Origin: Sphaerochaeta associata
GTDB lineage: Bacteria; Spirochaetota; Spirochaetia; Sphaerochaetales; Sphaerochaetaceae
Direction of reading: 5' to 3'
DNA: 64,000 nt
Assembly: GCF_022869165.1 (NCBI RefSeq)
Contig: NZ_CP094929.1
Coordinates: 3,100,001 to 3,164,000 of the forward strand
This document shows positions 1-64,000 of this stretch, piece by piece; position 1 is the first letter of the stretch; every line of letters begins with the position of its first letter. The notes beneath the pieces are model-generated. The model did not search any database. It was not told the DNA's origin and saw only the letters and a program-made list of their open reading frames with translations. Made by a program: the position numbers and the translations under genes.

Positions 1-1
1 G

Positions 2-832
2 GTGCGCAAGAAGACAAACAACCTTGGATTCATCGTCAGCGACCAGCAATACCCTGTAGTGCTAAACCCCTTCTACTCTCCTGTTTTTGAAGGAGTACTC
101 CAAGTAGGAAGAGAGCGAGGCTACTCCGTTTTCATCGCTTCTGAGAAGGACATCCAACTGCCCACCGGTCAAGTCTATGTCAAAAAGCAAATGGATGGTG
201 TCATTATTTGCGGCCAAACCGAGCAGAGCATTATTGAAAGCTTCAGATCACAAAATATACCGGTTGTGTTATTGAATAATGTATTCGACATGGAAGATTT
301 GATTTGCATCACCCTCGATCACTACGGGGGAACCGTCAAAGCTATAGAACACTTGCTTGAACAGGGTAAGCGAGATATCGCAATTATTTCGGGTCATTTC
401 TCGCCGTATGTATATAACGAACGATTCAGAGGATATACCGACACCCTGAAGAACCATGGGATTCCCATCAATGAAGCGTTTATCAAGACGGTAGAACCGA
501 CTATGGCGGAGGCTATGCATACCGCTCAGCAACTCCTCTCGCTCAAACATCGACCGGATGCCATCTTTGCAACGAATGATCTCATCGCAATTGGTGCTGT
601 AAAAATTGCCTTACGCGCACATATTGCCATTCCCAAGGATATCGCCATTGTCGGATTTGATGATAGCAACTTCAGTGAAATCATTGAACCGGAACTTACA
701 ACCGTACGCATCGACAAGGAAGAGATGGGGAAACTGGCGGCAGGCAAGCTGATAGATATTCTTGAGAAAAACTCTACCGGGAAGCAAGTACATGTATGTG
801 GTACGCAACTGATTATTCGAGGAACAGCTTAA
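2..832 (+). CDS. LacI/GalR-family transcriptional regulator, effector-binding part (5' end cut by window)
   Basis: The reading frame is open to the left edge, so this is the C-terminal part of a regulator and the GTG at position 2 is unlikely to be the true start. The 276 visible residues match the periplasmic-binding-protein-like sensor domain of LacI/GalR repressors: a beta-strand start NNLGFIVSD right after where the hinge helix would end, PDAIFATNDLIAIGAVKIA near residues 185-203, and IAIVGFDDSNFSEIIEPELTTVRID near 214-238. The helix-turn-helix lies outside the window. The gene ends 4 nt before a metallo-hydrolase gene and about 1 kb before a TctCBA-type importer, so local control of that transporter is likely but inferred. 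The effector cannot be named. Confidence 0.85.
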   Translation: MRKKTNNLGFIVSDQQYPVVLNPFYSPVFEGVLQVGRERGYSVFIASEKDIQLPTGQVYVKKQMDGVIICGQTEQSIIESFRSQNIPVVLLNNVFDMEDLICITLDHYGGTVKAIEHLLEQGKRDIAIISGHFSPYVYNERFRGYTDTLKNHGIPINEAFIKTVEPTMAEAMHTAQQLLSLKHRPDAIFATNDLIAIGAVKIALRAHIAIPKDIAIVGFDDSNFSEIIEPELTTVRIDKEEMGKLAAGKLIDILEKNSTGKQVHVCGTQLIIRGTA

Positions 833-836
833 ACTT

Positions 837-1796
837 ATGATGGAAGTAATATTTATCAACGTGGGATATGGCGATGCAATCCTCGTAAAACTTGGCTTAC
901 AATACGGCCTCATAGATGGAGGCAGCAGCCTTCCTCAGGAGTTTGTGGGGAATAGGGTGTCCCTGCAGGAATTCCTAAGAAAAGAACAGGTTTCTACGCT
1001 TGAGTTTGTACTCATCACGCACATTCATGAGGACCATGTATGCGGTATAGTTGAAATACTTCACCAGGTGCATATCAAGCGTTTCTTCCTCCCCTATCTC
1101 CCGCATATTTCTGACAGCAAAGATGTTGTTATCGGGTCAGACGTCCCATTTAATCTGTTTGCATATGTTAAGGCATTCAATGCATACAAAACCATACTGT
1201 CTTATGCAAAAGACAATACCATTCCCTGTATCGATGTTATGCAATTCCAAAGCTTCCATCCTGTGGGTTCTGCCTTGGAAGTCAGAGTTTTGGAGCCAAC
1301 TGACAACAAAACACAAGCATACACAAAGGCTCTTGAGGTATTGGTTGATGAGAAGGATCAACTGAAAAAACTACAACAGGTAAAGAGGTTGGATGCTATT
1401 TCCAATGACCACAGTTTGGTCCTCGCTTTACGATACGAAGGATTTACATTTATTTTACCAGCCGATAATTGTCCGAAGAATTGGCGGGAAAAAACTTTTT
1501 CTTTGCTCAAAAATGGGAACGTTCTCAAATTGCCGCATCACGGTCAAAAAGACTCAATAGAAAGCAAACTACTAGAAAACTTGAGAATCCAATATGTGAT
1601 TACCAGTTCATCAAGCGACAGAAGAAACAACAGTTCCAATGCAGATGTCTACAATCAATTGCAGCAGGTAAACCCAGCGATACAGTTTCTTTTTACCGAT
1701 GAAACCGAGTATTCACCCTATTTTTCAAGGCCTCACAAAGCCTCAGATGCCATTAGATTCATCGTTGCCGAATATAAATTGGATGTAAAAATGTGA
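837..1796 (+). CDS. metallo-beta-lactamase-fold hydrolase, ComEC C-terminal-like
   Basis: A 319-residue protein with the metallo-beta-lactamase fold. The metal motif HIHEDHVCG (HxHxDH) lies near residues 61-69, and LPADN and LKLPHHGQKDS follow near 207 and 230. This arrangement is typical of the ComEC/Rec2 C-terminal-like, cytoplasmic, probably phosphodiesterase branch. There is no signal peptide and no competence membrane channel. Two ATG codons stand in tandem at 837 and 840 and either could be used. The gene sits 4 nt after the LacI-type regulator and just before the TctC gene, so cotranscription with the regulator is likely. Substrate unknown; a link to the transporter is only positional. 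Confidence 0.75.
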   Translation: MMEVIFINVGYGDAILVKLGLQYGLIDGGSSLPQEFVGNRVSLQEFLRKEQVSTLEFVLITHIHEDHVCGIVEILHQVHIKRFFLPYLPHISDSKDVVIGSDVPFNLFAYVKAFNAYKTILSYAKDNTIPCIDVMQFQSFHPVGSALEVRVLEPTDNKTQAYTKALEVLVDEKDQLKKLQQVKRLDAISNDHSLVLALRYEGFTFILPADNCPKNWREKTFSLLKNGNVLKLPHHGQKDSIESKLLENLRIQYVITSSSSDRRNNSSNADVYNQLQQVNPAIQFLFTDETEYSPYFSRPHKASDAIRFIVAEYKLDVKM

Positions 1797-1809
1797 CAGT
1801 TTGTCACAT
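1791..1809. promoter_or_regulatory. 19-bp perfect dyad, candidate operator ahead of the TctC gene
   Basis: The sequence ATGTGACAGTTTGTCACAT has 8-bp perfect arms around a 3-nt centre. It overlaps the stop codon of the metallo-hydrolase gene (1794-1796) and lies 24 nt upstream of the TctC start. It resembles a CRP half-site pair (TGTGA/TCACA), but the arms are separated by 7 rather than 6 nt, and it lacks the central CG common in LacI operators. A regulator-binding site is the best reading; the protein is unknown. Confidence 0.45.
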
Positions 1810-1832
1810 GAAAATACAAAAGGAGAAAGAAA

Positions 1833-2801
1833 ATGAGAAAATGGTTACTGGTTCTACTCTCGTTGGTGCTGATTGTCGGTACTCTCTTTGCCCAAGGAGC
1901 AAAAGAAGAGGTGAAATTCCCGAACAAAAAAGTGACTATTATCATGCCCTGGGGACTTGGAGGAGGTCCTGACACCATTGCACGTAAAGTCGCTTCCTAC
2001 GGGGAGAAGTATCTCGGGGTTCCCGTCATTGTCGAGAACAAAATCGGCGGAGCCGGAACAATTGCCATGGATGCACTGATGCAGGCAAGTGATGACGGCT
2101 ATACAATGGTTGTATCCAATGGACCGCTGTTTTCGCTGACACCGGCCTTCGTCCAAGTTAATTACACGATTGAAGACATTACCCCTCTGATCGGCATGCG
2201 CATTGTTGAGTTCGTCATTCTATCGAATCCGAAGTACAGCAACATCAAAACGCTTGACCAGCTGATCGCTCTGGGAAAATCAGGGAAAAGCATTAAATAT
2301 GCCACCACCGGTGGCCCCGGCAATGATAGTTACACGATGATCAGCGTGCTGTTCAAGAAACTTGGCTTGAATGCGCAAGCGGTCCCCTATAGTGGCGGCC
2401 AAGATGCAATTAATGCACTACTTGGCGGACATGTCGATATAGCAATCGGATCCCCTCCCGTGTATCGTGAATACGTAAAGAGCGGTGAATTTGCCTGCCT
2501 CGGTACCTTCATTCCCGATGGCATCGAAGTAGAAGGTATTGGAAGAATCCCATCCTTCAAGGAACAGGGAATTGGAGCCGAGTTTGTTGGAATGGATTAT
2601 TTCGCAGTAAAGAGCAGCGTGGATGATGCAAAGAAAGCTGTGCTGACGAAGTTTATCCAGGATGTGTATGCAGATCCTGAGTTTACGGCATTCATGAGCA
2701 GTCTCGGTATGGAGGCTTGGACCGCTACTGAAGATGAGATTATCAAGGAAATCGATCTTCAGACAATCGCAATGAAGGAATATATCGATCTGCTTAAATA
2801 A
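1833..2801 (+). CDS. TctC/Bug-type substrate-binding protein of a tripartite tricarboxylate transporter
   Basis: A 322-residue protein with an N-terminal signal peptide (hydrophobic stretch LLVLLSLVLIVGTLFAQ, residues about 5-20), followed by the TctC/Bug fold: PNKKVTIIMPWGLGGGPDTIARKVA near residues 30-54 and GGAGTIAMDALMQASDDGYT near 72-91. It should bind an organic anion in the periplasm and deliver it to the TctA-TctB membrane pair encoded next. The start is supported by AGGAGA 9 nt upstream. A hairpin with a short U-tract follows the stop codon, so this protein is probably made in excess over the membrane subunits. The ligand cannot be predicted from the sequence. Confidence 0.9.
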   Translation: MRKWLLVLLSLVLIVGTLFAQGAKEEVKFPNKKVTIIMPWGLGGGPDTIARKVASYGEKYLGVPVIVENKIGGAGTIAMDALMQASDDGYTMVVSNGPLFSLTPAFVQVNYTIEDITPLIGMRIVEFVILSNPKYSNIKTLDQLIALGKSGKSIKYATTGGPGNDSYTMISVLFKKLGLNAQAVPYSGGQDAINALLGGHVDIAIGSPPVYREYVKSGEFACLGTFIPDGIEVEGIGRIPSFKEQGIGAEFVGMDYFAVKSSVDDAKKAVLTKFIQDVYADPEFTAFMSSLGMEAWTATEDEIIKEIDLQTIAMKEYIDLLK

Positions 2802-2813
2802 GGAAAAATCGAA

Positions 2814-2841
2814 GGGCAACAGTACGGTTATTCTGTTGCCC
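2814..2841 (+). terminator. attenuator-like hairpin between TctC and TctB genes
   Basis: The arms GGGCAACAG and CTGTTGCCC form a perfect 9-bp stem with a 10-nt loop, followed by TTTG. It starts 12 nt after the TctC stop codon and precedes the TctB start by about 20 nt. It is probably a partial terminator or 3' stabiliser that lowers expression of the membrane genes relative to the binding protein. Confidence 0.75.
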
Positions 2842-2861
2842 TTTGTAAATCGGGAAAGTGT

Positions 2862-3326
2862 ATGAAAGTAAAAATTAACGCAGAAATTGTGGCCGGCCTG
2901 TTGTTTACAATAGCCGCAGGGATTCTGTTTCTGATGATTCCTACTGAGATCAATACATTGGAAACCACAGAAATCAATGCACAGACGGTTCCAAAGATAG
3001 CCTTAGGCGGACTCGCTATCTTTTCGTTTCTTTTGTTTCTCCAAGGTCTCTTCCTTCTGCCAAAGAAAGAAATAGTATTCTCACAAGAGTTCTATGCCAG
3101 CAGGGTATTCAAGGATAGTATTCGTTCACTCATCTATATCGCCATAGTTATCGTGTATGTTGTGTTGTTCAAGCTGTTCGGGTTCATTGCCTCAAATATC
3201 TATCTCATATTCGCAGTGCTGATGTATTACGGAGCAAGGAAAAAGTCATACTACGCAATCGCCTTATGCATCAGTGCGTTGGTATACTTCGTGTTCTCCG
3301 TTGTCCTGAACATCTCATTGCCCTAG
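2862..3326 (+). CDS. TctB-type small membrane subunit of tripartite tricarboxylate transporter
   Basis: A 154-residue protein with four predicted membrane segments: near residues 8-25, 44-66, about 88-108 and 111-150 (the last region is nearly continuous hydrophobic sequence). Size, topology and position between the TctC and TctA genes identify it as TctB, the poorly conserved small subunit of these secondary importers in the inner membrane. GGGAAAG precedes the ATG. It has no catalytic motif. The call rests more on gene order and topology than on residues. Confidence 0.85.
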   Translation: MKVKINAEIVAGLLFTIAAGILFLMIPTEINTLETTEINAQTVPKIALGGLAIFSFLLFLQGLFLLPKKEIVFSQEFYASRVFKDSIRSLIYIAIVIVYVVLFKLFGFIASNIYLIFAVLMYYGARKKSYYAIALCISALVYFVFSVVLNISLP

Positions 3327-3360
3327 CGAAAGAAGCACCATTCTAAAAGAGGTGAAACAC

Positions 3361-4872
3361 ATGGATTTATTCTTATCTGGTTTAGAAATCTTATTCGATT
3401 GGCAAATATTGCTCGCAATTCCTCTGGGGTTGATCCTTGGAATCGTTGTCGGGGCGATTCCTGGATTAACCTCGGATTTGGGTATCATTCTCTGTATACC
3501 TCTAACCTATACATTGGAGCCTACCGTCGCCATCCTGATTCTGCTGGCCATCTATGTTGGAGGAACGTATGGTGGATCCATTACGGCTATTCTTATAAAT
3601 ACTCCTGGAACATCCGCCAACGCGGCTACGCTGTTTGACGGATATCCCATGACGCAGAACGGTGAGGCATACAAAGCACTTTCCATGGCGCTCTACGCCT
3701 CAACAGTTGGTGGCTTGATCAGCGCGTTCGTTCTGCTTTTTGCTGCTCCTCCAATCGCCAAAGTCACACTCATGTTCGGACCTGCAGAATACCTCGCATT
3801 GGCGGTATTCGGTCTATCCGTCATTGCAGGAGTCTCGAACAACAGCATTCTCAAGGGCTTGATGGGAGCCTGCATCGGAATATTTGTATCGACCATAGGT
3901 CTGGACGTCATAAGTGGTACGATGAGATTCACCTTTGGGAATCTTCAGCTTAGGAGAGGCATTGACCTGATCATCGCCCTGATCGGCCTTTTTGCAATAT
4001 CCGAAATTCTGATGAAGGCAAAGTATAATCCTAAAACTGATAGGAAAATCGTTGATCCAGCTTCCATTACCCGGTGCAGGATTTCCCAAAAAGAGTACCG
4101 TCGTTGCCGGAAGCCCCTGACGATCGGAACCATCATCGGCATCATCATTGGCGCTACACCCGGCACTGGTGGAGGTTTGGCTGCCTTCATCGCTTACAAC
4201 CAAGTCAAGCAATCGTCAAAGCATCCTGAGACGTTCGGAAAGGGAGAAATAGAAGGGGTGGCGGTTTCTGAATCAGCAAATAATGCCGCTTGTGGCGGTA
4301 CTATGATTCCCATGTTGACGCTTGGGGTACCTGGAGATGGAGCGACAGCCATACTCATGGGTGCTTTCATGGTTCATGGTTTGGTCCCGGGACCGATGCT
4401 TTTCAAAGAGCAAGGAAATATCTTGTTTGCAATCATGCTGGGTTTGATTGTAGTAAACATCAGCCTTTGGCTCGTAGGCAATGTGTTTACAAAATTCTAT
4501 GCCCATATTACGAGAATTCCCTTTGAGCTCCTTGCCTGTATTGTGTTGACGTTCTGTGCAGCTGGTGCGTATTCAACCAACAACAGCATGTACGACGTCT
4601 ACTATATCTTCGTATTTGGGATTCTGGCGTACTACTTGCGCTTGATGGATTTCCAGCTGGTTCCCATTCTTCTGGGAATCGTGCTCGGCCCCTTGGCAGA
4701 GCTGAACTTTAGAAGGGCGTTGATACTCTCTGATGGAAGCTATTTGATCTTCATTAAGAGACCGATCAGCCTCGCCTTCCTGCTTATAGCTTTTGGTTCA
4801 ATTCTCGTTTTCACGATCAAGAATTTCCTGCATCAGAGATCTTTAGGAAAGGAAGCTTCGCAGATGGAGTAG
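3361..4872 (+). CDS. TctA-type large membrane subunit of tripartite tricarboxylate transporter
   Basis: A 503-residue, very hydrophobic protein with the glycine-rich repeats of TctA: IPLGLILGIVVGAIPGLTSDLG near residues 17-38, GGTYGGSITAILINTPGTSANAATLFDGYPM near 67-97, and GATPGTGGGLAAFIAYNQ near 260-277. It forms the translocation pore of the importer with TctB. A GTG at 3352 is in frame, but AGAGGTG just upstream of ATG 3361 makes the ATG the better start. A strong hairpin follows at 4904-4934, ending this operon. Confidence 0.92.
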   Translation: MDLFLSGLEILFDWQILLAIPLGLILGIVVGAIPGLTSDLGIILCIPLTYTLEPTVAILILLAIYVGGTYGGSITAILINTPGTSANAATLFDGYPMTQNGEAYKALSMALYASTVGGLISAFVLLFAAPPIAKVTLMFGPAEYLALAVFGLSVIAGVSNNSILKGLMGACIGIFVSTIGLDVISGTMRFTFGNLQLRRGIDLIIALIGLFAISEILMKAKYNPKTDRKIVDPASITRCRISQKEYRRCRKPLTIGTIIGIIIGATPGTGGGLAAFIAYNQVKQSSKHPETFGKGEIEGVAVSESANNAACGGTMIPMLTLGVPGDGATAILMGAFMVHGLVPGPMLFKEQGNILFAIMLGLIVVNISLWLVGNVFTKFYAHITRIPFELLACIVLTFCAAGAYSTNNSMYDVYYIFVFGILAYYLRLMDFQLVPILLGIVLGPLAELNFRRALILSDGSYLIFIKRPISLAFLLIAFGSILVFTIKNFLHQRSLGKEASQME

Positions 4873-4903
4873 ATATCGCATTAATCGATAACCACGGTAG
4901 AAA

Positions 4904-4934
4904 CAGCCCGCCTCCCTTTGGGAAAAGCGGGCTG
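4904..4934. terminator. bidirectional terminator between TctA and transketolase genes
   Basis: The arms CAGCCCGC and GCGGGCTG form an 8-bp GC-rich stem. On the plus strand it is followed by ATTTTTTG, a good intrinsic terminator for the Tct operon. It also lies about 22 nt past the stop of the opposing transketolase gene and may serve both, although its U-tract is weaker on that strand. Confidence 0.85.
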
Positions 4935-4956
4935 ATTTTTTGTCTTTGAACTCTGC

Positions 4957-6954
4957 TTATTTGATTAAGGAAGCAGCTGCCTCATATACCTTGTCTGCGG
5001 TGATGCCGAAATACTCATAGAGCTTCTCGGCAGGGCCTGACTCACCAAAGCTGTGCATGCCGATCACCTTGCCGTCAAGGCCGACATACTTGTACCAGTA
5101 ATCAGTCCAAGCGGCCTCTACGGCTACACGGGCTTTTACTGATGCAGGAAGTACGGCTTCCTTGTAGGCGGCATCCTGCTGCTCGAAGACCTCGGGAGAG
5201 GGCATGGAGACAACACGAACGGCCTTCCCTTCAGAAGCAAGCTTCTTGCCTGCTTCAAGGGCGAGGGAGACTTCACTGCCGGTTCCGATGAGTATTACTT
5301 CTGGTTTATCTGCAGATTGGTAGAGAACATACGCACCCTTGGAGATCTGAGAGAGCTGCTCGTCTGTTCTCTCCTGAGGCGCGAGGTTCTGACGGCTGAG
5401 CAGGAGAGCAGTCGGGCCATTGGTCCGCTTTACCGCACTCTTCCAGGCACAGGCGGTCTCAACAGCGTCACAGGGTCTCCAAGTGGTCATGTTCGGAGTC
5501 ATGCGCAGGCTTGCAATCTGCTCAACCGGCTGGTGGGTGGGTCCATCCTCTCCCAAGCCGATGGAATCATGGGTGAATACCATAACGTTGCGAAGTCCCA
5601 TGAGAGAGGACATGCGCAGTGCATTACGGGCATACTCCATGAACATCAAAAAGGTTGCCCCATAGGTGAGGAAGCCACCGTGTAGAGCCATGCCGTTGAG
5701 CACTGCAGTCATACCGAATTCACGGACACCAAAGCGCAAATAGGTCCCCTTTCCTGTTGCAGGGTCAAAGTCCTGTACACCCTTCCACTGGGTGAGATTG
5801 GAGGGAGAGAGGTCTGCCGATCCGCCGACGAGCTCCGGAAGGAGCTTGCCGAGTACATCCAGGGTCATCTGGCTTGCCTTGCGGCTTGCGACCTTCACCT
5901 TCTCTGTCTGCCACTGCTTTACCACGTCGTTGAACGCCTTCTCCCAGTCAGTGGGAAGGTCACCATTGAGTCTTCTCTTCAGCTCGGCTGCTTCTGCGGG
6001 ATATGCTTTCTCATAGGAAGCAAAGAGCTCGTTCCACTTATGCTCAAGCTTGCCGCCGCGCTCTGTCTGGTCCCAAGCCTTGTAGATGTCTTCGGGAACA
6101 AAGAACGGTTCGTCATACTCCCAACCAAGCTGCTTGCGGGCAAGAGCGACTTCATCGCTTCCAAGCGGAGCTCCGTGACAGGACTCCTTTCCACCCTTGT
6201 TGGGGGAACCATAGCCGATGGTGGTCTTGCACATGATCAGGGTGGGTTTGGAAGTTTCATACCGTGCTGCAGAAATTACTTTCTGAATTGCATCGGAGTC
6301 GTGTCCGTTTACATCCCTGAACACTTGCCAGCCGTATGCCTCGAAGCGCTTGGCGGTGTCGTCGGTAAGCCAGCCCTTCACCTCTCCATCGATGGAGATT
6401 CCGTTGTTGTCGTAGATGGCGATGAGCTTTCCAAGCTTCCAGGTTCCGGCAAGCGAGGCTGCCTCATGGCTGATGCCTTCCATCAGGCATCCGTCACCAA
6501 GGAAGGTGTATGTGTAGTGATTTACTACAGGAAAGCCTTCCTTGTTAAACTGGGCGGCAAGCATTTTTTCAGCCAAAGCCATACCAACGGCATTGGCAAG
6601 TCCCTGGCCAAGAGGTCCGGTTGTGGTCTCTACGCCCGGAGTAAGTTTATATTCAGGGTGGCCGGCGGTTCTGCTGTGCAGCTGTCTGAACTGCTTGAGG
6701 TCTTCGATTCCCAAGTCATAGCCGCTTAAATGCAGCAGTGAATAGAGCAACATCGAGGCATGGCCGTTGGAAAGTACGAAACGGTCACGGTTCGCCCAAC
6801 TTGGATTCTTGGGGTTGTGTGCCATGATTTTTCGCCAGAGAACCTCGGCGATATCGGCCATTCCCATGGGTGCCCCGGGGTGTCCGGAGTTTGCTTTCTG
6901 TACACCATCCATACTTAATATGCGGATTGCATCCGCCAATTGATTCGTTTTCAT
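4957..6954 (-). CDS. tkt: transketolase
   Basis: A thiamine-diphosphate enzyme moving two-carbon ketol units in the pentose phosphate pathway; cytoplasmic. The 665 residues equal a full-length transketolase. Visible motifs: [17 protein letters not shown] near residue 24, [18 protein letters not shown] near 64, the TPP motif beginning [13 protein letters not shown] near 152, and [15 protein letters not shown] near 180. An in-frame TTG lies 12 nt upstream, but GGAGGGA placed 3-9 nt before ATG 6954 favours the ATG. It is transcribed alone between two hairpins, so probably monocistronic. No unusual residues were seen. Confidence 0.97.
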
Positions 6955-6980
6955 CCTTCCCTCCAATCATGATATAAGAA

Positions 6981-7011
6981 ACACCCCGGGACCTAAGAGA
7001 AACCGGGGTGT
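6981..7011 (-). terminator. intrinsic terminator after the outer-membrane protein gene
   Basis: The arms ACACCCCGG and CCGGGGTGT form a 9-bp stem with a 13-nt loop. On the minus strand it is followed by TTCTTATAT. It lies between the stop at 7069 and the transketolase start at 6954 and separates the two genes. Confidence 0.75.
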
Positions 7012-7068
7012 GATCCTTACTGACAAGATACCGTAGTATCGCTATTTAGTCAAAAGTATCAAAAGCGT

Positions 7069-7944
7069 TTAATAGCCATAACTAAGAATCATTGCGACGC
7101 GTTTGAAGGCAGGCTCTGCCTTCTTCACGATTTCTCTATTGTCGGTTTTCTCGTAATTTGTAAATTGCACGGCCGTAAGCAGAGAAAGGTTCTCGTTGAT
7201 CTGCGTATTGGCAAGGATGCTCAAGTCGCTGAACAGACCGGTTCTGGCACCATCAAATACATTGTATGCATAGGTTTCAAGCTGGACACCGACAAGGTTG
7301 ACGATCAGCGGCATTTGGTAGCCGAGTATATACTCACCCTTGTAGTTGAAGCCGTTGACCATTGCTCCGCCATTCTCGAATTCCCAGGCTGTGGTGTTGT
7401 CTGTTGCTCCAGTGTAGCCTTTGTAGTTCAATTCTTGGTAGGCACGAATGACAACGCTGGTCCAATCGCCCTTGAGGATGGCACCGGTATCAAACTGGAA
7501 GGCTGCCCCTGCTCTTCCCATGTAGTAGGTTCCTGCAAGCTGGTCGGAAGTAAATGCAGTACCAATTCCGCCTGGAGCGATGCGAAGCCCCTCAAGATTC
7601 ATAAGTGAGAAATCCCAACCTGTTCCGGCTCCACCGCCAAGACTGATTTCCAGAACGGCAATCGGGGTCAAGACTGCGTCCAATGTTGCACTTGCTGCAA
7701 TCGGGGAGACGCCGATCTGCGTTTTGAGTTTCAGGTTGTTGCCGCTCATCAGCGGACCTTCACCAACAAGCATGGGTATCTTCACCTGATAGGCAGCTTC
7801 AGCCTTGGCTTCAATGCCCTTCTTTCCATCCCAAGCACCGGTAAATTTCAGCGTACCGGAAGTAGACGTCTGTGCGAACAAGCCTGCAGAGACCAACAAG
7901 ACAATCACCAAAGAAAGAATAATCCTAGATGTATTCCGTTTCAC
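7069..7944 (-). CDS. putative outer-membrane beta-barrel protein, family not recognised
   Basis: A 291-residue exported protein. Residues about 5-25 form a signal peptide (IILSLVIVLLVSAGLFAQ), and the mature part is rich in alternating hydrophobic/polar strands, Gly, Asn and Tyr, ending in AMILSYGY. That pattern fits a small outer-membrane beta-barrel. The start is a GTG preceded by GGAGGAAGAGCT; upstream in-frame codons (to 7983) lack a Shine-Dalgarno sequence. It is a single gene with its own terminator. No enzyme motif is visible, and the outer-membrane location is inferred from composition only. Confidence 0.55.
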   Translation of the reverse strand: MKRNTSRIILSLVIVLLVSAGLFAQTSTSGTLKFTGAWDGKKGIEAKAEAAYQVKIPMLVGEGPLMSGNNLKLKTQIGVSPIAASATLDAVLTPIAVLEISLGGGAGTGWDFSLMNLEGLRIAPGGIGTAFTSDQLAGTYYMGRAGAAFQFDTGAILKGDWTSVVIRAYQELNYKGYTGATDNTTAWEFENGGAMVNGFNYKGEYILGYQMPLIVNLVGVQLETYAYNVFDGARTGLFSDLSILANTQINENLSLLTAVQFTNYEKTDNREIVKKAEPAFKRVAMILSYGY

Positions 7945-8312
7945 AGCTCTTCCTCCAAAGATTAGGTAGGTACAGCATAGCATAGGTATGACAAATGGTT
8001 AGCATCTTTGTGCCTTTTACTTTGGTAAAAATATGTGAAAAGAGTACATTAGATATTCTCTAGGAGATTGGGAAAACATGCCTGTTACTCAAGAAACTTA
8101 TATAGAGTAACGTAGTAATCTGATTTTGCTCTTCAAGAATTAGTGGTTGATATACTCATACAGTTCAGTCAGCTCTGATTGTCTATCACCAATACATAGA
8201 ATTTCTTCATAAAAATCTATCCGATGGTGATAAATCTACCAAATTATACTTGAACTAATTAGCAACCGACTCCCTACAAGCCGGTTGCCACCATGTTTAA
8301 TAAGTATCACCC
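7945..8312. other. intergenic region, 368 nt
   Basis: No convincing gene. It should hold the promoter of the preceding minus-strand outer-membrane protein gene; a TATGCT hexamer near 7975 is only a weak -10 candidate. At its right end lies the hairpin following the BspA-like lipoprotein gene. The base composition is AT-rich. No tRNA or repeat was seen. Confidence 0.5.
8262..8288 (-). terminator. possible terminator of the BspA-like lipoprotein gene
   Basis: The arms GCAACCG (8262-8268) and CGGTTGC (8282-8288) form a 7-bp stem about 25 nt past the stop at 8313, followed on the minus strand by TAATTAGTTC. The U-tract is poor, so termination strength is uncertain. Confidence 0.5.
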
Positions 8313-10376
8313 TTAGAAATACGTAGGATTAACAGATCCTAAGAAAGCTTCTGGATGGACATCCACTGAAGCTTCCTTATTGATTCGAAGATTAGCAATC
8401 ATGCTACAATTGTTGAAAGCATGGTAGGAAACCATTGCATCATTTGTGACCGTTACATCTCTCAGCTGGGTTGGGATGTAGTATAGGTGAACTTGTTGCT
8501 CAGGCTTGTAACCATTTTTATAATTCTTGTCATCAAATGTGCCGAAATCAACCTTAACGCCACCAAAATATGGAGCTGCCCCGAAGATAGCCCCAAATAG
8601 CCTTTCGCCATAGTTCCCTCCATTTCTTTGTTTGCCGATATGAGGAATGGTAAGGCTCTTCATATTAGCAACACCATTGAAGGCTTCATAGCCGATGTAG
8701 AAAACATTCTTTGGAATAACAAACTCACCATCGTCCTCTGAGTTCATCCTCATCAGATTCTTGCATCCCTTGAAAGCATAATCACCAATCGAAGAGACAT
8801 ATTCATTGATTGTAAATTGTGTCAGAGATGTACATCCCTCAAACGCTGCGGTAGGAATGCTTTCCGCGTACGGCAAAGCAAGGGTGGCAAGGCTACTACA
8901 ATTTGCGAAGCTACCTTCTCCTAAAATGATTACTTCTTGATTAAGTGTCAAATCTTGTATCATTGAGCAGTTGAAAAATGCATGATAATTGAAACTAGAA
9001 GCGTTGGTGATTATCACACTTGTGAGATGGATGGGAATGTAATACTGGTGGTATTTTTGCTCAGGCTTGTAACCATTTTTGTAATTCTTATCATCAAATG
9101 TACCGAAATCAACCTTTGTTCCACCAAAGTAAGAGTCTGTACCAAACACGTATCCATACAACCCTTCTGCATAGTTGCCGCCAGAACGGTACTTTCCAAC
9201 AAAGGGAAGAGAGATGGTTTTCAATCCGCTGCAGCCATTGAATGCAGCAAAACCAATTGAATTAACTGTGTCTGGAACGACAAGCGATATGATCTTTGAA
9301 CAATTCTTGAAAGCATTGTCGGGTATCTGCACAACTTTCTGACCATTGTACGTTGCGGGTATGGAGAGGTCCCCGACAAGCTTATCGGCATAGCCGGCTC
9401 TTGCTTTTACTGATAAACCGCCATTTACCGGTGTAAAGTCCAGGAAGAAGTATTGTGCATACAATTGCTGGATGTCGAAATTATAGACCATCGAGCGGTG
9501 ATGCTCATCGAGTTCTGCATAATTAGCTTGTATCGAAGTGAACAAGGCGTAATCATCATTCGACTTGGTCGCCAACTCATCAATTGCCCTTATAGTTTTC
9601 CATACAGTAACCAAAGCATCCAATTCCTTGGCTGTCTCCTTGGGGAGTTTAGAGCGCTGGACTGGAGTCAGAGCACTGTCCAAATTCTCAATCCTGCTAA
9701 GGATATTCGTATTCCTGATTGATTCCATCGTTACTTGGGCGATCAATGTTTTAACATTTTCCACCTTCAAGGCATCAGCTCCAGCTTGGATGTCCTCAAG
9801 TGATTTTGTACTATTCAAGTACCCATAAAAATCTTGTTTCAGAGCAACATAGTCATCGTAGATAGTTTTGATTTCCTGAGCTTTCTGCTCATCAGCATCT
9901 TCAATAGCATAGGCTGTCAGAACATCAATGATACTTTCATAGTATGCATTGTGGAGCTTCAGCAAAGTCTCAGCATTCGTCCTTGAAATCTCTACCAAAT
10001 GATCGTCCACTTCTTTCTCAATTATCTTGGGAATCTTTGTATCACAGGCAGTTATATGCTGATTGATTTGCATTGAATATTTCTGAATGAATGCAGAAGA
10101 AGCCTGGGATGACTGCTGGGCCGAGGCTTTTACTTCCTCCAATGTTGCTAACATATCCAAAGTTATAGTAGCGAGCTGATCACTCTTTTGTGTGTAATCG
10201 CTCTCCAAAGCTTTCTTCACTGAAGTGTAGTCAGCATTTACTTCATCCAGTGCTTCTGCTATCAGAAATTTAAATCGGGTATCAATTGCGACATCAAGCT
10301 CATCCTTCTTGACCCAACAAGAAGAGAGCAACAAGACCAGAAAGCCAACTAACATGATACATAAGGCTTTTTTCAT
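8313..10376 (-). CDS. BspA-like leucine-rich-repeat lipoprotein
   Basis: A 687-residue exported lipoprotein. The N-terminus MKKALCIMLVGFLVLLLSSC gives a signal peptide with the lipobox LSSC (Cys20). Residues about 25-340 are largely helical, rich in Glu, Lys, Asp and Ala, and may form a coiled stalk. Residues about 350-687 carry BspA-type (LRR_5) repeats such as IPDNAFKNCSKIISLVVPDTV, AFNGCSGLKTISLP and AFEGCTSLTQFTINEYV. BspA-family proteins are usually surface adhesins, so the likely site is the cell surface and the role binding to host, plant or microbial partners; this is inferred. Two units of about 97 residues are duplicated 187 codons apart, and one stretch (VDFGTFDDKNYKNGYKPEQ) is identical in both. 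Confidence 0.85.
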   Translation of the reverse strand: MKKALCIMLVGFLVLLLSSCWVKKDELDVAIDTRFKFLIAEALDEVNADYTSVKKALESDYTQKSDQLATITLDMLATLEEVKASAQQSSQASSAFIQKYSMQINQHITACDTKIPKIIEKEVDDHLVEISRTNAETLLKLHNAYYESIIDVLTAYAIEDADEQKAQEIKTIYDDYVALKQDFYGYLNSTKSLEDIQAGADALKVENVKTLIAQVTMESIRNTNILSRIENLDSALTPVQRSKLPKETAKELDALVTVWKTIRAIDELATKSNDDYALFTSIQANYAELDEHHRSMVYNFDIQQLYAQYFFLDFTPVNGGLSVKARAGYADKLVGDLSIPATYNGQKVVQIPDNAFKNCSKIISLVVPDTVNSIGFAAFNGCSGLKTISLPFVGKYRSGGNYAEGLYGYVFGTDSYFGGTKVDFGTFDDKNYKNGYKPEQKYHQYYIPIHLTSVIITNASSFNYHAFFNCSMIQDLTLNQEVIILGEGSFANCSSLATLALPYAESIPTAAFEGCTSLTQFTINEYVSSIGDYAFKGCKNLMRMNSEDDGEFVIPKNVFYIGYEAFNGVANMKSLTIPHIGKQRNGGNYGERLFGAIFGAAPYFGGVKVDFGTFDDKNYKNGYKPEQQVHLYYIPTQLRDVTVTNDAMVSYHAFNNCSMIANLRINKEASVDVHPEAFLGSVNPTYF
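8370..8662 (-). repeat. intragenic repeat unit, copy 2, in the BspA-like gene
   Basis: Encodes about 97 residues from the MKSLTIP region to NLRINKEA. It aligns with copy 1 at an offset of 561 nt (187 codons). DNA identity is highest around 8497-8556 against 9058-9117, where only a few bases differ. This suggests recent tandem duplication or gene conversion inside the coding region. Confidence 0.75.
8931..9223 (-). repeat. intragenic repeat unit, copy 1, in the BspA-like gene
   Basis: Partner of the unit at 8370-8662, in the same frame and orientation, 561 nt away. It encodes the segment from GLKTISLPFVGKYR to DLTLNQE. Shared landmarks are GGNY, a YFGG turn, the FGTFDDKNYKNGYKPEQ block and YHAF-NCSMI. 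Confidence 0.75.
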
Positions 10377-10811
10377 TATACTACATCCCCCTTTTATGCC
10401 TATACGGCTTATAAGCTATGTAGGTTCACGCGTGTATTTTCGCTTGGCAAAGCGTATGGATAGGGGGTAAAAATTACATTAAGCAGACCAAAACTTTGTC
10501 TAACGGACTCTACGATGTAACAATTCAAGTCAAAGAATATCACTATCAGTAGCATTGTCAATGATGCCAGGTTCTCATATAGCAAATTATCTTTATATTC
10601 ACGCTGAACATAGTCTGACCGGCTCTCCAATTTATGAAAGGTTGACCGAGCATATTCAATATATATAAAAAGGCAAAAAAACATACATATTTGACTGCAA
10701 TTTCATATGTCCATCAGATTGATTTAATAATTACATAGCACAACCAACTGAACCCTTTACAAGGAGACTGACATATCACGCATCCCATAAGGTTTTTCCG
10801 TTGATTAGCCC
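10377..10811. other. intergenic region, 435 nt
   Basis: Lies between two minus-strand lipoprotein genes. It contains the upstream region of the BspA-like gene (GGGGGATG before its ATG, the palindrome GCTTATAAGC near 10408) and a doubtful 91-codon frame, listed separately. No repeat, tRNA or strong terminator was seen. Confidence 0.5.
10409..10684 (-). CDS. doubtful small ORF, 91 codons
   Basis: The frame encodes a Tyr/Leu/Phe-rich sequence with one hydrophobic segment (LASLTMLLIVIFFDLNCYIV, residues about 39-58). No Shine-Dalgarno sequence precedes the ATG, which falls in an AT-rich tract (ATGTTTTTTTG). It could be a small membrane protein, a decayed gene fragment or chance. No family recognised. 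Confidence 0.25.
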   Translation of the reverse strand: MFFCLFIYIEYARSTFHKLESRSDYVQREYKDNLLYENLASLTMLLIVIFFDLNCYIVESVRQSFGLLNVIFTPYPYALPSENTRVNLHSL

Positions 10812-12203
10812 TCACCTCCTGGACAACCTCGCCTTCATCGGAGTGGAGCATCCATAGAGGGCGAAACGGTAGCCAACGTTGTAGATGCTTGAGAGAGCGG
10901 CCACAGGAAGAGGTGCATCAAAGTTCTCAAGGCAGAAGATGTCACCTTCCATCCCATAAGCCCCTGAGTATTCAATACGTCTATCCCTGATCATATATGT
11001 TCCCCTCAAGCCTCCTTCCGGATAGTTGATATCCATGTAGAGTTCGTTCTGGCTGATGAGGTTTGCATGCTCTGAATCTTCGGTAATCAGGTGAGGCTCT
11101 CCGCCATTTGCATCCGGGTAGTACCAATTCAGATAGAGCTTATCAACATATTTTTTGCCATCAGTGCCAGTATATTCGGAGTAAGTGGGATCAATATAAG
11201 GGATTATGGGTTTTCCTTGGTTATCGAGTACGAAAGCAACGGAGAAATCAAACGCTGCCAATTGGGTGCCATCCTCGTCTACCAGACCCCACAGAGCACC
11301 TTTCTGTGCAGTTTCAAGCATATCTTCGAGAGAAAGAGATGCCGACCATTGGACAGAACTCTGAGGGCCATACGCTTGGGGAAACCGGCCATTATTCACA
11401 TTCTCCCCTGCAGGATTAAAAATGGCTGCATGTTTTTCGTATTCATCACTGTACACCCTCAGTTCCGCATAATTCCACGCAATCTCACCATCCTCAAGTT
11501 CATACTCCAACAGCAGACCCGGGGCGTAAAATTTTCCTGATGGATTGGTATTCCAGAGCGTATTTACCGCCATCAACACCAAATTGTCGAGAATGGTCTG
11601 CTGAGTCAGTGAGGTATAGGTTGCATCATCAAAACTCGCTTCGTTGTTTTCTAACGTCTCGGTCGATATTGCAAGGTAGGAATCATCAGAGACAGAAACA
11701 GTCCCAAACTCAACATCCCCGGTTATAGCAGTGCGAGGAGGAAGGACGATAAGAGGCTGGTTGCTACCGGCAATACGCAACGTTAAAAATCCAACCAGTT
11801 CATGCTTCTGCTCTTCATTCAGTTGGACGATGAACACAATAGACGTATCAGATTGGGGAAGCTCAGAAACGGGAATAGCAAATGGGTCATCACCGGTTAC
11901 CACAAAGCGCTTGAGATTCCTCACATTGTCATGCGATACAACTTCATTACCTCGATACGTTACCGGCATCAACCAGAGCTCAAATTCATTCTGCTCAACA
12001 GAACGAGAACTTCTGGCACTGCTCTCCTCATCAATGGAAACGATATGCAAGGCAGTACTACCTGCAGATGCATGAGCAGTAGGAGCGGGAACAAAGCTAA
12101 GTATAGGCTCGACAACCTCACCTACAAATGCTGAATGAGCATTGCATCCAAGCACAAGACTCACTACAAGCAACAAAATTCCTATACTTGCCTTTTTCAT
12201 CAT
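10812..12203 (-). CDS. lipoprotein of unknown function
   Basis: A 463-residue exported lipoprotein. MMKKASIGILLLVVSLVLGC gives a signal peptide with lipobox LVLGC near residues 16-20. AAAGGAAAGGATGG upstream supports a start at ATG 12203 or the adjacent ATG 12200; an in-frame extension reaching 12335 would overlap the next gene and hide the signal peptide. The mature part is acidic and beta-rich, with many Asp, Glu, Ser and Tyr and stretches such as DPTYSEYTGTDGKKYVDKLY. No catalytic motif or known domain was recognised. It may be a surface or periplasmic binding protein. It sits alone between the BspA-like lipoprotein and the UxaA genes. Confidence 0.7.
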   Translation of the reverse strand: MMKKASIGILLLVVSLVLGCNAHSAFVGEVVEPILSFVPAPTAHASAGSTALHIVSIDEESSARSSRSVEQNEFELWLMPVTYRGNEVVSHDNVRNLKRFVVTGDDPFAIPVSELPQSDTSIVFIVQLNEEQKHELVGFLTLRIAGSNQPLIVLPPRTAITGDVEFGTVSVSDDSYLAISTETLENNEASFDDATYTSLTQQTILDNLVLMAVNTLWNTNPSGKFYAPGLLLEYELEDGEIAWNYAELRVYSDEYEKHAAIFNPAGENVNNGRFPQAYGPQSSVQWSASLSLEDMLETAQKGALWGLVDEDGTQLAAFDFSVAFVLDNQGKPIIPYIDPTYSEYTGTDGKKYVDKLYLNWYYPDANGGEPHLITEDSEHANLISQNELYMDINYPEGGLRGTYMIRDRRIEYSGAYGMEGDIFCLENFDAPLPVAALSSIYNVGYRFALYGCSTPMKARLSRR

Positions 12204-12319
12204 GCATCCATCCTTTCCTTTGTAAATTGATTGAGATTTACCTGAAGAAAGAATACATGACGAAAAGTATGGAAGAAAGGTTTTAACCCTTGCTCTCAGG
12301 GATATTTCTTGGTTTTTTT

Positions 12320-13480
12320 CTACACAAACCGACACACATGGTCTATGCAGACATCACTGAAGCCGAAGGCTTCCGCCTTGGTGATCTTCCCGTTGGCAAC
12401 AGCAAGCATCTCATCAAAGATGGCATCAGCACCCTGCTGGAGAGATTGAGTGCCATCGATGATTGAGCTGACATCGATATCCATGTTGTCTTCCATATTC
12501 CTGTAGGTCTGCTTGTTGGCTGTGATCTTTATCACCGGAGCCAGGGCAATACCGGTGGGGGTGCCCCTCCCAGTGGTGAAGGCAACCAGCTGACAGCCGC
12601 CTGCAACCATGGAGGTGATGGAGGCGATATCATAACCCGGAGTATCCATGATGATCGCCCCATGCTTGGTAGGACGCATTGCTTCTTGAAGCACCTCGAC
12701 GATGGGTCGGGAGCCGCCTTTCTTGATGCAACCCAGGCTCTTCTCCTCCAAGGTGGAAAGACCACCCTCCTTGTTACCCGGAGTAGGCTGGCCCGCCCTG
12801 CAGCTCTGACCAGCAGAAGCGAGATGCTCCTCATACTCCTTGCAAATCTGGATGATCTGGTTGTGTACAGTCTTGTCAATCGCACGCTTGGCAAGTATAT
12901 GCTCAGCCCCTATGAACTCGATGGTCTCACTGAGCATCGATGAGCCGCCCTCGTCGATGAGACGGTCGCAGACCAGACCCAGAGCAGGATTGGCAGCCAC
13001 CCCGCTGGTGGCATCGGAGCCACCGCACTCAAGACCTAGAAGAATATCGCCCAGGTCGCAAGGGACACGCTGCTGCATGCTCGCCTGCTGGACGAAAAGC
13101 CTTGCCTGGGCGGCAGCCTTGGCGGCAGTCTTGAGCGTCCCGCCCTCCTCCTGAATGCCAAAGGAGCAGACAGGTTTGGATGTCTCGCTCTGAATCTTTT
13201 GTTGTAGTTCTCTGTGGCCCACCGTCTCACAGCCAAGGCCGATGATGACTACGGCAAACACATTGGGGTTGAGGGCGAAACCGGTGAGCACCCGCTGGGT
13301 CAAATCGGTATTGGCTTGGACATCGGCGCAGCCGGTGTTGATGATGACATTGATCGAACCCTGCACCTGGGAAGCCACCATGCGCGCCGTCTCACTCGCA
13401 CACCCACAGGTAGGAAGAATTAAGACGTGGTTGCGGATTCCGCTTCTCCCCTCAGCTCTCTTATACCCCATATAGTTCAT
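12320..13480 (-). CDS. uxaA: UxaA/GarD-family dehydratase, large (C-terminal) subunit
   Basis: A 386-residue protein matching the C-terminal catalytic domain of the altronate/galactarate dehydratase family: GYKRAEGRSGIRNHVLILPTCGCASETAR at the N-terminus, NTGCADVQANTD near residue 48, LGLECGGSDATSGVAANPALG near 148-168, and MVAGGCQLVAFTTGRGTPTG near 293-312. It dehydrates a hexonic or sugar acid, in the textbook case D-altronate to 2-keto-3-deoxygluconate, in the cytoplasm. The small SAF-domain subunit is encoded 13 nt upstream, so this is the split two-subunit form. The nearby rhamnogalacturonan acetylesterase supports a role in pectin-derived sugar acids, but the exact substrate is not readable. 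Confidence 0.85.
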   Translation of the reverse strand: MNYMGYKRAEGRSGIRNHVLILPTCGCASETARMVASQVQGSINVIINTGCADVQANTDLTQRVLTGFALNPNVFAVVIIGLGCETVGHRELQQKIQSETSKPVCSFGIQEEGGTLKTAAKAAAQARLFVQQASMQQRVPCDLGDILLGLECGGSDATSGVAANPALGLVCDRLIDEGGSSMLSETIEFIGAEHILAKRAIDKTVHNQIIQICKEYEEHLASAGQSCRAGQPTPGNKEGGLSTLEEKSLGCIKKGGSRPIVEVLQEAMRPTKHGAIIMDTPGYDIASITSMVAGGCQLVAFTTGRGTPTGIALAPVIKITANKQTYRNMEDNMDIDVSSIIDGTQSLQQGADAIFDEMLAVANGKITKAEAFGFSDVCIDHVCRFV

Positions 13481-13493
13481 TTGTTTATCCTTG

Positions 13494-13787
13494 TCAAAGC
13501 AGTTCGGTCTCGTAATCGCGCTCGAAGCCTACCAAGTTTTCGTGCCACACCAAAGCACCTTCTCTTATGACTTGGGTCGTGCGCCCGATTACTTGGCCGT
13601 ACTTATAGACATCCTCATTCTCTTGCATGTCTTTGAGGGCAATCTTGTGGCACGGAGGGATGGCTTGGACGCAGAGCACCTGTCTAGAAGCTGTCCCGAT
13701 GCAGGTCACCACATCGCCTTCGCCGGCACCATCCATGCAGGTCGCCACGGTATCTTTTTCATCGAGCAACAACGCCTTCACACCCAT
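13494..13787 (-). CDS. UxaA-family dehydratase, small SAF-domain subunit
   Basis: A 97-residue protein equal to the N-terminal SAF domain of UxaA: MGVKALLLDEKDTVATCMDGAGEGD, then VQAIPPCHKIALKDMQENEDVYKYGQVIGRTTQVIREG, the usual IPxxHKIAL and YGQVIGR motifs. In one-polypeptide altronate dehydratases this domain is fused to the catalytic part. Here the two are separate genes 13 nt apart, a common arrangement. AGAGGTG lies 5 nt before the ATG. A 78-nt gap separates it from the acetylesterase gene upstream, so it may have its own promoter or be read from the long upstream operon. Confidence 0.85.
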   Translation of the reverse strand: MGVKALLLDEKDTVATCMDGAGEGDVVTCIGTASRQVLCVQAIPPCHKIALKDMQENEDVYKYGQVIGRTTQVIREGALVWHENLVGFERDYETELL

Positions 13788-13865
13788 ACTTGCACCTCTA
13801 GGTGGCTATCCTAGAAGAAAAAACGAGTTGAGAAAAGAAGGTTGAGCACTAAAGTTTTGCTTGTA

Positions 13866-14531
13866 TCAGAGAAAGGGAATCTGAGGATACAAGCCCCTCA
13901 GTTGTGCAAGCGTGAGATTGGCCAGCACATTGGCTCCCCACTCATTGAGATGGGTGTCATCAGCCGCTCCGTCCGGATAGTTGGGATGCTCCTGTTTCTC
14001 CAAATGCAGAAACAGCTTCTTGGATTCTTTCGGCCCCAGGTATGCGAGCAATTGATAGGTTTTCTCCGTCATATCCAAAACCGGGTAGTTCCTGCTCTTA
14101 GCAAGAGAAATCATTGCCTTCGGATAGTCTCCATGGGTCTGAACAAGGTTGCCCTGCTCGTCAAACCGCCGCCTGCAGATCGGAGTAAGCAGCACCGGGT
14201 GTGCTTCTCTTTCCAGTACCGTATCGGTCATCAGGATCAAATTGCCTTGGTAGGTAGTCCAAGGATCGGTATGGCGCTGTTCATCGTCCTTGCTGTCATT
14301 GTGCCCGAATTGGATGAAAACCCAATCGCCTTCAGACAGCTGCCCAAGACACCGATCGAACAACCCTTCCTCCAAGAACGACTTGGTCGAACGCCCGTTC
14401 TCTGCCAGGTTGACCACCTGCCACTGTTTTTTAACCAACTGTTGGAGGACCATTCCCCACCCCGTCTCAGGATGCTTGTCCTCGCTCTTATCGGCACAGG
14501 TTGAATCGCCTAGCAGAAAGATTCGGTTCAT
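13866..14531 (-). CDS. rhamnogalacturonan acetylesterase-like SGNH hydrolase
   Basis: A 221-residue SGNH/GDSL esterase with the family blocks in order: FLLGDSTCADK (catalytic Ser in GDST, residue 10), AENGRSTKSF (Gly block), FIQFGHNDSKDDE (Asn block, about 93-105), and the catalytic Asp-His in DDTHLNEWGA near residue 191. This matches rhamnogalacturonan acetylesterases of carbohydrate esterase family 12, which remove acetyl groups from pectin. No signal peptide is present, so it would act on imported oligosaccharides. Its ATG overlaps the stop of the small membrane protein gene (ATGA), placing it as the last gene of the ABC/two-component operon, an unusual neighbourhood. Confidence 0.85.
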   Translation of the reverse strand: MNRIFLLGDSTCADKSEDKHPETGWGMVLQQLVKKQWQVVNLAENGRSTKSFLEEGLFDRCLGQLSEGDWVFIQFGHNDSKDDEQRHTDPWTTYQGNLILMTDTVLEREAHPVLLTPICRRRFDEQGNLVQTHGDYPKAMISLAKSRNYPVLDMTEKTYQLLAYLGPKESKKLFLHLEKQEHPNYPDGAADDTHLNEWGANVLANLTLAQLRGLYPQIPFL

Positions 14532-14713
14532 TGTTTCGCTTCCTCTTCTTCCTTGCCCCAGCCCGGAAGCATGTCTTCAGTGGCGACCACCGTATGCGTT
14601 TCCTGTTGTATCGGGCTCTTGTTCCGAGTCTGCTTGTACAAGAAATACACTCCTGTTCCCCCAAGCAGAGCTGCCACAAGGTACACGACAATGAGAATCA
14701 TACTATCGGACAC
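14528..14713 (-). CDS. small single-pass membrane protein
   Basis: A 61-residue protein beginning at a GTG one nucleotide after the response-regulator stop codon, with GGGGGAGG just upstream. The sequence VSDSMILIVVYLVAALLGGTGVYFLYKQ gives one membrane helix (residues about 5-24), followed by a polar tail ending in Glu/Lys residues (KEEEEAKQ). A longer in-frame extension to 14770 would run back into the response-regulator gene and is rejected. It is translationally coupled on both sides. Function unknown; it may be an accessory factor of the ABC transporter or kinase. Confidence 0.65.
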   Translation of the reverse strand: MSDSMILIVVYLVAALLGGTGVYFLYKQTRNKSPIQQETHTVVATEDMLPGWGKEEEEAKQ

Positions 14714-14714
14714 G

Positions 14715-15326
14715 CTACCTCCCCCTGCTCTTGCGCTGCCAATAGGCGATGGCCAACTGGGTGCGGTCACGCAAATCGAGTTTGTCCAACATAACCGAGA
14801 TCATATTGCGCACCGTACCCTCGCTCATGCACAGCCTAATAGCGATTTCCTTGTTGCTCAACCCCTGAGCCAACTGCATCAGCACCTCCTGCTCACGCTG
14901 GGTCAAATCACTGAACACCTGATCCTCTGAAAAACTCTTCAATGCCTGTTCGCTGATCACCGGAAGCCCTTGGTGGACTGCTTTGATCGTCAATATCTGC
15001 TTCTCTGTTGAATCGCTCTTAAGCAGAAACCCCGACGCCCCCGACTCAAGGCAGCGGTGCAGCGTCCGGTAGTCGGCAAAGGTGGTGAGCATCAGAATCT
15101 TGATATGCGGAAACTCGGCCCGTATGCGCTGAGCCGCCTCGATGCCGTCCATAACCGGCATCTGTATATCCATAAGGACCATATCGACCGGATGATGCTG
15201 TAAAAAAGACAGTGCTTCTGCACCATGGAGGGCCTTGCCTGCAACATGTAGGGAGGGATCCTCGGAGAGAAGAATCTCAAGGCTCTCGAGTACCAAGGCG
15301 TCATCGTCAACCAGCAGAAGCTTCAT
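14715..15326 (-). CDS. NarL/LuxR-family response regulator
   Basis: A 203-residue two-domain regulator. The receiver domain has the acidic pocket DDD at residues 7-9, phosphoacceptor Asp53 in VLMDIQMPVMDG, TTFAD near 80 and Lys in LLKSD near 103. The C-terminal LuxR-type helix-turn-helix spans about residues 140-200 (LTQREQEVLMQLAQGLSNKEIAIRL). It starts 1 nt after the stop of the histidine kinase gene and should be its partner. Likely targets include its own operon with the ABC exporter; the palindrome at 18813-18828 upstream of that operon is a candidate site, unproven. Confidence 0.93.
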   Translation of the reverse strand: MKLLLVDDDALVLESLEILLSEDPSLHVAGKALHGAEALSFLQHHPVDMVLMDIQMPVMDGIEAAQRIRAEFPHIKILMLTTFADYRTLHRCLESGASGFLLKSDSTEKQILTIKAVHQGLPVISEQALKSFSEDQVFSDLTQREQEVLMQLAQGLSNKEIAIRLCMSEGTVRNMISVMLDKLDLRDRTQLAIAYWQRKSRGR

Positions 15327-15327
15327 C

Positions 15328-16419
15328 CTACATCTCCTTCTTCGAAGGCAGGGTCACCAACAGGCGGAAGGTCTGATCACGCTGGATGGCCACACTGCCT
15401 CCCAACGCTTCCACACGACGGCGCATATACCGCAGGCCATTCCCTGTTTCCGGATTCTTTTGGTCATACAGACCATCATTCTCCACCATCAAGCGGGTAG
15501 TTGCACCGGTTACGGCGATATGGGCTTTCACCATCGTCGGCCTGGCATGCTTGGCCACGTTGGTCAGAGCCTCCTTGACTGCGGTATACAGCACCTGCCG
15601 CACTGCAGGGTCGAGCAGTTCCAGGTCACCGCTAAGGTGCAAGTCAACGGGATAGCTGAATTGCTCAAAAAGCTGCCTGAGTCTTTGATTCGCTGCCTCC
15701 TCGTCGCTTTGCAGCTGCCTGACGGCAAGCTTGAGCTGATCGAGACTGTTCTCCAGCCTATCAAGTGCCTTGGCCTGACTGTCCTGTGCCTTCTCAACCT
15801 CGCCGCGCACGAGCAACGAGCCCATGGCTTTGAGCGTCAGATGTGCAGCGGTCAGTTCATGGCCAAGGCTGTCATGCAAAATCTGGGCGATATGATTGCG
15901 CTCCTCAAGGCGCGAAAGCTGCTGGGCATCCTGATAGTCCAGCAACAGATGCTCCTCTTCCTCCTGAAGTCGATGCACCTTCAGGCGAAGCTCATCCGCC
16001 TCCTGCCTCATAGTATCGCGCTCTTTTTTCCATAAAGCCATCGTCAGACCCAAAAGCAGGCTGACGGCGGGAAACAAAAGCAAGGGAAACGGCAGTATTG
16101 CCAAACAGTAGAGAAAGAACGGGCTGAGGGCGAACACCTGAATGCGGGATGCGAAGGTATAGATGTACAAGGCAAGAAGCAGTGTTGCATCGACTTGGAA
16201 GAACGAAACCACCACCAAGAGCGTGGCATCGATGAGGAAAAAGAGTGGATTGAATGTAAAGCGCCAACGCAGCAACAAGGAGAAGAGAACCAGCAAAAAA
16301 ACCAACATCAACGGAACATCGAGCTTCTCGTACAGCAAAAACAGCGACAAGACCAACAACAGGATGGTCATCAGTCTCGTCACTTGATCACAACCGAGAG
16401 CATATGTGCTTCGAGGCAA
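15328..16419 (-). CDS. NarL-partner sensor histidine kinase (HisKA_3 type)
   Basis: A 363-residue kinase with about five or six membrane helices in residues 15-130, a short coiled linker, then the HisKA_3 dimerisation box ERNHIAQILHDSLGHEL (phosphoacceptor His near 182) and an ATPase domain with the N-box AVKEALTNVAKHARP and glycine box GNGLRYMRRRVEALGG. There is no large extracytoplasmic domain, so it probably senses something in or near the membrane, as DesK/LiaS-type kinases do. The start is uncertain: a TTG at 16419 lies 10 nt after AAAGGAGA, whereas the next ATG (residue 17) has no ribosome site. It follows the ABC permease gene by 3 nt. Confidence 0.9.
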   Translation of the reverse strand: MPRSTYALGCDQVTRLMTILLLVLSLFLLYEKLDVPLMLVFLLVLFSLLLRWRFTFNPLFFLIDATLLVVVSFFQVDATLLLALYIYTFASRIQVFALSPFFLYCLAILPFPLLLFPAVSLLLGLTMALWKKERDTMRQEADELRLKVHRLQEEEEHLLLDYQDAQQLSRLEERNHIAQILHDSLGHELTAAHLTLKAMGSLLVRGEVEKAQDSQAKALDRLENSLDQLKLAVRQLQSDEEAANQRLRQLFEQFSYPVDLHLSGDLELLDPAVRQVLYTAVKEALTNVAKHARPTMVKAHIAVTGATTRLMVENDGLYDQKNPETGNGLRYMRRRVEALGGSVAIQRDQTFRLLVTLPSKKEM

Positions 16420-16422
16420 TGG

Positions 16423-17100
16423 TTAGAATCTCCTTTTACTGCCGATCAACAGGAATATCCCTGCGAATATCCAGAGTACCACAGCAGAAAGCAGGATGCC
16501 AGAGCCGGATTGCTTTCCAAGCATGAGCAGGCCGTGGGCCAGATAGTAGGTGGGCAGAACTCTCACCATCGTTTGTATCGACTGGGGAAGGAGTGAAAGC
16601 GGGAAAGACAGCCCGCTGATCAGGCACATGATCGAACCGATGCCGCTGAACAAGGCGAAGCTGGTGGCATAGGAGCGGAACATGCTGTTCCAAGCCAACG
16701 AAAGAGAGAGCACCATGGCACTGTAGGAGAAGTAAAGCAGGAACAAGACCAGGTAGTTGGTTTGCTGAGGTCCGAAGTATAGAAACGAGGCGACGACAAA
16801 TATCAAGCACTGTACGGATAACAACAACAATGAGGCAAGCAGATGACTGGCCAGGTAGTAGCCGTGGCTTACCGGGGAGGCTGCAATGCGTACCACAATC
16901 TTTTGCATTCTATCCTCTACAACCGGTCTGGTGAGGAGAAACGCCGAATAGAGGTTCAACAACCCGAAAAGGCTGAACCCCATGGGCAATGAACCGGACA
17001 TCGAAGGGATGAACAGCAGAACGAGCGGTAGAACCAACAGCAAGAGAAGCGAGATTTTCTGCTTCAGGTTTTGTTGCAGGGCAAACATGAATATCGTCAT
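16423..17100 (-). CDS. ABC-2-type exporter permease
   Basis: A 225-residue membrane protein with about six hydrophobic segments, the first near residues 16-35 and the last at the C-terminus (ILLSAVVLWIFAGIFLLIG). It belongs to the ABC-2 exporter permease type (NatB/DrrB-like). Its start overlaps the stop of the preceding permease gene by 4 nt (ATGA), and the kinase gene follows 3 nt later. With the neighbouring permease and ATPase it should form a heterodimeric exporter for a hydrophobic compound, peptide or ion; the cargo is not readable. Confidence 0.85.
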   Translation of the reverse strand: MTIFMFALQQNLKQKISLLLLLVLPLVLLFIPSMSGSLPMGFSLFGLLNLYSAFLLTRPVVEDRMQKIVVRIAASPVSHGYYLASHLLASLLLLSVQCLIFVVASFLYFGPQQTNYLVLFLLYFSYSAMVLSLSLAWNSMFRSYATSFALFSGIGSIMCLISGLSFPLSLLPQSIQTMVRVLPTYYLAHGLLMLGKQSGSGILLSAVVLWIFAGIFLLIGSKRRF

Positions 17101-17828
17101 ACCGCTACCCTCCGAACCAAAGGTTTCAAAGCGACAAACAGGACGAGTATGGCCAGACAGACGGGCAGCATTGCAAGAAGCATGGAACCATAGTCGCCCT
17201 CCATCGCCCTGATGCTTGCAGTATTGGCCAGACTCATCGGCGTGCCGTAGAGACGGATGAATCGGAACAAGGCGGAACCTGGAAGTGGAAAGTACAGCCC
17301 CACCAGCATGGGAACCACCGAACCGTAGATGGTGGTCACCACATTGGCCACTTTCGGGGTACCTACGACCAAGAGCAATACCGTACCCAGCAGCTGGTTG
17401 AAGAGCACCGAGATGAGCAGTATTGCAAGCAGCAGAGCAAGCATTGAGAATTGAGCCCCCAATACGAACATGGAAAACAGGACTATGACCAACGACTGCA
17501 GGAAACTGACCACCGTACCGCTGAGCAAGACCGAAAGAACCAACGACCTGCCTTCCACCGGGGAGGCAAACAGGCGGTCGTGCATGGGGGTATAGAGGTC
17601 GGCGGCCAGGGTCTCAAAGCTCAAGGCAGCTCCATAAATCTGAAACGTGAGCGCGAAACCGATGACCAACAGCGTCAGCCGCTGCTGGCCCGCCACCTCC
17701 ATGCCGGTCTGGATGTCGATGGTCTTGTACAGGTAGTCGAAGAAGAAAATCAAAACCAGGGGAAAGAGAATGAGGATGGCATGACCCAATATATCCTTCA
17801 GCGAGCGCTTGATGTGAAATGCAATCAT
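17097..17828 (-). CDS. ABC-2-type exporter permease
   Basis: A 243-residue membrane protein with about six hydrophobic segments starting near residue 15 (ILGHAILILFPLVLIFFFDYLY) and ending in LLAMLPVCLAILVLFVALKPLV. The conserved core FETLAADLYTPMHDRLFASPVEGRSLVLS, before the third segment, is typical of ABC-2 exporters. Start and stop overlap the neighbouring genes by 4 nt, so translation is coupled. Partner of the other permease; exporter cargo unknown. Confidence 0.85.
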   Translation of the reverse strand: MIAFHIKRSLKDILGHAILILFPLVLIFFFDYLYKTIDIQTGMEVAGQQRLTLLVIGFALTFQIYGAALSFETLAADLYTPMHDRLFASPVEGRSLVLSVLLSGTVVSFLQSLVIVLFSMFVLGAQFSMLALLLAILLISVLFNQLLGTVLLLVVGTPKVANVVTTIYGSVVPMLVGLYFPLPGSALFRFIRLYGTPMSLANTASIRAMEGDYGSMLLAMLPVCLAILVLFVALKPLVRRVAV

Positions 17829-18763
17829 GAGGCCACCTCGTCCCGCAGCTGCTTGCCGGTCAGGGTGAGAAACACATCCTCAAGGTTCGGCTGTTTGGTG
17901 TTTATGGTTACCAGTCCCTGCTCGGAGAGACAGAGGACCACCTTGTCCAGAATCGGGATGCCTCCGGGGACTACGATGGTGTATCGGTTCCCCTCCAAAG
18001 CCACTTCCTTCACATCTCCAAGGCCGAGAAGTTCCTTGCGCTTCTGCTCGCTGGCAAGCCGTACCTCCACCTCGATGAAGTGGTCGCCCTGGATGCGGGC
18101 GATCAAGTCGCGGAGAGTTCCATCGGCGATGATGTGCCCGTTGTCCATAATATAGATCCGGCTGGCGACAGCCTCCACCTCCTCGATGTAATGGGAGGTG
18201 TAGATGATCGTCGCCCCGCCCTTGGCGAGTTCTTTCACCGATTGGAGGATGAAGGAACGTGACTGCGGGTCGATGCCCACCGTCGGCTCATCCATGATGA
18301 TCAAGGCCGGCTTGTGCATCAGGGCGCAACCGATGTTGAGCCTGCGCTTCATGCCTCCGCTATAGTGTTTGACCTTGTCGCCAAGCCTGCCTTCAAGACC
18401 TATGAGCCTGCCGACTTCGGCGATGCGAATCTGAATATCGGTCTTGCTCATCCCATACAAGGAGGCAAAGAAGGCCAGGTTGTCCTTCCCGCTCATATCC
18501 TCATACAGGGTGATTTCCTGCGTCACATACCCGATTTTGCTGCGGATGGTCTTGTTCTTTCCATCCTGGGGCATGCCGAACACCGTAATGGAACCCTCAT
18601 CGATGCCGATCAGGCCGATGATCGATCGGATGCAGGTGGTCTTGCCAGCCCCGTTGGGACCAAGCAGCCCGATCACCTCGCCCTGCTCCACACGCAGCGA
18701 ACAGCAATCGAGGGCGAGATTTGTGTTGAATCGTTTAATGACATCGTCTACTTGCAATACCAT
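17825..18763 (-). CDS. ABC exporter ATP-binding subunit
   Basis: A 312-residue ATPase. Walker A GPNGAGKTT near residues 36-44, signature YSGGMKRRLNIG near 134-145, Walker B ALIIMDEPTVGID near 152-164, and the switch region YTSHYIEE near 190. The C-terminal extra domain is typical of DrrA/NatA-type exporters. ATG 18763 is chosen because AGAGGT lies 9 nt upstream; longer in-frame versions begin inside the promoter region. It is the first gene of a seven-gene run (ATPase, two permeases, kinase, regulator, small membrane protein, acetylesterase), all spaced by -4 to +3 nt. Confidence 0.93.
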   Translation of the reverse strand: MVLQVDDVIKRFNTNLALDCCSLRVEQGEVIGLLGPNGAGKTTCIRSIIGLIGIDEGSITVFGMPQDGKNKTIRSKIGYVTQEITLYEDMSGKDNLAFFASLYGMSKTDIQIRIAEVGRLIGLEGRLGDKVKHYSGGMKRRLNIGCALMHKPALIIMDEPTVGIDPQSRSFILQSVKELAKGGATIIYTSHYIEEVEAVASRIYIMDNGHIIADGTLRDLIARIQGDHFIEVEVRLASEQKRKELLGLGDVKEVALEGNRYTIVVPGGIPILDKVVLCLSEQGLVTINTKQPNLEDVFLTLTGKQLRDEVAS

Positions 18764-18812
18764 GACTGTATACCTCTGCATCCCAGTATAGGAACAGAGG
18801 CTGCTTGTGTGC

Positions 18813-18828
18813 AGTGACAATTGTCACT
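18813..18828. promoter_or_regulatory. 16-bp perfect palindrome upstream of the ABC/two-component operon
   Basis: AGTGACAATTGTCACT is a perfect palindrome lying about 50 nt upstream of the ABC ATPase start and 4 nt past the OsmC stop codon. The minus strand also shows TATACT at 18786-18791, a possible -10. The position suits an operator for the seven-gene operon. A short terminator for OsmC is less likely because no U-tract follows. Confidence 0.45.
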
Positions 18829-18831
18829 ACG

Positions 18832-19266
18832 TTACTTTACCAGGACAATCGGTTCGATGGTGACTTCGGTTTTCATGGAGTTTGAGATCAAGCAGTACTT
18901 CTCGGCCTTTTCCAAGAGCTGTACTGTTTTCTCCATTTGGCTCTCATCATCGATGACAACCGTCGGCTTGATGTGGATTTTGGTCATCAGCATTCCCTTC
19001 TCCATCTTCTCAAGCGTACCCACAGCCTCGCTCTTGTAACTCTTGAAGGCAAGCTTCGCCTTTTCGGCGATGGAGAGGAAGGTGGTCATCAAGCACACTT
19101 CGGCGGCTGCCGTATAAAGGTGCTCGGGCGACCAGATGCCCTCGTGGCCGCCTGGGAACTGCGGGGGAGTCGCCACCTCGATGGTGGGAAGGAACGCAGA
19201 AGAGAGGGCCGCCCTCTTCTGCTTTGTCCACTCTACTGACGTACTATAGGTATGCGTGTCGCTCAT
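18832..19266 (-). CDS. OsmC-family protein
   Basis: A 144-residue protein of the OsmC/Ohr fold. Visible: TPPQFPGGHEGIWSPEHLYTAAAEVCLMTTFLSIAEKAKL, the usual central helix with one Cys (CLMT), and a beta-rich tail. OsmC proteins reduce organic hydroperoxides with two cysteines. Only one clearly placed redox Cys is evident near residue 59 and another occurs late (KYCLIS), so peroxidase activity is plausible but not certain. AAGGAGA precedes ATG 19266. It follows the IolB-like gene by 40 nt on the same strand. Confidence 0.8.
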   Translation of the reverse strand: MSDTHTYSTSVEWTKQKRAALSSAFLPTIEVATPPQFPGGHEGIWSPEHLYTAAAEVCLMTTFLSIAEKAKLAFKSYKSEAVGTLEKMEKGMLMTKIHIKPTVVIDDESQMEKTVQLLEKAEKYCLISNSMKTEVTIEPIVLVK

Positions 19267-19306
19267 TATCGGTATCTCCTTACTGCATAAGAAAGCCTCG
19301 ACCACT

Positions 19307-20104
19307 CTACAGCGTTGCCGGCACCTCGGGCCAAATCTTTACGCCCTTGTCCAGCAGCCACGTATGCTCCTTTCGATAATAGCGGGTGGTGGGAAGCCAC
19401 TTGTCCCCGGGAAGGTGGGGGATCAACCAAATGTAGTACATCGCATAGCCGGCCGCCGCCACCTGAGAGTGGGTGGTGTCGGGGAAAATCAAGGAGGAAT
19501 CGCCGTCATGGACGACGAAGGCCTCTTCGTTGAGGACCGAAATTCCGAAACCCTGTGAGGGGAAGAATCGGTAGTGGTAGATTTCCGGATGGGGATGGTC
19601 GTGCGGCGGGTAGCTCGACCAACGGCCGGGATGATTGATCACCTCTCCCATCACCATATTCGAGTAGGGAGCACTCTCCCCGTCGAAGACGGTACGCACG
19701 GTGCGGTTGCTCGCCTCGTTCAGTACTCCGGCCCCGAAAACCTCGGTCTTCACCTCGCCCTTGGCATAGAAGCGGACCGGGAATTCTTGTTCATTGATGC
19801 ACCGCTCGACGGCCAGCTCACTATCCTCAAGCGCCTCAACCATAACAGGTATCTGCCTCGGGGCGTGCAGGACCACCGGAGGCTCATCGATGCAGCTTGC
19901 TCGCTCGCCTACCGCTTCCGCATCAAGCCAGGAGAAACGGACCTTCCCCTTGATCAGCATCCAAGCCCGCTCCAAATCCAAGGAGCAGGTTGTGCAATCC
20001 CCCTTGTTGAGCTTGAGGATGCCGAAATCCAAAAGCATAGGGCCATCGAGTGTCGTAATCGTTGTATATCCAGCCTCCAGCGGCTTTTCTTTGCGAATAA
20101 TCAT
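19307..20104 (-). CDS. iolB: 5-deoxy-glucuronate isomerase (IolB family)
   Basis: A 265-residue bicupin protein matching IolB, which isomerises 5-deoxy-glucuronate to 2-deoxy-5-keto-gluconate in myo-inositol breakdown. The diagnostic segment NHPGRWSSYPPHDHPHPEIYHYRFFPSQGFG (residues about 155-185) carries the metal-binding His/Glu set, and YIWLIPHLPGDKW lies near residue 225. GGGAGG precedes the ATG. No other inositol genes are in the window, so it may serve a related uronate pathway such as KduI-type chemistry on pectin products; that is inference. It is transcribed divergently from the polysaccharide operon. Confidence 0.85.
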   Translation of the reverse strand: MIIRKEKPLEAGYTTITTLDGPMLLDFGILKLNKGDCTTCSLDLERAWMLIKGKVRFSWLDAEAVGERASCIDEPPVVLHAPRQIPVMVEALEDSELAVERCINEQEFPVRFYAKGEVKTEVFGAGVLNEASNRTVRTVFDGESAPYSNMVMGEVINHPGRWSSYPPHDHPHPEIYHYRFFPSQGFGISVLNEEAFVVHDGDSSLIFPDTTHSQVAAAGYAMYYIWLIPHLPGDKWLPTTRYYRKEHTWLLDKGVKIWPEVPATL

Positions 20105-20200
20105 GAAAATTCCTCCCTTTCACCCTGTAGCATACGAAACATATCCGGCTTTCGCAACCGAGGGATGTACATTCACGTGGGAAACCACAGAAGGCAAGCA

Positions 20201-20213
20201 TATACTAGGTGTA
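20201..20213 (+). promoter_or_regulatory. -10-like TATACT close to the start of the polysaccharide operon
   Basis: TATACT at 20201-20206 ends 7 nt before ATG 20214; the -35 region (TGGGAA at 17-nt spacing) is poor. Together with the lack of a well-spaced Shine-Dalgarno sequence this suggests a leaderless or very short leader transcript. AGGTG at 20207-20211 is too close to the ATG to be a normal ribosome site. Confidence 0.35.
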
Positions 20214-23200
20214 ATGAAGCGTAATAAACATCCCAAGCCCGGGCGCATGAAACCGTGGGTCCTGGTAGTGCTCTTGCTGCTCCTCAGTATTCTCCTGAGC
20301 CTGCCCTTTGTGCTGTGGCTGCTTGCGCCGACCAAGAACCTGGCGGTCACCGTCTACGATAAAAGTGTACCAACAACCAAAGCCGAACAGCACCAAAACC
20401 TGGGATGGTTTCTCAGCCACTTCAAGTATCCCACCGAGGAGGGAGCACGTTTTCGCACCCGGTCGACGTATCTGGGTTACCATCCAGGAGAGGAAAACCC
20501 GATTCGAGACCTCTCGTCCTTGGATGAGAGAACCGACCTGCTCTATATTGCCGACACCTATGGGGTATATAAAAGCGGCGAGGGTTTCTCCCGAACGCTT
20601 ATGGATGGGGAAAGCAACCTTATCTGGGGGGGAAGCAGCGCATCCGATGTCCAGGCGATCAGGGCTTTCCTTAATCGGGAATCAGCCAGCACCGTCGTCG
20701 CCGAATACAACACCTTTGCAACCCCTACACCTTCCTACATACAGGCACAGCTGTACGAGGTGCTGGGAACCCGGTGGACCGGGTGGACCGGCATGTATGT
20801 CAACAACCTGTCCAAGACCGGTGAGACACCGCCTTGGATCCTCGACATCTACGGGGAGAACTGGGATTACTCGGGAAGCGGTGTGCTGCTGTACAACACC
20901 GACGATGAGGTCGTGGTGCTGAGAGAGGGTATTGAACTTGGTCCCAGCCGGATGACCTTTTCATTCACCGAAAAGGGGACCGCGGTCCTCGGACTATCGG
21001 GATCCATCGAGTACCGCCTGCTCTTTGACATCACCGAACCGCTTGGCGGCACCGAGGTGCTTGCAACCTACTCCCTCGATGTCAGTGAGAAGGGGAAGCA
21101 GCTGCTTGAGCGCTTCGGACTTCCCTCCTCCTTCCCTGCAATCCAGCTCAAGCAAACGGCTAACCATCGATCATATTACCTCGGAGGCAATTGGGCGTAC
21201 AGCAAACGGTCCTTGAAGCTGTTCAGACTCAAGGGTCTGGCTTCCCTGCTGCAAGCCACAGCCACCGGGGAACGCACCTTTTACTGGAAGTATTACATGC
21301 CCATGCTCGCCTCCATATTCGAGGAGGCACAAGAACGGAACGCTCAGGTCCTCCCGCCCCTGCAACGAGAAGTTGCAACCATCAAATCAAGCAGGATGAT
21401 CAGCAGGACGAACGGGAGACAGCTTGAACTCTTCAGCAAAGGATCTTGGAAGCCTTATTTCGTCTACGGTATAAATCTCGGCATCGCGATGCCGGGCCGC
21501 TGGTTCACCGAATTCCCCCAGGACAAGAGCCTGTACTACCACTGGCTTGAGCAGATGGGAGAGCTGGGAGTGAACACCGTACGCATCTACACCCTGCTCG
21601 ATCCCCAGTTTTACCAAGCCTTCAGCCTCTACAACCGCATCCATCCTGACCGGCCGATCTATCTCTTGCAGGAGGTCTGGCCTGAGGAGGAACCGCCGGG
21701 ACACGACTACCTCGAGCCGGCCTATCAGAAGGCCTTCGAAGAAGAGATCATCAACGTCGTCGACGCCATCCATGGCAAGGCCCGCATCCCCGAGCGAAAG
21801 GGAAGAGCCTATGGTGTCTATGACACCGACGTCTCTTCCTATGTCCTGGGATACCTGGTAGGACGCGAGCTGGAACCTCACGAAGTGGAACAGACGGACA
21901 TCAACCACAGCGGCTACCGCTTTATCGGCCGATACATCAGAGCGACCGAACAAGCCACCCCCACCGAGAGCTGGCTCGCCCAAAGCTGCGACTACCTGCT
22001 CTCCTACGAACAGCAAGCCTATGGTTGGCAGCACCCCGTCTCAATCGTCAACTGGCCGACGCTGGACTACCTCACCCACGAGTCTGAACGGAATGAGGAC
22101 GGAGAGAAGATCTGGGAGTACAACGACCGCACCACCGTGAACATCAACCACCTGGTGGTCGGAGAACTCAACCATGTCGGTCTGTTCGGTTCCTATCACA
22201 TCTATTCCAACTACCCGGACTTCATGAACAACGAGCCATCCTTCGATGCATATGAGGATGAACAGGGTCGACTGCGTTACGGAGGCTACCTGCAGGCATT
22301 CATGGAGGGGCATACGAACTACCCGGCGGTGGTCGCCGAATTCGGCATCGCCACCGGCATGGGCAATGCCCACTCCAGCCCCGACGGCTACCACCACGGA
22401 GGTCTTACCGAAGAGCAGCAGGCCCAAGGCATCATCCGCATGTTCGAGGCGATGAAGGATCAAGGATACAGCGGGGGCATCATCTTTGAGTGGATGGACG
22501 AGTGGGCCAAGAAAACCTGGACCACCGAACCGTACATGGTCCCCTATGACCGGCAGATATTATGGCACAACGCCATCGATCCCGAGCAGAACTACGGCAT
22601 CCTTGCCTATGAGGCGGTCAAGCCCAAGCGAAGCGGTGCCGCCGCTGTCGGGGACGGCTTGGTCCGGCAAATGGAAGTGCGTGCCGACGCCTCCTTCCTT
22701 CATGTGGACATCAGTCTCGCACGCCCGATCGACTTGGGAGCCGAACAGCTTTTGATCGGCATCGACACCCTCTACCGTGATCGTGGAGAACTCAAGCATG
22801 CCCCCCTTCTCGACCACCTTGCCCCTTCGGGCATGGAGTATGTTGTAGTGCTCGATTCCTTTGCAGGCTCCCGCCTGCTTGCCCTCAAGGAGGCGAACTA
22901 CACCACCTACCACTTCAGCACCTCCGCCGACTTGAGAACTGACGGCCTCTTTGAGCCGATGAGCAAATTGATCAACAAGGAACGCAAACTCCTTGACGGG
23001 ACGGTGATCCAGCCCAAGTACGAGGATGCCAGTCTTTTACGGTACGGCAGCCTGGAGGGAAACACCAACCATTGGAACATGGAGGGAACAGAGCTCTCGG
23101 TGCGCATCCCTTGGACGCGCATCAACGTCAGCGATGTTTCATCGGCACGAGTGCTCGACGATGAGAGGATCTACTACAGCGACCCGCTTCGTGATCAACT

Positions 23201-23393
23201 GGCTACGACGGCAACCGAGGGGCTTGTGCTCAGCGTGGTTGTTGCCGATAGCATCAAGCAAACCGTCCTGGATGCGCCTGAGGCGGCAACGCTTGTTCTG
23301 CCTGGATGGAACCAACCGGTTTACCAACAGAGAATGAAGGCAAGCTATGACTTGCTCAAGGCGTATTTTGCCAAGGAGAGAGCAGATGATTGA
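20214..23393 (+). CDS. membrane-anchored glycosidase-like protein of a polysaccharide-synthesis operon
   Basis: A 1059-residue protein with one N-terminal membrane helix (VLVVLLLLLSILLSLPFVLWLL, residues about 15-36) and a large extracytoplasmic part. Residues about 40-400 are beta/alpha-rich without a recognised family. From about 412 (FVYGINLGIAMPGRWF) a TIM-barrel-like region resembles clan GH-A glycosidases, with Glu552 in GYLVGRELEPHE as acid/base candidate and Glu709 in VVAEFGIATG as nucleophile candidate. The C-terminal part (about 800-1059) is beta-rich. The region upstream of 20214 is open but lies antisense to the IolB-like gene and is not counted. It overlaps the next gene by 8 nt. 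Possible roles are trimming, transglycosylation or export of the polymer made by the GT2 protein. Confidence 0.7.
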   Translation: MKRNKHPKPGRMKPWVLVVLLLLLSILLSLPFVLWLLAPTKNLAVTVYDKSVPTTKAEQHQNLGWFLSHFKYPTEEGARFRTRSTYLGYHPGEENPIRDLSSLDERTDLLYIADTYGVYKSGEGFSRTLMDGESNLIWGGSSASDVQAIRAFLNRESASTVVAEYNTFATPTPSYIQAQLYEVLGTRWTGWTGMYVNNLSKTGETPPWILDIYGENWDYSGSGVLLYNTDDEVVVLREGIELGPSRMTFSFTEKGTAVLGLSGSIEYRLLFDITEPLGGTEVLATYSLDVSEKGKQLLERFGLPSSFPAIQLKQTANHRSYYLGGNWAYSKRSLKLFRLKGLASLLQATATGERTFYWKYYMPMLASIFEEAQERNAQVLPPLQREVATIKSSRMISRTNGRQLELFSKGSWKPYFVYGINLGIAMPGRWFTEFPQDKSLYYHWLEQMGELGVNTVRIYTLLDPQFYQAFSLYNRIHPDRPIYLLQEVWPEEEPPGHDYLEPAYQKAFEEEIINVVDAIHGKARIPERKGRAYGVYDTDVSSYVLGYLVGRELEPHEVEQTDINHSGYRFIGRYIRATEQATPTESWLAQSCDYLLSYEQQAYGWQHPVSIVNWPTLDYLTHESERNEDGEKIWEYNDRTTVNINHLVVGELNHVGLFGSYHIYSNYPDFMNNEPSFDAYEDEQGRLRYGGYLQAFMEGHTNYPAVVAEFGIATGMGNAHSSPDGYHHGGLTEEQQAQGIIRMFEAMKDQGYSGGIIFEWMDEWAKKTWTTEPYMVPYDRQILWHNAIDPEQNYGILAYEAVKPKRSGAAAVGDGLVRQMEVRADASFLHVDISLARPIDLGAEQLLIGIDTLYRDRGELKHAPLLDHLAPSGMEYVVVLDSFAGSRLLALKEANYTTYHFSTSADLRTDGLFEPMSKLINKERKLLDGTVIQPKYEDASLLRYGSLEGNTNHWNMEGTELSVRIPWTRINVSDVSSARVLDDERIYYSDPLRDQLATTATEGLVLSVVVADSIKQTVLDAPEAATLVLPGWNQPVYQQRMKASYDLLKAYFAKERADD

Positions 23394-25374
23394 CCTTACC
23401 AAACCCGTAGAGGTTGCCCAAGGACTGTGGTGGGTGGGCTCACAAAGACCCCACAACAGACTGCAATGCAACCCCTATCTTTTCATTAAGGACGGACTGG
23501 GAATTCTCTTCGACCCCGGATCGGTCCTCGACGGCCAGGTCGTATTGGAGAAAACCACGAGCCTGCTCCCCCTCTCCAACCTGAAGGCCATCGTCTGCAG
23601 TCACCAAGACCCTGATTTGTGTGCCGCCATTCCGCTCTTTGAGAAAGCCGGGTTCAAAGGAGACATCTGCTGTCATGCTCGTGCAGCGCTGTTGATTCAG
23701 TACTATGGCATCAAGAATCCGTTCTACATGGTGAATCATCTCTCCTTTTCCTACAGGTTGAGTGAAAACACCTCCATCGGCTTCATCTTCGCCCCCTATC
23801 TGCACTTCCCCGGAGCCATCATGAGCTACCTGCCCGAGCAGCAGGCTCTGATCAGCGGCGACTTGTTCGGCTCCATCACCGCCGATTGGAAGCTGTATGC
23901 CGACGAGAACTACATCGATGGGATGAAGGCGTTCCACGAGGTATACATGCCCGGCCATGAGATTCTCGCTGCAGCAATGGAAAACCTGGAAAGCTACCCC
24001 ATCCGCCTGATCTGTCCGCAGCATGGCTCGATCATAGACAAGAATATTGAAGAGCATATCAACACGCTGAAGACCATGCCATGCGGACTGTTCATCCAAT
24101 CCAAGCAGCTCAGGCTTCCCTTGGAGGGAGGTGTTCGCGCCCTGCTCGACCAGGTAGTGAAGCGTTTGATAACCATTTACGGGGAGCAGGAGATCAGGAA
24201 AACCTTCGAGAATTCCCCGTTCACCCTGAATGTCAAGATGAGGCATATCGCCAAGACCACGCTTGCCGAGAACCAGTTGTGGGAGAGTTTCTTCTCCACT
24301 CTTGAGGAAAGACGGGGCGTCGCCTACCTCTCATCGATCTCTTCCTTCGTGGAGCTGCTGGGAAAACAATACGGCTTGGGCATCCCGTCGGTGTTCTCCA
24401 CCCTCATCGCCAGCTCCGAGCGCCAGATCAAGGAGAAGGATGCCGAACTTAAGGAGCTGGAGGAGAAACTGCAGAATCTGCAGGAGAGCATGTACCGCGA
24501 TCCGGTGACCGGACTGTACAACAAGGAGTTCCATCAAGCCTTCATGCTCAAGGAGCTTGCCGGAGGCAGCCCGCTTGTTTCCGTGGTTCTGGCCATCGAC
24601 AACCTTGAACGCATCAATCTCGACCATGGCAGCACCGAAGGCGACCGGACCATGCGCATTCTCTCACAGGTGGTATTGCAAAGTGTAGATCCGCATGTGC
24701 AGGTATGTCGCATCACCGGAGGGATGTTCGCCCTCTTATGCGCCTCCCTGACAAAGGAGCAGGCCATAGAACGAGCTGCTGCCTTGGGTAATCGCATTGC
24801 CGGGGAGGACCGGTTCATCGTCCCCATCACGGTTTCGATGGGAATCGCCCACTCCGACGAAGTCGCCGAATCCAGTCGCAACGATGTTTTACAGATGGCC
24901 TCCGATATCAACGCCTTGGCGGCCTTCCGCTTGCGCCTTGCACGAAAGAAAGGGGCAGGAAGCATCGTTGCCGTCTCTTCAAGCGAGGCCGGCAGTCGCT
25001 CGGCATTTGCCATCCTGCTTGTGGATGTGCCTTCCTTCTCCCGTGACCTTCTCAAGCAAACATTAGAGAAGGAGCGGTATCGGGTTCTGACGGCCGACAA
25101 CGGGCTCGAAGCGAAAAAAATGCTGCTTGCGGGAGGGATTGATTTGGTCTTGTGCGAGCTGCTCGTCCCCAAGCTCGGCGCCCTGACCCTGCGCAAGGAG
25201 CTCTTGGGTAATCCAAGTACGGCAGGAATTCCCTTCCTGCTCATGTCGGCCAACAAGCAGGAGCAGACGGTCCGGAGGGCCTTTGACTTGGGCATCCAGC
25301 ACTTCCTGGCCCGGCCTTTGGCCTTGTATGAGTTGACAGGCTTGGTCAACCTCATCGCTTCAAAGGAGGCCTGA
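23386..25374 (+). CDS. ODP-type diiron sensor protein with degenerate GGDEF and pseudo-receiver domains
   Basis: A 662-residue cytoplasmic protein. Residues about 1-230 form the diiron metallo-beta-lactamase (ODP) domain of flavodiiron proteins, but without flavodoxin. Ligands H73-x-D75-x-D77, H140, D159 and H213 keep the flavodiiron spacing (61 residues between the fourth motif position and H140, then 18 to D159). A coiled coil (about 340-370) leads to a GGDEF fold beginning DPVTGLYNKEF (372), whose signature reads GGMFA, so cyclase activity is not expected. The C-terminal receiver-like domain (about 545-662) has Glu591 at the phospho-acceptor site. ODP domains bind O2 or reduce O2/NO; a sensor role here is inferred. 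AAGGAGA precedes ATG 23386, which overlaps the upstream stop. Confidence 0.8.
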   Translation: MIDLTKPVEVAQGLWWVGSQRPHNRLQCNPYLFIKDGLGILFDPGSVLDGQVVLEKTTSLLPLSNLKAIVCSHQDPDLCAAIPLFEKAGFKGDICCHARAALLIQYYGIKNPFYMVNHLSFSYRLSENTSIGFIFAPYLHFPGAIMSYLPEQQALISGDLFGSITADWKLYADENYIDGMKAFHEVYMPGHEILAAAMENLESYPIRLICPQHGSIIDKNIEEHINTLKTMPCGLFIQSKQLRLPLEGGVRALLDQVVKRLITIYGEQEIRKTFENSPFTLNVKMRHIAKTTLAENQLWESFFSTLEERRGVAYLSSISSFVELLGKQYGLGIPSVFSTLIASSERQIKEKDAELKELEEKLQNLQESMYRDPVTGLYNKEFHQAFMLKELAGGSPLVSVVLAIDNLERINLDHGSTEGDRTMRILSQVVLQSVDPHVQVCRITGGMFALLCASLTKEQAIERAAALGNRIAGEDRFIVPITVSMGIAHSDEVAESSRNDVLQMASDINALAAFRLRLARKKGAGSIVAVSSSEAGSRSAFAILLVDVPSFSRDLLKQTLEKERYRVLTADNGLEAKKMLLAGGIDLVLCELLVPKLGALTLRKELLGNPSTAGIPFLLMSANKQEQTVRRAFDLGIQHFLARPLALYELTGLVNLIASKEA

Positions 25375-25375
25375 G

Positions 25376-28219
25376 GTGTCCAGCAACTTTGCAATACTGT
25401 TGACAGGTGCGGTGATGCTTCTCAATGTTCTCGTTTTTGCAGGCATCATCATCCTGCGCCTGGTGCGTGCAGACAGAAAACGAAGGCTCGACAAGGCCCA
25501 GGCTCTCTTTCTCTCCCAACTGGAGACAGAACAGCCGGATTTCTCGCATTTCAAAGCAAAAACCCTTCTCATGCTCTACGGCAGACTCAGCGACAGCCTC
25601 CTGCTGAAGAAGGCGTTCCATGAGCAGATTCTCGGTTTTCTCTCAACTTCGAAGGTTGTCAAAACGCTGACCAAACGGCTCTATTCACCCTTTTTCGTCA
25701 GGCGGATAGAGTCGGCTGTTCACCTCAAGCCGATGCTCACGCTTCCCTCCTACCGGACGTTGTTCCTTCAGGCACTGTCTGAAGAGAAAAGTCAGGTTGT
25801 TGTGCTCTACCTGTTCCAGGCTCTTGCCTGGGTGAAGGAGAAGCGCGCCATCCTTCCCATGATCAGGCGCCTTGGCAGGGCGACTCCCTGGATGGCTGGC
25901 CGCTATCGCGCCCTCTTGATCGGCTATGAATTCATGCTGCTCCCCTACTTGAAAAAACGCCTCTCCATCGACCGAACGTATCTCGGGCTTCTTATCTGCG
26001 AGTACGCCATAGCGTATCCTTCGGATGCGCTCAAACCCTACCTGCTCCGCCGGGCGCAGGAGAAGAACATCCAAGTGCGCAAGTGTGCACTGGAGGCATT
26101 GCGTCTGCACTTTCCCCATGCGTTGCTGGAGCCCGAATTCTTGGAGAGCCCCTTCCCAAGCACGATGCTGTATGTTATCCGCGCCTATGCGCGCATTGCC
26201 GATAAGCGCAATATTGCCGCCCTGCTGTCGTACAGCAAATACTCAAGAGCGCGTGATCAATTGGTGCAAAGCCTCTCGGAGATGGCCTACAAGGACCCAT
26301 CCCTGCTCAAGGAGTATCTGTCGCGTTTTGAGAAAACACGCAGTAAAAGTGAGACAGAGGTGCTGGCCAAGGTGCTGGACAACCGTCTGACCTACATCCT
26401 GACCGCCTATCAAGGGGATTTGGATGAGCAATTGACGAACTTGATCACCAGCTTGATCGAGCAGCAGCACATCAGCGGCTTGGTGCAATTCCTCAATACC
26501 AATGCAGAAATCCACAAGCAGCAACAACTTATCTCCTTGGTCAGAAAGCTTGCAAAACGAAGCAAACACCTGAGGCTCCTGTTCTTTGCCTATCTTCACC
26601 CTGCCGTCTACAAGACACTGAAGATAGCCAAACCGGAAACAGGAAAACCCTCCATGCAGGTCCATCAGGAGAAACCTCAGCGGCTGACCCTGATCCTCCT
26701 GCTCATCCTCACCCTTGCCGTCTTCCCTTTGATCATTTTCCTCTCCGAACTACCCAACCTCATCGACCTGAGTCTTGGTGAAGTCCTGTCCTTGTATGTG
26801 GTGCGCTTCAACTACCTGTTGGTCTACTATTCGGTCACAATCAACCTCATATACCTGACCATGCTGCTGATCTCCTATCGTGGGGCCGGAGTACAGAACA
26901 GGCTTTGGCATGCGAAGGACAAGCGCATGCTCTTCACCAAGGGCCTGCTTCCGTCGGTGTCCATCATCGCCCCTGCCTACAATGAGGCGGCAAACATCAT
27001 CGAAAGCACCAACAGCCTGCTTAACCAACAGTATCCCGACTTTGAGCTCATTGTCGTAAACGATGGGTCCAAGGATGAGACCCTGCAGACGCTGATCACC
27101 TACTTCAACCTTGAAAAACGTGATCAATTAGTCCCCAAACGACTGAGGACGCGACCTCTCAGGGGTATTTACAAGAACAAGAACATCCCCAACCTGGTGG
27201 TGGTGGACAAGGTCAACGGAGGCAAGGCCGACTCCTTGAACCTGGGGCTGAACGTAGCGACCAAGCAGTTCTTCTGCGGCATCGACGCCGATTCGCTCTT
27301 GGAGCCCGACGCCCTGCTCAGGGCGGTCTCGGTCATGCTCGACAACAGTACCGAAACCATTGCCAGCGGCGGCAACATATGTCCGGTCAACGGCTGTGAT
27401 GTCGAGCTGGGAAGCCTCGACTCGATCGGCCTGCCTTCCAAATTCCTACCCAGGCTGCAGAGCCTCGAGTACATCCGCTCCTTCATGACCGGCAGGGTCG
27501 GTTGGGCGAGGTTGAATGTACTGTTGATCATCAGCGGGGCTTTCGGCATTTTCCATCGCGACCGGACCATCGCCACCGGCGGATACCTTACCAAGAGCGG
27601 CAGGTTCCATAAGGATACAGTGGGAGAGGACATGGAACTCGTTGTACGGCTTTCACGGTACATGCGCGAACGCAAGCTGCCCTATCGGGTCCAATACGCC
27701 AGCAATGCCAACTGCTGGACCGAAGTTCCTGAGAAGTGGAAGGTGTTGCACCGCCAGCGCGACCGTTGGCACCGCGGCCTGATCGACATCCTGCTCTTTC
27801 ACAGCACCATGATCGCCAATCCCCGCTATGGAAGGCTGGGTATGGTGGGTATGCTCTACTACTTTCTCTTTGAGCTGCTCGGACCGTTTGTGGAAGCGCA
27901 AGGCCTGGTCTTTGTGTTTATCGGCGCCCTGATGGGCTTGCTCAACATCCCCATCGCCTTGGCGCTTTTCACCTCGACCATTCTTTTGGGGATTCTCGTC
28001 TCTTTGTCCGCCCTGCTTATCAGCGAGTTCGACCGCCCGCTCTATGCCAAGAAGGATATGCTGCGTTTGGTGTGGATGGCGATCGTAGAGAATTTCGGGG
28101 TGCGTCAGGTCATCAGCCTGTGGCGGGTGAGCGCCTACTTCAGTGCGATGAGAAAGAACCGAGGGTGGGGAGCCCAGGTGAGAACCGGCTTTAAAGGGGC
28201 ACAAACGAAAACGAAGTAA
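25376..28219 (+). CDS. HEAT-repeat/GT2 processive glycosyltransferase (BcsA/PgaC-like polysaccharide synthase)
   Basis: A 947-residue inner-membrane protein. One membrane helix at residues 4-24, an alpha-helical HEAT-like repeat region (about 60-400), two membrane helices near 430-510, then a family-2 glycosyltransferase domain: SIIAPAYNEAANIIES (about 527), VVNDGSKDET, IDADSLLEPDAL (metal-binding DxD near 637), GEDMELVVRL (about 750) and the processive QxxRW motif QRDRW at 794-798, followed by further membrane helices. It should polymerise and extrude a beta-linked glycan. No PilZ domain is present, so control may come through the HEAT part and the upstream ODP protein rather than c-di-GMP. 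GTG start with AAAGGAGG upstream, 1 nt after the previous gene. Its 3' end overlaps the opposing GH16 gene by 29 nt. Confidence 0.85.
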   Translation: MSSNFAILLTGAVMLLNVLVFAGIIILRLVRADRKRRLDKAQALFLSQLETEQPDFSHFKAKTLLMLYGRLSDSLLLKKAFHEQILGFLSTSKVVKTLTKRLYSPFFVRRIESAVHLKPMLTLPSYRTLFLQALSEEKSQVVVLYLFQALAWVKEKRAILPMIRRLGRATPWMAGRYRALLIGYEFMLLPYLKKRLSIDRTYLGLLICEYAIAYPSDALKPYLLRRAQEKNIQVRKCALEALRLHFPHALLEPEFLESPFPSTMLYVIRAYARIADKRNIAALLSYSKYSRARDQLVQSLSEMAYKDPSLLKEYLSRFEKTRSKSETEVLAKVLDNRLTYILTAYQGDLDEQLTNLITSLIEQQHISGLVQFLNTNAEIHKQQQLISLVRKLAKRSKHLRLLFFAYLHPAVYKTLKIAKPETGKPSMQVHQEKPQRLTLILLLILTLAVFPLIIFLSELPNLIDLSLGEVLSLYVVRFNYLLVYYSVTINLIYLTMLLISYRGAGVQNRLWHAKDKRMLFTKGLLPSVSIIAPAYNEAANIIESTNSLLNQQYPDFELIVVNDGSKDETLQTLITYFNLEKRDQLVPKRLRTRPLRGIYKNKNIPNLVVVDKVNGGKADSLNLGLNVATKQFFCGIDADSLLEPDALLRAVSVMLDNSTETIASGGNICPVNGCDVELGSLDSIGLPSKFLPRLQSLEYIRSFMTGRVGWARLNVLLIISGAFGIFHRDRTIATGGYLTKSGRFHKDTVGEDMELVVRLSRYMRERKLPYRVQYASNANCWTEVPEKWKVLHRQRDRWHRGLIDILLFHSTMIANPRYGRLGMVGMLYYFLFELLGPFVEAQGLVFVFIGALMGLLNIPIALALFTSTILLGILVSLSALLISEFDRPLYAKKDMLRLVWMAIVENFGVRQVISLWRVSAYFSAMRKNRGWGAQVRTGFKGAQTKTK

Positions 28220-28931
28220 GAACCATGTGGGCGGGCCTCGCCGGTACGGCTCCTTGAAAGAGCCAGAGGTTGATGCGGAACCGCACCCGCCCCGGTGTCG
28301 GACTGCTTGGATGAGTCCAGCGCTCGATGAGCATGGCTTCACTCTCCTTGAGGTCGGGGTCGACCTTTCCATGGTAGGAGGAGAAGGAGACATCGTCCTT
28401 TGTCCAAACAATACGGTGAGTCGTAAGGTTGCCGTTCAGCTCTGGTTTGAAGACAAAAATGCGTGCTGGGTCGGTATAGGGCTGGACAACGTACTGGACT
28501 TTGGTGCCGTCACGCTCACCCCAAGCGGCAAACTCTATGTCGATCTCCCGATTATACTCCTCAGGTGCTGTATCCCAGGTGAAAAAGCCTGCAACCACAT
28601 GAGCATCGTATTGCGCAATATCAGTCTCAACGGTGAAGGTATAGGTACCGTAGCCCACCCGCTCACGGGTGAAAATCTCAGTTGCCCACCACTTTCCCTG
28701 ATGTTCATTTATAGTCAGGTGCAGGCCCCAGTCATCCACCCACACTGCATCCTCGGTTCCCCGAAAGTAGTTCGGGCCGGGGGCTGTCGGGGTGAGGCTG
28801 GTCTTCATCCTCCAATGTAGATTCCCGAACTCCAGCTCCCTCGGTCCGGTCTTCAATACGGGAACCGCCTCTGCATACAGGGTGCAGGATAGCAAGCTTA
28901 CCAATGCCAATAAAACGACTGAAGTTTTCAT
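28191..28931 (-). CDS. secreted family-16 glycoside hydrolase-like protein
   Basis: A 246-residue exported protein: signal peptide MKTSVVLLALVSLLSCTLYA (a relaxed lipobox reading is possible), then a jelly-roll domain with the GH16 catalytic motif in REIDIEFAAWG (ExDxE, near residue 130) and EIFTRERVGYGTYTF before it. GH16 enzymes cleave or transfer beta-glucans and galactans such as laminarin, agar or lichenan. It is last in the crtI-crtB-cruF-deacetylase run, starting 2 nt after the deacetylase stop, and its 3' end overlaps the polysaccharide synthase gene on the other strand. Processing of the polymer made next door is an attractive but unproven role. Confidence 0.8.
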   Translation of the reverse strand: MKTSVVLLALVSLLSCTLYAEAVPVLKTGPRELEFGNLHWRMKTSLTPTAPGPNYFRGTEDAVWVDDWGLHLTINEHQGKWWATEIFTRERVGYGTYTFTVETDIAQYDAHVVAGFFTWDTAPEEYNREIDIEFAAWGERDGTKVQYVVQPYTDPARIFVFKPELNGNLTTHRIVWTKDDVSFSSYHGKVDPDLKESEAMLIERWTHPSSPTPGRVRFRINLWLFQGAVPARPAHMVLTSFSFVPL

Positions 28932-28933
28932 CC

Positions 28934-29821
28934 CTACCTCCCGGTCAACGCAAGGACCTTTTGCACAAAAACATCGGTGCTGTAGTTCTCCACGTTCATC
29001 GCCCCGATGGCCCAGGCATTGATGCTCTTTGTCGGCACCACTTGGGCAACACTGGTTCTGATGGCTTGGTAGCCAAGGTCGTAGGCCTCGTTGATGATTG
29101 TACCATCCCCTGCACCGCTGCCGAACGGCAGGGCCAGGACTGTCACCTTCTCTCCAATCTGCTCTTCGATGATCTGCTTGGATGTCTCAAGCTCATGTCG
29201 GACGTCCTGGGCATCCATCTCTCCCATCATCCGATGGGTGAGCGAGTGGGATTCAAAGAAGAAGAGCTTCTTGCCCGATGCCGTCCGGTACTCACTCATC
29301 TCACGGATCTGGTCCCAGCTCATGTAGCCGACCTCGCCGATGAAGTTGGGAACCAGGAAAATGGTCGCCTCCAGCTCATACTGGCGAAAAAGCGGGTAGA
29401 CAATGGCGTAGAGGGAGAGGTCACCATCGTCGAAGGTGATGATCACCTGGTCGGTTTTCGCCTGCCAACCTTGTGTCAGGACGTTCTTGAAGTTGGTGAT
29501 GGTGAAATTGCGTTTGAGAAACGCCAAATCGTGTTCAAAGTTATAGAGGTCGCGGTTATAGACATTGCCCGTCCTGCCGAAAACGATGTTGTGATAGAGA
29601 ACCACCAGAAGCTTGGGATCCTTCCTGAGGGGAATCTGGCTCTGGGTATCCAAGCCGGGAAGGGTTTGCACGGGAAGCAATCCCTGTTGGTGCGTGCTCC
29701 AGTACCTCACAGGAGGAGCGATGTCTCTCACAAGGGGGGCACTCTGCTGTTCGGGGAGCACTTCGGCAGACAAGTTGAACATGAGGAGGAAGAGTAGTGA
29801 AATCAGGATGAAGTGTTTCAT
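28934..29821 (-). CDS. polysaccharide deacetylase (NodB homology domain)
   Basis: A 295-residue exported protein: signal peptide MKHFILISLLFLLMFNLSA, then a carbohydrate-esterase-4 fold. Motif 1 is VIITFDDGDLSLYAIVYPLFRQYELEATIFLVPNFIGEVGY (metal Asp in TFDDGD), and motif 2 is ESHSLTHRMMG (H-SLT-H) near residue 183. LLVVLYHNIVFG near residue 68 is typical of PgaB/IcaB-like deacetylases. It would remove N-acetyl groups from a surface polymer in the periplasm. The ATG overlaps the stop of cruF (ATGA). An in-frame extension to 29995 lies inside cruF and is rejected. Confidence 0.88.
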   Translation of the reverse strand: MKHFILISLLFLLMFNLSAEVLPEQQSAPLVRDIAPPVRYWSTHQQGLLPVQTLPGLDTQSQIPLRKDPKLLVVLYHNIVFGRTGNVYNRDLYNFEHDLAFLKRNFTITNFKNVLTQGWQAKTDQVIITFDDGDLSLYAIVYPLFRQYELEATIFLVPNFIGEVGYMSWDQIREMSEYRTASGKKLFFFESHSLTHRMMGEMDAQDVRHELETSKQIIEEQIGEKVTVLALPFGSGAGDGTIINEAYDLGYQAIRTSVAQVVPTKSINAWAIGAMNVENYSTDVFVQKVLALTGR

Positions 29822-30462
29822 ACGGCAAAGGTCCTTAAACCGACAAAGAAGACGAACTGGACGATGACGATCAGGGTGGGGACCTTGTTGACGGCAGCCA
29901 GCTTCTGCTTGGCAAACACAAAGGCGAAGACAAAGGCGATGCAGAACCATGCGATATAGTTCTGTAGCGGGATATCCACGGCAGCCCACGTCCAATAGTC
30001 AAAGGCAATGGCCACCGGCTCCATCACATAGTCGAAGAGGACGGTCAAAGAAGCTGTGACCAAGGCTGCAGCCAGGGGGTTCGCAATCCTTGTACGTGCC
30101 ACCTGTACAATGCCCAAAATGATGATGGTCCAGTTGATGCCGATCAGAAGCGGTACGCCGAGCAGCTTCAGTCCCAGCGTCGGTCCATAGGTGTAGGCAC
30201 CGAAGACCAATGATGTCGCCACCCCCACAATTTCCAAGAACAGCGTTACGCCGAAGGTGACGGCCGCCCAAACAAGCAGGCCCTTATTACGCTCTTTCAC
30301 CTCAAAGAAGAATCCCAAGACCGAAGTTGCCAAAATGGTATAGGGGGTGAAGGCCAGCATCATCGGCAGTGTTGCGCCTATGCTGTGCAGCACGATGCCG
30401 ATGAGATAGAACGGGAGGAGCAGGAAAAGAATCAGCTTTTCTGTTTTGCTGAGAATCTGCAT
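29818..30462 (-). CDS. cruF: carotenoid 1',2'-hydratase-like membrane protein (CruF family)
   Basis: A 214-residue membrane protein with six or seven hydrophobic helices and the family signature DYVMEPVAIAFDYWTWAAVDIPLQNYIAWF (about residues 143-172). CruF-type proteins add water to the 1',2' end of acyclic carotenoids such as lycopene. Its start lies 31 nt inside the end of crtB and is preceded by AGGAG 10 nt upstream. Together with crtB and crtI it implies an acyclic hydroxylated carotenoid, but no later sugar or acyl transfer gene is seen here. Confidence 0.85.
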   Translation of the reverse strand: MQILSKTEKLILFLLLPFYLIGIVLHSIGATLPMMLAFTPYTILATSVLGFFFEVKERNKGLLVWAAVTFGVTLFLEIVGVATSLVFGAYTYGPTLGLKLLGVPLLIGINWTIIILGIVQVARTRIANPLAAALVTASLTVLFDYVMEPVAIAFDYWTWAAVDIPLQNYIAWFCIAFVFAFVFAKQKLAAVNKVPTLIVIVQFVFFVGLRTFAV

Positions 30463-31286
30463 GGCAGGGCGACTCCTAGGGTGTGGGCTATGCCCTTTCT
30501 CAGGATCCTCGCCTTCGGCGGCTTGATCCGCTTCTTATAGACGATGAAAGGATCCTTGGCTATCTGCTGTGCGGTCCAGCAGTACATGTCCGCTGCGGTC
30601 ATAATCGGGATGCGATACCGCCTGGGAATAAAACGATACCCCTTCTGTGCCTCTTTCTGCCACCGTTGATACCGTTTGAGCTCTTCCCTGATGAAAGCTG
30701 CAAACTGCTTCTCATGCGTTTGGACGTAGGATTGTTCCAAGGAGGCAAGACCGCTTGATCCAAGAGGCAGGTAGCGCCTTCCGATTGCAAGATCCTCCTT
30801 GATGTCCCTGATGAAATTAATGTACTGCATCGCCCGTCCCAGCATTGCTGCATAGCCGAAGGCCTCTTCACTCAGGTCCATGATCCTGGCCATGTAGAGA
30901 CCGATGACCTCGGCCGAGCCGTAGATATAGGTGAGCACCTCGTCCAAGGTTTCACAGGTGGAGCTTGAAAGATCGTGTTCCATGGAGTCCAAAAACGCCT
31001 CGGTCCAGGCTGGGTCGAACTGCTTGCGTCTCTGAAGTTCCAAAAAGGCATCGATAATTACGTCACCGCTCGCTTTGCCTGACCTAAGAGCCTCTGTGTA
31101 TGTCCTCCGAAAGGCGTGAAAAGCCGTCGGGTCGACCGGCTGGTCGTCCACCAGGTTGTCAGCCACTCTGACAAACCCGTACAATGCATAGACATCCCTG
31201 CGCACCGCAGGGGGAAAGAAACGGGAACTGAAGTAATAGGTCTTGCTCCCGCTTCTGAAAATTTGTTCATGTTTCTCAGCGACCAT
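30432..31286 (-). CDS. crtB: phytoene synthase
   Basis: A 284-residue enzyme joining two geranylgeranyl diphosphates to phytoene. Both Asp-rich motifs of the squalene/phytoene synthase family are visible: DNLVDD near residue 44 and DIKEDLAIGRRYLP near 160, with YGSAEVIGLYMARIM near 121 and GRAMQYINFIRD before the second motif. ATG 31286 overlaps the end of crtI by 11 nt and has AAGGAAA upstream. Cytoplasmic or membrane-peripheral. Complete and unremarkable. Confidence 0.95.
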   Translation of the reverse strand: MVAEKHEQIFRSGSKTYYFSSRFFPPAVRRDVYALYGFVRVADNLVDDQPVDPTAFHAFRRTYTEALRSGKASGDVIIDAFLELQRRKQFDPAWTEAFLDSMEHDLSSSTCETLDEVLTYIYGSAEVIGLYMARIMDLSEEAFGYAAMLGRAMQYINFIRDIKEDLAIGRRYLPLGSSGLASLEQSYVQTHEKQFAAFIREELKRYQRWQKEAQKGYRFIPRRYRIPIMTAADMYCWTAQQIAKDPFIVYKKRIKPPKARILRKGIAHTLGVALPCRFSAKQKS

Positions 31287-32754
31287 AGGTTTCTTGGATT
31301 TCCTTAGCAATCAATTCACTTGCAATGAGCACCATCGGGACTCCTACGCCCGGATGGGTATATTGGCCTGTATAGTACAGATTCGGTATCTGCTTGGCTT
31401 GGTGTCTGGGGCGGAACACCGCCGTTTGGAACAGCGTGTGACTCAGGCCCAAGGCCGTGCCCTTGTAGGCATGGTAGTCTTGGATGAAATCACGATGGGT
31501 GTACAGCCGCTTCACCAAAACATCCTTTCCCAAATCCTCACCGGTGACCTTCTTCACATGTTCAACCATTTTTGCAAAGTATGCCTCGCGCTGCTCGTCG
31601 GTATCAGCGAGTCCGGGAGCGACGGGAACAAGGAGAAAGACGTTCTCGCACCCCTGGGGTGCAGAGCTTGGGTCGGTTTTAGTTATGCAGCTGAGGTAGA
31701 AGCAGGGATCTTGGTCCGGCCATGCAGGCCGCTTGAAAATATCATCGAAATGACCGTTCCAATCCTTGGCGAAGTAAAGATTGTGATGCTCAAGACCCTT
31801 GAGTTCACGACCGATGCCAAGGTAGGCGATGAACATGGATGGTGCCACCACCCGCTTCTCCCAATACGTGTCGGAGTAGGTTCTTTCCTCTTTCTTGATC
31901 AATGAAGTTTCTGTGTGGTGGTAGTCAGCCGAACTGACAATGACATCGGCTGCAAAGTAGCCTTTGTTCGTTTGTACCCCGACGGCTTTCCCATCCTTGG
32001 TGACAATATTGGTCACCTCGGTATCGGTGAGCAGTTTTACTCCGAGCTCCTTGCAAAGGTTGGCAAACCCTTCGGCCGCCCCGGCCATGCCTTTCTCGGG
32101 GAAGAACACACCGAGCTTGAGGTCGACATGGCTCATGATCGAGTAGATGGCGGGAGCCTGGGAGGGATTGGTACCCAAGAACACCATGGCATACTCGAGG
32201 ATCTGCTTGGCCCTGCGGTCCTGCACATAGCCTGAGACGAAGGAGTCGAGCTTGCCGAGTACACCAAGTTTCAGGCCTTCGGTCATCAGGCGTCGGTTGA
32301 AGAACTGACCTATATGCTTGTAGTCGCGATAGAGAAAATCCTCCATCGCAACCTCATACTTGTAGGTCGACTGCTCCATGTAGGCTTTCAGGGCTTCACC
32401 GCCACCCTTTTCAAAGGATTCGAAAAGTTCGATGTTCTTGTCGAAATCCGGGGTAAGCTCAACATCTCCCTGTTCACCGAAGAACACCTTGTAGTAGGGG
32501 TCCAGCGGCTTGAGTTTGAAGTACGATTCCCGCTTTTTCCCAAAGAGCGAGAAGTAGCGTTCGAACACCTCGGGCATGAGATACCATGACGGGCCCATGT
32601 CGAAGGTGAACCCGTCCTTATGCCAATAACGGGCACGGCCACCGAGCAACTCGTTCTTCTCAATCACCGTAACGGTGCATCCATCCCGTGCAAGCAAGGC
32701 TGCAGCGCTCAGGCCGCCGAAGCCTCCGCCAATGACTATCGCTTGTTTTCCCAT
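31276..32754 (-). CDS. crtI: phytoene desaturase
   Basis: A 492-residue FAD enzyme introducing double bonds into phytoene. The N-terminal dinucleotide motif AIVIGGGFGGLSAAALLARDG is at residues 5-25, followed by EKNELLGGRARYW, and the C-terminal desaturase signature YYTGQYTHPGVGVPMVLIASELIAKEI lies near residue 462. It is the first gene of a minus-strand run crtI-crtB-cruF-deacetylase-GH16. ATG 32754 lacks a proper Shine-Dalgarno sequence and lies exactly 6 nt after a -10-like TAGGAT, so the mRNA may be leaderless. Confidence 0.95.
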   Translation of the reverse strand: MGKQAIVIGGGFGGLSAAALLARDGCTVTVIEKNELLGGRARYWHKDGFTFDMGPSWYLMPEVFERYFSLFGKKRESYFKLKPLDPYYKVFFGEQGDVELTPDFDKNIELFESFEKGGGEALKAYMEQSTYKYEVAMEDFLYRDYKHIGQFFNRRLMTEGLKLGVLGKLDSFVSGYVQDRRAKQILEYAMVFLGTNPSQAPAIYSIMSHVDLKLGVFFPEKGMAGAAEGFANLCKELGVKLLTDTEVTNIVTKDGKAVGVQTNKGYFAADVIVSSADYHHTETSLIKKEERTYSDTYWEKRVVAPSMFIAYLGIGRELKGLEHHNLYFAKDWNGHFDDIFKRPAWPDQDPCFYLSCITKTDPSSAPQGCENVFLLVPVAPGLADTDEQREAYFAKMVEHVKKVTGEDLGKDVLVKRLYTHRDFIQDYHAYKGTALGLSHTLFQTAVFRPRHQAKQIPNLYYTGQYTHPGVGVPMVLIASELIAKEIQETYGR

Positions 32755-32760
32755 AGGCAA

Positions 32761-32789
32761 ATCCTATGGTGTTTACCAAGGAAAATCAA
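32761..32789 (-). promoter_or_regulatory. predicted promoter of the crt operon (leaderless configuration)
   Basis: On the minus strand, TTGATT (32789-32784), 17 nt, TAGGAT (32766-32761), then 6 nt to ATG 32754. Spacing is ideal for a sigma-70 promoter whose start would coincide with the A of the ATG. Confidence 0.5.
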
Positions 32790-32914
32790 GGAAATAGCGC
32801 ACCGCCATACTTAAAAAGAATCATTCCGAATAAGAAGTATCAATGCGTTTCTTCCTCCCTCCTTCTTTCCCAAAAGCAATGGTTTGGATATGCTGATGAC
32901 AAGGAGAATTCGAG

Positions 32915-33370
32915 ATGATTATTGACAAACTCAGCGACTTGCACCGCTATGCACCAGCCCTTCCCGCTTTGGAGACAGTCTGTACAATTCTGGAGAGTGG
33001 AGTATTGAAGAACCAGAGCTTCGGAAGCTATAAGACCGATAACCCCGCTGTACGCTACAACCTCTTCACCTATCATACGGAAAAGACCGAAAGCGACATC
33101 TATGAAATTCATCGCAAAGAGGTTGACGTCCAGATTCTCCTTTCAGGCTTCGAACGCATGGACATTGCATCCAAGGATGGACTGGAGACAGTACAGGAGT
33201 ATGATCCGGCCAAGGAAGCCATGTTTCTAAAAGGCAGGAGGCAGGTAAGCTACCACGCCGACACCACCACCTTTGCTCTCTTCTTCCCCGGAGAACCCCA
33301 TGCTCCCAATCTGGTCGATGGCAAACCAGCTGAAGTAGTGAAGGTGGTTTTCAAGATTCTCGTATCCTGA
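32915..33370 (+). CDS. YhcH/YjgK/YiaL family protein (DUF386)
   Basis: A 151-residue beta-rich protein of the YhcH/EbgC family. Visible: FTYHTEKTESDIYEIHRKEVDVQILLSGFERM (residues about 52-83, with the family's conserved E-x-H and D-x-Q residues) and FALFFPGEPHAPNLVDG (about 120-136) with the metal-type PGEPH. Family members bind sugars and have been linked to sialic-acid or galactoside catabolism; the reaction here is unknown. AAGGAGA lies before the ATG. It is divergent from the crt operon and 27 nt upstream of the MATE gene. Confidence 0.85.
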   Translation: MIIDKLSDLHRYAPALPALETVCTILESGVLKNQSFGSYKTDNPAVRYNLFTYHTEKTESDIYEIHRKEVDVQILLSGFERMDIASKDGLETVQEYDPAKEAMFLKGRRQVSYHADTTTFALFFPGEPHAPNLVDGKPAEVVKVVFKILVS

Positions 33371-33397
33371 TTCATCAAAGGTCGTGTATCATAGGGC

Positions 33398-34717
33398 ATG
33401 CGTACAAACCTTGCCACCGATGCACTGCCTTCCTTGCTTGCCAAGCTGACCATACCGTCGCTTATCGCGTTGCTGGCCAGTTCGCTGTACAGCATCACCG
33501 ACAGCATTTTCCTAGGAAGGGCGGTGGGAGAACTGGCTCTTGCCGGCCTGGGTTATGCATCCCCTGTCCAACTGTTTCTGGTTGCGTTCGCCCAAATGTT
33601 CGGAGCAGGCTCGGCATCTCTGATCAGCCGGGCTTTGGGAAAGCAGGACGAAAAAAGAGCCGGGTCGGCATTCAGCGCTGCCTTCATAGCCCTTATGCTG
33701 ACCGTTTGCAGTCTGGCCCTTCTCTTTTTCCTGGCACCTTCATTGCTTCTGAAAGGTGACAACCCTGCCGTCAAGGGACAGGCTCTCTCGTATTTGGTTG
33801 TCCTGTTGCCCTTCACCCCGTTCTTTTGTGCTTCCACGTTCTTTGCCGCGATTCTGCGCTCCGAAGGAAAGGCAGGGAAAGCCCTGCTGCTTCTCTTGCT
33901 GGGTAATGGCGTGAACATAGTCCTGGACGCCCTTTTCATCCTGAAGTTCGGCTGGGGTATCAAGGGAGCGGCGCTGGCAACCGCCCTCGGCCATACAGGT
34001 GCATGCATCTATGCATGCTCGCTGCTGATGAATAAGAAATTGCTGCTTCGGCCGCACAAGCCTGCATTCCCACTTCTCAAGGAGATTGTTCCCCTCGGCC
34101 TTCCCTCCTTGGTCCGTCAGCTGGGAACCACGCTCATCATCGCCACCGTCAATGCCTTGCTGATCAAGACTGCAGGGCAGGCGGCTTTGGCTTCATACAC
34201 GATCATCAACCAGCTGACCATGCTCGCCTACCTGCCCCTTTCCGCCTTGGTGATGGGCTTCTCCCCCATTGCAGGCTTCAGCTATGGAGCAGGGAATAGT
34301 AGGAGGCTCGCTTCTTTGATCAAGCTCTCCCTTCTGTGGCAGATAGGTATCGCAATGGTGCTGCTCGGCGTCTTCCAAGTGTTCACCCGTCCGGTGACAG
34401 TGCTCTTCAGCAGTGATGAAACTCTCATCGCCTCAACCATCCCCTTGGTTCGCATCGTGCTGGCAACCATTCCCCTCATCGGAATCCAGAGCCTGGGAGC
34501 AGCATACTTTCAGAGTATCGGCAAGAGTTTGCAGTCGTTGCTGCTGTGGACCAGCAGGCAGTTCCTTCTGCTGTTACCTCTGCTTCTCATATGCTCTTAC
34601 TTGTTTGGCCCCAAGGGCCTGTGGTTCGCCTTTCCTCTCTCGGATGTGCTGGCCGGAGTGCTGACGCTTGTGCTTCTCAATCGAGAGAAAAAACACGATT
34701 TCTCGTTTCCGAAGTAG
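33398..34717 (+). CDS. MATE-family multidrug/metabolite exporter
   Basis: A 439-residue membrane protein with twelve predicted helices in two similar halves. The N-terminus has MATE features: LTIPSLIALLASSLYSITDSIFLGR (residues 16-40), LAGLGYASPVQLFLVAFAQMFGAGSASLISRALGKQDEK, and in the second half LGLPSLVRQLGTTLIIATVNALL. It should export cationic compounds with Na+ or H+. No strong Shine-Dalgarno is present; TATCAT ends 5 nt before the ATG, so its mRNA may be leaderless or it may be coupled to the upstream gene. Substrate unknown. Confidence 0.9.
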   Translation: MRTNLATDALPSLLAKLTIPSLIALLASSLYSITDSIFLGRAVGELALAGLGYASPVQLFLVAFAQMFGAGSASLISRALGKQDEKRAGSAFSAAFIALMLTVCSLALLFFLAPSLLLKGDNPAVKGQALSYLVVLLPFTPFFCASTFFAAILRSEGKAGKALLLLLLGNGVNIVLDALFILKFGWGIKGAALATALGHTGACIYACSLLMNKKLLLRPHKPAFPLLKEIVPLGLPSLVRQLGTTLIIATVNALLIKTAGQAALASYTIINQLTMLAYLPLSALVMGFSPIAGFSYGAGNSRRLASLIKLSLLWQIGIAMVLLGVFQVFTRPVTVLFSSDETLIASTIPLVRIVLATIPLIGIQSLGAAYFQSIGKSLQSLLLWTSRQFLLLLPLLLICSYLFGPKGLWFAFPLSDVLAGVLTLVLLNREKKHDFSFPK

Positions 34718-34766
34718 TAACTGTGATTGTATGATTATATAAGCCAAACGCCCTTGGAGGCATTCC

Positions 34767-35588
34767 ATGCATCATTCTATTCGACGTATACGTATGTTCA
34801 CTCTGATCGGTCTTTTAGTATTACTGTTCCTGCTCGCAGGATGCAGATCCCTCGATACGCAGAGTGGCCGGCTCACCCAGATTTCACTGCTCAATGCACT
34901 GTTGCTCGGAGAGTACGATGGATTTGTGAGCGTTGAAGAGGTGAAGACCATGGGGGACACCGGAATCGGGACCTTCGATACCCTGGACGGGGAGATGATC
35001 ATGCTGGACACAGTGGTCTACCAGGCCAAAGCCGATGGTACGGTACTGCAGGCCTCCGATTCAATGCTTGTCCCCTTTGCCATGGCAACCCACTTTTCGC
35101 CTACCATTGATGAGCGAAAAGTCTCTTCGCTGGAGGGAATCGAGACTCTCAAAATGAATATGGATGAGGTCATTGGAGCAACAACCAATGACTTCAACCG
35201 GTTTTATGCAGCTACACTGACAGGCTTTTTCAAATTCATACGGGTACGAAGTGTTCCAGCCCAAGAAAAACCCTATCAACGACTTTCGGTGGTAGCCGCG
35301 CAGCAGAAAGAGTATATGTATGAGAATCTTGAGGGCACCATCGTAGCGATGCGCTGCCCGCCATACGTAGAAGGCATCAACATGAGCGGCTGGCATCTCC
35401 ATTTCCTCTCGTCCGACAGGAGCAAGGGAGGTCATCTGCTTGAGGTGGACATTGAAAGGGCTCTTCTGGGAATTGGAGACATGCGGACTTATCACCTCAT
35501 CCTCCCAGACAGTGAGAGTTTTGCCTCCCTGGACATCACCCATGATTTATCCCGGGAGACACAATCCATTGAAGGAATGCGCAAGTAG
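34767..35588 (+). CDS. budA: alpha-acetolactate decarboxylase with lipoprotein signal
   Basis: A 273-residue protein. The core from SLLNALLLGEYDGFVSVEEV (about 40) through GIGTFDTLDGEMIMLDTVVYQAKADG to GWHLHFLSSDRSKGGH matches acetolactate decarboxylase; His210, His212 and His223 form the Zn site with the family spacing H-x-H-x10-H. The enzyme converts alpha-acetolactate to acetoin. Unusually, residues 1-26 form a lipoprotein signal (LIGLLVLLFLLAGC, Cys26), so it would be anchored outside the cytoplasm. GGAGG precedes the ATG, so the signal is part of the protein. No acetolactate synthase or butanediol dehydrogenase gene lies nearby. Confidence 0.9.
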   Translation: MHHSIRRIRMFTLIGLLVLLFLLAGCRSLDTQSGRLTQISLLNALLLGEYDGFVSVEEVKTMGDTGIGTFDTLDGEMIMLDTVVYQAKADGTVLQASDSMLVPFAMATHFSPTIDERKVSSLEGIETLKMNMDEVIGATTNDFNRFYAATLTGFFKFIRVRSVPAQEKPYQRLSVVAAQQKEYMYENLEGTIVAMRCPPYVEGINMSGWHLHFLSSDRSKGGHLLEVDIERALLGIGDMRTYHLILPDSESFASLDITHDLSRETQSIEGMRK

Positions 35589-35641
35589 GGGATCACACTG
35601 GTTGTCCGAGCAACTGCTTTGTACTTTCATGTACTTTCCAT

Positions 35642-35670
35642 TTGACAGACAGGAAAACCCATGCAATCAT
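35642..35670 (+). promoter_or_regulatory. predicted promoter of the TRAP operon
   Basis: TTGACA (35642-35647), 17 nt, AATCAT (35665-35670). The -35 is perfect and the -10 matches TATAAT at four of six bases. A leader of about 100 nt precedes the DctP start, with small hairpins near 35711 and CCGCTTTGCGG near 35749. Confidence 0.5.
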
Positions 35671-35674
35671 TAAC

Positions 35675-35693
35675 CTGTAAGACAGCTTTACAG
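35675..35693. promoter_or_regulatory. dyad at the predicted TRAP operon transcription start
   Basis: CTGTAA-N7-TTACAG, two perfect 6-bp arms immediately after the predicted -10 and covering the expected start site. This is a good position for a repressor such as the GntR-type regulator at 40405, but no second copy was found upstream of that gene. Confidence 0.35.
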
Positions 35694-35774
35694 CTAAGCA
35701 GATTTATATTCCTGGCATACGCCGGGAAACGCATCGAACATTGTTAGCCGCTTTGCGGTCCTGAGGAGGAAACA

Positions 35775-36773
35775 ATGAAGAAAGTAATCGTCACCCTGTT
35801 GCTGGCAGCCCTGGTACTTCCCATGGCATTCGCCCAAGCTTCAACTGAAGTCAAGCCCGTTGAATTGGTCTATACCATGACCGCAGTCCCCACCGATGCA
35901 CACGCCGGTGCCATGCGCGTCTTCAAGGAAACCGTCGAACGCGTTTCCAATGGACAGATCAAGGTTCTTACCTACGATTCGGCATCCTTGTTCAAGCAGG
36001 AGCAGGAAGTATCGGCGGTCAAGAGCGGCCAGGCCGACATGACCGCCACTGCAGCTTCGTGGCTGACCGATGGAAGCCCCTGGGTATCCATGTTTACCGC
36101 AGGCTACATCTTCAAGAGCTACGACCACATGACCAGCGTACTCAACGGCCCCATCGGCGCTGAGGTGTTCGACCGCATCGCCAAGGAGCAGGGAATCCGC
36201 CCCCTCGGTGCACAATACCTTGGAACCCGCCAGCTCAACCTGGTTGCAGACAAGGAAATCAAGACCCCGGCTGACCTTAAGGGTGTGAACCTGAGAATGC
36301 CGAACTCCGACTCCTGGATTTTCCTGGGCAAGGCTCTGGGAGCCAACCCGACCCCGATCTCCTTCAGCGAACTGTATATGGCACTGCAGACCAAGACCGT
36401 CGACGGCCAGGACAATCCGCTTCCATCCACCAAGAACGCAAAGTTCTATGAAGTAACCAAATCCATCACCATCACCAACCATCTGGTTGACTCGGTATGG
36501 CCCGCCATCAACGAAGCAAAATGGCAGTCCCTTACCGAACAACAGAAGGCTTGGGTCATGGAAGGGGTGAAGGCCGGCATCGAGTATTGCGACAGCACCA
36601 ACCTCAAGGCTGAGGCTGAACTGGTCGAGTTCTTCAAAAACGCAGGCCTGAAGGTCTACAATGCAGACCTGAATGCATTCGCCGACCACGTTCTGGCACA
36701 GTATCTGGCAAGCCCTTACGCTCAGAAATGGGACAAGGCGATGTTCGACAAAGTCGTAGCTGCTGGAAAGTAA
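35775..36773 (+). CDS. TRAP transporter substrate-binding protein (DctP family)
   Basis: A 332-residue periplasmic protein: signal peptide MKKVIVTLLLAALVLPMAFAQ, then the DctP fold with GAMRVFKETVERVSNGQIKVLTYDSASLF (about 44-72), LGTRQLNLVADKEIKTPADLKGVNLRMPNSD (about 147-177) containing the ligand-binding Arg in LRMP, and ALQTKTVDGQDNPL (about 205-218). It delivers an organic or sugar acid to the DctQM permease. GAGGAGG precedes the ATG. A strong hairpin follows the gene, as in the Tct operon. The adjacent aldolases suggest a sugar-acid ligand. Confidence 0.93.
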   Translation: MKKVIVTLLLAALVLPMAFAQASTEVKPVELVYTMTAVPTDAHAGAMRVFKETVERVSNGQIKVLTYDSASLFKQEQEVSAVKSGQADMTATAASWLTDGSPWVSMFTAGYIFKSYDHMTSVLNGPIGAEVFDRIAKEQGIRPLGAQYLGTRQLNLVADKEIKTPADLKGVNLRMPNSDSWIFLGKALGANPTPISFSELYMALQTKTVDGQDNPLPSTKNAKFYEVTKSITITNHLVDSVWPAINEAKWQSLTEQQKAWVMEGVKAGIEYCDSTNLKAEAELVEFFKNAGLKVYNADLNAFADHVLAQYLASPYAQKWDKAMFDKVVAAGK

Positions 36774-36786
36774 GCAATCACTTACG

Positions 36787-36811
36787 AACCCGGGGCTGCC
36801 TGCCCCGGGTT
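36787..36811 (+). terminator. attenuator-like hairpin between DctP and DctQ genes
   Basis: The arms AACCCGGGGC and GCCCCGGGTT form a perfect 10-bp stem with a 5-nt loop, followed by TCTTCTTGT. It lies 14 nt after the DctP stop and 31 nt before DctQ. It probably lets only part of the transcription continue into the permease genes. Confidence 0.85.
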
Positions 36812-36842
36812 TCTTCTTGTAATTGAACAGGAGACCAACCAC

Positions 36843-37373
36843 GTGAGAAAACTAGCGTTATTTATCAGAGAGGTGCTGGAAGTCTACATTCCTACCGCCG
36901 CTTTCATCTTCTTGTTTCTGGCATTCATCCTGCAAGTATTCTTCAGGTATGTGGTCAACCATCCTCTTACTTGGACCCAGGACGTGATTGTCATCGGATT
37001 TTGCTGGTCGGTCATCCTTGGTGCCTGCTACACGATGCGTCGCAAGGGACACGTCCAGTTCACCATGCTCTATGAAGCCTACAGCCCCAAGGTTGCAGCT
37101 GTTGCACGACTGCTGGGCAATCTGCTGATCATCATCACCTTTGCAGTGATGGTAGTCCCCTCCTTCAAATACGCCTTCTTTCTGGGTTTCCAGAAAACCC
37201 CGGTCCTGCGTGTCTCCTACACCTGGATCTTTCTCCCCTTCACCTACTTCCTCCTGGCCATCATCGGCTACAGCATCAAGCCGGTCCTGGAGGACTGGAA
37301 GGTCATTACCGGAAAACTTTCCGATAGTTTCGACCACAGCTACGACCCGCTGCTCGGGGAGGTAAAGAAATGA
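36843..37373 (+). CDS. TRAP transporter small membrane subunit (DctQ family)
   Basis: A 176-residue protein with four membrane helices, near residues 18-38 (FIFLFLAFILQVFFRYVVNH), 48-62, 86-106 and 125-145, and the DctQ feature WTQDVIVIGFCWSVILGACYTMRRKGHV, including the conserved RRxxHV after helix 2. GTG start with AGGAG 9 nt upstream. Its stop overlaps the DctM start (ATGA), so the two are translationally coupled. It bridges DctM and the binding protein. Confidence 0.9.
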   Translation: MRKLALFIREVLEVYIPTAAFIFLFLAFILQVFFRYVVNHPLTWTQDVIVIGFCWSVILGACYTMRRKGHVQFTMLYEAYSPKVAAVARLLGNLLIIITFAVMVVPSFKYAFFLGFQKTPVLRVSYTWIFLPFTYFLLAIIGYSIKPVLEDWKVITGKLSDSFDHSYDPLLGEVKK

Positions 37374-38659
37374 GTTTTCCCTTATTCATCACCCTGCTCG
37401 TATTCATCCTGATCTTCGTTCTCAGGATGCCCATCGCCTTGGGCATGCTTGCTTCAGCTGCATGTTACCTGCTGGTAAAGGGCGCAGACCTGAGCCTGGT
37501 CGTCAACCAGGTCATGAACACCTATTACACCAACTACGTCATCATCGCAGTCCCGCTCTTTATCTTTACTGCAAATGTCATGAACTCAGGGAAAGTCACC
37601 GAGATGATTTATGATTTCGCCCTTGGGCTTGTGGGAAGAATGCGGGGCGCTTTGGGACAGGTGAATATTCTCGGATCGCTGATTTTCAGCGGAATGACGG
37701 GATCGGCCATTGCCGACGCGGCAGGCCTGGGCAAAATTGAAATTGAAGCTATGACGAAAAGCGGTTTCGAACCTGAGTTTGCTTGTGCCATCACCGCAGC
37801 ATCGGCGACCATCGGCCCGATCTTCCCCCCGTCCATTCCCTTGGTCATCTATGCCATGCTCTCCTCAACCTCGGTGGGAGCACTGTTCATGGGCGGCATG
37901 GTTCCAGGCGTCCTGCTTGCGATTGCCTTGATGATCTATGTAGCAATCGTTTCCAAGAAACGCAACTACCCACGCGGCGAGAAGATCGTCCTAAAAACTT
38001 TTATTTCCGCCACTGTCAAGGCGATTCCCGCCCTGTTGACTCCTGTCATCCTGCTGGTAGGCATCTATACCGGAGTCATGACCCCGACCGAGGCAGGAGC
38101 AATTGCAGGCCTGTATGCCATCATCATTTCTGTGTTCGCCTATAAGGCATTGGGCTTCAAGGATCTCTTGAATGTGGTCAAGGACTCCATCAGGGATGTG
38201 GGGGCAACCAGCATCATGATCGGAGCTGCCACCATCATCAGTTACATCGTCGCCCGTGAGCAACTAGCCGCCAACATCGGCAACTGGATATTGGGAATTA
38301 CCAGCAGCAAGTGGACATTCCTCTTCATCGTAAACGTAGTCATCCTGATCCTGGGAATGTTCATGGACACCTCCACCATCCAGTTGGTCTTCGTGCCCAT
38401 CATGATTCCCGTGGCCAACGCCCTGGGCATCGACATGATCCACTTCGGTTTGGTAGTCACCTTCAACATGATGGTAGGACTTTCCACCCCGCCGTTCGGT
38501 ATGCTGCTCTTCATCACAAGCGGTATTTCCGGCACTCCGCTGAAGGATATCATGCGTGAAATCCTTTGGCCGATTATAGTCATGCTGATCGTCCTCATCC
38601 TGATCACCTACATCCCCGAGATCACCCTCTTCCTGCCCCGTGCAGCAGGACTTATCTAA
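37370..38659 (+). CDS. TRAP transporter large permease (DctM family)
   Basis: A 429-residue membrane protein with about twelve helices. DctM hallmarks: LRMPIALGMLASAACYLL near residue 18, NVMNSGKVTEMIYDFALGLVGRMRGALGQVNILGSLIFSGMTGSAIADAAGLG near 66-118, and GPIFPPSIPLVIYAML near 145. It moves the substrate with Na+. The start overlaps the DctQ stop by 4 nt. No anomalies were seen. Confidence 0.95.
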   Translation: MSFPLFITLLVFILIFVLRMPIALGMLASAACYLLVKGADLSLVVNQVMNTYYTNYVIIAVPLFIFTANVMNSGKVTEMIYDFALGLVGRMRGALGQVNILGSLIFSGMTGSAIADAAGLGKIEIEAMTKSGFEPEFACAITAASATIGPIFPPSIPLVIYAMLSSTSVGALFMGGMVPGVLLAIALMIYVAIVSKKRNYPRGEKIVLKTFISATVKAIPALLTPVILLVGIYTGVMTPTEAGAIAGLYAIIISVFAYKALGFKDLLNVVKDSIRDVGATSIMIGAATIISYIVAREQLAANIGNWILGITSSKWTFLFIVNVVILILGMFMDTSTIQLVFVPIMIPVANALGIDMIHFGLVVTFNMMVGLSTPPFGMLLFITSGISGTPLKDIMREILWPIIVMLIVLILITYIPEITLFLPRAAGLI

Positions 38660-38671
38660 GGAGTTATGTCA

Positions 38672-39595
38672 ATGAAAACACCCTATAACGGCTGCTGGCC
38701 GACCATGATCACCCCCTTTACCGCCGACAACAAGGTAGACTTTCCGGCAGTGAAGGCCCTTACCAACTGGTACATCGACCGTGGCGCCGACGGAATCTTC
38801 GCCGTCTGCCAGTCCAGCGAGATGTTCTTCCTCTCGCTTCAGGAGAAGCTCGATATAGCCAAGGCGGTCGTCGAGGCAGCCGAAGGCAGGATCAAGGTCA
38901 TCGCAAGCGGTCATACCAGCGATGACCATCAACAACAAATAGAAGAACTGGGAGCGATGTCCCAAACGGGAGTCGATGCCGTGGTGCTGGTCTCCAACCG
39001 ACTGGCAAAAGCCGATGAAGACAGCTCTGTCTTCAACGCCAACGCCCAGGACATCTTCGACCAGCTGAGCGATGTCACCTTCGGCCTGTATGAGTGCCCG
39101 TATCCCTATCTGAGACTGCTTACCGACGACTTTCTCGCCTGGGCTGCGAAGGAGGACAAGCTGGTCTTCCTCAAGGACGTCTCCTGCTCCCTGGAAATCG
39201 AGAAGCGCCGTGTCGAGCTGGTGAAGGGAACCAAACTGGCCCTGTTCAATGCCAACACAGCTACTCTTTTGGACTCCTGGATCGCAGGCTACCATGGTTA
39301 CAACGGGGTTATGGCAAACTTTCACATCGACATCTACAAGTGGATGTATGAGCACTTCAGGACAGAGCCGGTTCTTGCACGCAAGGTCATGGACTTCCTT
39401 ACCGTTGCTGCAGTCACCGAAGCGCGAGCCTATCCGGTCAACGCAAAATACCACTACGACCTCACCGATGTACCGATGAGTTTGGTCACCCGCTCCAAGC
39501 CGATCTCCCTGCTCAACGAGAATGCACGTCTGGAAATCCAGAGCCTGATCAGGATGGAAGCTGAGATGCGCGCGCTTCTGGGACTCAAGCTATGA
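38672..39595 (+). CDS. dihydrodipicolinate synthase/N-acetylneuraminate lyase superfamily protein
   Basis: A 307-residue (beta/alpha)8 class I aldolase-type enzyme. PYNGCWPTMITPFTADNKVDFPAVKALTNWYIDRGADGIFAVCQSSEMFFLS is the usual N-terminus. Tyr in GLYECPYPYLR (about 134) and Lys in LVFLKDVSCS (about 160) are the expected catalytic Tyr and Schiff-base Lys. The family adds or removes pyruvate, or dehydrates sugar acids. ATG 38672 is preferred over 38666, since AAGGAGTT sits 8 nt upstream. With a TRAP importer upstream and an HpcH-type aldolase downstream, catabolism of an imported keto-sugar acid is likely; a role in lysine synthesis is unlikely here. Confidence 0.85.
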   Translation: MKTPYNGCWPTMITPFTADNKVDFPAVKALTNWYIDRGADGIFAVCQSSEMFFLSLQEKLDIAKAVVEAAEGRIKVIASGHTSDDHQQQIEELGAMSQTGVDAVVLVSNRLAKADEDSSVFNANAQDIFDQLSDVTFGLYECPYPYLRLLTDDFLAWAAKEDKLVFLKDVSCSLEIEKRRVELVKGTKLALFNANTATLLDSWIAGYHGYNGVMANFHIDIYKWMYEHFRTEPVLARKVMDFLTVAAVTEARAYPVNAKYHYDLTDVPMSLVTRSKPISLLNENARLEIQSLIRMEAEMRALLGLKL

Positions 39596-40359
39596 ACCGG
39601 GGAGCGGAGTTTCGCACCAGGCTGAAGTCGGGTTCGGTTCTGGGCGGACACGTATTTCTCAACGACCCTGCCATCACCGAGGCACTGGCCCGCTACGGCT
39701 ACGACTTCATCTGGATCGACGCCGAACACGGGCCGTTTGACAAGCAGAACCTTCTGCTGCATGTCATGGCGGCCAATGCAGGCGGGGCCGCCGCCTTTGT
39801 GCGGGTGCCGGGCCAACAGATGCAAGACCTCAAGTATGTGTTGGAGATGGGCATCGACGGCATCATCATTCCCCAGGTAATGGACGAGGTTGAAGCCCGT
39901 CAGGTTTTGGAGCTTTGCCTGTATCCACCCGAGGGAACGAGGGGTTTCGGGCCAAGGCGTGCCATTGCCTACAACCAGCAGGACCTGAAGACATACCTTC
40001 AGCAGAGCAGGGAGAGCTTTGTGAGGATCATCCAGATCGAGCACATCAGTGCGGTACAGCGCATTGAGGCAATACTATCCCTGCCCGCCCTCGATGCGGT
40101 GATCATCGGACCGAACGACCTGTCGGCCTCCATCGGCCTGCTCGGCGACAGCCTGAACGAGAAGGTGCTTGAGCTCGCGCAGCGCGTCATCGATGCTGCG
40201 AAGAAGGCAGGAAAGCCGGTCGGAGTATCGATCGGACCCGATGAGAGGACGATCAGGATATACCAAGAGATGGGTGTGGATTTCATCAGCTGCGGGGATG
40301 ACATCTCGTTTTTGCACCAGGGTGCAAAGCGAACCTTTGCCATGGTTGGAAGAACCTAG
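39592..40359 (+). CDS. HpcH/HpaI-family class II aldolase
   Basis: A 255-residue metal-dependent aldolase. Visible: YDFIWIDAEHGPFDKQNL (catalytic His, about residues 39-56), VRVPGQQMQDLKYVLEMGIDGIIIPQV (about 73-99), TRGFGPRRA (about 121-129) and IIQIEH with the metal Glu near 147, then IIGPNDLSASIGLLG (about 171-185). It typically cleaves 2-keto-3-deoxy acids into pyruvate and an aldehyde. The start overlaps the preceding gene's stop (ATGA). Last catabolic gene of the TRAP operon, 45 nt before the GntR regulator. Confidence 0.9.
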   Translation: MNRGAEFRTRLKSGSVLGGHVFLNDPAITEALARYGYDFIWIDAEHGPFDKQNLLLHVMAANAGGAAAFVRVPGQQMQDLKYVLEMGIDGIIIPQVMDEVEARQVLELCLYPPEGTRGFGPRRAIAYNQQDLKTYLQQSRESFVRIIQIEHISAVQRIEAILSLPALDAVIIGPNDLSASIGLLGDSLNEKVLELAQRVIDAAKKAGKPVGVSIGPDERTIRIYQEMGVDFISCGDDISFLHQGAKRTFAMVGRT

Positions 40360-40366
40360 ATACAAC

Positions 40367-40392
40367 GGTTCGAATTGGGTAAGATGGTTCGA
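40367..40392 (+). repeat. short direct repeat before the GntR regulator gene
   Basis: GGTTCGA occurs at 40367-40373 and 40386-40392, 19 nt apart, about two helical turns, just upstream of the ribosome site GGAGG. It may be an autoregulatory site. Weak evidence. Confidence 0.3.
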
Positions 40393-40404
40393 TAGGAGGT
40401 CTGC

Positions 40405-41139
40405 ATGGATATATCACAATTCTCACTCTCACGGGTAAACCTCAGCCAACAGATTGCAGACCATCTGGAAGAGGTCATTCTCTCCTCCCCCACCAGCAAG
40501 GTGGCTGAGAAACTACCCGGTGAGATGAAGCTTGCCAAGCAGTACAACGTCAGCCGTCCGGTCATCCGGGAGGCTCTGAAACTACTGCAGGAACGGGGCT
40601 TGATTACGCTCAAGAACGGTAGTGGAGCCTATATCACCCGACCGGAAAACGATACCGTTATGAATGCCGTCAACCGCATCATGCAGGTCGACCGCATCAA
40701 GAGCGACGACCTGACTCAAATGCGTGAGATTTTGGAGCTCAGCTCCGTCGACCGGGCGGTTAAGTGCATCACCGACGAGCAGCTGAAGGAGATGGACGAA
40801 ATCCTCTCCAAATTCGAGGACAAGAGCCTTCCGCTCAAGGAACGGGTCAAGCTTGACGAACAGTTCCATATCGCCATCGCCCAAGCCACCGGCAACGAGC
40901 TGCTCAGCATGTTCGTCGGCGTGCTCACCTCCCTGCTGCGCGACTACATGGGCAAGGGCATTCTCATCGAGGGCGGCATCGAGGATGCAATCAAGCGTCA
41001 TCGGGAGATTTATCAGGCGTTGCTCAATCGCGATGCAAAGGCGGTCCACCAGGCGATGGTCGAACACTTGAAGGTCTCCAGCCTCAATGTCCAGTTCTTC
41101 GACCGACAGGGTGCAACAGCTAAAAAACAGACTCCTTGA
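40405..41139 (+). CDS. GntR-family (FadR/FCD type) transcriptional regulator
   Basis: A 244-residue regulator: winged helix-turn-helix in residues about 10-78 (LSQQIADHLEEVILSS, GEMKLAKQYNVSRPVIREALKLLQERGLI, NGSGAYIT) and an all-helical FCD effector domain from about residue 95. The FCD part shows EILELSSVDRAVK, DEQFHIAIAQATGNELL and HREIYQALLNRDAKAVHQAMVEHL, with Asp/His metal ligands typical of sugar-acid regulators. It most likely represses the TRAP/aldolase operon immediately upstream until its substrate binds. AGGAGGT lies 6 nt before the ATG. Confidence 0.93.
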   Translation: MDISQFSLSRVNLSQQIADHLEEVILSSPTSKVAEKLPGEMKLAKQYNVSRPVIREALKLLQERGLITLKNGSGAYITRPENDTVMNAVNRIMQVDRIKSDDLTQMREILELSSVDRAVKCITDEQLKEMDEILSKFEDKSLPLKERVKLDEQFHIAIAQATGNELLSMFVGVLTSLLRDYMGKGILIEGGIEDAIKRHREIYQALLNRDAKAVHQAMVEHLKVSSLNVQFFDRQGATAKKQTP

Positions 41140-41207
41140 CGATTCAGATATCCATCACCACCTTTTGCTGATATGCTTACACGTGAGCTCTTGGTAGGAG
41201 GTACTTC

Positions 41208-42269
41208 ATGAGTCTGCTTCTTTCCGGCATCGAAGCCAAGCTTATCACCCTCGCCCAAAAGATCTTCGACCGCCAGTTCGAACTCGATTCCAAACTCGTC
41301 TATGAGATGGATGAGCGGCGCAAGCAGCTGATGTTCCAGGACATCCTGTACAATTTCAGCTTCCTCACCACGGCGGTGAACCTGCAGGATGAGAAGATCT
41401 TTTCCAACTACGCCCTCTGGCTCTTCGAGTTGCTGTGTAATCTCATGAAGGACATCGACCGGGACCGCATCAAGGACCAGATGGTCGACCACTACCGCAT
41501 CCTTTCATCCTGTGCCGATGAGCTTTACAAGGATGAGCAGGTCGATTTGGCAAAAAGCTACTTGCAGAGGGCCATTGTCGTCACCGAGGATGCGGTGGAC
41601 AACATCAAGGTGTCCGAACAGTTTCTGCAGGGTCGGCATGTGCCGATCAGGAGGGCCTACCTGAGTGCGTTGCTGCGCAGCGACACTGCGCAGGCGACCA
41701 AAATCATCCGTGATGCAGAGGCTGCCGGTATTCCCATCGAGGAGATTTACGAGGACATCATCCGCATGACCATGCTCGAGGTCGGAGAGCTTTGGCACCA
41801 GAACAAGATTACCGTGGACAAGGAGCACTACTGCACCTCCACCACCCAGATGATTCTCTCCCTCTTCTACCCCGTCATTTTCAGCCAGCCATCCAAGGAG
41901 AAGAAGATAGTGACCTGCTGCGTGGGCAGTGAACTGCATGAGATGGGAGGCAGGATGGTCAGCGACCTCTTCGAATACCATGGATGGGAGAGCATTTTCC
42001 TCGGCTCGGCAGTTCCTACAAACGCCCTGGTGCATGCAATCGGCGAACACAAGCCCGACCTTGTCGCACTTTCGGTGACCATGCCCCAGTATCTGGGGCT
42101 CTGTCATGAGGCCGTATTGGCTATCCGCAAGACCTATCCCGAAATCTTGATAGCGGTGGGAGGCAGAGCATTCAGCACCAGCAATAGAATTTATGAGCGT
42201 TGGCCGGTGGACATCCATACCGATCTGGCCACCGAGTTGATCACCTGGGCCGATAAGGTGGTGAAGTAG
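41208..42269 (+). CDS. cobalamin-binding protein with CarH-like W-x9-EH motif, candidate B12 light sensor
   Basis: A 353-residue cytoplasmic protein. Residues about 1-130 are helical and of unknown family. Residues about 140-225 form the four-helix B12-cap bundle, containing W196-x9-E206-H207, the motif that marks CarH/AerR-type photoreceptors. Residues about 230-350 form the Rossmann B12-binding domain: CCVGSELHEMGGRMVSDLFEYHGWE with base-on His244 (ExHxxG instead of DxHxxG), then LVALSVTMPQYL and IAVGGRAFS. No DNA-binding domain is present, unlike CarH. GGAGGT precedes the ATG. A GGDEF protein starts 1 nt downstream, so the two probably form an input-output pair. A methyltransferase corrinoid protein is the alternative, but no methyltransferase gene is near. 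Confidence 0.8.
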   Translation: MSLLLSGIEAKLITLAQKIFDRQFELDSKLVYEMDERRKQLMFQDILYNFSFLTTAVNLQDEKIFSNYALWLFELLCNLMKDIDRDRIKDQMVDHYRILSSCADELYKDEQVDLAKSYLQRAIVVTEDAVDNIKVSEQFLQGRHVPIRRAYLSALLRSDTAQATKIIRDAEAAGIPIEEIYEDIIRMTMLEVGELWHQNKITVDKEHYCTSTTQMILSLFYPVIFSQPSKEKKIVTCCVGSELHEMGGRMVSDLFEYHGWESIFLGSAVPTNALVHAIGEHKPDLVALSVTMPQYLGLCHEAVLAIRKTYPEILIAVGGRAFSTSNRIYERWPVDIHTDLATELITWADKVVK

Positions 42270-42270
42270 C

Positions 42271-43305
42271 GTGAGCAACTCCTTCTTCGTCCGCACCACA
42301 ACCCTTGGCGTCGTGCAGGAAGCCTATTGGTCCGACCCGATTTCCTTGGCCATTCCTTACAAAACAACCTTGGCTGAACTGTTTGACGAGGATAATCGGA
42401 GAACATTCGAAAAGACCTTTACGTCGGCATTGCTGGAGAAACACAAGGTATTCTGCTCGCATGTAGTGATCGTCGAGGAGCGGCTTGAGCTTTGTTTTTT
42501 CATCCTCAGCCTGGACCAGGATGTATGGGTGCTCGCCGTCGATTATCTCATGGAGCTCCCCCCCGACCTACAGGAACGTCAGAAACACCTGCTCTTCAAA
42601 ATGATTGAGCAGGTTGCGGCGATGCACTCCCGTTTTTCACTGCACAACTCGCAGGTGGTCTACAGTCATTTCGAGCAGATCCAGAAGCTGAACAACCAGC
42701 TGGTCAACACCCAACGGGAGCTTCAGCGGGCGAACAAGAAACTTGAAGCGTTGAATCTCGATCTGAACAACCGCCTGGTCAAGGACCCGCTGACCGGATT
42801 GGTCAGCCGCTACCAGTACCGCTCCGAGATGCAGCGTGTGATCAACGCCAATCCCCAAGCCCTCGGTCTGTTCGCCTTCATCGACATCGACGCCTTCAAG
42901 CACGTCAACGATACCTATGGGCACGCTGTAGGGGATGAGTACTTGGTTGCCTTTTCAAAACGTCTTGCATCCCTTCCATTCGAGAAATCCACTATTGCCA
43001 TGCGCATCGCAGGCGACGAGTTCGGTCTCTATATGCACGAACTTGCATCCGTCGATGATGAAATCTTCTCATCACTTTACCGGAAGTTTGAAGTATATGT
43101 CACCGAGCGTCCACTCTCCACGTCCATAGGGGAGCTTGCAATCAGCTGCAGCGTCGGGTTTGCCGTCTATAACCGTGATACAACCAACCTGTTCGAGCTG
43201 ATCGAGTATGCCGACTGGGCCATGTATCAGGCCAAACGCGGCGGGAAGCACGGATACCGGGTATTTGACAAGCTGCTGTACGACCAGCGATATTCCGAGC
43301 AGTAA
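42271..43305 (+). CDS. diguanylate cyclase (GGDEF) with N-terminal PAS-like domain
   Basis: A 344-residue cytoplasmic protein. Residues about 1-105 look like a small PAS-like sensor. A coiled coil follows (about 120-170, QIQKLNNQLVNTQRELQRANKKLEAL) and leads into a GGDEF domain beginning KDPLTGLVSRYQYRSEM (171). FIDIDAFKHVNDTYGHAVGDEYL carries the metal-binding Asp, and the signature reads AGDEF at 247-251, an accepted active variant; no RxxD inhibitory site lies five residues before it. It should make c-di-GMP. GTG start 1 nt after the B12 protein's stop, so light or B12 state may control cyclase output; this coupling is inferred. Confidence 0.9.
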   Translation: MSNSFFVRTTTLGVVQEAYWSDPISLAIPYKTTLAELFDEDNRRTFEKTFTSALLEKHKVFCSHVVIVEERLELCFFILSLDQDVWVLAVDYLMELPPDLQERQKHLLFKMIEQVAAMHSRFSLHNSQVVYSHFEQIQKLNNQLVNTQRELQRANKKLEALNLDLNNRLVKDPLTGLVSRYQYRSEMQRVINANPQALGLFAFIDIDAFKHVNDTYGHAVGDEYLVAFSKRLASLPFEKSTIAMRIAGDEFGLYMHELASVDDEIFSSLYRKFEVYVTERPLSTSIGELAISCSVGFAVYNRDTTNLFELIEYADWAMYQAKRGGKHGYRVFDKLLYDQRYSEQ

Positions 43306-43322
43306 AAAAAATTGGCTGCCTC

Positions 43323-43353
43323 TTGACCCTCACGTTACGTCAGGGTGTATAGC
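43323..43353 (+). promoter_or_regulatory. MerR-type promoter/operator with 19-bp spacer
   Basis: TTGACC (43323-43328), 19-nt spacer, TATAGC (43348-43353). The spacer holds a dyad with arms CCCT-n-ACGT and ACGT-n-AGGG around a central T, plus an extra A/T pair outside, spanning 43326-43346. The over-long spacer and central dyad are classic for MerR activators, which untwist the DNA. It lies 20 nt upstream of the MerR/TipAS gene, so autoregulation is expected. Confidence 0.85.
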
Positions 43354-43372
43354 CATATCAGGAGGTGCAAAC

Positions 43373-44122
43373 ATGGACTACACCATTGGAGAAGTCGCAC
43401 AGCTTGCCTCGATTTCCGAGCGTACGTTGCGCTATTACGACGAGCTGGGCCTTGTATGTCCCAAACGGGACAGGGGGCAGCTCTATCGGCTCTATTCGAA
43501 AGAAGATTTGAAACGACTGCAGACGGTTCTCTTCTATCGGGAGCTGGACTTCGACTTGGCAACCATCAAGGCAATCATGGAAGATCCCGGGTTTTCCACC
43601 TTGCAGGCCTTGGAGGACCAGAGGAAGCGGTTGCTGGCAAGACGCAACCGCTTGGAGAGTCTGCTTCGCACCTTGGAAACAACCATCGCAGAACAGAGAG
43701 GAGAAAGAACCATGACAGACAAAGAACGATTTGAGGGATTAAAGAGAAATTTGATTGAGGAGAATGAGAAGAAGTTCGGAAAAGAGATTCGAGCACGGTA
43801 TGGAGAGGAGACGGTGGCCAAGTCGAATGCACAGATGATGGGTATGGATGAGAAGACCTACAATGAGATGAACGAATTGGGCGTCCGGTTGTTGGAAAAG
43901 CTTGTCGAGGCGGAAAAAACGGGAGACGTTTACTCGCCCCTTGCCCGGGAGGTGGCCATGATGCACAAGCAATGGCTTGCCTACACCTGGCCCTCCTACA
44001 ACAAGGAGGCGCATGCAAATCTGGTTCGCATATACGTCGACGATGAGCGTTTCAACGCCTACTATCTCGGAAAGGCAGCCTTCCTGCGTGACGCGGTGCT
44101 GGCTTGTCTGAATGAGGAATAA
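43373..44122 (+). CDS. MerR-family regulator with TipAS antibiotic-recognition domain
   Basis: A 249-residue regulator. The N-terminal MerR winged helix (YTIGEVAQLASISERTLRYYDELGLVCPKR, residues 3-33; GQLYRLYSKEDLKRLQTV) is followed by a long dimer helix, and a C-terminal TipAS domain (about 125-249; KFGKEIRARYGEETVAKSNAQMMGM, HKQWLAYTWPSYNKEAHANLVRIYVDDERFNAYY). TipAS domains bind thiopeptides or other drugs. AGGAGGTG precedes ATG 43373; longer in-frame versions run into the cyclase gene. A MerR-type promoter with matching dyad stands directly upstream. No adjacent exporter is obvious, so the regulon is unclear. Confidence 0.92.
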   Translation: MDYTIGEVAQLASISERTLRYYDELGLVCPKRDRGQLYRLYSKEDLKRLQTVLFYRELDFDLATIKAIMEDPGFSTLQALEDQRKRLLARRNRLESLLRTLETTIAEQRGERTMTDKERFEGLKRNLIEENEKKFGKEIRARYGEETVAKSNAQMMGMDEKTYNEMNELGVRLLEKLVEAEKTGDVYSPLAREVAMMHKQWLAYTWPSYNKEAHANLVRIYVDDERFNAYYLGKAAFLRDAVLACLNEE

Positions 44123-44141
44123 GGAAAAATAGTTCAGCCAC

Positions 44142-46007
44142 TCAGCCCTCTGAATTGGAGGGCTTTTCTTCATCTCGTACAGCGTAGGTCTTGATGAAAG
44201 CTTCGGTTGGAGAACCATAGACCGATAAGAAACCGTCGAAAACACTCTGCCGCTCGGCAATCAATTGCTCAGCAACACGATTGCTGATGTTCTGTGGCGT
44301 GATGAGCAATACCATCTCCCTCTCGGGCTGCAATTCCAAGTTGAAAAATGGGATTTTTGAAGCACTATTTTCTATTGAACCTCTGCCAACAAGTATAGTG
44401 GCACCGGTTGCCCCGCTTTTACGGGCAAGGCTGACTACATCATCGGCAAATCCGCGATTCACAAGTACGAGCATGCACGTATGGTCGGCGACTCGCTTCT
44501 CTTGGCCGATTGCCTTGCTCAGCATGGGTATCTCTTCGGTGATATGTATGGGTTTCTTCTGTCTGAATAGTGTGCCTAAAAGCATAATGGAAAAAACTGG
44601 AGCCATGGCAACCATGGCAATGACGCCGAATCCATCCACCAACACGTTTGCTGTCGGGATGGCCGAGGCGGCTCCTTGTGCAAAGGCCAGAACGAAGGTT
44701 GCCATCATCGGACCGGAAGCAACCCCTCCTGCATCAAATGCGATGCCGACAAACACGGGATTGCACCAAAACGACAAGAACAAAGCGAAAGCAAAACCCG
44801 GGAGCAGGAAATACCATAACTTCACTTCAGGAACAGTGATGCGAACCATGGAGAGTGAAATAGCGATGGCTGCACCCAAAGAGAGTGTCAGACGGATGAG
44901 TCCGAGAGGTATGGTACCTCCAGTGACTTCCTCGATCTGTACGCCCAGGACATGCACTGCCGGCTCCATGAGGACGACGATCAGGCCGAAGAGGAATCCT
45001 ACTGCTATAAGGAGTCTCGTATCCATCGAGGCGATCTGCATACCAATCACCCTGCCCATATCCATGAAGCCTGCGTGTACACCGGATAGAAACAACACTA
45101 GACCGATAAGTACAAGCAATAGGCCTTTGATAATCCCAAGGATTTCCTTTCGCTTCAGTTTAAATTTGAATCCGTTGTACACAAAAAACAAGAGCGTGAT
45201 CGGCAGGAGCGCGATCAGGGACTCCCTTAATGTTGCAGGAATACTTTCCAGAATCGGAGCGATTACCCCGACGGAAGGAATAAACACACTGGCCTCACCT
45301 TGAATGGTATGCTGCCCGGTGATGAAAGAGATGCACATGACTGCGAGGATGGGTCCGGTACTCATGATGCCAACCAAGCCAAATGAGTTTTCCTCGGCAT
45401 GCCTGCCGCCTTTCGCCTGGGATAGCCCAAGTGTTAAAGCCAGTACGAAAGGAGTCGTCAAAGCTCCAGTGGTTGCTCCTGAAGCATCGAACGATATTGC
45501 AAGAAACTCCTCAGAAACTAGAAAGCCCAGTACAAGAATGACCAAGTAGGTCATCAGCAGGAAGATATTGATCGATGGCTTATCCCTGAGCAGGCGGAGA
45601 ATGCCCAGTGAAATCAGCAGGCCCACCCCGCCTGACACCATATATACAATGAGCCTGCTTGAGAGGGTATGGCCCGACGCTTCCTCAATTTGTGAACCCA
45701 GGATCAAAAGATCAGGCTCGGCAACCGTAATGAGAAATCCCAACAAAAAACTTAAAATCACCACCCCTAGGAAGGTTTTGGAAGTAGCAACCTCATTGGA
45801 CATGTACACGCCGATGGGGTGCATGGATAGGTCGATTCCCCATAAGAAAAGAGCAAGCCCCACCAAGAGCATCGTACTTCCAACCAAGAAGCGAATAAAC
45901 ATATCCGTTTCCACTTCTATGATGGTAAAACATAATGCCACCACAACCAGCACGAGAGGGACCAGTGATTGCAGGACTTCCTTGACTTTACCATAGAGAA
46001 GATTCAT
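44142..46007 (-). CDS. duplicated DUF1538 membrane protein with C-terminal PII-like domain
   Basis: A 621-residue protein with two homologous DUF1538 membrane halves. Half 1 has VKEVLQSLVPLVLVVVALCF, LGFLITVAEPDLLILGSQIEE and ISFDASGATTGALTTPFVLAL. Half 2 has LRESLIALLPITLLFFVYN, LIVVLMEPAVHVLGVQIEE and IAFDAGGVASGPMMATFVLAF. The AEPDL/MEPAV-QIEE and FDAxGxxxG segments recur at matching places, suggesting a transporter with internal symmetry. Residues about 500-600 (TCMLVLVNRGFADDVVSLARKSGATGATIL, LELQPEREMVLLITP) resemble PII signal proteins and may gate it. It is coupled to the upstream tandem PII-like gene by a 4-nt overlap. Substrate unknown. Confidence 0.8.
   Translation of the reverse strand: MNLLYGKVKEVLQSLVPLVLVVVALCFTIIEVETDMFIRFLVGSTMLLVGLALFLWGIDLSMHPIGVYMSNEVATSKTFLGVVILSFLLGFLITVAEPDLLILGSQIEEASGHTLSSRLIVYMVSGGVGLLISLGILRLLRDKPSINIFLLMTYLVILVLGFLVSEEFLAISFDASGATTGALTTPFVLALTLGLSQAKGGRHAEENSFGLVGIMSTGPILAVMCISFITGQHTIQGEASVFIPSVGVIAPILESIPATLRESLIALLPITLLFFVYNGFKFKLKRKEILGIIKGLLLVLIGLVLFLSGVHAGFMDMGRVIGMQIASMDTRLLIAVGFLFGLIVVLMEPAVHVLGVQIEEVTGGTIPLGLIRLTLSLGAAIAISLSMVRITVPEVKLWYFLLPGFAFALFLSFWCNPVFVGIAFDAGGVASGPMMATFVLAFAQGAASAIPTANVLVDGFGVIAMVAMAPVFSIMLLGTLFRQKKPIHITEEIPMLSKAIGQEKRVADHTCMLVLVNRGFADDVVSLARKSGATGATILVGRGSIENSASKIPFFNLELQPEREMVLLITPQNISNRVAEQLIAERQSVFDGFLSVYGSPTEAFIKTYAVRDEEKPSNSEG
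44145..44163 (+). terminator. terminator of the MerR/TipAS gene
   Basis: The arms GCCCTC and GAGGGC form a 6-bp stem with a 7-nt loop, followed by TTTTCTT, 22 nt after the MerR stop. The hairpin lies within the last codons of the opposing DUF1538 gene. Confidence 0.7.
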
Positions 46008-46702
46008 GACCTGACTCCCCTCTGCTCTGCAACTCTGTTCTCAAATAAACCACTGGTCCTGAGAACCGGAAGGATGAAGAGAATTCCATTACCTGGGTTC
46101 GCCAGGCTCAGTGATTCGGTAATACTCTCTTTGATCGCCTGCAGCGTATCTTTTTTGGATAGGATGATCACAATATCCTTCTGTGGTTCTATGTTCAGAG
46201 AAAAAAAGAAGTCCTTTGGTATACCCGCCCCATGTCCATGCACAATGGTGCCACCTCTCGCACCTGCTTTTCGTGCTGCGTACACGCATTCTACTCCCCT
46301 GCCCCGCTCCACAATAGTAAGAAGGGCAAAATAGTCATCCATAGGTTTTTGGCTGGGATCAGGCTTCTTTTCCACGGTATCCCAATTCTTGAATGGGATG
46401 GAGAATGCAATCCCCTTTCGTCGCTTATAAAATTTGAATGTTTGGAAGACCATCTCATGCAAGCCGACACACAGCTCATACCCTGCGCTGATGATCACAA
46501 TTTCCTTGTGAGCTTGGGAAGGTCTGACTGTATTGAAGAATCTTGAGCGTGTGGTTCCTTCTGCGAGCAGAATGGTTCCCCCGATTGCTCCAAGCTCCTG
46601 GGCCTTTTGCAGCAGAATATTTGCCTTTCCTTTGTTGACAACAGCAAAAAATAAGGTATCGATGGTAAGCTCCCTTGCACCTGATGAATACTCATAACCC
46701 AT
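46004..46702 (-). CDS. tandem PII-like signalling protein
   Basis: A 232-residue protein with two PII-like repeats. Repeat 1 (about 12-105): LFFAVVNKGKANILLQKAQELGAIGGTILLAEG and IVIISAGYE. Repeat 2 (about 125-220): YFALLTIVERGRGVECVYAARKAGARGGTIVHGHG and LNIEPQKDIVIILS. The pattern of a beta-strand, helix, G-A-x-G-G-T-I and a later hydrophobic strand matches the ferredoxin-like PII fold, though the T-loop uridylylation site of GlnB is not evident. Its stop overlaps the DUF1538 start (ATGA). No Shine-Dalgarno is seen; TAGTAT ends 6 nt before the ATG. It probably senses a nucleotide or metabolite and regulates the coupled membrane protein. Confidence 0.75.
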   Translation of the reverse strand: MGYEYSSGARELTIDTLFFAVVNKGKANILLQKAQELGAIGGTILLAEGTTRSRFFNTVRPSQAHKEIVIISAGYELCVGLHEMVFQTFKFYKRRKGIAFSIPFKNWDTVEKKPDPSQKPMDDYFALLTIVERGRGVECVYAARKAGARGGTIVHGHGAGIPKDFFFSLNIEPQKDIVIILSKKDTLQAIKESITESLSLANPGNGILFILPVLRTSGLFENRVAEQRGVRS

Positions 46703-46835
46703 GTGTGTATACTATTGTTATACCATACTTTTCCTTGAATTCCCAAAAAATGTTCAAGCTCATGCATACACTACGCCCAACCAATCCTGTTGAGGTTGGC
46801 AAAGTTGTTGCCCTCAGGATTCCAATGGAAATCGG

Positions 46836-47198
46836 TTATTGCTTCTCTTGCAAAAGGTTGAGTCGATACCCAATAATTATTGCAATCAGCTCCAAGGGCA
46901 GCGGAATTTCCAGCGGCAGCTGAATCGCCCCCTTGCTGGTGGGAAACCCTGCCAGTTCGGCCTTAAGCGCTTGTATTGTATCAGGCTCAGGGTAGAGTCC
47001 GATATGGCTCTTGAACGCTGCCATCTGGATGATGTTCCCACCTTCGGCAAGCCTGAAGGTGGGCATTCTCCACGAAATGCATTCGCTTACAGAAGGGACC
47101 ATCCGATGCACCAATGCACGAATTGCTTGCAATCGTTGTTGCTTCTCGCCATCGAATTGCTTGATGTAGTCATCCACCTCTGTTGCATATTCATTCAT
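46836..47198 (-). CDS. DUF1801 family (YdhG-like) protein
   Basis: A 120-residue protein of the DUF1801/YdhG family: EYATEVDDYIKQFDGEKQQRLQAIRALVHRMVPSVSECISWRMPTFRL and MAAFKSHIGLYPEPDTIQALKAELAGFPTSKGAIQLPLEIPLPLELI, with the common ISWRMPTF and HIGLYP motifs. The function of the family is not established. The longer in-frame start would overlap the aldo/keto reductase stop; ATG 47198 with GGTGG upstream is chosen, 4 nt after that stop. Confidence 0.85.
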   Translation of the reverse strand: MNEYATEVDDYIKQFDGEKQQRLQAIRALVHRMVPSVSECISWRMPTFRLAEGGNIIQMAAFKSHIGLYPEPDTIQALKAELAGFPTSKGAIQLPLEIPLPLELIAIIIGYRLNLLQEKQ

Positions 47199-47202
47199 TG
47201 TT

Positions 47203-48207
47203 TCACTTCCACCTTTTGCACAGTGCATCAATCTCCGAGAGCTCCTTATTGGTAAAGTCGGACTTATTCTCTACAGCCTTCAGATTCACCTTCAGTTGCT
47301 CGGCACTGCTGGCGCCGATGAGCACGCTGGTGACCCGCTTGTCCACCAGAAGCCAGGAAATTGCCATCTCTGACAAGTTCTGCCCACGTTCCCGGGCAAT
47401 GGCGTTCAAACCGTTGAGAAGCTCCACCCGCTCCTTAGTAATCGTCTCAGGCTTGAGGAAATAGCTTTTACTCGCCCGGGAGTCGGGGGGGATGCTGCCA
47501 TCGAGGTAGCGGTTGGAGAGCAGGCCTTGGGCGAGCGGTGAGAAACAGATGGTTCCCGCCTCGCCTTTCATGCCATCCAACAGATGGTCGTCCTCGACCC
47601 ATCGGTCGAGCATAGAGTAACGGACCTGATTGAGTACACAGGGACACCCCATCTCCTTGAGCAATGCCATGGCCTTAAGTGCATCGGTTCTATGGTAGTT
47701 GGAGATCCCTACATACAACGCCTTTCCCTGCCTGACCAACTGGGCGAGGGCTCCCATCGTCTCCTCAAGCGGGGTGTTGGGATCGGGGCGGTGGTGATAG
47801 AAAATGTCCACATACTCAAGGCCCATGCGCTTCAGGCTTGCATCACAGCTGGCGATCAGGTACTTGCGGCTTCCCCACTCCCCGTAGGGGCCGGGCCACA
47901 TGTAGTAGCCTGCCTTGGTGGAGATGATCATCTCATCGCGATAGGAGCCGAATTGGTCGGCGAGCATCCTGCCAAAGCGGGTTTCTGCACTGCCGGCCGG
48001 TGGTCCATAGTTGTTGGCAAGGTCGAAATGAGTGATCCCATGGTCGAAAGCCGTTGCGATCATCTGCCTGCACACCCCATCGTCGACGCCGTCGCCGAAG
48101 TTGTGCCAGAGTCCCAATGAGAGAACAGGAAGTTTCAAACCGCTGTGTCCTGCATAGCGGTACTGCATGCCATCGTATCGTGACTGTGCTGCTGTATAGG
48201 TGTTCAT
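47203..48207 (-). CDS. aldo/keto reductase (YghZ-like)
   Basis: A 334-residue NADPH-dependent reductase. Visible: LSLGLWHNFGDG, THFDLANNYGPPAGSAETRFGRML (catalytic Asp and Tyr), ISTKAGYYMWPGPYGEWGSRKYLIASCDASLKRMGLEYVDIFYHHRPDPNTPLEETM and the cofactor end TSVLIGASSAEQL. The GPYGEWGSRKY segment is typical of the YghZ/Kv-beta-like subgroup. ATG 48207 lies 6 nt after TATAGT and has no Shine-Dalgarno; the mRNA is predicted leaderless. It is divergent from the M20 peptidase and shares a compact promoter region with it. Its natural substrate is unknown. Confidence 0.93.
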   Translation of the reverse strand: MNTYTAAQSRYDGMQYRYAGHSGLKLPVLSLGLWHNFGDGVDDGVCRQMIATAFDHGITHFDLANNYGPPAGSAETRFGRMLADQFGSYRDEMIISTKAGYYMWPGPYGEWGSRKYLIASCDASLKRMGLEYVDIFYHHRPDPNTPLEETMGALAQLVRQGKALYVGISNYHRTDALKAMALLKEMGCPCVLNQVRYSMLDRWVEDDHLLDGMKGEAGTICFSPLAQGLLSNRYLDGSIPPDSRASKSYFLKPETITKERVELLNGLNAIARERGQNLSEMAISWLLVDKRVTSVLIGASSAEQLKVNLKAVENKSDFTNKELSEIDALCKRWK

Positions 48208-48213
48208 AGCTAC

Positions 48214-48264
48214 ACTATACAACACACAAGGGTGTGGTCAAAGCAAATTTGCCTGTGCTATAGT
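48214..48264. promoter_or_regulatory. divergent leaderless promoter pair with overlapping -35 elements
   Basis: Minus strand: TTGACC (48241-48236), 16 nt, TATAGT (48219-48214), 6 nt, ATG of the aldo/keto reductase at 48207. Plus strand: TGGTCA (48235-48240), 18 nt, TATAGT (48259-48264), 6 nt, ATG of the M20 peptidase at 48271. The two -35 elements overlap by five bases, so the promoters probably compete. Neither gene has a Shine-Dalgarno sequence. Confidence 0.65.
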
Positions 48265-48270
48265 CAGAAC

Positions 48271-49341
48271 ATGCAAACACTCGTAGATACATTTCTTTCC
48301 CTGGTAGCCTTCGACTCCCCCTCTTTCGAGGAGCAGAAGATTTCCCTGCTGCTCGAGCATGCGCTGCTTGAAGCAGGGCTTTACACCGACTATGACGAGG
48401 CGGGGAACCTCTACGGCTATCTGAACGGAGAAGGAAGCACCATCCTGCTCAACGCCCATATGGACACCGTCGAGCTGGCACGCGGGGCTAAAGCGGTCGT
48501 TGAGGACGGCATCATCAGAACCGACGGTACGACAGCCCTCGGAGCCGATGACAAGGCGGCCGTCGCTGCCATCCTTTTCGCATTACGGACGATCAAGGAG
48601 AACCGGCTTGCCCATCCAAACCTGGTCATCCTCTTTACCACCGCCGAGGAGCAGGGGCTGATCGGCGCCAAGCAGCTTGAGGTGGACAAGCTTCAGGGTG
48701 TTCAGTACGGATTCACCTTCGACGCATCGCAAAAAGTAGGACTGGCCGTCACGGGCGCTCCTTCCTACGATAAAATCGAGGCCGTTTTCCATGGCAAGGG
48801 AGCCCATGCAGGCTTCAAACCCGAATCCGGCATCAGCGCCATCCAAATGGCCAGCGAGGCGATAAGCGCCATGCCGCTCTTGCGCATCGACCATGAGACG
48901 ACCGCCAATGTCGGCTCGTTCATCGCCCCAGGGGCGAAGAACATCGTCTGCGACAAGGCCCGGCTCGTATTCGAGGCACGAAGCCTGGATAACGAGAAGC
49001 TCAAGAAGCAGACCGAGCGGATGAAACAAGAGCTCTTGGATGCCGCCCGAAGGCATGGAGGGAGCGTTGAGATACACCATGAGCACCTCTATGAGGTCTA
49101 CCGCCACCAACAGGACAGCCCGGTGATGAAAACCTTCAAGCACGCGTGCACCAAGCTGGGACTCCCCTACCGTGAGGAGCCCACTCTGGGAGGCAGCGAC
49201 GCAAATATTCTCAATGAGATGGGCATCCCCACCTTGGTATGCAGCATCGGCTACGAAGAAGCACATACGACCAATGAGTATATCCCCATTGAAGAACTGG
49301 AGCGTCTGGGCTCCTTGGTACTGGAGCTTGCAACGCTATGA
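48271..49341 (+). CDS. M20-family metallopeptidase (peptidase T-like)
   Basis: A 356-residue aminopeptidase-like enzyme. Metal and catalytic residues: LNAHMDTVE (His and Asp), the bridging Asp in ALGADDKAA, TTAEEQGLIG (general base Glu and metal Glu), FDASQ (Asp), and a late His in EEAHTTNEYIP. The order and spacing match PepT-like dizinc tripeptidases in the cytoplasm. ATG 48271 is chosen because the 39-nt in-frame extension overlaps the promoter. The panE-like gene overlaps its stop (ATGA). Confidence 0.9.
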   Translation: MQTLVDTFLSLVAFDSPSFEEQKISLLLEHALLEAGLYTDYDEAGNLYGYLNGEGSTILLNAHMDTVELARGAKAVVEDGIIRTDGTTALGADDKAAVAAILFALRTIKENRLAHPNLVILFTTAEEQGLIGAKQLEVDKLQGVQYGFTFDASQKVGLAVTGAPSYDKIEAVFHGKGAHAGFKPESGISAIQMASEAISAMPLLRIDHETTANVGSFIAPGAKNIVCDKARLVFEARSLDNEKLKKQTERMKQELLDAARRHGGSVEIHHEHLYEVYRHQQDSPVMKTFKHACTKLGLPYREEPTLGGSDANILNEMGIPTLVCSIGYEEAHTTNEYIPIEELERLGSLVLELATL

Positions 49342-50249
49342 AGAACATTACCCTTATAGGATGCGGGGCTGTCGGAGCCCTCTATGGACTGAGACTGCAC
49401 AATCTGCTGGGAAAAGAGCATGTCTGCTTTCTGGTCGATGAGAATCGCAAACTGCGCTATGAGACAGAGGGAATCTTTCTCAACGGCGAGAAGGCTCCTT
49501 TCCGTTACTGTACGAGCGACGAGGCCGAGGCAGCCGATCTAGTCATTCTGGCAACGAAGAATCATCACTTGGCAGAGGCCATCCGGTTGATGAAGTCTTC
49601 GGTCGGTCCCGACACCACAATTCTCTCATTGCTCAACGGCATCGAAAGCGAACAGCTTCTTGCATCGGAGTTTGGGCAGGAGAAGGTGCTCTACAGTTTT
49701 GCCGTCGGGCTCAACTCTACGCATACAGGCAATACCATCACCTATACCGCAGAGGGACGTATTGTGTTTGGAGAGAAGGATAATGCAATCAGCGAGCGGA
49801 TTATGGCCATCAAGGACCTCTTCGAGAAAGCGCTCATCGCCTATGTCGTTCCCGAGGACATTCAATTGCAGCTGTGGAACAAGTTCATGCTCAATACCAC
49901 CTACAATACGATCAGCAGTCTTATCTATGCGACCTATGCTGATTTCGATCAACCATCAGTGCTGGATTTGGCCCGCTTGATCTGCAGGGAAGTACAGATG
50001 GTGGCAGCAAAGGAAGGAGTACTCCTTCCCGACTCCCTGATCGAACAGAACCACAGAATCGTCTGCAGCCTCGGCTCGGAGGGCAAGACCTCGATGTGTC
50101 AGGATATGGAAGCCGGGAGAAGAACGGAGAACCAGTGGTTCTGCGGTACGGTGATCAAGCTGGGTGAAAAGCACGGCGTCAGTACTCCCACCTGCCAGGC
50201 ACTATCGCTATTGGTTCAGGCCAAGGAGCATATGCTGCTCAACGGCTGA
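49338..50249 (+). CDS. panE: 2-dehydropantoate 2-reductase family protein (PanE/ApbA-like)
   Basis: A 303-residue NAD(P)H-binding reductase: the Rossmann start NITLIGCGAVGALYGLRLHNLLGKEHVCFLVD (residues 2-33), ADLVILATKNHHLAEAI (about 68-84), the catalytic Lys within LQLWNKFMLNTTYNTISSLI (about 174-193), and SMCQDMEAGRRTENQWFCGTVIKLGEKHGVSTPT near the end. The family makes pantoate for coenzyme A, but many paralogues reduce other 2-oxo acids; the panB/panC genes are not here, so the precise substrate is open. Its start overlaps the peptidase stop and its last 11 nt overlap the opposing nuclease gene. Confidence 0.82.
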   Translation: MKNITLIGCGAVGALYGLRLHNLLGKEHVCFLVDENRKLRYETEGIFLNGEKAPFRYCTSDEAEAADLVILATKNHHLAEAIRLMKSSVGPDTTILSLLNGIESEQLLASEFGQEKVLYSFAVGLNSTHTGNTITYTAEGRIVFGEKDNAISERIMAIKDLFEKALIAYVVPEDIQLQLWNKFMLNTTYNTISSLIYATYADFDQPSVLDLARLICREVQMVAAKEGVLLPDSLIEQNHRIVCSLGSEGKTSMCQDMEAGRRTENQWFCGTVIKLGEKHGVSTPTCQALSLLVQAKEHMLLNG

Positions 50250-51108
50250 GTTCAGCGAGTGCGTTGGTTTTTGCGCTCTTGAGCTTGGCTGTCAGCTCGC
50301 CAAGTTTCCTGGCGGTGCAATTGTTGCAGTACACATGGAAGTCTGCATCCGACGAGGGTACATCCTTGGCCATCTGCAACAGCACATGCTTTTCCAGTAT
50401 CCTGACTGCAGGTACGTTATACTTGCGGGCCAATTCATCGCGGGCAAGGAAGAAGTGCTTGAGGAACACCTTCTCCTCACGGGAGAGGTACTTCCACGAC
50501 GAGAACTTGGTCCAACCCGGTTTATCGGGTCCCTTGCTCCTGCCTGCCTGCTGCATTTCCAGATTCACTTTCTCTGTCAGGCCTTTCTCTGCAACCTCGG
50601 CATCGAGGATGTCCTTGAGCACCAAGAGGTGTTCAACATCCGAAAGTGCATACTCGATCTGGTCGGCCTTCAGCGGACGCACAAGCCAGTTAGTCATCTG
50701 ATTCTTCTTCTTGCTGGAAAGATTGGGTTTTTCTGCTTCAGGAATGTAGCGCTCCACCAGCCCGGTAAGATTGCCGGTATACCCAAGGGCAAGAGCGGAA
50801 AGGCGAATGTCATAGACGCCTTCGAGCAGGATGCCGTACTGCTTGCGTACCAAGGCCGAATCGCTCGCACAGTCGAACATCACCTTCAACAAGGAGCCGT
50901 CCTCCAAGAAAGCCTTCAAGGCATCCTTGGAGATGGTAAAGGGGTCGACCAACGCATAGGCCGATCCATCAAAAAGCTGGATGAGGCAGAGATGCTCCCC
51001 GTAAATATGCAGGTTGAATTCACCTTCAAAATCCATGGCAACAATACTGATGCCCTTTTCTTTCCACTGGGACTGCAGGTCTGCCAGCTTTGCATCGGAA
51101 TCAATCAT
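50239..51108 (-). CDS. RNase D-like 3'-5' exonuclease
   Basis: A 289-residue protein of the DEDD exonuclease superfamily: VAMDFEGEFNL (ExoI, the usual DxE, about residues 23-33), KVMFDCASDSALVRKQYG (ExoII region, about 75-92), and YALSDVEHLLVLKDIL (ExoIII, Y-x3-D, about 152-167). The C-terminal part (about 210-289) resembles an HRDC-like helical domain. It probably trims structured RNA 3' ends. No Shine-Dalgarno precedes any of the three in-frame ATGs (51123, 51117, 51108); MIDSDAKLADL is chosen by comparison with the usual family start. The 3' end overlaps panE. Confidence 0.85.
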   Translation of the reverse strand: MIDSDAKLADLQSQWKEKGISIVAMDFEGEFNLHIYGEHLCLIQLFDGSAYALVDPFTISKDALKAFLEDGSLLKVMFDCASDSALVRKQYGILLEGVYDIRLSALALGYTGNLTGLVERYIPEAEKPNLSSKKKNQMTNWLVRPLKADQIEYALSDVEHLLVLKDILDAEVAEKGLTEKVNLEMQQAGRSKGPDKPGWTKFSSWKYLSREEKVFLKHFFLARDELARKYNVPAVRILEKHVLLQMAKDVPSSDADFHVYCNNCTARKLGELTAKLKSAKTNALAELSR

Positions 51109-51430
51109 GGTGTACATACGCATAGGGAGACAGCATACCAAATAGCGGAGAAAGAGAGAACCTCTTGGGACTGTGTACTTGAGAAAGCAGAGAAGCTGTA
51201 TATACGATTAATATTCTAATTAACAGCTTTAAAAAGATATTATTTACATTAAAGCATCTATTTTTATACTATTTTCTTTTTATATATTCCTCTATAGATA
51301 TTATTTACTACTTATTATGCAATACTTTTGCTTTTCCTGCAAATCTTTATACATTTTATACTACACTCTTAACACGATAAATAAATATCGATATCTTGTA
51401 CTCATACAGAAGACCCCAAGGAGATGAGTT
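51109..51430. other. AT-rich intergenic regulatory region upstream of the alcohol dehydrogenase gene, 322 nt
   Basis: Much richer in A+T than its surroundings. It contains a direct repeat AGATATTATTTAC at 51235-51247 and 51296-51308 (61 nt apart) and an inverted pair AAGCTGT/ACAGCTT flanking 51200-51222. No credible ORF or tRNA was seen. It likely holds promoters for the minus-strand nuclease and the plus-strand alcohol dehydrogenase, the latter probably highly expressed; specific -10 choices are ambiguous among many TA-rich hexamers. Confidence 0.5.
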
Positions 51431-52585
51431 ATGAGTACCATGAGTTTTTCCATTCCCCGAACCATCTACTACGGAGAAGGTTCCCTTGAAAAACTTTCCC
51501 TGTTGAAAGGCAAGCGCGCTGCCATTGTAACCGGCGGCAACTCCATGAAGAAATTCGGCTTCCTCGACCAAGCTGCAGCCCTGCTGCAGAAAGCCGGCAT
51601 CGAGTCGATCATCATCGACGGTGTGGAGCCGAACCCCTCGGTGGAGACTGTCGTCAAGGGTGGCAAGGCCATGCTTGACTTTGGTCCTGATTGGATCGTG
51701 GCCATCGGCGGCGGGTCGGCTCTGGATGCAGCAAAAGTCATGTGGTGCTTCTATGAGCATCCCGAGCTCAGCTTCGAGGATATCATCACACCCGGAAGCA
51801 TGCCTTCACTTCGTAACAAAGCACAGTTCATCGCCATTCCCTCAACCAGTGGTACCGCAAGTGAAATTACCGCCTTCAGTGTCATCACCGATACGGCCAA
51901 GCACATCAAGTACCCCATCGTCGCAGCGGACATGGTTCCTGATATCGCCATTCTCGACCCGGCCCTTCCGATGACCATGCCCAAGCATATCACCGCAAAT
52001 ACCGGCATGGACGTCATGGCGCATGCAGTTGAGGCACTCGCTTCCACCGCTGCAACCGCCTTCACCGATCCGTATGCCGTGCAGGCCATCAAGATGGTGC
52101 TTCAGAGCCTGCCGGTCGCTTATGCCGAACCGAAGAATCTCGCAGCTCGTGAAGCAATGCACGAAGCCTCCGCTCTTGCAGGCATGGCCTTCACCAACGC
52201 ATCCCTGGGCCTGGTCCATTCGATGGCTCACAAAATCGGTGGTGAATTCGGTGTCACCCACGGACTCGCCAATGCCATCCTGCTCCCCTATGTCATCGCC
52301 TACAACCGCAAAGTCAGCGACAAGTATGCCTATGCCGAGAAGATGCTTGGCCTTGCGGACCTTTCCAAGGCAATCGAGGAGATGAACAGGAAGATGGACA
52401 TTCCATCCTGCTTCAAGGACTGCACCGAGGTCGACTTCAACGAGGCCAAGTTCAAACAGGTGCTTGATAGGATGAGCAAGCATGCATGGGAGGATCCCTG
52501 CACGCTTACCAACCCTGGAAAGCCTACCGCCTTGGATGTGAAGATGCTCTTCGAGGCCGCCTACTATGGCAAGGCCGTGGAGTAA
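51431..52585 (+). CDS. iron-containing alcohol dehydrogenase
   Basis: A 384-residue group III dehydrogenase of fermentation. NAD-binding GGGSALDAAKVMW near residues 97-109, IPSTSGTASEITAFSVI near 137-153, and the iron-site region GMDVMAHAVEALAS plus LGLVHSMAHKIGGEFGVTHGLANAILLPYVIAYN (metal Asp/His ligands) near 193 and 257-290. It probably reduces an aldehyde to an alcohol, for example butanal or acetaldehyde, in the cytoplasm. AAGGAGATGAG precedes the ATG, and a strong terminator follows. It has an unusually long AT-rich upstream region. Confidence 0.93.
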   Translation: MSTMSFSIPRTIYYGEGSLEKLSLLKGKRAAIVTGGNSMKKFGFLDQAAALLQKAGIESIIIDGVEPNPSVETVVKGGKAMLDFGPDWIVAIGGGSALDAAKVMWCFYEHPELSFEDIITPGSMPSLRNKAQFIAIPSTSGTASEITAFSVITDTAKHIKYPIVAADMVPDIAILDPALPMTMPKHITANTGMDVMAHAVEALASTAATAFTDPYAVQAIKMVLQSLPVAYAEPKNLAAREAMHEASALAGMAFTNASLGLVHSMAHKIGGEFGVTHGLANAILLPYVIAYNRKVSDKYAYAEKMLGLADLSKAIEEMNRKMDIPSCFKDCTEVDFNEAKFKQVLDRMSKHAWEDPCTLTNPGKPTALDVKMLFEAAYYGKAVE

Positions 52586-52603
52586 CCATTGCTTGAGATT
52601 GAT

Positions 52604-52631
52604 GAAAGACCGCTCGTTCGAGCGGTCTTTC
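52604..52631. terminator. strong bidirectional terminator
   Basis: The arms GAAAGACCGCTCG and CGAGCGGTCTTTC form a 13-bp stem around TT. It lies 18 nt after the alcohol dehydrogenase stop and 24 nt after the stop of the convergent NCS2 permease gene, and can serve both. Confidence 0.9.
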
Positions 52632-52655
52632 TCTTTCCAATACTCTCAGGTGTAC

Positions 52656-53939
52656 TTATTCCTTGGTCTTGGGCAGAACCAGGTTCAACAGGATGCCGAC
52701 CAGTGTGGCAAGAGCGACACCGGCGAGAGAGAACGTAAGGTCCTTGCCCATCGCAAAGGAGAGGGTACCCCCGCCGATGCCGATCACCAGGATTACGCTG
52801 CTGATCGTCAGGTTGCGCTTGTCCTCGTAGTTGACGCCTGCATCGACCAAAGTTCTCAGGCCGCTGGAGGCGATGGTGCCGAACAGCAGCATGGATATGC
52901 CGCCAAGCACCGGATTGGGAATCGTCTGGATGAGAGCGCCGAACTTGGGGAAAAAGGAGAGGAAGACTGCTACAACGGCAGCCCCACCGGTCACCCAGAC
53001 GCTGTAGACACGGGTGAGTGCCAAAACACCGATGTTCTCACCATAGGTGGTGTTCGGAGGCCCACCCCAGAACGATGCCCACAAGGTCGCAAGGCCGTCG
53101 CCGGCGATGGTCCGATCGAGACCCGGATCCTTGTAGAAATCCTTGCCTACGACCTTGGAGATGGTAAGGGTGTCGCCAAGGTGCTCGCAGATGGTTGCCA
53201 GCGACACCACGATGAAGGTTACAGCCGCAACCACATTGAATTTTGGAAGAGCAAAAGTCGGCAGACCGAACCATGCCGCATCCTTGACTGCTGTAAAGTT
53301 GATCAAGGCGTACTGGGGGAAGATGAGGCCGATGATAAGGGCGAAAAAGTATCCGCCAAGCAAGCCGAGCAGAATCGGGATGATGCTGAAAAATCCCTTG
53401 GAGAAGATGTTGGCAACGATGGTGAGGGTCAAGGTGACTGCGGCAATCGTCAACAGGAAGAGGCTGTAGTTGCCGTTTGCATCGTTCATTGCCATGCCCA
53501 TCGCAGTGGGGGCAAGATTAAGACCGATGACAACGATGACCGACCCGATCACCACCGGAGGCAGGGCCTTGTTCAACCACGAGTAGCCGGCCTTCTTGAT
53601 GATGAAGGCCACCAGGGTGTAGAACAAGCCTGAGACGAAGGCACCTCCCATTGCATACGCGACGCCATAGCTGCTGCTGATGGCTATCAATGCAGGAATG
53701 AAGGCAAACGAGGAACCCAGGAACGCCGGAACCTTGGCACCGGTGATCAAGATGTAGAGCAGGGTTCCCGTACCAGCGGTGAAGAGCGCCGTACTAGGGC
53801 TCAACCCGGTGAGGATGGGTACGAGAATGGTCGCACCGAACATCGCGAAGACATGTTGGATACTCAAGGGTATCCACTGTCCCAATGGCGGCTTATCGGC
53901 CGGACCATACTTTACAAAGCTGGATGGGTGGTTTGCCAT
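52656..53939 (-). CDS. uraA: NCS2-family uracil/xanthine permease (UraA-like)
   Basis: A 427-residue membrane protein with about 14 helices. PLGQWIPLSIQHVFAMFGATILVPILTGLSPSTALFTAGTGTLLY is the NCS2 N-terminus (about residues 18-62), followed by ICEHLGDTLTISKVVGKDF (Glu/His motif, about 250-268) and GDGLATLWASFWGGPPNTTYGENIGVLALT (about 281-310), which holds the substrate-site Glu; the AFFGGPxxTTYxEN form favours uracil over purines. It imports the base with H+. AAGGAG precedes ATG 53939. No pyrR-type leader was recognised. Confidence 0.9.
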   Translation of the reverse strand: MANHPSSFVKYGPADKPPLGQWIPLSIQHVFAMFGATILVPILTGLSPSTALFTAGTGTLLYILITGAKVPAFLGSSFAFIPALIAISSSYGVAYAMGGAFVSGLFYTLVAFIIKKAGYSWLNKALPPVVIGSVIVVIGLNLAPTAMGMAMNDANGNYSLFLLTIAAVTLTLTIVANIFSKGFFSIIPILLGLLGGYFFALIIGLIFPQYALINFTAVKDAAWFGLPTFALPKFNVVAAVTFIVVSLATICEHLGDTLTISKVVGKDFYKDPGLDRTIAGDGLATLWASFWGGPPNTTYGENIGVLALTRVYSVWVTGGAAVVAVFLSFFPKFGALIQTIPNPVLGGISMLLFGTIASSGLRTLVDAGVNYEDKRNLTISSVILVIGIGGGTLSFAMGKDLTFSLAGVALATLVGILLNLVLPKTKE

Positions 53940-54070
53940 CAGAGAGCTCCTTGAACCTGTGCACACAAAGAACCTAGGCTCTTGGTACAAACAACAGGCA
54001 GGGGGGGATGATGACTTGCAGGAAGTCTCTCCATCCTACCGAGAATTCAAGGAGCATGGGAAGTGCATTG

Positions 54071-54086
54071 TTGCATGAATATGCAA
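54071..54086. promoter_or_regulatory. palindrome in a TGCA-rich cluster upstream of the uracil permease
   Basis: TTGCATGAATATGCAA (6-bp perfect arms, 4-nt centre). Further TTGCA/TGCAA half-sites lie at about 54065, 54091-54096 and 54110-54115, all within 55 nt. The clustering suggests a binding region for one repressor, located about 130 nt before the permease start. Confidence 0.4.
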
Positions 54087-54118
54087 AATATGTGCAAAAA
54101 CAGCACCAAGTTGCAACA

Positions 54119-54325
54119 TCATGCCAATCTGCGTACTCCGTCCTCTTGGTCGCCTATCCGCTCCTGAGCAGGACAGAGCTCCAGCATGGCAAGCTGAACC
54201 ATACGATTCAACATGGAAAACTGCTCGCTTTCGTAGAAGTCACGAAGAATCATGCGGGCGATGCGCCTGCGCTCGGCCCCGATTTTCCTACCCGGTCGTT
54301 CCGTTCTTTTTTCTTGTGTGTGCAT
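54119..54325 (-). CDS. small basic protein of unknown function
   Basis: A 68-residue hydrophilic protein rich in Arg and Glu (TERPGRKIGAERRRIARMILRDF, then a helix ESEQFSMLNRMVQLAMLEL). AGGAGG lies 4 nt before the ATG, and the gene begins 1 nt after the stop of the preceding 48-codon gene, so the pair looks translationally coupled. No family recognised. The first half might bind nucleic acid or a membrane surface; that is speculation. Confidence 0.6.
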   Translation of the reverse strand: MHTQEKRTERPGRKIGAERRRIARMILRDFYESEQFSMLNRMVQLAMLELCPAQERIGDQEDGVRRLA

Positions 54326-54326
54326 G

Positions 54327-54473
54327 CTACCTCCTGAAGAGGGGGGAGAGCGCCCCGTAGAGCAGCAATATGGGTGAAGAGATCAGGACGCAAAGCACAA
54401 AGAGCACCATAAGAGGCACCGATGAGAGCATCCTGTCATACCACACTGGTAGGTTTTTTGTCTGTTCACGCAT
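54327..54473 (-). CDS. 48-residue single-pass membrane protein
   Basis: A short gene found by reading the gap: MREQTKNLPVWYDRMLSSVPLMVLFVLCVLISSPILLLYGALSPLFRR. One membrane helix (about residues 19-41) with a positive C-terminus. GGAGGG lies 6 nt before the ATG. Its TAG is followed after one base by the ATG of the next small gene. Together these features support a real two-gene unit between the WYL regulator and the uracil permease. Function unknown. Confidence 0.65.
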   Translation of the reverse strand: MREQTKNLPVWYDRMLSSVPLMVLFVLCVLISSPILLLYGALSPLFRR

Positions 54474-54530
54474 ATACTCCCTCCTCGTTTCTGATTCCAG
54501 CATACGACAAGGGGTGTGACATAGAATGTC

Positions 54531-55487
54531 TCAGTAAGAAGATTTTGTGCGATTATGCATCGCCTCAACTGCTTGTTCGTACAAAGCAACAAACTCCGGG
54601 GGATCGATCGGTCGGGCTTGGGCCCCGAAGAAAAGAAGCGCCGAGAGAATTTCATGCAGGTTTGCAACCGGCAGCGTCACTTCAAGGACATCCTCCCCTG
54701 CTTCCTTGATGATACGCTGCTTCTGCTGTGCATGCCAGGTCTGGGTGGCCAGCGTGTGTATTGCCCAGCCGTAGGCACGAAAAGTCACATAGGTCACCTC
54801 TTTGCCCATGAATATGCCATAGCCGGAGTGAATGAAGGCATCGAGCTCGGCGTCGCTGTAACGTTGTTTCATCCTATCTCCCGCAATCTGGGCGAGCTCG
54901 ATGATTCTGCTGAGGTGAAAGGTCCTGAGCTCCTTGTGCTGCAGGTCATAGGAGACCAGATACCAGCGACCGCTGTAGTTGATCAACCTCAATGGCTCGA
55001 TATGCCGCTTGGAGAGCTGCCCTGCTGCATTTTTATAGTGCATGGTCATCCGCTCCCCGCTCTTCATGGCCGCACAAATCCTGTTGAAGACCTCATAGTC
55101 CGGCCAGTCCTGGACCGGGGTGATGAATACAATCTTGTCCGAGAGGGATCGATAGCTCTTTTCCAGTCCGCTGTCGATTCCTTCGCTGATCATCTCCGTC
55201 AGGGTTCCCATGAGCCCCTGCGACTGGGCGAGGCTGCGAAAGATTGCATTGAGCACCAGCATCCGCTCATTGGAGTTCGAAAAAAGAGTGAAGCTTTCGG
55301 TATATCCATACCATCGTTTTTCAGGATCATAGGCGATGGGCGCCTTGAGTTGGTCACGCATGAAGTCGATGTCCCTAAGCACCTGTCTGCGGGATAGGGA
55401 GAACTCGCTCATGATCCGGGCGGTCCGGACCCCGCCATCTTCCTCGATGGTACGGTTGATGAAAACGATGCGTTCTATCTGGCTCAT
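54531..55487 (-). CDS. WYL-domain transcriptional regulator
   Basis: A 318-residue regulator. The N-terminal winged helix (about 1-60: QIERIVFINRTIEEDGGVRTARIMSEFSLSRRQVLRDIDFMRDQL) is followed by a WYL domain (about 135-225) with GRWYLVSYDLQHKELRTFHLSRI and a C-terminal WCX extension. WYL domains sense small or nucleic-acid ligands. ATG 55487 lacks a Shine-Dalgarno and stands 6 nt after TATACT, so a leaderless mRNA is predicted. The following genes are the two tiny ORFs and possibly the uracil permease. Targets unknown. Confidence 0.9.
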   Translation of the reverse strand: MSQIERIVFINRTIEEDGGVRTARIMSEFSLSRRQVLRDIDFMRDQLKAPIAYDPEKRWYGYTESFTLFSNSNERMLVLNAIFRSLAQSQGLMGTLTEMISEGIDSGLEKSYRSLSDKIVFITPVQDWPDYEVFNRICAAMKSGERMTMHYKNAAGQLSKRHIEPLRLINYSGRWYLVSYDLQHKELRTFHLSRIIELAQIAGDRMKQRYSDAELDAFIHSGYGIFMGKEVTYVTFRAYGWAIHTLATQTWHAQQKQRIIKEAGEDVLEVTLPVANLHEILSALLFFGAQARPIDPPEFVALYEQAVEAMHNRTKSSY

Positions 55488-55493
55488 ACGTCC

Positions 55494-55515
55494 AGTATAC
55501 ACAAAACGGCTCTCC
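55494..55515 (-). promoter_or_regulatory. predicted leaderless promoter of the WYL regulator
   Basis: TATACT at 55499-55494 on the minus strand ends 6 nt before ATG 55487. TTCACG, 16 nt upstream, is a weak -35 and overlaps the terminator hairpin of the pckG gene. Confidence 0.45.
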
Positions 55516-55530
55516 CGTGAAGGAGAGCCG
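55507..55530 (-). terminator. terminator of the GTP-dependent PEP carboxykinase gene
   Basis: The arms CGGCTCTCC and GGAGAGCCG form a 9-bp stem with a 6-nt loop, followed on the minus strand by TTTTGTG. It lies 28 nt past the stop at 55558 and directly upstream of the WYL promoter. Confidence 0.85.
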
Positions 55531-55557
55531 CAGTATAAAATGCTTATGAAACGCTAC

Positions 55558-57387
55558 TTACTTGGCAGCCTTGAGGTTTGCCTCGAGCTGATCAAGGAAG
55601 GTTGCAAGTTCCTTGGGAAGCTTGTCGCCGAACTTCGGATAGTGGTTGGCGCGGATGTCTTCGACTTCCTTCAACCAGCCATCGATGTCAACAGCCAACA
55701 GCTCCTGCATATCCTCGATGCTCACACCTTCGGGGCGATCGATTGCATCTGCGGTGGGCATGACGCCGATCGGGGTGTCGATGGTCTTTGCAGTACCTTC
55801 ACAGGCCTCGAAGACCCACTTCAGGACACGGCTGTTCTCACCGAAGCCGGGCCAGAGCCACTTGCCTTCGTCAGTCTTGCGGAACCAGTTGACGTAGAAA
55901 ATCTTGGGAAGCTTGCTCTGATCCTTGGCAGCCTTACCGACGTTGATCCAGTGCTGGAAATACTCGCCCATGTGGTAGCCACAGAAGGGAAGCATGGCAA
56001 ACGGGTCACGTCTGATGGTGCCGACCTTGAGGTCGAGAGCGGCGGCGGTGATTTCCGAACCGACGATCGAACCAAGGAATACACCATGGTTCCAGTCATG
56101 GCTCTGGTGCACCAAGGGGATGGTCTTCGGTCGGCGTCCGCCGAACAGGATTGCACTGATGGGCACACCCTTCGGATCTTCCCACTCGGAAGCAATGCTG
56201 GGGCACTGGGCGGCCGGAGCGGTGAAACGGGCATTGGGGTGTGCTGCAGGCTTCTGGGTCTTGTCACCCTTGTTCTGCACCCACTCGTTGCCGTTCCAGT
56301 CGATCAGCTTGCCGGGAGCATCGTAGCCGATGCCTTCCCACCATACATCATTGTCCTCGGTGAGGGCGCAGTTGGTGAAAATGCTGTTCTTGGAAGCACT
56401 GACCATGGCGTTGTAGTTGGAGTCATTGGAGGTACCGGGGGCAACACCGAAGAAACCGGCTTCCGGGTTGATGGCATACAGTCTGCCGTCGGCGCCGTAC
56501 TTCATCCAGGCAATGTCATCACCGACGGTCTCAACCTTCCATCCGGGGATGGTGGGTACGAGCATGGCCAGGTTGGTCTTGCCGCAAGCGGACGGGAATG
56601 CACCGGTGACGAATATGCTTCTGCCTTCGGGATTGGTAATCTTGAGAATGAGCATATGCTCGGCAAGCCAGCCTTCATCATGGGCAAGGACCGAAGCGAT
56701 GCGCAGGGCAAGGCACTTCTTTCCAAGCAGTGCGTTTCCACCGTAACCGGAACCGTAGGACCAAATCTCACGGGTTTCGGGGAAGTGGGAGATGTACTTG
56801 TCCTCAAGCGGAGCGCAGGGCCACTTGCCGTTGTCGCTCTGGCCTTCGGCAAGAGGCTTGCCGACGGAGTGGTAGCAGGGAACATATTCACCGTCGGTGC
56901 CAAGAACATCGAGGACCTTCAGACCGACACGGGTCATGATCATCATGTTGATGACAACATAGGCGCTGTCGGTCAGCTCTACACCGATCTTGGCGATGGG
57001 TGAGCCGATGGGGCCCATGGAGAACGGAATGACGTACAGGGTGCGACCTTTCATGCAGCCTTTGTACAGGCCGGTCATGGTCTTCTTAAGCTCAGTGGGA
57101 TCAATCCAGTTATTGGTGGGACCAGCTGCTTCCTTGGACCGGGCAGCGATGTAGGTTCTGTTCTCAACGCGTGCTACGTCTGAAGGATCAGAGTTGTAAG
57201 CAATACTACCGGGTCTCTTTTCAGGATTCAGTTCGACACAATAGCCGCCGGCAAGCTGACCAGCTACCAATTCGTCATACTGTGCGGAACTTCCGTCTGC
57301 GATCACGATCTCTTCAGGGGTCGTAAGCGCTGCAAAATCCAAGATCCATTTCTTGAGCCCAGCATGCTTGATGTCATTGACGTTCAT
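55558..57387 (-). CDS. pckG: phosphoenolpyruvate carboxykinase (GTP)
   Basis: A 609-residue full-length GTP-type enzyme interconverting oxaloacetate + GTP and PEP + CO2 + GDP. The P-loop [12 protein letters not shown] lies near residues 264-275 with the hyper-reactive Cys in ACGKT. Also visible: [33 protein letters not shown] near 30-62, [17 protein letters not shown] near 138, and [22 protein letters not shown] near 458. GAGGAGA precedes the ATG. It is divergent from a second, more distant PEPCK gene across a 663-nt AT-rich region, and ends in its own terminator. In anaerobes it usually runs toward oxaloacetate in succinate or anaplerotic routes. Confidence 0.97.
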
Positions 57388-58050
57388 GGGGTTCTCCTCT
57401 TAGAAAAAAATACTGCAAAATTAAAATTTATATGTTACAGTTCACCCTACACTTTTATCAGAGACGACAATTAAAATCAAGTCTATCCCTAGGTTTTGGG
57501 CATTTCCAAGCCCTGATTGTCTTCTATCGTATCTCTTTTCAAGAGAAAGGCCTGCATGAGAAATCCTGAACGGTCGGCATGTACAATCTGTACCATAAGT
57601 CACATTCTTGTGTATTCATATAATAATATATCTATTTATTGCATATACTTAGTGTAATTACTGATTATCCAAGGCAAGTCTCCCTCAAAATAAGTTGCAC
57701 CCATGGTCATACAGAGGATTTAAACATGGTTTCAAACAGAGAATTGGAGGGAGGAAAAGTAAGCGATTTAATTAACTCTTATTTAATCTAGCAAAGTTCT
57801 AAGATATTTAGGAAATAATACAAATTTTAGCACTATTTTGTCATATTTTTGTATCATTTTGACACAGCCAGCTTACCTGCAAGGTACATCGAAGACATGG
57901 AGGATGCTCCTGAATTAGGTAATTATTTTTCTATAATATAAGTAATTATAAGCTTATCGATCATAATGTTGCACGCATCCATCCAACACTTGAACAATCA
58001 AAACAAAAGGAAGAGAATGGATATTGCAATATTGTCCTTGAGGAGGAGAT
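57388..58050. other. long AT-rich intergenic region between two divergent PEPCK genes, 663 nt
   Basis: No credible gene on either strand. It contains TATAAT at 57932-57937 (candidate -10 for the plus-strand gene, weak -35, leader about 110 nt), another TATAAT near 57619 and long A/T tracts. No perfect long dyad, tRNA or known riboswitch was recognised. Its length suggests complex control of the paired carboxykinases, or the remains of a lost gene. Confidence 0.5.
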
Positions 58051-59946
58051 ATGACAAAGTTTGAAGCCATTCTTACAGAAAAAATGAGTGCAGAGAGCCT
58101 GACAAAGCTCATGGCCTTGCAAAATGAGAAGGTTCTGCAGTTCGTAGGAACATTCGCCGAGCACTGTGATCCCACAAGCATCTATGTATGCGATGACAGT
58201 GAGAAGGATACCCAATACGTCAGGGACAAGGCCCTCGCACTCGGTGAAGAATTCACGTTGGCACACTCCAAGCAGACCATTCACTGGGACGGCTACGGTG
58301 ATCAGGCACGTGACAAGAAGAACACCCGTTTCATGGTCTACAAGGAAAACATGGCAGAAATGGCAACGCTGAACTCGGTTGAATACGAGCAGGGCTACGC
58401 TGAGATCATGAGTATTGCAAAAGGCATCATGAAGGGAAAGGAAGCAGTGGTTTTGTTCTATTCTGAAGGGCCTACCCAAAGCCCGTTCACCATCCCCTGC
58501 ATCCAGTTTACCGACAGCTGGTACGTCGCCCACTCCGAGAATATTTTGTATCGCACCGCCTATACACACTTTTTGAACATGAAGAAGACGGAGAAAGGTG
58601 ATTTCTTCAGGTTCATCCACTCTGCAGGCCCGCTTGATGAAAACAATTGTTCGGCCGACTTGGAAAACCGAAGAATCTACATGGATACCCGGAACAACAT
58701 CGTATACTCCATGAACAACCAATACGCCGGCAATTCCGTGGGACTGAAAAAGCACTCCATGCGCCTGGCGATCAACAAGTCCGGCAAGGAAGGATGGCTG
58801 TGTGAACACATGTTCGTCATGGCAGCCCTGGACAAGGGGAAGAACCGCAAGACATATTTCTGCGGCGCCTACCCTTCTGCATGCGGCAAGACTTCCACCG
58901 CCATGATTCCCGGCGAACAAATCGTTGGTGATGACATTGCCTATTTCAGGAACATCAACGGAGAATTCAGGGCGGTCAATGTTGAGTTCGGCATGTTCGG
59001 CATCATCAAGGATGTCAACGAGCAGGACGACCCGGTCATTTTCAAGAACCTGATGATGAATCAGGAAGTGATTTTCTCCAACGTCCTGTGCGGCCCCGAC
59101 AACAGACCCTATTGGCTTGGTATGGGCGTTGAGGCCCCTGAAGAGGGCCGCAACCATTTCGGACAGTGGAGAAAGGGATTGCAGGATGCAACCGGCAAGG
59201 AAGTGGGCGTCGCCCACGGCAATGCACGGTACACCATGCGCCTGGACTACCTGGACAACATCGACAAGCAGGGCTTCGAGGCAAAAGACGGCGTCAAGGT
59301 GGATGGAGTGCTCTATGGCGGAAGGGACAGCGACATCACCGTTCCGGTCGAGGAGTCACCTGACTGGAAAGACGGCATCCTCATCAAGGCAGCCACCCTT
59401 GAATCGGAAACCACCAGCGCCACCTTGGGCAAGGAAGGGGTGAGAACGCCCAGTCCCATGGCCAACATGGACTTTGTCTCCTATCCGCTTGGAACCTATA
59501 CCATGAACAACATCAGGTTCGGCGAATCGGTGAAGAAGCCCCCGAGAATTTTCAGCAACAACTACTTCATGCGTGATGAGAACGGCTGTTTCATGACCAG
59601 CAAGCTTGCAAAGAAAGTGTGGCTGCATTGGGCCGAGGGCCGAATCCATGGTGAATATGAAGCCTACGACACCCCCACCGGAAAGATTCCCCGCTACGCG
59701 GACCTGAAGGTCCTCTTTGCAAAGCACCTGAACGAGGAATTCCCCAAGGAGAAGTACGACTATTTGTTTACCTTCCGCTGCACCAAGTGGATTGAGAAAC
59801 TGGAGAGAACCAAGGCTTATTACCAGAAAATGGACCCCAATACCCCGAAGGAGATCTTCGACTACTGGGATGAGACCATTGCAAGAATTTCCAAGGCAAG
59901 GGATACGTATGGGGACCTGATTCTCCCCGGAGCGTTCAAGGGTTAG
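58051..59946 (+). CDS. divergent GTP-type phosphoenolpyruvate carboxykinase paralogue
   Basis: A 631-residue PEPCK. The P-loop CGAYPSACGKTSTAMIPGEQIVGDDIAYF (Cys near 278) and FCGAY show the GTP-type signature rather than the ATP-type GLSGTGKTTL. FGMFGIIKDVNEQDDPV near 312 and FGESVKKPPRIFSNNYF near 490 match the family. Yet it shares only short motifs with the neighbouring pckG product and has a longer N-terminus, so it belongs to another subfamily. GAGGAGGAG precedes the ATG. A specialised direction or nucleotide use is possible; this is inference. A hairpin at 59969-60004 ends it. Confidence 0.88.
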   Translation: MTKFEAILTEKMSAESLTKLMALQNEKVLQFVGTFAEHCDPTSIYVCDDSEKDTQYVRDKALALGEEFTLAHSKQTIHWDGYGDQARDKKNTRFMVYKENMAEMATLNSVEYEQGYAEIMSIAKGIMKGKEAVVLFYSEGPTQSPFTIPCIQFTDSWYVAHSENILYRTAYTHFLNMKKTEKGDFFRFIHSAGPLDENNCSADLENRRIYMDTRNNIVYSMNNQYAGNSVGLKKHSMRLAINKSGKEGWLCEHMFVMAALDKGKNRKTYFCGAYPSACGKTSTAMIPGEQIVGDDIAYFRNINGEFRAVNVEFGMFGIIKDVNEQDDPVIFKNLMMNQEVIFSNVLCGPDNRPYWLGMGVEAPEEGRNHFGQWRKGLQDATGKEVGVAHGNARYTMRLDYLDNIDKQGFEAKDGVKVDGVLYGGRDSDITVPVEESPDWKDGILIKAATLESETTSATLGKEGVRTPSPMANMDFVSYPLGTYTMNNIRFGESVKKPPRIFSNNYFMRDENGCFMTSKLAKKVWLHWAEGRIHGEYEAYDTPTGKIPRYADLKVLFAKHLNEEFPKEKYDYLFTFRCTKWIEKLERTKAYYQKMDPNTPKEIFDYWDETIARISKARDTYGDLILPGAFKG

Positions 59947-59968
59947 GCCTTGAGTTCTCTATTTGTGA

Positions 59969-60004
59969 ATACAGCACGCAGGAACCAAATCCCGCGTGCT
60001 GTAT
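59969..60004. terminator. bidirectional terminator after the PEPCK paralogue
   Basis: The arms ATACAGCACGC and GCGTGCTGTAT form an 11-bp stem with a 14-nt loop, 22 nt after the PEPCK stop and 25 nt past the stop of the convergent cNMP-binding gene. A tract TCTATTATT follows on the plus strand. Confidence 0.8.
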
Positions 60005-60029
60005 CTATTATTGGTTGAAACCAAGCAAT

Positions 60030-60578
60030 CTAGAACATCGTCCCGTGGAACCGCGAATTGAAGCTGATATACAGCTCGGGCGGAACATCCTGGGGTATGT
60101 CCAACAAATAATCCGAAATTTTACGAATCCGTTCCTTGAGTGTATCCTTTTTATTCGCTTGGGCCTCCTTGAGGGCCTCCAGACACTCTGCAACGATTTG
60201 GTGGCTGTTCTTCACCTCTTGGATGGCCGACTTGAAGCGTTGGCTCAAATCCAGGATGATCTGTGTCGTCTCCTCGGGATGGGCTGCAATGAATGCTGGA
60301 AAATTCTGTTGGGAAATTTCCACCAGAACACAATCGGAGAGGGCGACTGCAGTAGCGTTTCTTGGCTCCTTGTCAAACAATCCCATCTCCCCCAGGCTAG
60401 AACCGGGTTTGGATATCACAAACAGTTCGAACTGCTGTGGCGTGTGATAGTTGAGAAACAATCCGACACTCCCGCTGCGAAGCAAAAACATCGTGGAACA
60501 AGGAGAGCCCTGCTCGTAGATTACCGTCCCCTTGGGAACTTCCAATACAGGATTTCCAGCGTCATGTTTCATAGTCAT
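60030..60578 (-). CDS. cyclic-nucleotide-binding domain protein without DNA-binding domain
   Basis: A 182-residue protein whose first 115 residues form a Crp-type cNMP-binding beta-barrel (KGTVIYEQGSPCSTMFLLRSGSVGLFLN; phosphate-binding cassette GEMGLFDKEPRNATAV near residues 63-78). The remaining 65 residues are helical (QRFKSAIQEVKNSHQIVAECLEALKEAQANKKDTLKERIRKISDYLL) and lack the helix-turn-helix of Crp/Fnr. It therefore cannot act as a standard transcription factor and may bind a partner protein. GGAGGC precedes the ATG. Confidence 0.85.
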   Translation of the reverse strand: MTMKHDAGNPVLEVPKGTVIYEQGSPCSTMFLLRSGSVGLFLNYHTPQQFELFVISKPGSSLGEMGLFDKEPRNATAVALSDCVLVEISQQNFPAFIAAHPEETTQIILDLSQRFKSAIQEVKNSHQIVAECLEALKEAQANKKDTLKERIRKISDYLLDIPQDVPPELYISFNSRFHGTMF

Positions 60579-60673
60579 AGGCTGCCTCCTTCACCTCTTT
60601 AGTATACGCTGAGGGCCGAGCTGAGAACAAGGGTAGGCCACATGCCCGGGGTTTTTACGTTGTACAGGCTGGA

Positions 60674-60702
60674 TTGACAGAGATGCAGTGCCCCACTACC
60701 CT
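60674..60702 (+). promoter_or_regulatory. predicted leaderless promoter of the U32 gene
   Basis: TTGACA (60674-60679), 17 nt, TACCCT (60697-60702), 6 nt, ATG 60709. The -35 is perfect and the -10 is weak. The gene has no Shine-Dalgarno sequence. Confidence 0.5.
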
Positions 60703-60708
60703 TAAGCC

Positions 60709-62937
60709 ATGACAGAACTCGCTCTCCCTGCAGGTTCCCTGCAAGCCGCCCTTACGGCTTTCGCCGAAGGCGCCGATGCCGTTTACCTCGGCATGAAAAG
60801 TTTCTCCGCCCGGAAGATGGCCACCAACTTCAGTTTTGAGGACCTCGCAAAACTCAGGCAGGTTGCGCTTACTCAGGACAAGAAAATATACGTAACCGTG
60901 AACACCCTCGTCGACGACTCACAGCTTGGTGAGGTTGTGCAAACCCTCAAGCAGATTGCATTCATCGGCTGCGACGGCATCATCGTCCAGGATTTGGGGC
61001 TTGTTCAGATCATCAGGACCCTGTTTCCCTCCCTTTCTCTTCATGCAAGCACCCAGCTGGCTGTGCATACGGTCGGCGGTGTGCGTGAGTTGGTTCGTCT
61101 TGGCTTTGAGCGGGTGGTTCTCGCCCGTGAACTTACCTTCGAGGAGATCAAGTACATCCGTGAGGCCTGCCCCGATGTGCAGCTGAAGGTGTTCATCCAT
61201 GGGGCCTTGTGCTACAGCTTCTCAGGCCTTTGCACGGCAAGCGAGCAACTGTGCGGACGCAGTGCAAACTGCGGCGCCTGCGCCCAAATCTGCCGCAACT
61301 ACTTCTCCGTCTCTGCCGATCCTGCGGTGAGCGAAGTACTCAGCCCGATTCCCGAGGGCCAGCGAGACGGGTGGTTTTTCTCCATGAGCGACCTGAAGGC
61401 GGGACCGGTGGCAAAGCAGCTTCAGGACCTCGGCATCGAGAGCCTGAAAGTCGAGGGGAGAATGAAAAGCCCCGCCTATACCTCCCTTGCAGCCCGTTAC
61501 TATCGTGCTGTCCTTGATGGTCAGAGTGATACCGAAGAGCTCGACGAGGCTTTGAGCATCGTCTTTTCCCGCAGGCAGACAGGCGGCTGGCTGGCTGGGT
61601 ATGGAAGAACAAAACAGGACTTCTCCATCAGAAGAACGCCCACCTTGGGAAGCACCAGCTTCCCCTCCCACCGCGGCTTGAAGGCCGGAACTGTTCTTCT
61701 GGTCAAGGAAGGAAGGGCCTTGGTCCGACTTGAACGCAAGCTCAGCCTCCGTGACGGCCTGATGTATTTTACCAAAGGAACGCGGGAACCGATCGAGACG
61801 GTGAAGTTCGGGCTTTCCCAGCTCATCGATCAGCGAGGGAGAAGCATCACCGAAGCCTATAAGGGTGATACGGTGCAAATCAATCTGCCCGCCTCGTCTG
61901 CAGTACCGAAGGCGGGGGAGCTGATCATGGTCATAAGCCGCCACGACCAGAATACCGCCCTGCTCAGTGAAGCCCTCCCCCCTGTCAAGAAACCCATCGA
62001 CATGAGTATAACCATCACCGACGAAGGCCTTACCCTCTCATCAAGCCAGGGCACCCAATTCTTCGCGCTCCAGGTCTCCAAGGCGAACAAGAAGCAGGAA
62101 ACAAAGGCAAATCTTACGCAGATTTTCAGCCAGAGCGATACCTCGTACTTCACCCTGGGATCACTGACTCTGGAAAATCGTACCAAGTATGGTCTGGATG
62201 AGCTGTTCTTACCGCTCTCATCACTCAAAGCGGCCAGAAGGGCATGGTATGAGAGCCTGGACAGGAACCTTGCCCGGTTCTTCACCTCCACCGAGGAGCA
62301 TAAGATTGTTGCTGACAAGCAGGAGATGGAAACCCTTCCTCCCCGCTCAGCACTGCAAACCGACGCCCCCCTCCCCTTTCTTGACCTGAAAGTATTGAGG
62401 CGCAAGGTAGAGGAGGGAGCCTCCCCCTCTTCCTTGCTCTTCACCTTTGAAGACCGATTATTCCTTCCTCTCAGTCCGGTGATGTTCGACGAGCGGCAGT
62501 TCAACGCCGACCTCGATGAGCTGATCGAGGCGCTGCGTAATGAAGGAGTACTCCAGCAGGTACGCTTCGGACTGAACAATATCGGCCAGGTTTCTTATTT
62601 CGAGGAGCGGCAGCTTGCCTGCTTCTTTGACATCTACCTCTACCTTGCCAACAGCGAAGCTGCAAACCTGGCTCTTTCGATGGGCCTCAATCTCAAGGGA
62701 GGATACCTTTGGATGGAACGGCATGAAGGCGATTTCTCCTCATGGCCGTTCATCCCTGCCATCGTGGAGGATTCTTTCAAGCCGCCGCTCTTCATCAGCC
62801 GTTCGTGTTTCCGCCGTGATTCGTTGATGCAAAGCTGCGAGCATTGCCCTCATAGGGGCTCCTGGTACGTCAAGGGGGACAAGGAGCGTTACAAGGTCCT
62901 GGTCGAGGATTGCATTACGTATTTGGTGAGAGCATAG
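60709..62937 (+). CDS. peptidase U32-family protein, probable RNA-modification enzyme (RlhA/TrhP-like)
   Basis: A 742-residue protein with an N-terminal TIM-barrel-like U32 domain: LALPAGSLQAALTAFAEGADAVYLGMKSFSARKMATNF at residues 4-41, VFIHGALCYSFSGLC near 163-177 and CGRSANCGACAQICRNYF near 182-199 (Fe-S-type cysteines), then LKVEGRMKSPAY. The C-terminal half (about 330-742) is an extra domain as in long U32 proteins. U32 members RlhA and TrhP hydroxylate 23S rRNA or tRNA uridines/cytidines with prephenate, despite the peptidase name. The 3' end overlaps the opposing Nudix gene by 23 nt. Confidence 0.88.
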   Translation: MTELALPAGSLQAALTAFAEGADAVYLGMKSFSARKMATNFSFEDLAKLRQVALTQDKKIYVTVNTLVDDSQLGEVVQTLKQIAFIGCDGIIVQDLGLVQIIRTLFPSLSLHASTQLAVHTVGGVRELVRLGFERVVLARELTFEEIKYIREACPDVQLKVFIHGALCYSFSGLCTASEQLCGRSANCGACAQICRNYFSVSADPAVSEVLSPIPEGQRDGWFFSMSDLKAGPVAKQLQDLGIESLKVEGRMKSPAYTSLAARYYRAVLDGQSDTEELDEALSIVFSRRQTGGWLAGYGRTKQDFSIRRTPTLGSTSFPSHRGLKAGTVLLVKEGRALVRLERKLSLRDGLMYFTKGTREPIETVKFGLSQLIDQRGRSITEAYKGDTVQINLPASSAVPKAGELIMVISRHDQNTALLSEALPPVKKPIDMSITITDEGLTLSSSQGTQFFALQVSKANKKQETKANLTQIFSQSDTSYFTLGSLTLENRTKYGLDELFLPLSSLKAARRAWYESLDRNLARFFTSTEEHKIVADKQEMETLPPRSALQTDAPLPFLDLKVLRRKVEEGASPSSLLFTFEDRLFLPLSPVMFDERQFNADLDELIEALRNEGVLQQVRFGLNNIGQVSYFEERQLACFFDIYLYLANSEAANLALSMGLNLKGGYLWMERHEGDFSSWPFIPAIVEDSFKPPLFISRSCFRRDSLMQSCEHCPHRGSWYVKGDKERYKVLVEDCITYLVRA

Positions 62938-63433
62938 ATTCAAACAATGTCCTGAACTGCTCGAACCGATAGGCTACAGGGAAGGCAAGCTTGCCTTGCC
63001 GGTGGATGTGTTCCAGTTCAGGGAGGGTCACCCACCGGTAAGCGGTGGTTTCCCCCTGCTGCAGGCGGATTGCCGAGTCTTTCATCGTCTTTCTGACCAG
63101 ATAGATATCCACGAAGGAGAACACTTTGCGTGCCGTTCCAAGGAAGACCAATTCATCCTCGGTCGCAACGATGCCGGTCTCCTCCTCAAGCTCCCTCAGG
63201 GCCGCCTGGGCGCTGGTCTCTCCGCTGACCACCGAACCGGAGGTGTTCTCCCAAAGGTTTGGGTAGAGCTCCTTCTCCTCGGAACGGAGAGTCAACAGCA
63301 GCTTGTTGTCCTGGTTGACCGTCCACACCGAGACCACCACATGGTAGGTATTCTCTGGAAGGGGGCGGCCGCGAAGGTGCGTTCTGCCCAATGCCTTGCG
63401 TTCATTGTCATACAGATCCCAGTACTCTGCCAT
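62915..63433 (-). CDS. Nudix hydrolase (IPP-isomerase-like subgroup)
   Basis: A 172-residue protein with a complete Nudix box GSVVSGETSAQAALRELEEETGI (residues about 66-88; Gly, Glu and the RELEEETG metal ligands all present). MAEYWDLYDNERKALGRTHLRG is the usual start of the Nudix group related to isopentenyl-diphosphate isomerase and YfcD. It hydrolyses a nucleoside- or isoprenoid-diphosphate linkage; an IPP role is possible but lacks proof. GAGGAG precedes ATG 63433. Confidence 0.88.
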   Translation of the reverse strand: MAEYWDLYDNERKALGRTHLRGRPLPENTYHVVVSVWTVNQDNKLLLTLRSEEKELYPNLWENTSGSVVSGETSAQAALRELEEETGIVATEDELVFLGTARKVFSFVDIYLVRKTMKDSAIRLQQGETTAYRWVTLPELEHIHRQGKLAFPVAYRFEQFRTLFESMLSPNT

Positions 63434-63472
63434 GGATGCTCCTCGATGCATGCACTATACCCATAAAAAGCA

Positions 63473-63505
63473 GGGCTTCCAATCCCTGACAGAGATTGAA
63501 AGCCC
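63473..63505 (-). terminator. terminator of the asd gene
   Basis: GGGCTT (63473-63478) pairs with AAGCCC (63500-63505) and CAATC with GATTG, one mismatch between. On the minus strand TGCTTTTTA follows. It lies 21 nt after the asd stop. Confidence 0.8.
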
Positions 63506-63526
63506 CGGAGTGCATGATGGTCTTGT

Positions 63527-64000
63527 TTAGATGAGGCCGAACCGCTTTACAAAGGCTTCGGCATTCTGAATCGACCCGCCGGCAGCGCCCTTGACGATGT
63601 TGTTGACCAGCAGGAGGAACCCGATCTTGTTGTTTTTCTTCTTGAGGCGGCCGGTATAGACAACCATTCCGCTGGGGTTTCCCCAGAAGGCATACTTGGG
63701 CTGAGGGAAGGTGTTGTCGCTGCCATACTCGACCGGCAATTCAGGAGTGGAGGGCAGGTCGGAGACTTCCTTGAAAGACGCCCAATCGGCGATGATGTCC
63801 TCGACCTCAACGTCCTGCTCGAGATCAAGCCAGACAGCCTCAAGGTGTCCGAACATGACCGGTACGCGCACGGTGTAGCAATACACTTCCGGATTGATGG
63901 TGAGAATCTTCTTGATTTCTTTCTCGATTTTCTCTTCCTCACCCTTGATGAAAGGAATGCAGTTGTCGGTGATGTCAAAAGAGGAAAGACCAGGGTATCC
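63527..64000 (-). CDS. asd: aspartate-semialdehyde dehydrogenase, C-terminal part (5' end cut by window)
   Basis: The frame is open to the right edge: 157 residues from GYPGLSSFDITDNCIPFIKGEEEKIEKEIKKI to KRFGLI. TDNCIPFIKGEEEK and PVMFGHLEAVWL match the archaeal/fungal-type Asd C-terminal half, which reduces aspartyl-phosphate in lysine, threonine and diaminopimelate synthesis. The N-terminal NADP-binding domain and the catalytic Cys lie outside. A later internal ATG (63886) is not the true start, because homology continues upstream of it. Confidence 0.9.
   Translation of the reverse strand, partial: GYPGLSSFDITDNCIPFIKGEEEKIEKEIKKILTINPEVYCYTVRVPVMFGHLEAVWLDLEQDVEVEDIIADWASFKEVSDLPSTPELPVEYGSDNTFPQPKYAFWGNPSGMVVYTGRLKKKNNKIGFLLLVNNIVKGAAGGSIQNAEAFVKRFGLI

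Follow-up and report, generated by a model that had tools for sequence, protein, structure and literature searches.

An ODP-type diiron regulator with inactivated GGDEF and receiver domains, partnered with a HEAT-repeat polysaccharide synthase in Sphaerochaeta, suggests a biofilm-polymer switch without the usual c-di-GMP machinery

The usual account of the post-translational control of polysaccharide synthases is one of c-di-GMP, and in BcsA and Alg44 it is a cytoplasmic PilZ module that gates a membrane GT2 synthase. The locus considered here raises the question of how a synthase may be controlled when that module is missing. It lies in a 64,000-nt stretch of the Sphaerochaeta associata genome (the window, to which all coordinates refer) and has at its core three genes:

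20214..23393, + strand: P1, 1059 aa, glycosidase-like, with a single N-terminal TM helix and most of the rest placed outside the cytoplasm as one large part
23386..25374, + strand: P2, 662 aa, a regulator with the order ODP, linker, pseudo-GGDEF, pseudo-receiver
25376..28219, + strand: P3, a 947-aa membrane synthase with TM1, HEAT repeats, TM, GT2 and TM

The initial annotation took these for one tight run, and the ORFs, their order, the 8-nt overlap of P1 and P2 (P1 stop at 23391-23393, P2 ATG at 23386) and the 1-nt gap between P2 and P3 (P2 stop at 25372-25374, P3 start GTG at 25376) all proved correct on re-checking. Ribosome sites are good for both P2 (GGAGAG) and P3 (AGGAGG). The order P1-P2-P3 is kept in all genomes of the genus that have P2 and sufficient contig, the named relatives including Sphaerochaeta halotolerans and Sphaerochaeta MAGs, and so the trio is more than chance. 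It is also found in further members of the family; a lack of conservation elsewhere, which the annotation had named as counting against its reading, is thus not what is seen, as the trio is kept in the genus and in some relatives. That the three genes are one functional unit, with a P2-synthase partnership within it, is supported.

The synthase has two distinct parts of relevance:

25556..26620, + strand: HEAT repeats of P3, residues 61-415, with a cytoplasmic location predicted from the positive charges after TM1
26960..27826, + strand: GT2 domain of P3, residues 529-817, with D563, D637/D639, GEDME and QRDRW

The proposed GT2 synthase with QRDRW is borne out. P3 has the DxD-type, ED and Q(Q/R)xRW motifs of a processive GT2 synthase together with membrane helices that in the model flank the domain (436-516 and 788-926), and the catalytic motifs (D637/D639, GEDME, QRDRW) are invariant in 14 homologues. 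Pfam has no PilZ match in P3, as had been claimed, so that P3 differs from BcsA and Alg44, and PilZ was found in none of 26 genus genomes, though GGDEF matches there number from 6 to 36 per genome. The HEAT-like repeats, which Pfam does not call in the window's P3 and does call directly in the relatives L190, L216 and L239, are substantiated by a match of a profile of 14 homologues to alphaRep/HEAT structures (hmmsearch, E 3e-16) and by an AF2 model in which residues 61-415 form an all-helical repeat with block pLDDT 77-94; Foldseek pairs this region with alphaRep, importins and other HEAT/ARM proteins.

The GT2 catalytic domain of P3 is closest to those of the PgaC/IcaA poly-N-acetylglucosamine synthases, the nearest curated family (E 6.9e-33, below its cut-off), and it resembles them also in having a PgaB/IcaB-like deacetylase near its locus and a PgaA-like TPR protein in unfused relatives. 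It differs in scoring far under the PgaC equivalog cut-off (114 bits against 422 for TIGR03937), in its fused HEAT domain, and in the separate GH-A-like and GH16-like proteins of its locus. P3 is a processive polysaccharide synthase, probably of the poly-hexosamine (PgaC-like) type. Its nearest GT2 family and the deacetylase close by suggest that it may make a hexosamine polymer that is deacetylated in part. The neighbouring genes are these:

18832..19266, - strand: OsmC-like gene, divergent and upstream of the module, PF02566 E 7.5e-18, an oxidative-stress context
28191..28931, - strand: secreted GH16-like protein with an EIDIEF motif, a convergent neighbour with a weak ExoK-family match (E 0.0015)
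28934..29755, - strand: polysaccharide deacetylase, PgaB/IcaB-like, PF01522 E 1e-18

Matches of the deacetylase to PgaB (2.4e-9) and IcaB (3.6e-9) are both below the cut-offs; it occupies the corresponding position in the genus and in L057, L068, L204 and L205. A homologue of the GH16-like gene adjoins the module in the genus, in other family members and in L048, L189, L193, L195, L198 and L203. P1 itself has no Pfam match. Its description as a large membrane-anchored glycosidase-like protein holds for the anchor, a single N-terminal TM helix, while the fold call is weak: a TIM barrel is predicted around residues 400-775, but the AlphaFold model from ten sequences is poor (mean pLDDT 47), its top Foldseek matches are the TIM barrels of GH164, GH5 and GH1 with weak E, and a Clostridial relative matches GH113 only at E 0.01, below the GH113 cut-off. 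E552 and E709 are conserved in ten homologues, and identity in relatives is 51-86%. P1 is membrane-anchored and probably a clan GH-A glycosidase-like protein. In one close relative (L032, about 5897-5905) an in-frame stop follows after about 243 residues of P1, which marks either a pseudogene or an error of sequencing. Together with the GH16-like protein and the deacetylase, P1 would process or trim the polymer or help to export it.

Further out, a carotenoid cluster follows the deacetylase (29821-32751, - strand; a PF04240 carotenoid biosynthesis protein, a phytoene/squalene synthase and a desaturase-like oxidoreductase), with similar ORFs after the module in L032 and L038. The OsmC gene is beside P1 in L038 also, and in L068 it lies upstream of P1 with a single short gene between the two. 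In the window a KduI/IolB-family gene (19307-20104, - strand) intervenes and, since it is absent in L038, looks like a recent insertion. A run of response regulator, histidine kinase and ABC-2 type transporter genes (14715-18820, - strand) lies upstream of the module, and ORFs similar to these are also upstream in L032 and L038. The OsmC gene on one side and the carotenoid genes on the other fit an oxidative signal.

What P2 might contribute depends on its three domains, which account for all of its Pfam matches: ODP (PF19583, 170.3 bits, over the curated cut-off of 27.2), GGDEF (2.5e-12) and Response_reg (3.9e-13).

23461..24027, + strand: ODP diiron domain, residues 26-214, PF19583 E 5.6e-50
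24493..24900, + strand: pseudo-GGDEF, residues 370-505, motif TGGMF
25012..25344, + strand: pseudo-receiver, residues 543-653, with Glu591 (25156-25158) at the phospho-acceptor position

The initial annotation saw six flavodiiron ligands in the first of these, and all six are present (H73, D75, D77, H140, D159, H213), but the family is that of the ODPs (HxDxD) and not that of the flavodiiron enzymes (HxExD). The pattern HQDPD..H..D..H aligns with identical letters to 6qrq and 6qnm, two oxygen-binding diiron proteins of known structure, and the six are retained at every genus locus as well as by relatives in Bacillota and Fibrobacterota. By profile and ligands P2 belongs to the ODP family. No flavodoxin/FMN domain follows the MBL domain in P2, where Pfam gives only the three domains above, and with this and the ODP-type ligand set P2 as a flavodiiron enzyme is ruled out. 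According to PMC7666581, stand-alone ODP senses O2 and has a signalling partner to which it is coupled. P2 is like Treponema denticola TDE2498 and the two solved structures in the domain and its six ligand letters; it is unlike stand-alone ODP in being fused to a pseudo-GGDEF and a pseudo-receiver, and in being paired with a polysaccharide synthase instead of a chemoreceptor. It is plausible from the sequence that the diiron site is the input of P2. The control by oxygen or NO that had been suggested is accordingly narrowed, NO being less likely than O2 or Fe(II) as the signal because the domain is a sensor of ODP type and lacks a flavodoxin partner.

The extent to which regulator and synthase travel together was assessed well beyond the genus. 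P3-like proteins are present in 28 of 393 genomes from the phylum. HEAT and GT2 are together in 23 spirochaete genomes, and the pseudo-GGDEF/receiver regulator is directly upstream in 22 of the 22 that are assessable (in the remaining genome, G237, the HEAT-GT2 locus is split between contig ends); for L190 and L193 the regulator was seen in stop-to-stop ORFs, and in L192 it is a receiver only, with no recognisable GGDEF. A scan of genome contigs put P3 next door in 18/18 three-domain P2 loci that keep downstream sequence, a count that leaves aside three more that end before the P3 position, and at none (0/59) of the other scanned loci, mostly of ODP-only proteins. The pair of regulator and HEAT-GT2 protein occurs also in Bacillota and Fibrobacterota MAGs, namely in Clostridia (L065, where the order is P2-P3-P1), Desulfitobacteriaceae (L066), Christensenella (L069) and Fibrobacteria (L067), these taxon names being from MAG records in which binning errors are possible.

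In the five other spirochaete genomes with P3-like proteins HEAT and GT2 are separate adjoining genes, and in the three of those loci that extend far enough, from deep Spirochaetota (L213, L214, L216), the order is CheY-like receiver, TPR/PgaA/BcsC-like protein, HEAT membrane protein, PgaC-like GT2, with the Asp of the receiver intact. Two Clostridial loci (L239, L240) have four genes, P1, receiver, HEAT and GT2, matching the order in the window; their receivers have Glu at the phospho-site, and no GGDEF can be recognised in the Clostridial regulators. That the parts recur both fused and as separate genes argues for receiver, HEAT and synthase working together. The HEAT protein need not always have a receiver partner, as in three Clostridial loci (L241, L244, L245) no receiver is recognised beside HEAT-GT2. 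In the L244 and L245 clusters the HEAT and GT2 genes are surrounded by two or three P1-like proteins. No published description of the HEAT-GT2/pseudo-GGDEF arrangement was found in the open literature, most subscription papers being outside the scope of that search.

The second domain of P2 had been noted as a GGMFA pseudo-GGDEF, and it is indeed inactive, but the pentapeptide in line with GGDEF is TGGMF (444-448), shifted by a single position. In PleD numbering, the position of the catalytic Glu, E370, has Glu in none of 41 P2 homologues (Asp in one), and D327, the first metal Asp, is lost in 40/41 and is A403 in P2. P2 as an active diguanylate cyclase is therefore rejected, the GG[DE]EF motif being gone in all homologues and the metal Asp gone here. 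The guanine-contacting positions are mostly kept (N335 in 36/41, D344 in 31/41), and because these PleD guanine-binding residues are retained a nucleotide ligand for the pseudo-GGDEF is possible. PleD likewise has receiver and GGDEF in one protein, and of the structures in the PDB it is the closest to the P2 receiver; in P2 the order is reversed, GGDEF then receiver, and both catalytic sites are lost. The pseudo-receiver was correctly recognized: Glu591 sits at the phospho-site in place of the acceptor Asp, so that P2 is not a phosphorylatable receiver, and both GGDEF and receiver are inactive. Glu is at this site in 41/48 homologues, including every one with intact ODP, and Asp in 7/48, at loci with degenerate ODP or none (L191, L193, L194, L198) and at the unfused L213, L214 and L216.

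The nearest working analogues of P2 are PelD and YdaK, inactive GGDEF proteins encoded beside synthase genes that bind c-di-GMP through RxxD and for which post-translational control has been proposed (PMC7112168, PMC5422440). P2 likewise is an inactive GGDEF protein whose gene adjoins that of an EPS synthase; unlike them, it has no RxxD I-site and has an extra pseudo-receiver, and here there is a HEAT docking domain on the synthase and a diiron or SpoIIE-linked input. The genome has about 30 GGDEF matches, and for that reason c-di-GMP is probably present in the cell; a separate 344-aa GGDEF protein is encoded in the window at 42271-43305 (+ strand; PF00990 E 5.2e-29). That P2 is a c-di-GMP receptor of this kind, with its degenerate GGDEF binding c-di-GMP and switching the synthase and the ODP only modulating, would suit the genetic position, the many GGDEF matches and the retention of N335 and D344. 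We nevertheless consider it unlikely, as the RxxD used by PelD and YdaK is absent from P2 and from 40/41 of its homologues, on which count an I-site receptor is rejected, and the regulators of L192 and the Clostridia are without recognisable GGDEF. P2 is thus outside the flavodiiron reductases, the diguanylate cyclases and the I-site receptors. Control by a c-di-GMP riboswitch is likewise rejected, the 64-kb window having no Rfam match whatever. The suggestion that the diiron protein replaces c-di-GMP is consistent with the I-site being absent in 40/41 homologues and with neither PilZ in 26 genus genomes nor a riboswitch in the window having been found.

The ODP is not an invariant part of the arrangement. 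It is intact in the genus, in other family members and in L046, L060, L065-L067, L069, L197, L202 and L208, degenerate in L047, L048, L191, L195, L196, L199, L200, L201 and L203, and absent in L189, L192, L194 and L198, and these states require several changes on the GT2-domain tree. A gene for a SpoIIE phosphatase with a HATPase domain is upstream in seven loci without intact ODP (L047, L048, L191, L193, L195, L199, L200), and none was found at ODP-intact loci (Fisher p 0.016, with lineages counted by hand and kinship not corrected). The architecture, the states of ligands and motifs, the gene partnership and the sensor swapping can all be read from the sequences. For the initial proposal of the diiron protein as switch of the synthase through the HEAT region, the P2-synthase partnership and HEAT as an obvious docking surface are in favour, but the diiron domain is not what is kept throughout: pseudo-GGDEF/receiver and HEAT-GT2 stay together in several lineages in which the ODP ligands are lost or the domain is absent, which makes it more likely that the HEAT contact is made by that pair, with the ODP as a swappable input.

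From the same variation it could be argued that phosphorylation or partner switching by trans-acting proteins is the real switch and the ODP vestigial or structural, given that the ODP is absent or ligand-less in several lineages, that SpoIIE-HATPase genes are upstream in 7 loci and that the phospho-site Asp is retained in 7/48 receivers. This too seems improbable to us: every ODP-intact lineage has Glu at the phospho-site, no locus with an intact ODP was found to have the SpoIIE gene, and the six ligands are unchanged in sequences divergent down to about 31% identity and in several phyla, which argues that the metal site is under selection. With sensors being swapped, intact ligands show constraint, not the identity of what binds or its effect. 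That P2 is instead an O2- or NO-scavenging diiron enzyme merely sharing an operon with the synthase, as the homology of ODP to flavodiiron NO/O2 reductases and the OsmC neighbour might prompt, is very improbable, since P2 has no flavodoxin or other electron-donor domain, its ODP is fused to two signalling domains, and its partnership with the synthase persists where the metal site, or the ODP domain as a whole, has been lost.

The reading we favour, and consider reasonably probable, is that the pseudo-GGDEF/receiver pair gates the synthase from a docking position on HEAT, the input here being the O2- or iron-sensing diiron site. The cytoplasmic HEAT domain of P3 would be the docking site for a dedicated regulator, whose conserved output part would consist of two inactivated domains, a GGDEF and, joined to it, a receiver bearing a phospho-mimicking Glu, and this pair would act as a protein clamp on HEAT. 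The clamp may have evolved from a phosphorylatable receiver and would now take its setting from a sensor that is either attached or upstream. In the genus that sensor would be the ODP, in which Fe(II) loading and O2 binding would change the conformation, with relay through the linker. The physical contact with HEAT, the gating and O2 or iron as the signal are what we infer; that the appearance of O2 turns polymer synthesis on is no more than a guess. More broadly, and here we would put the chances at a little short of even, there may be a family of biofilm-polymer synthases, spread across phyla, whose gating by a HEAT-docked pseudo-GGDEF/pseudo-receiver needs no second messenger, with inputs exchangeable by lineage among a diiron O2/Fe sensor, SpoIIE-phosphatase partner switching and a phosphorylatable receiver.

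The co-inheritance of output part and synthase across several phyla, with the sensor swapped or lost, suggests a biofilm-polymer switch without the usual c-di-GMP machinery, in which dead c-di-GMP and two-component domains seem to do the job of c-di-GMP as a protein clamp with a plug-in sensor. The natural sensor swaps are a ready-made control set for the model. If it is true, it shows functions open to dead receivers and dead GGDEF domains, provides a possible output for spirochaetes with many GGDEF proteins and no detected PilZ, and would tie the production of matrix by anaerobes directly to oxygen or iron.
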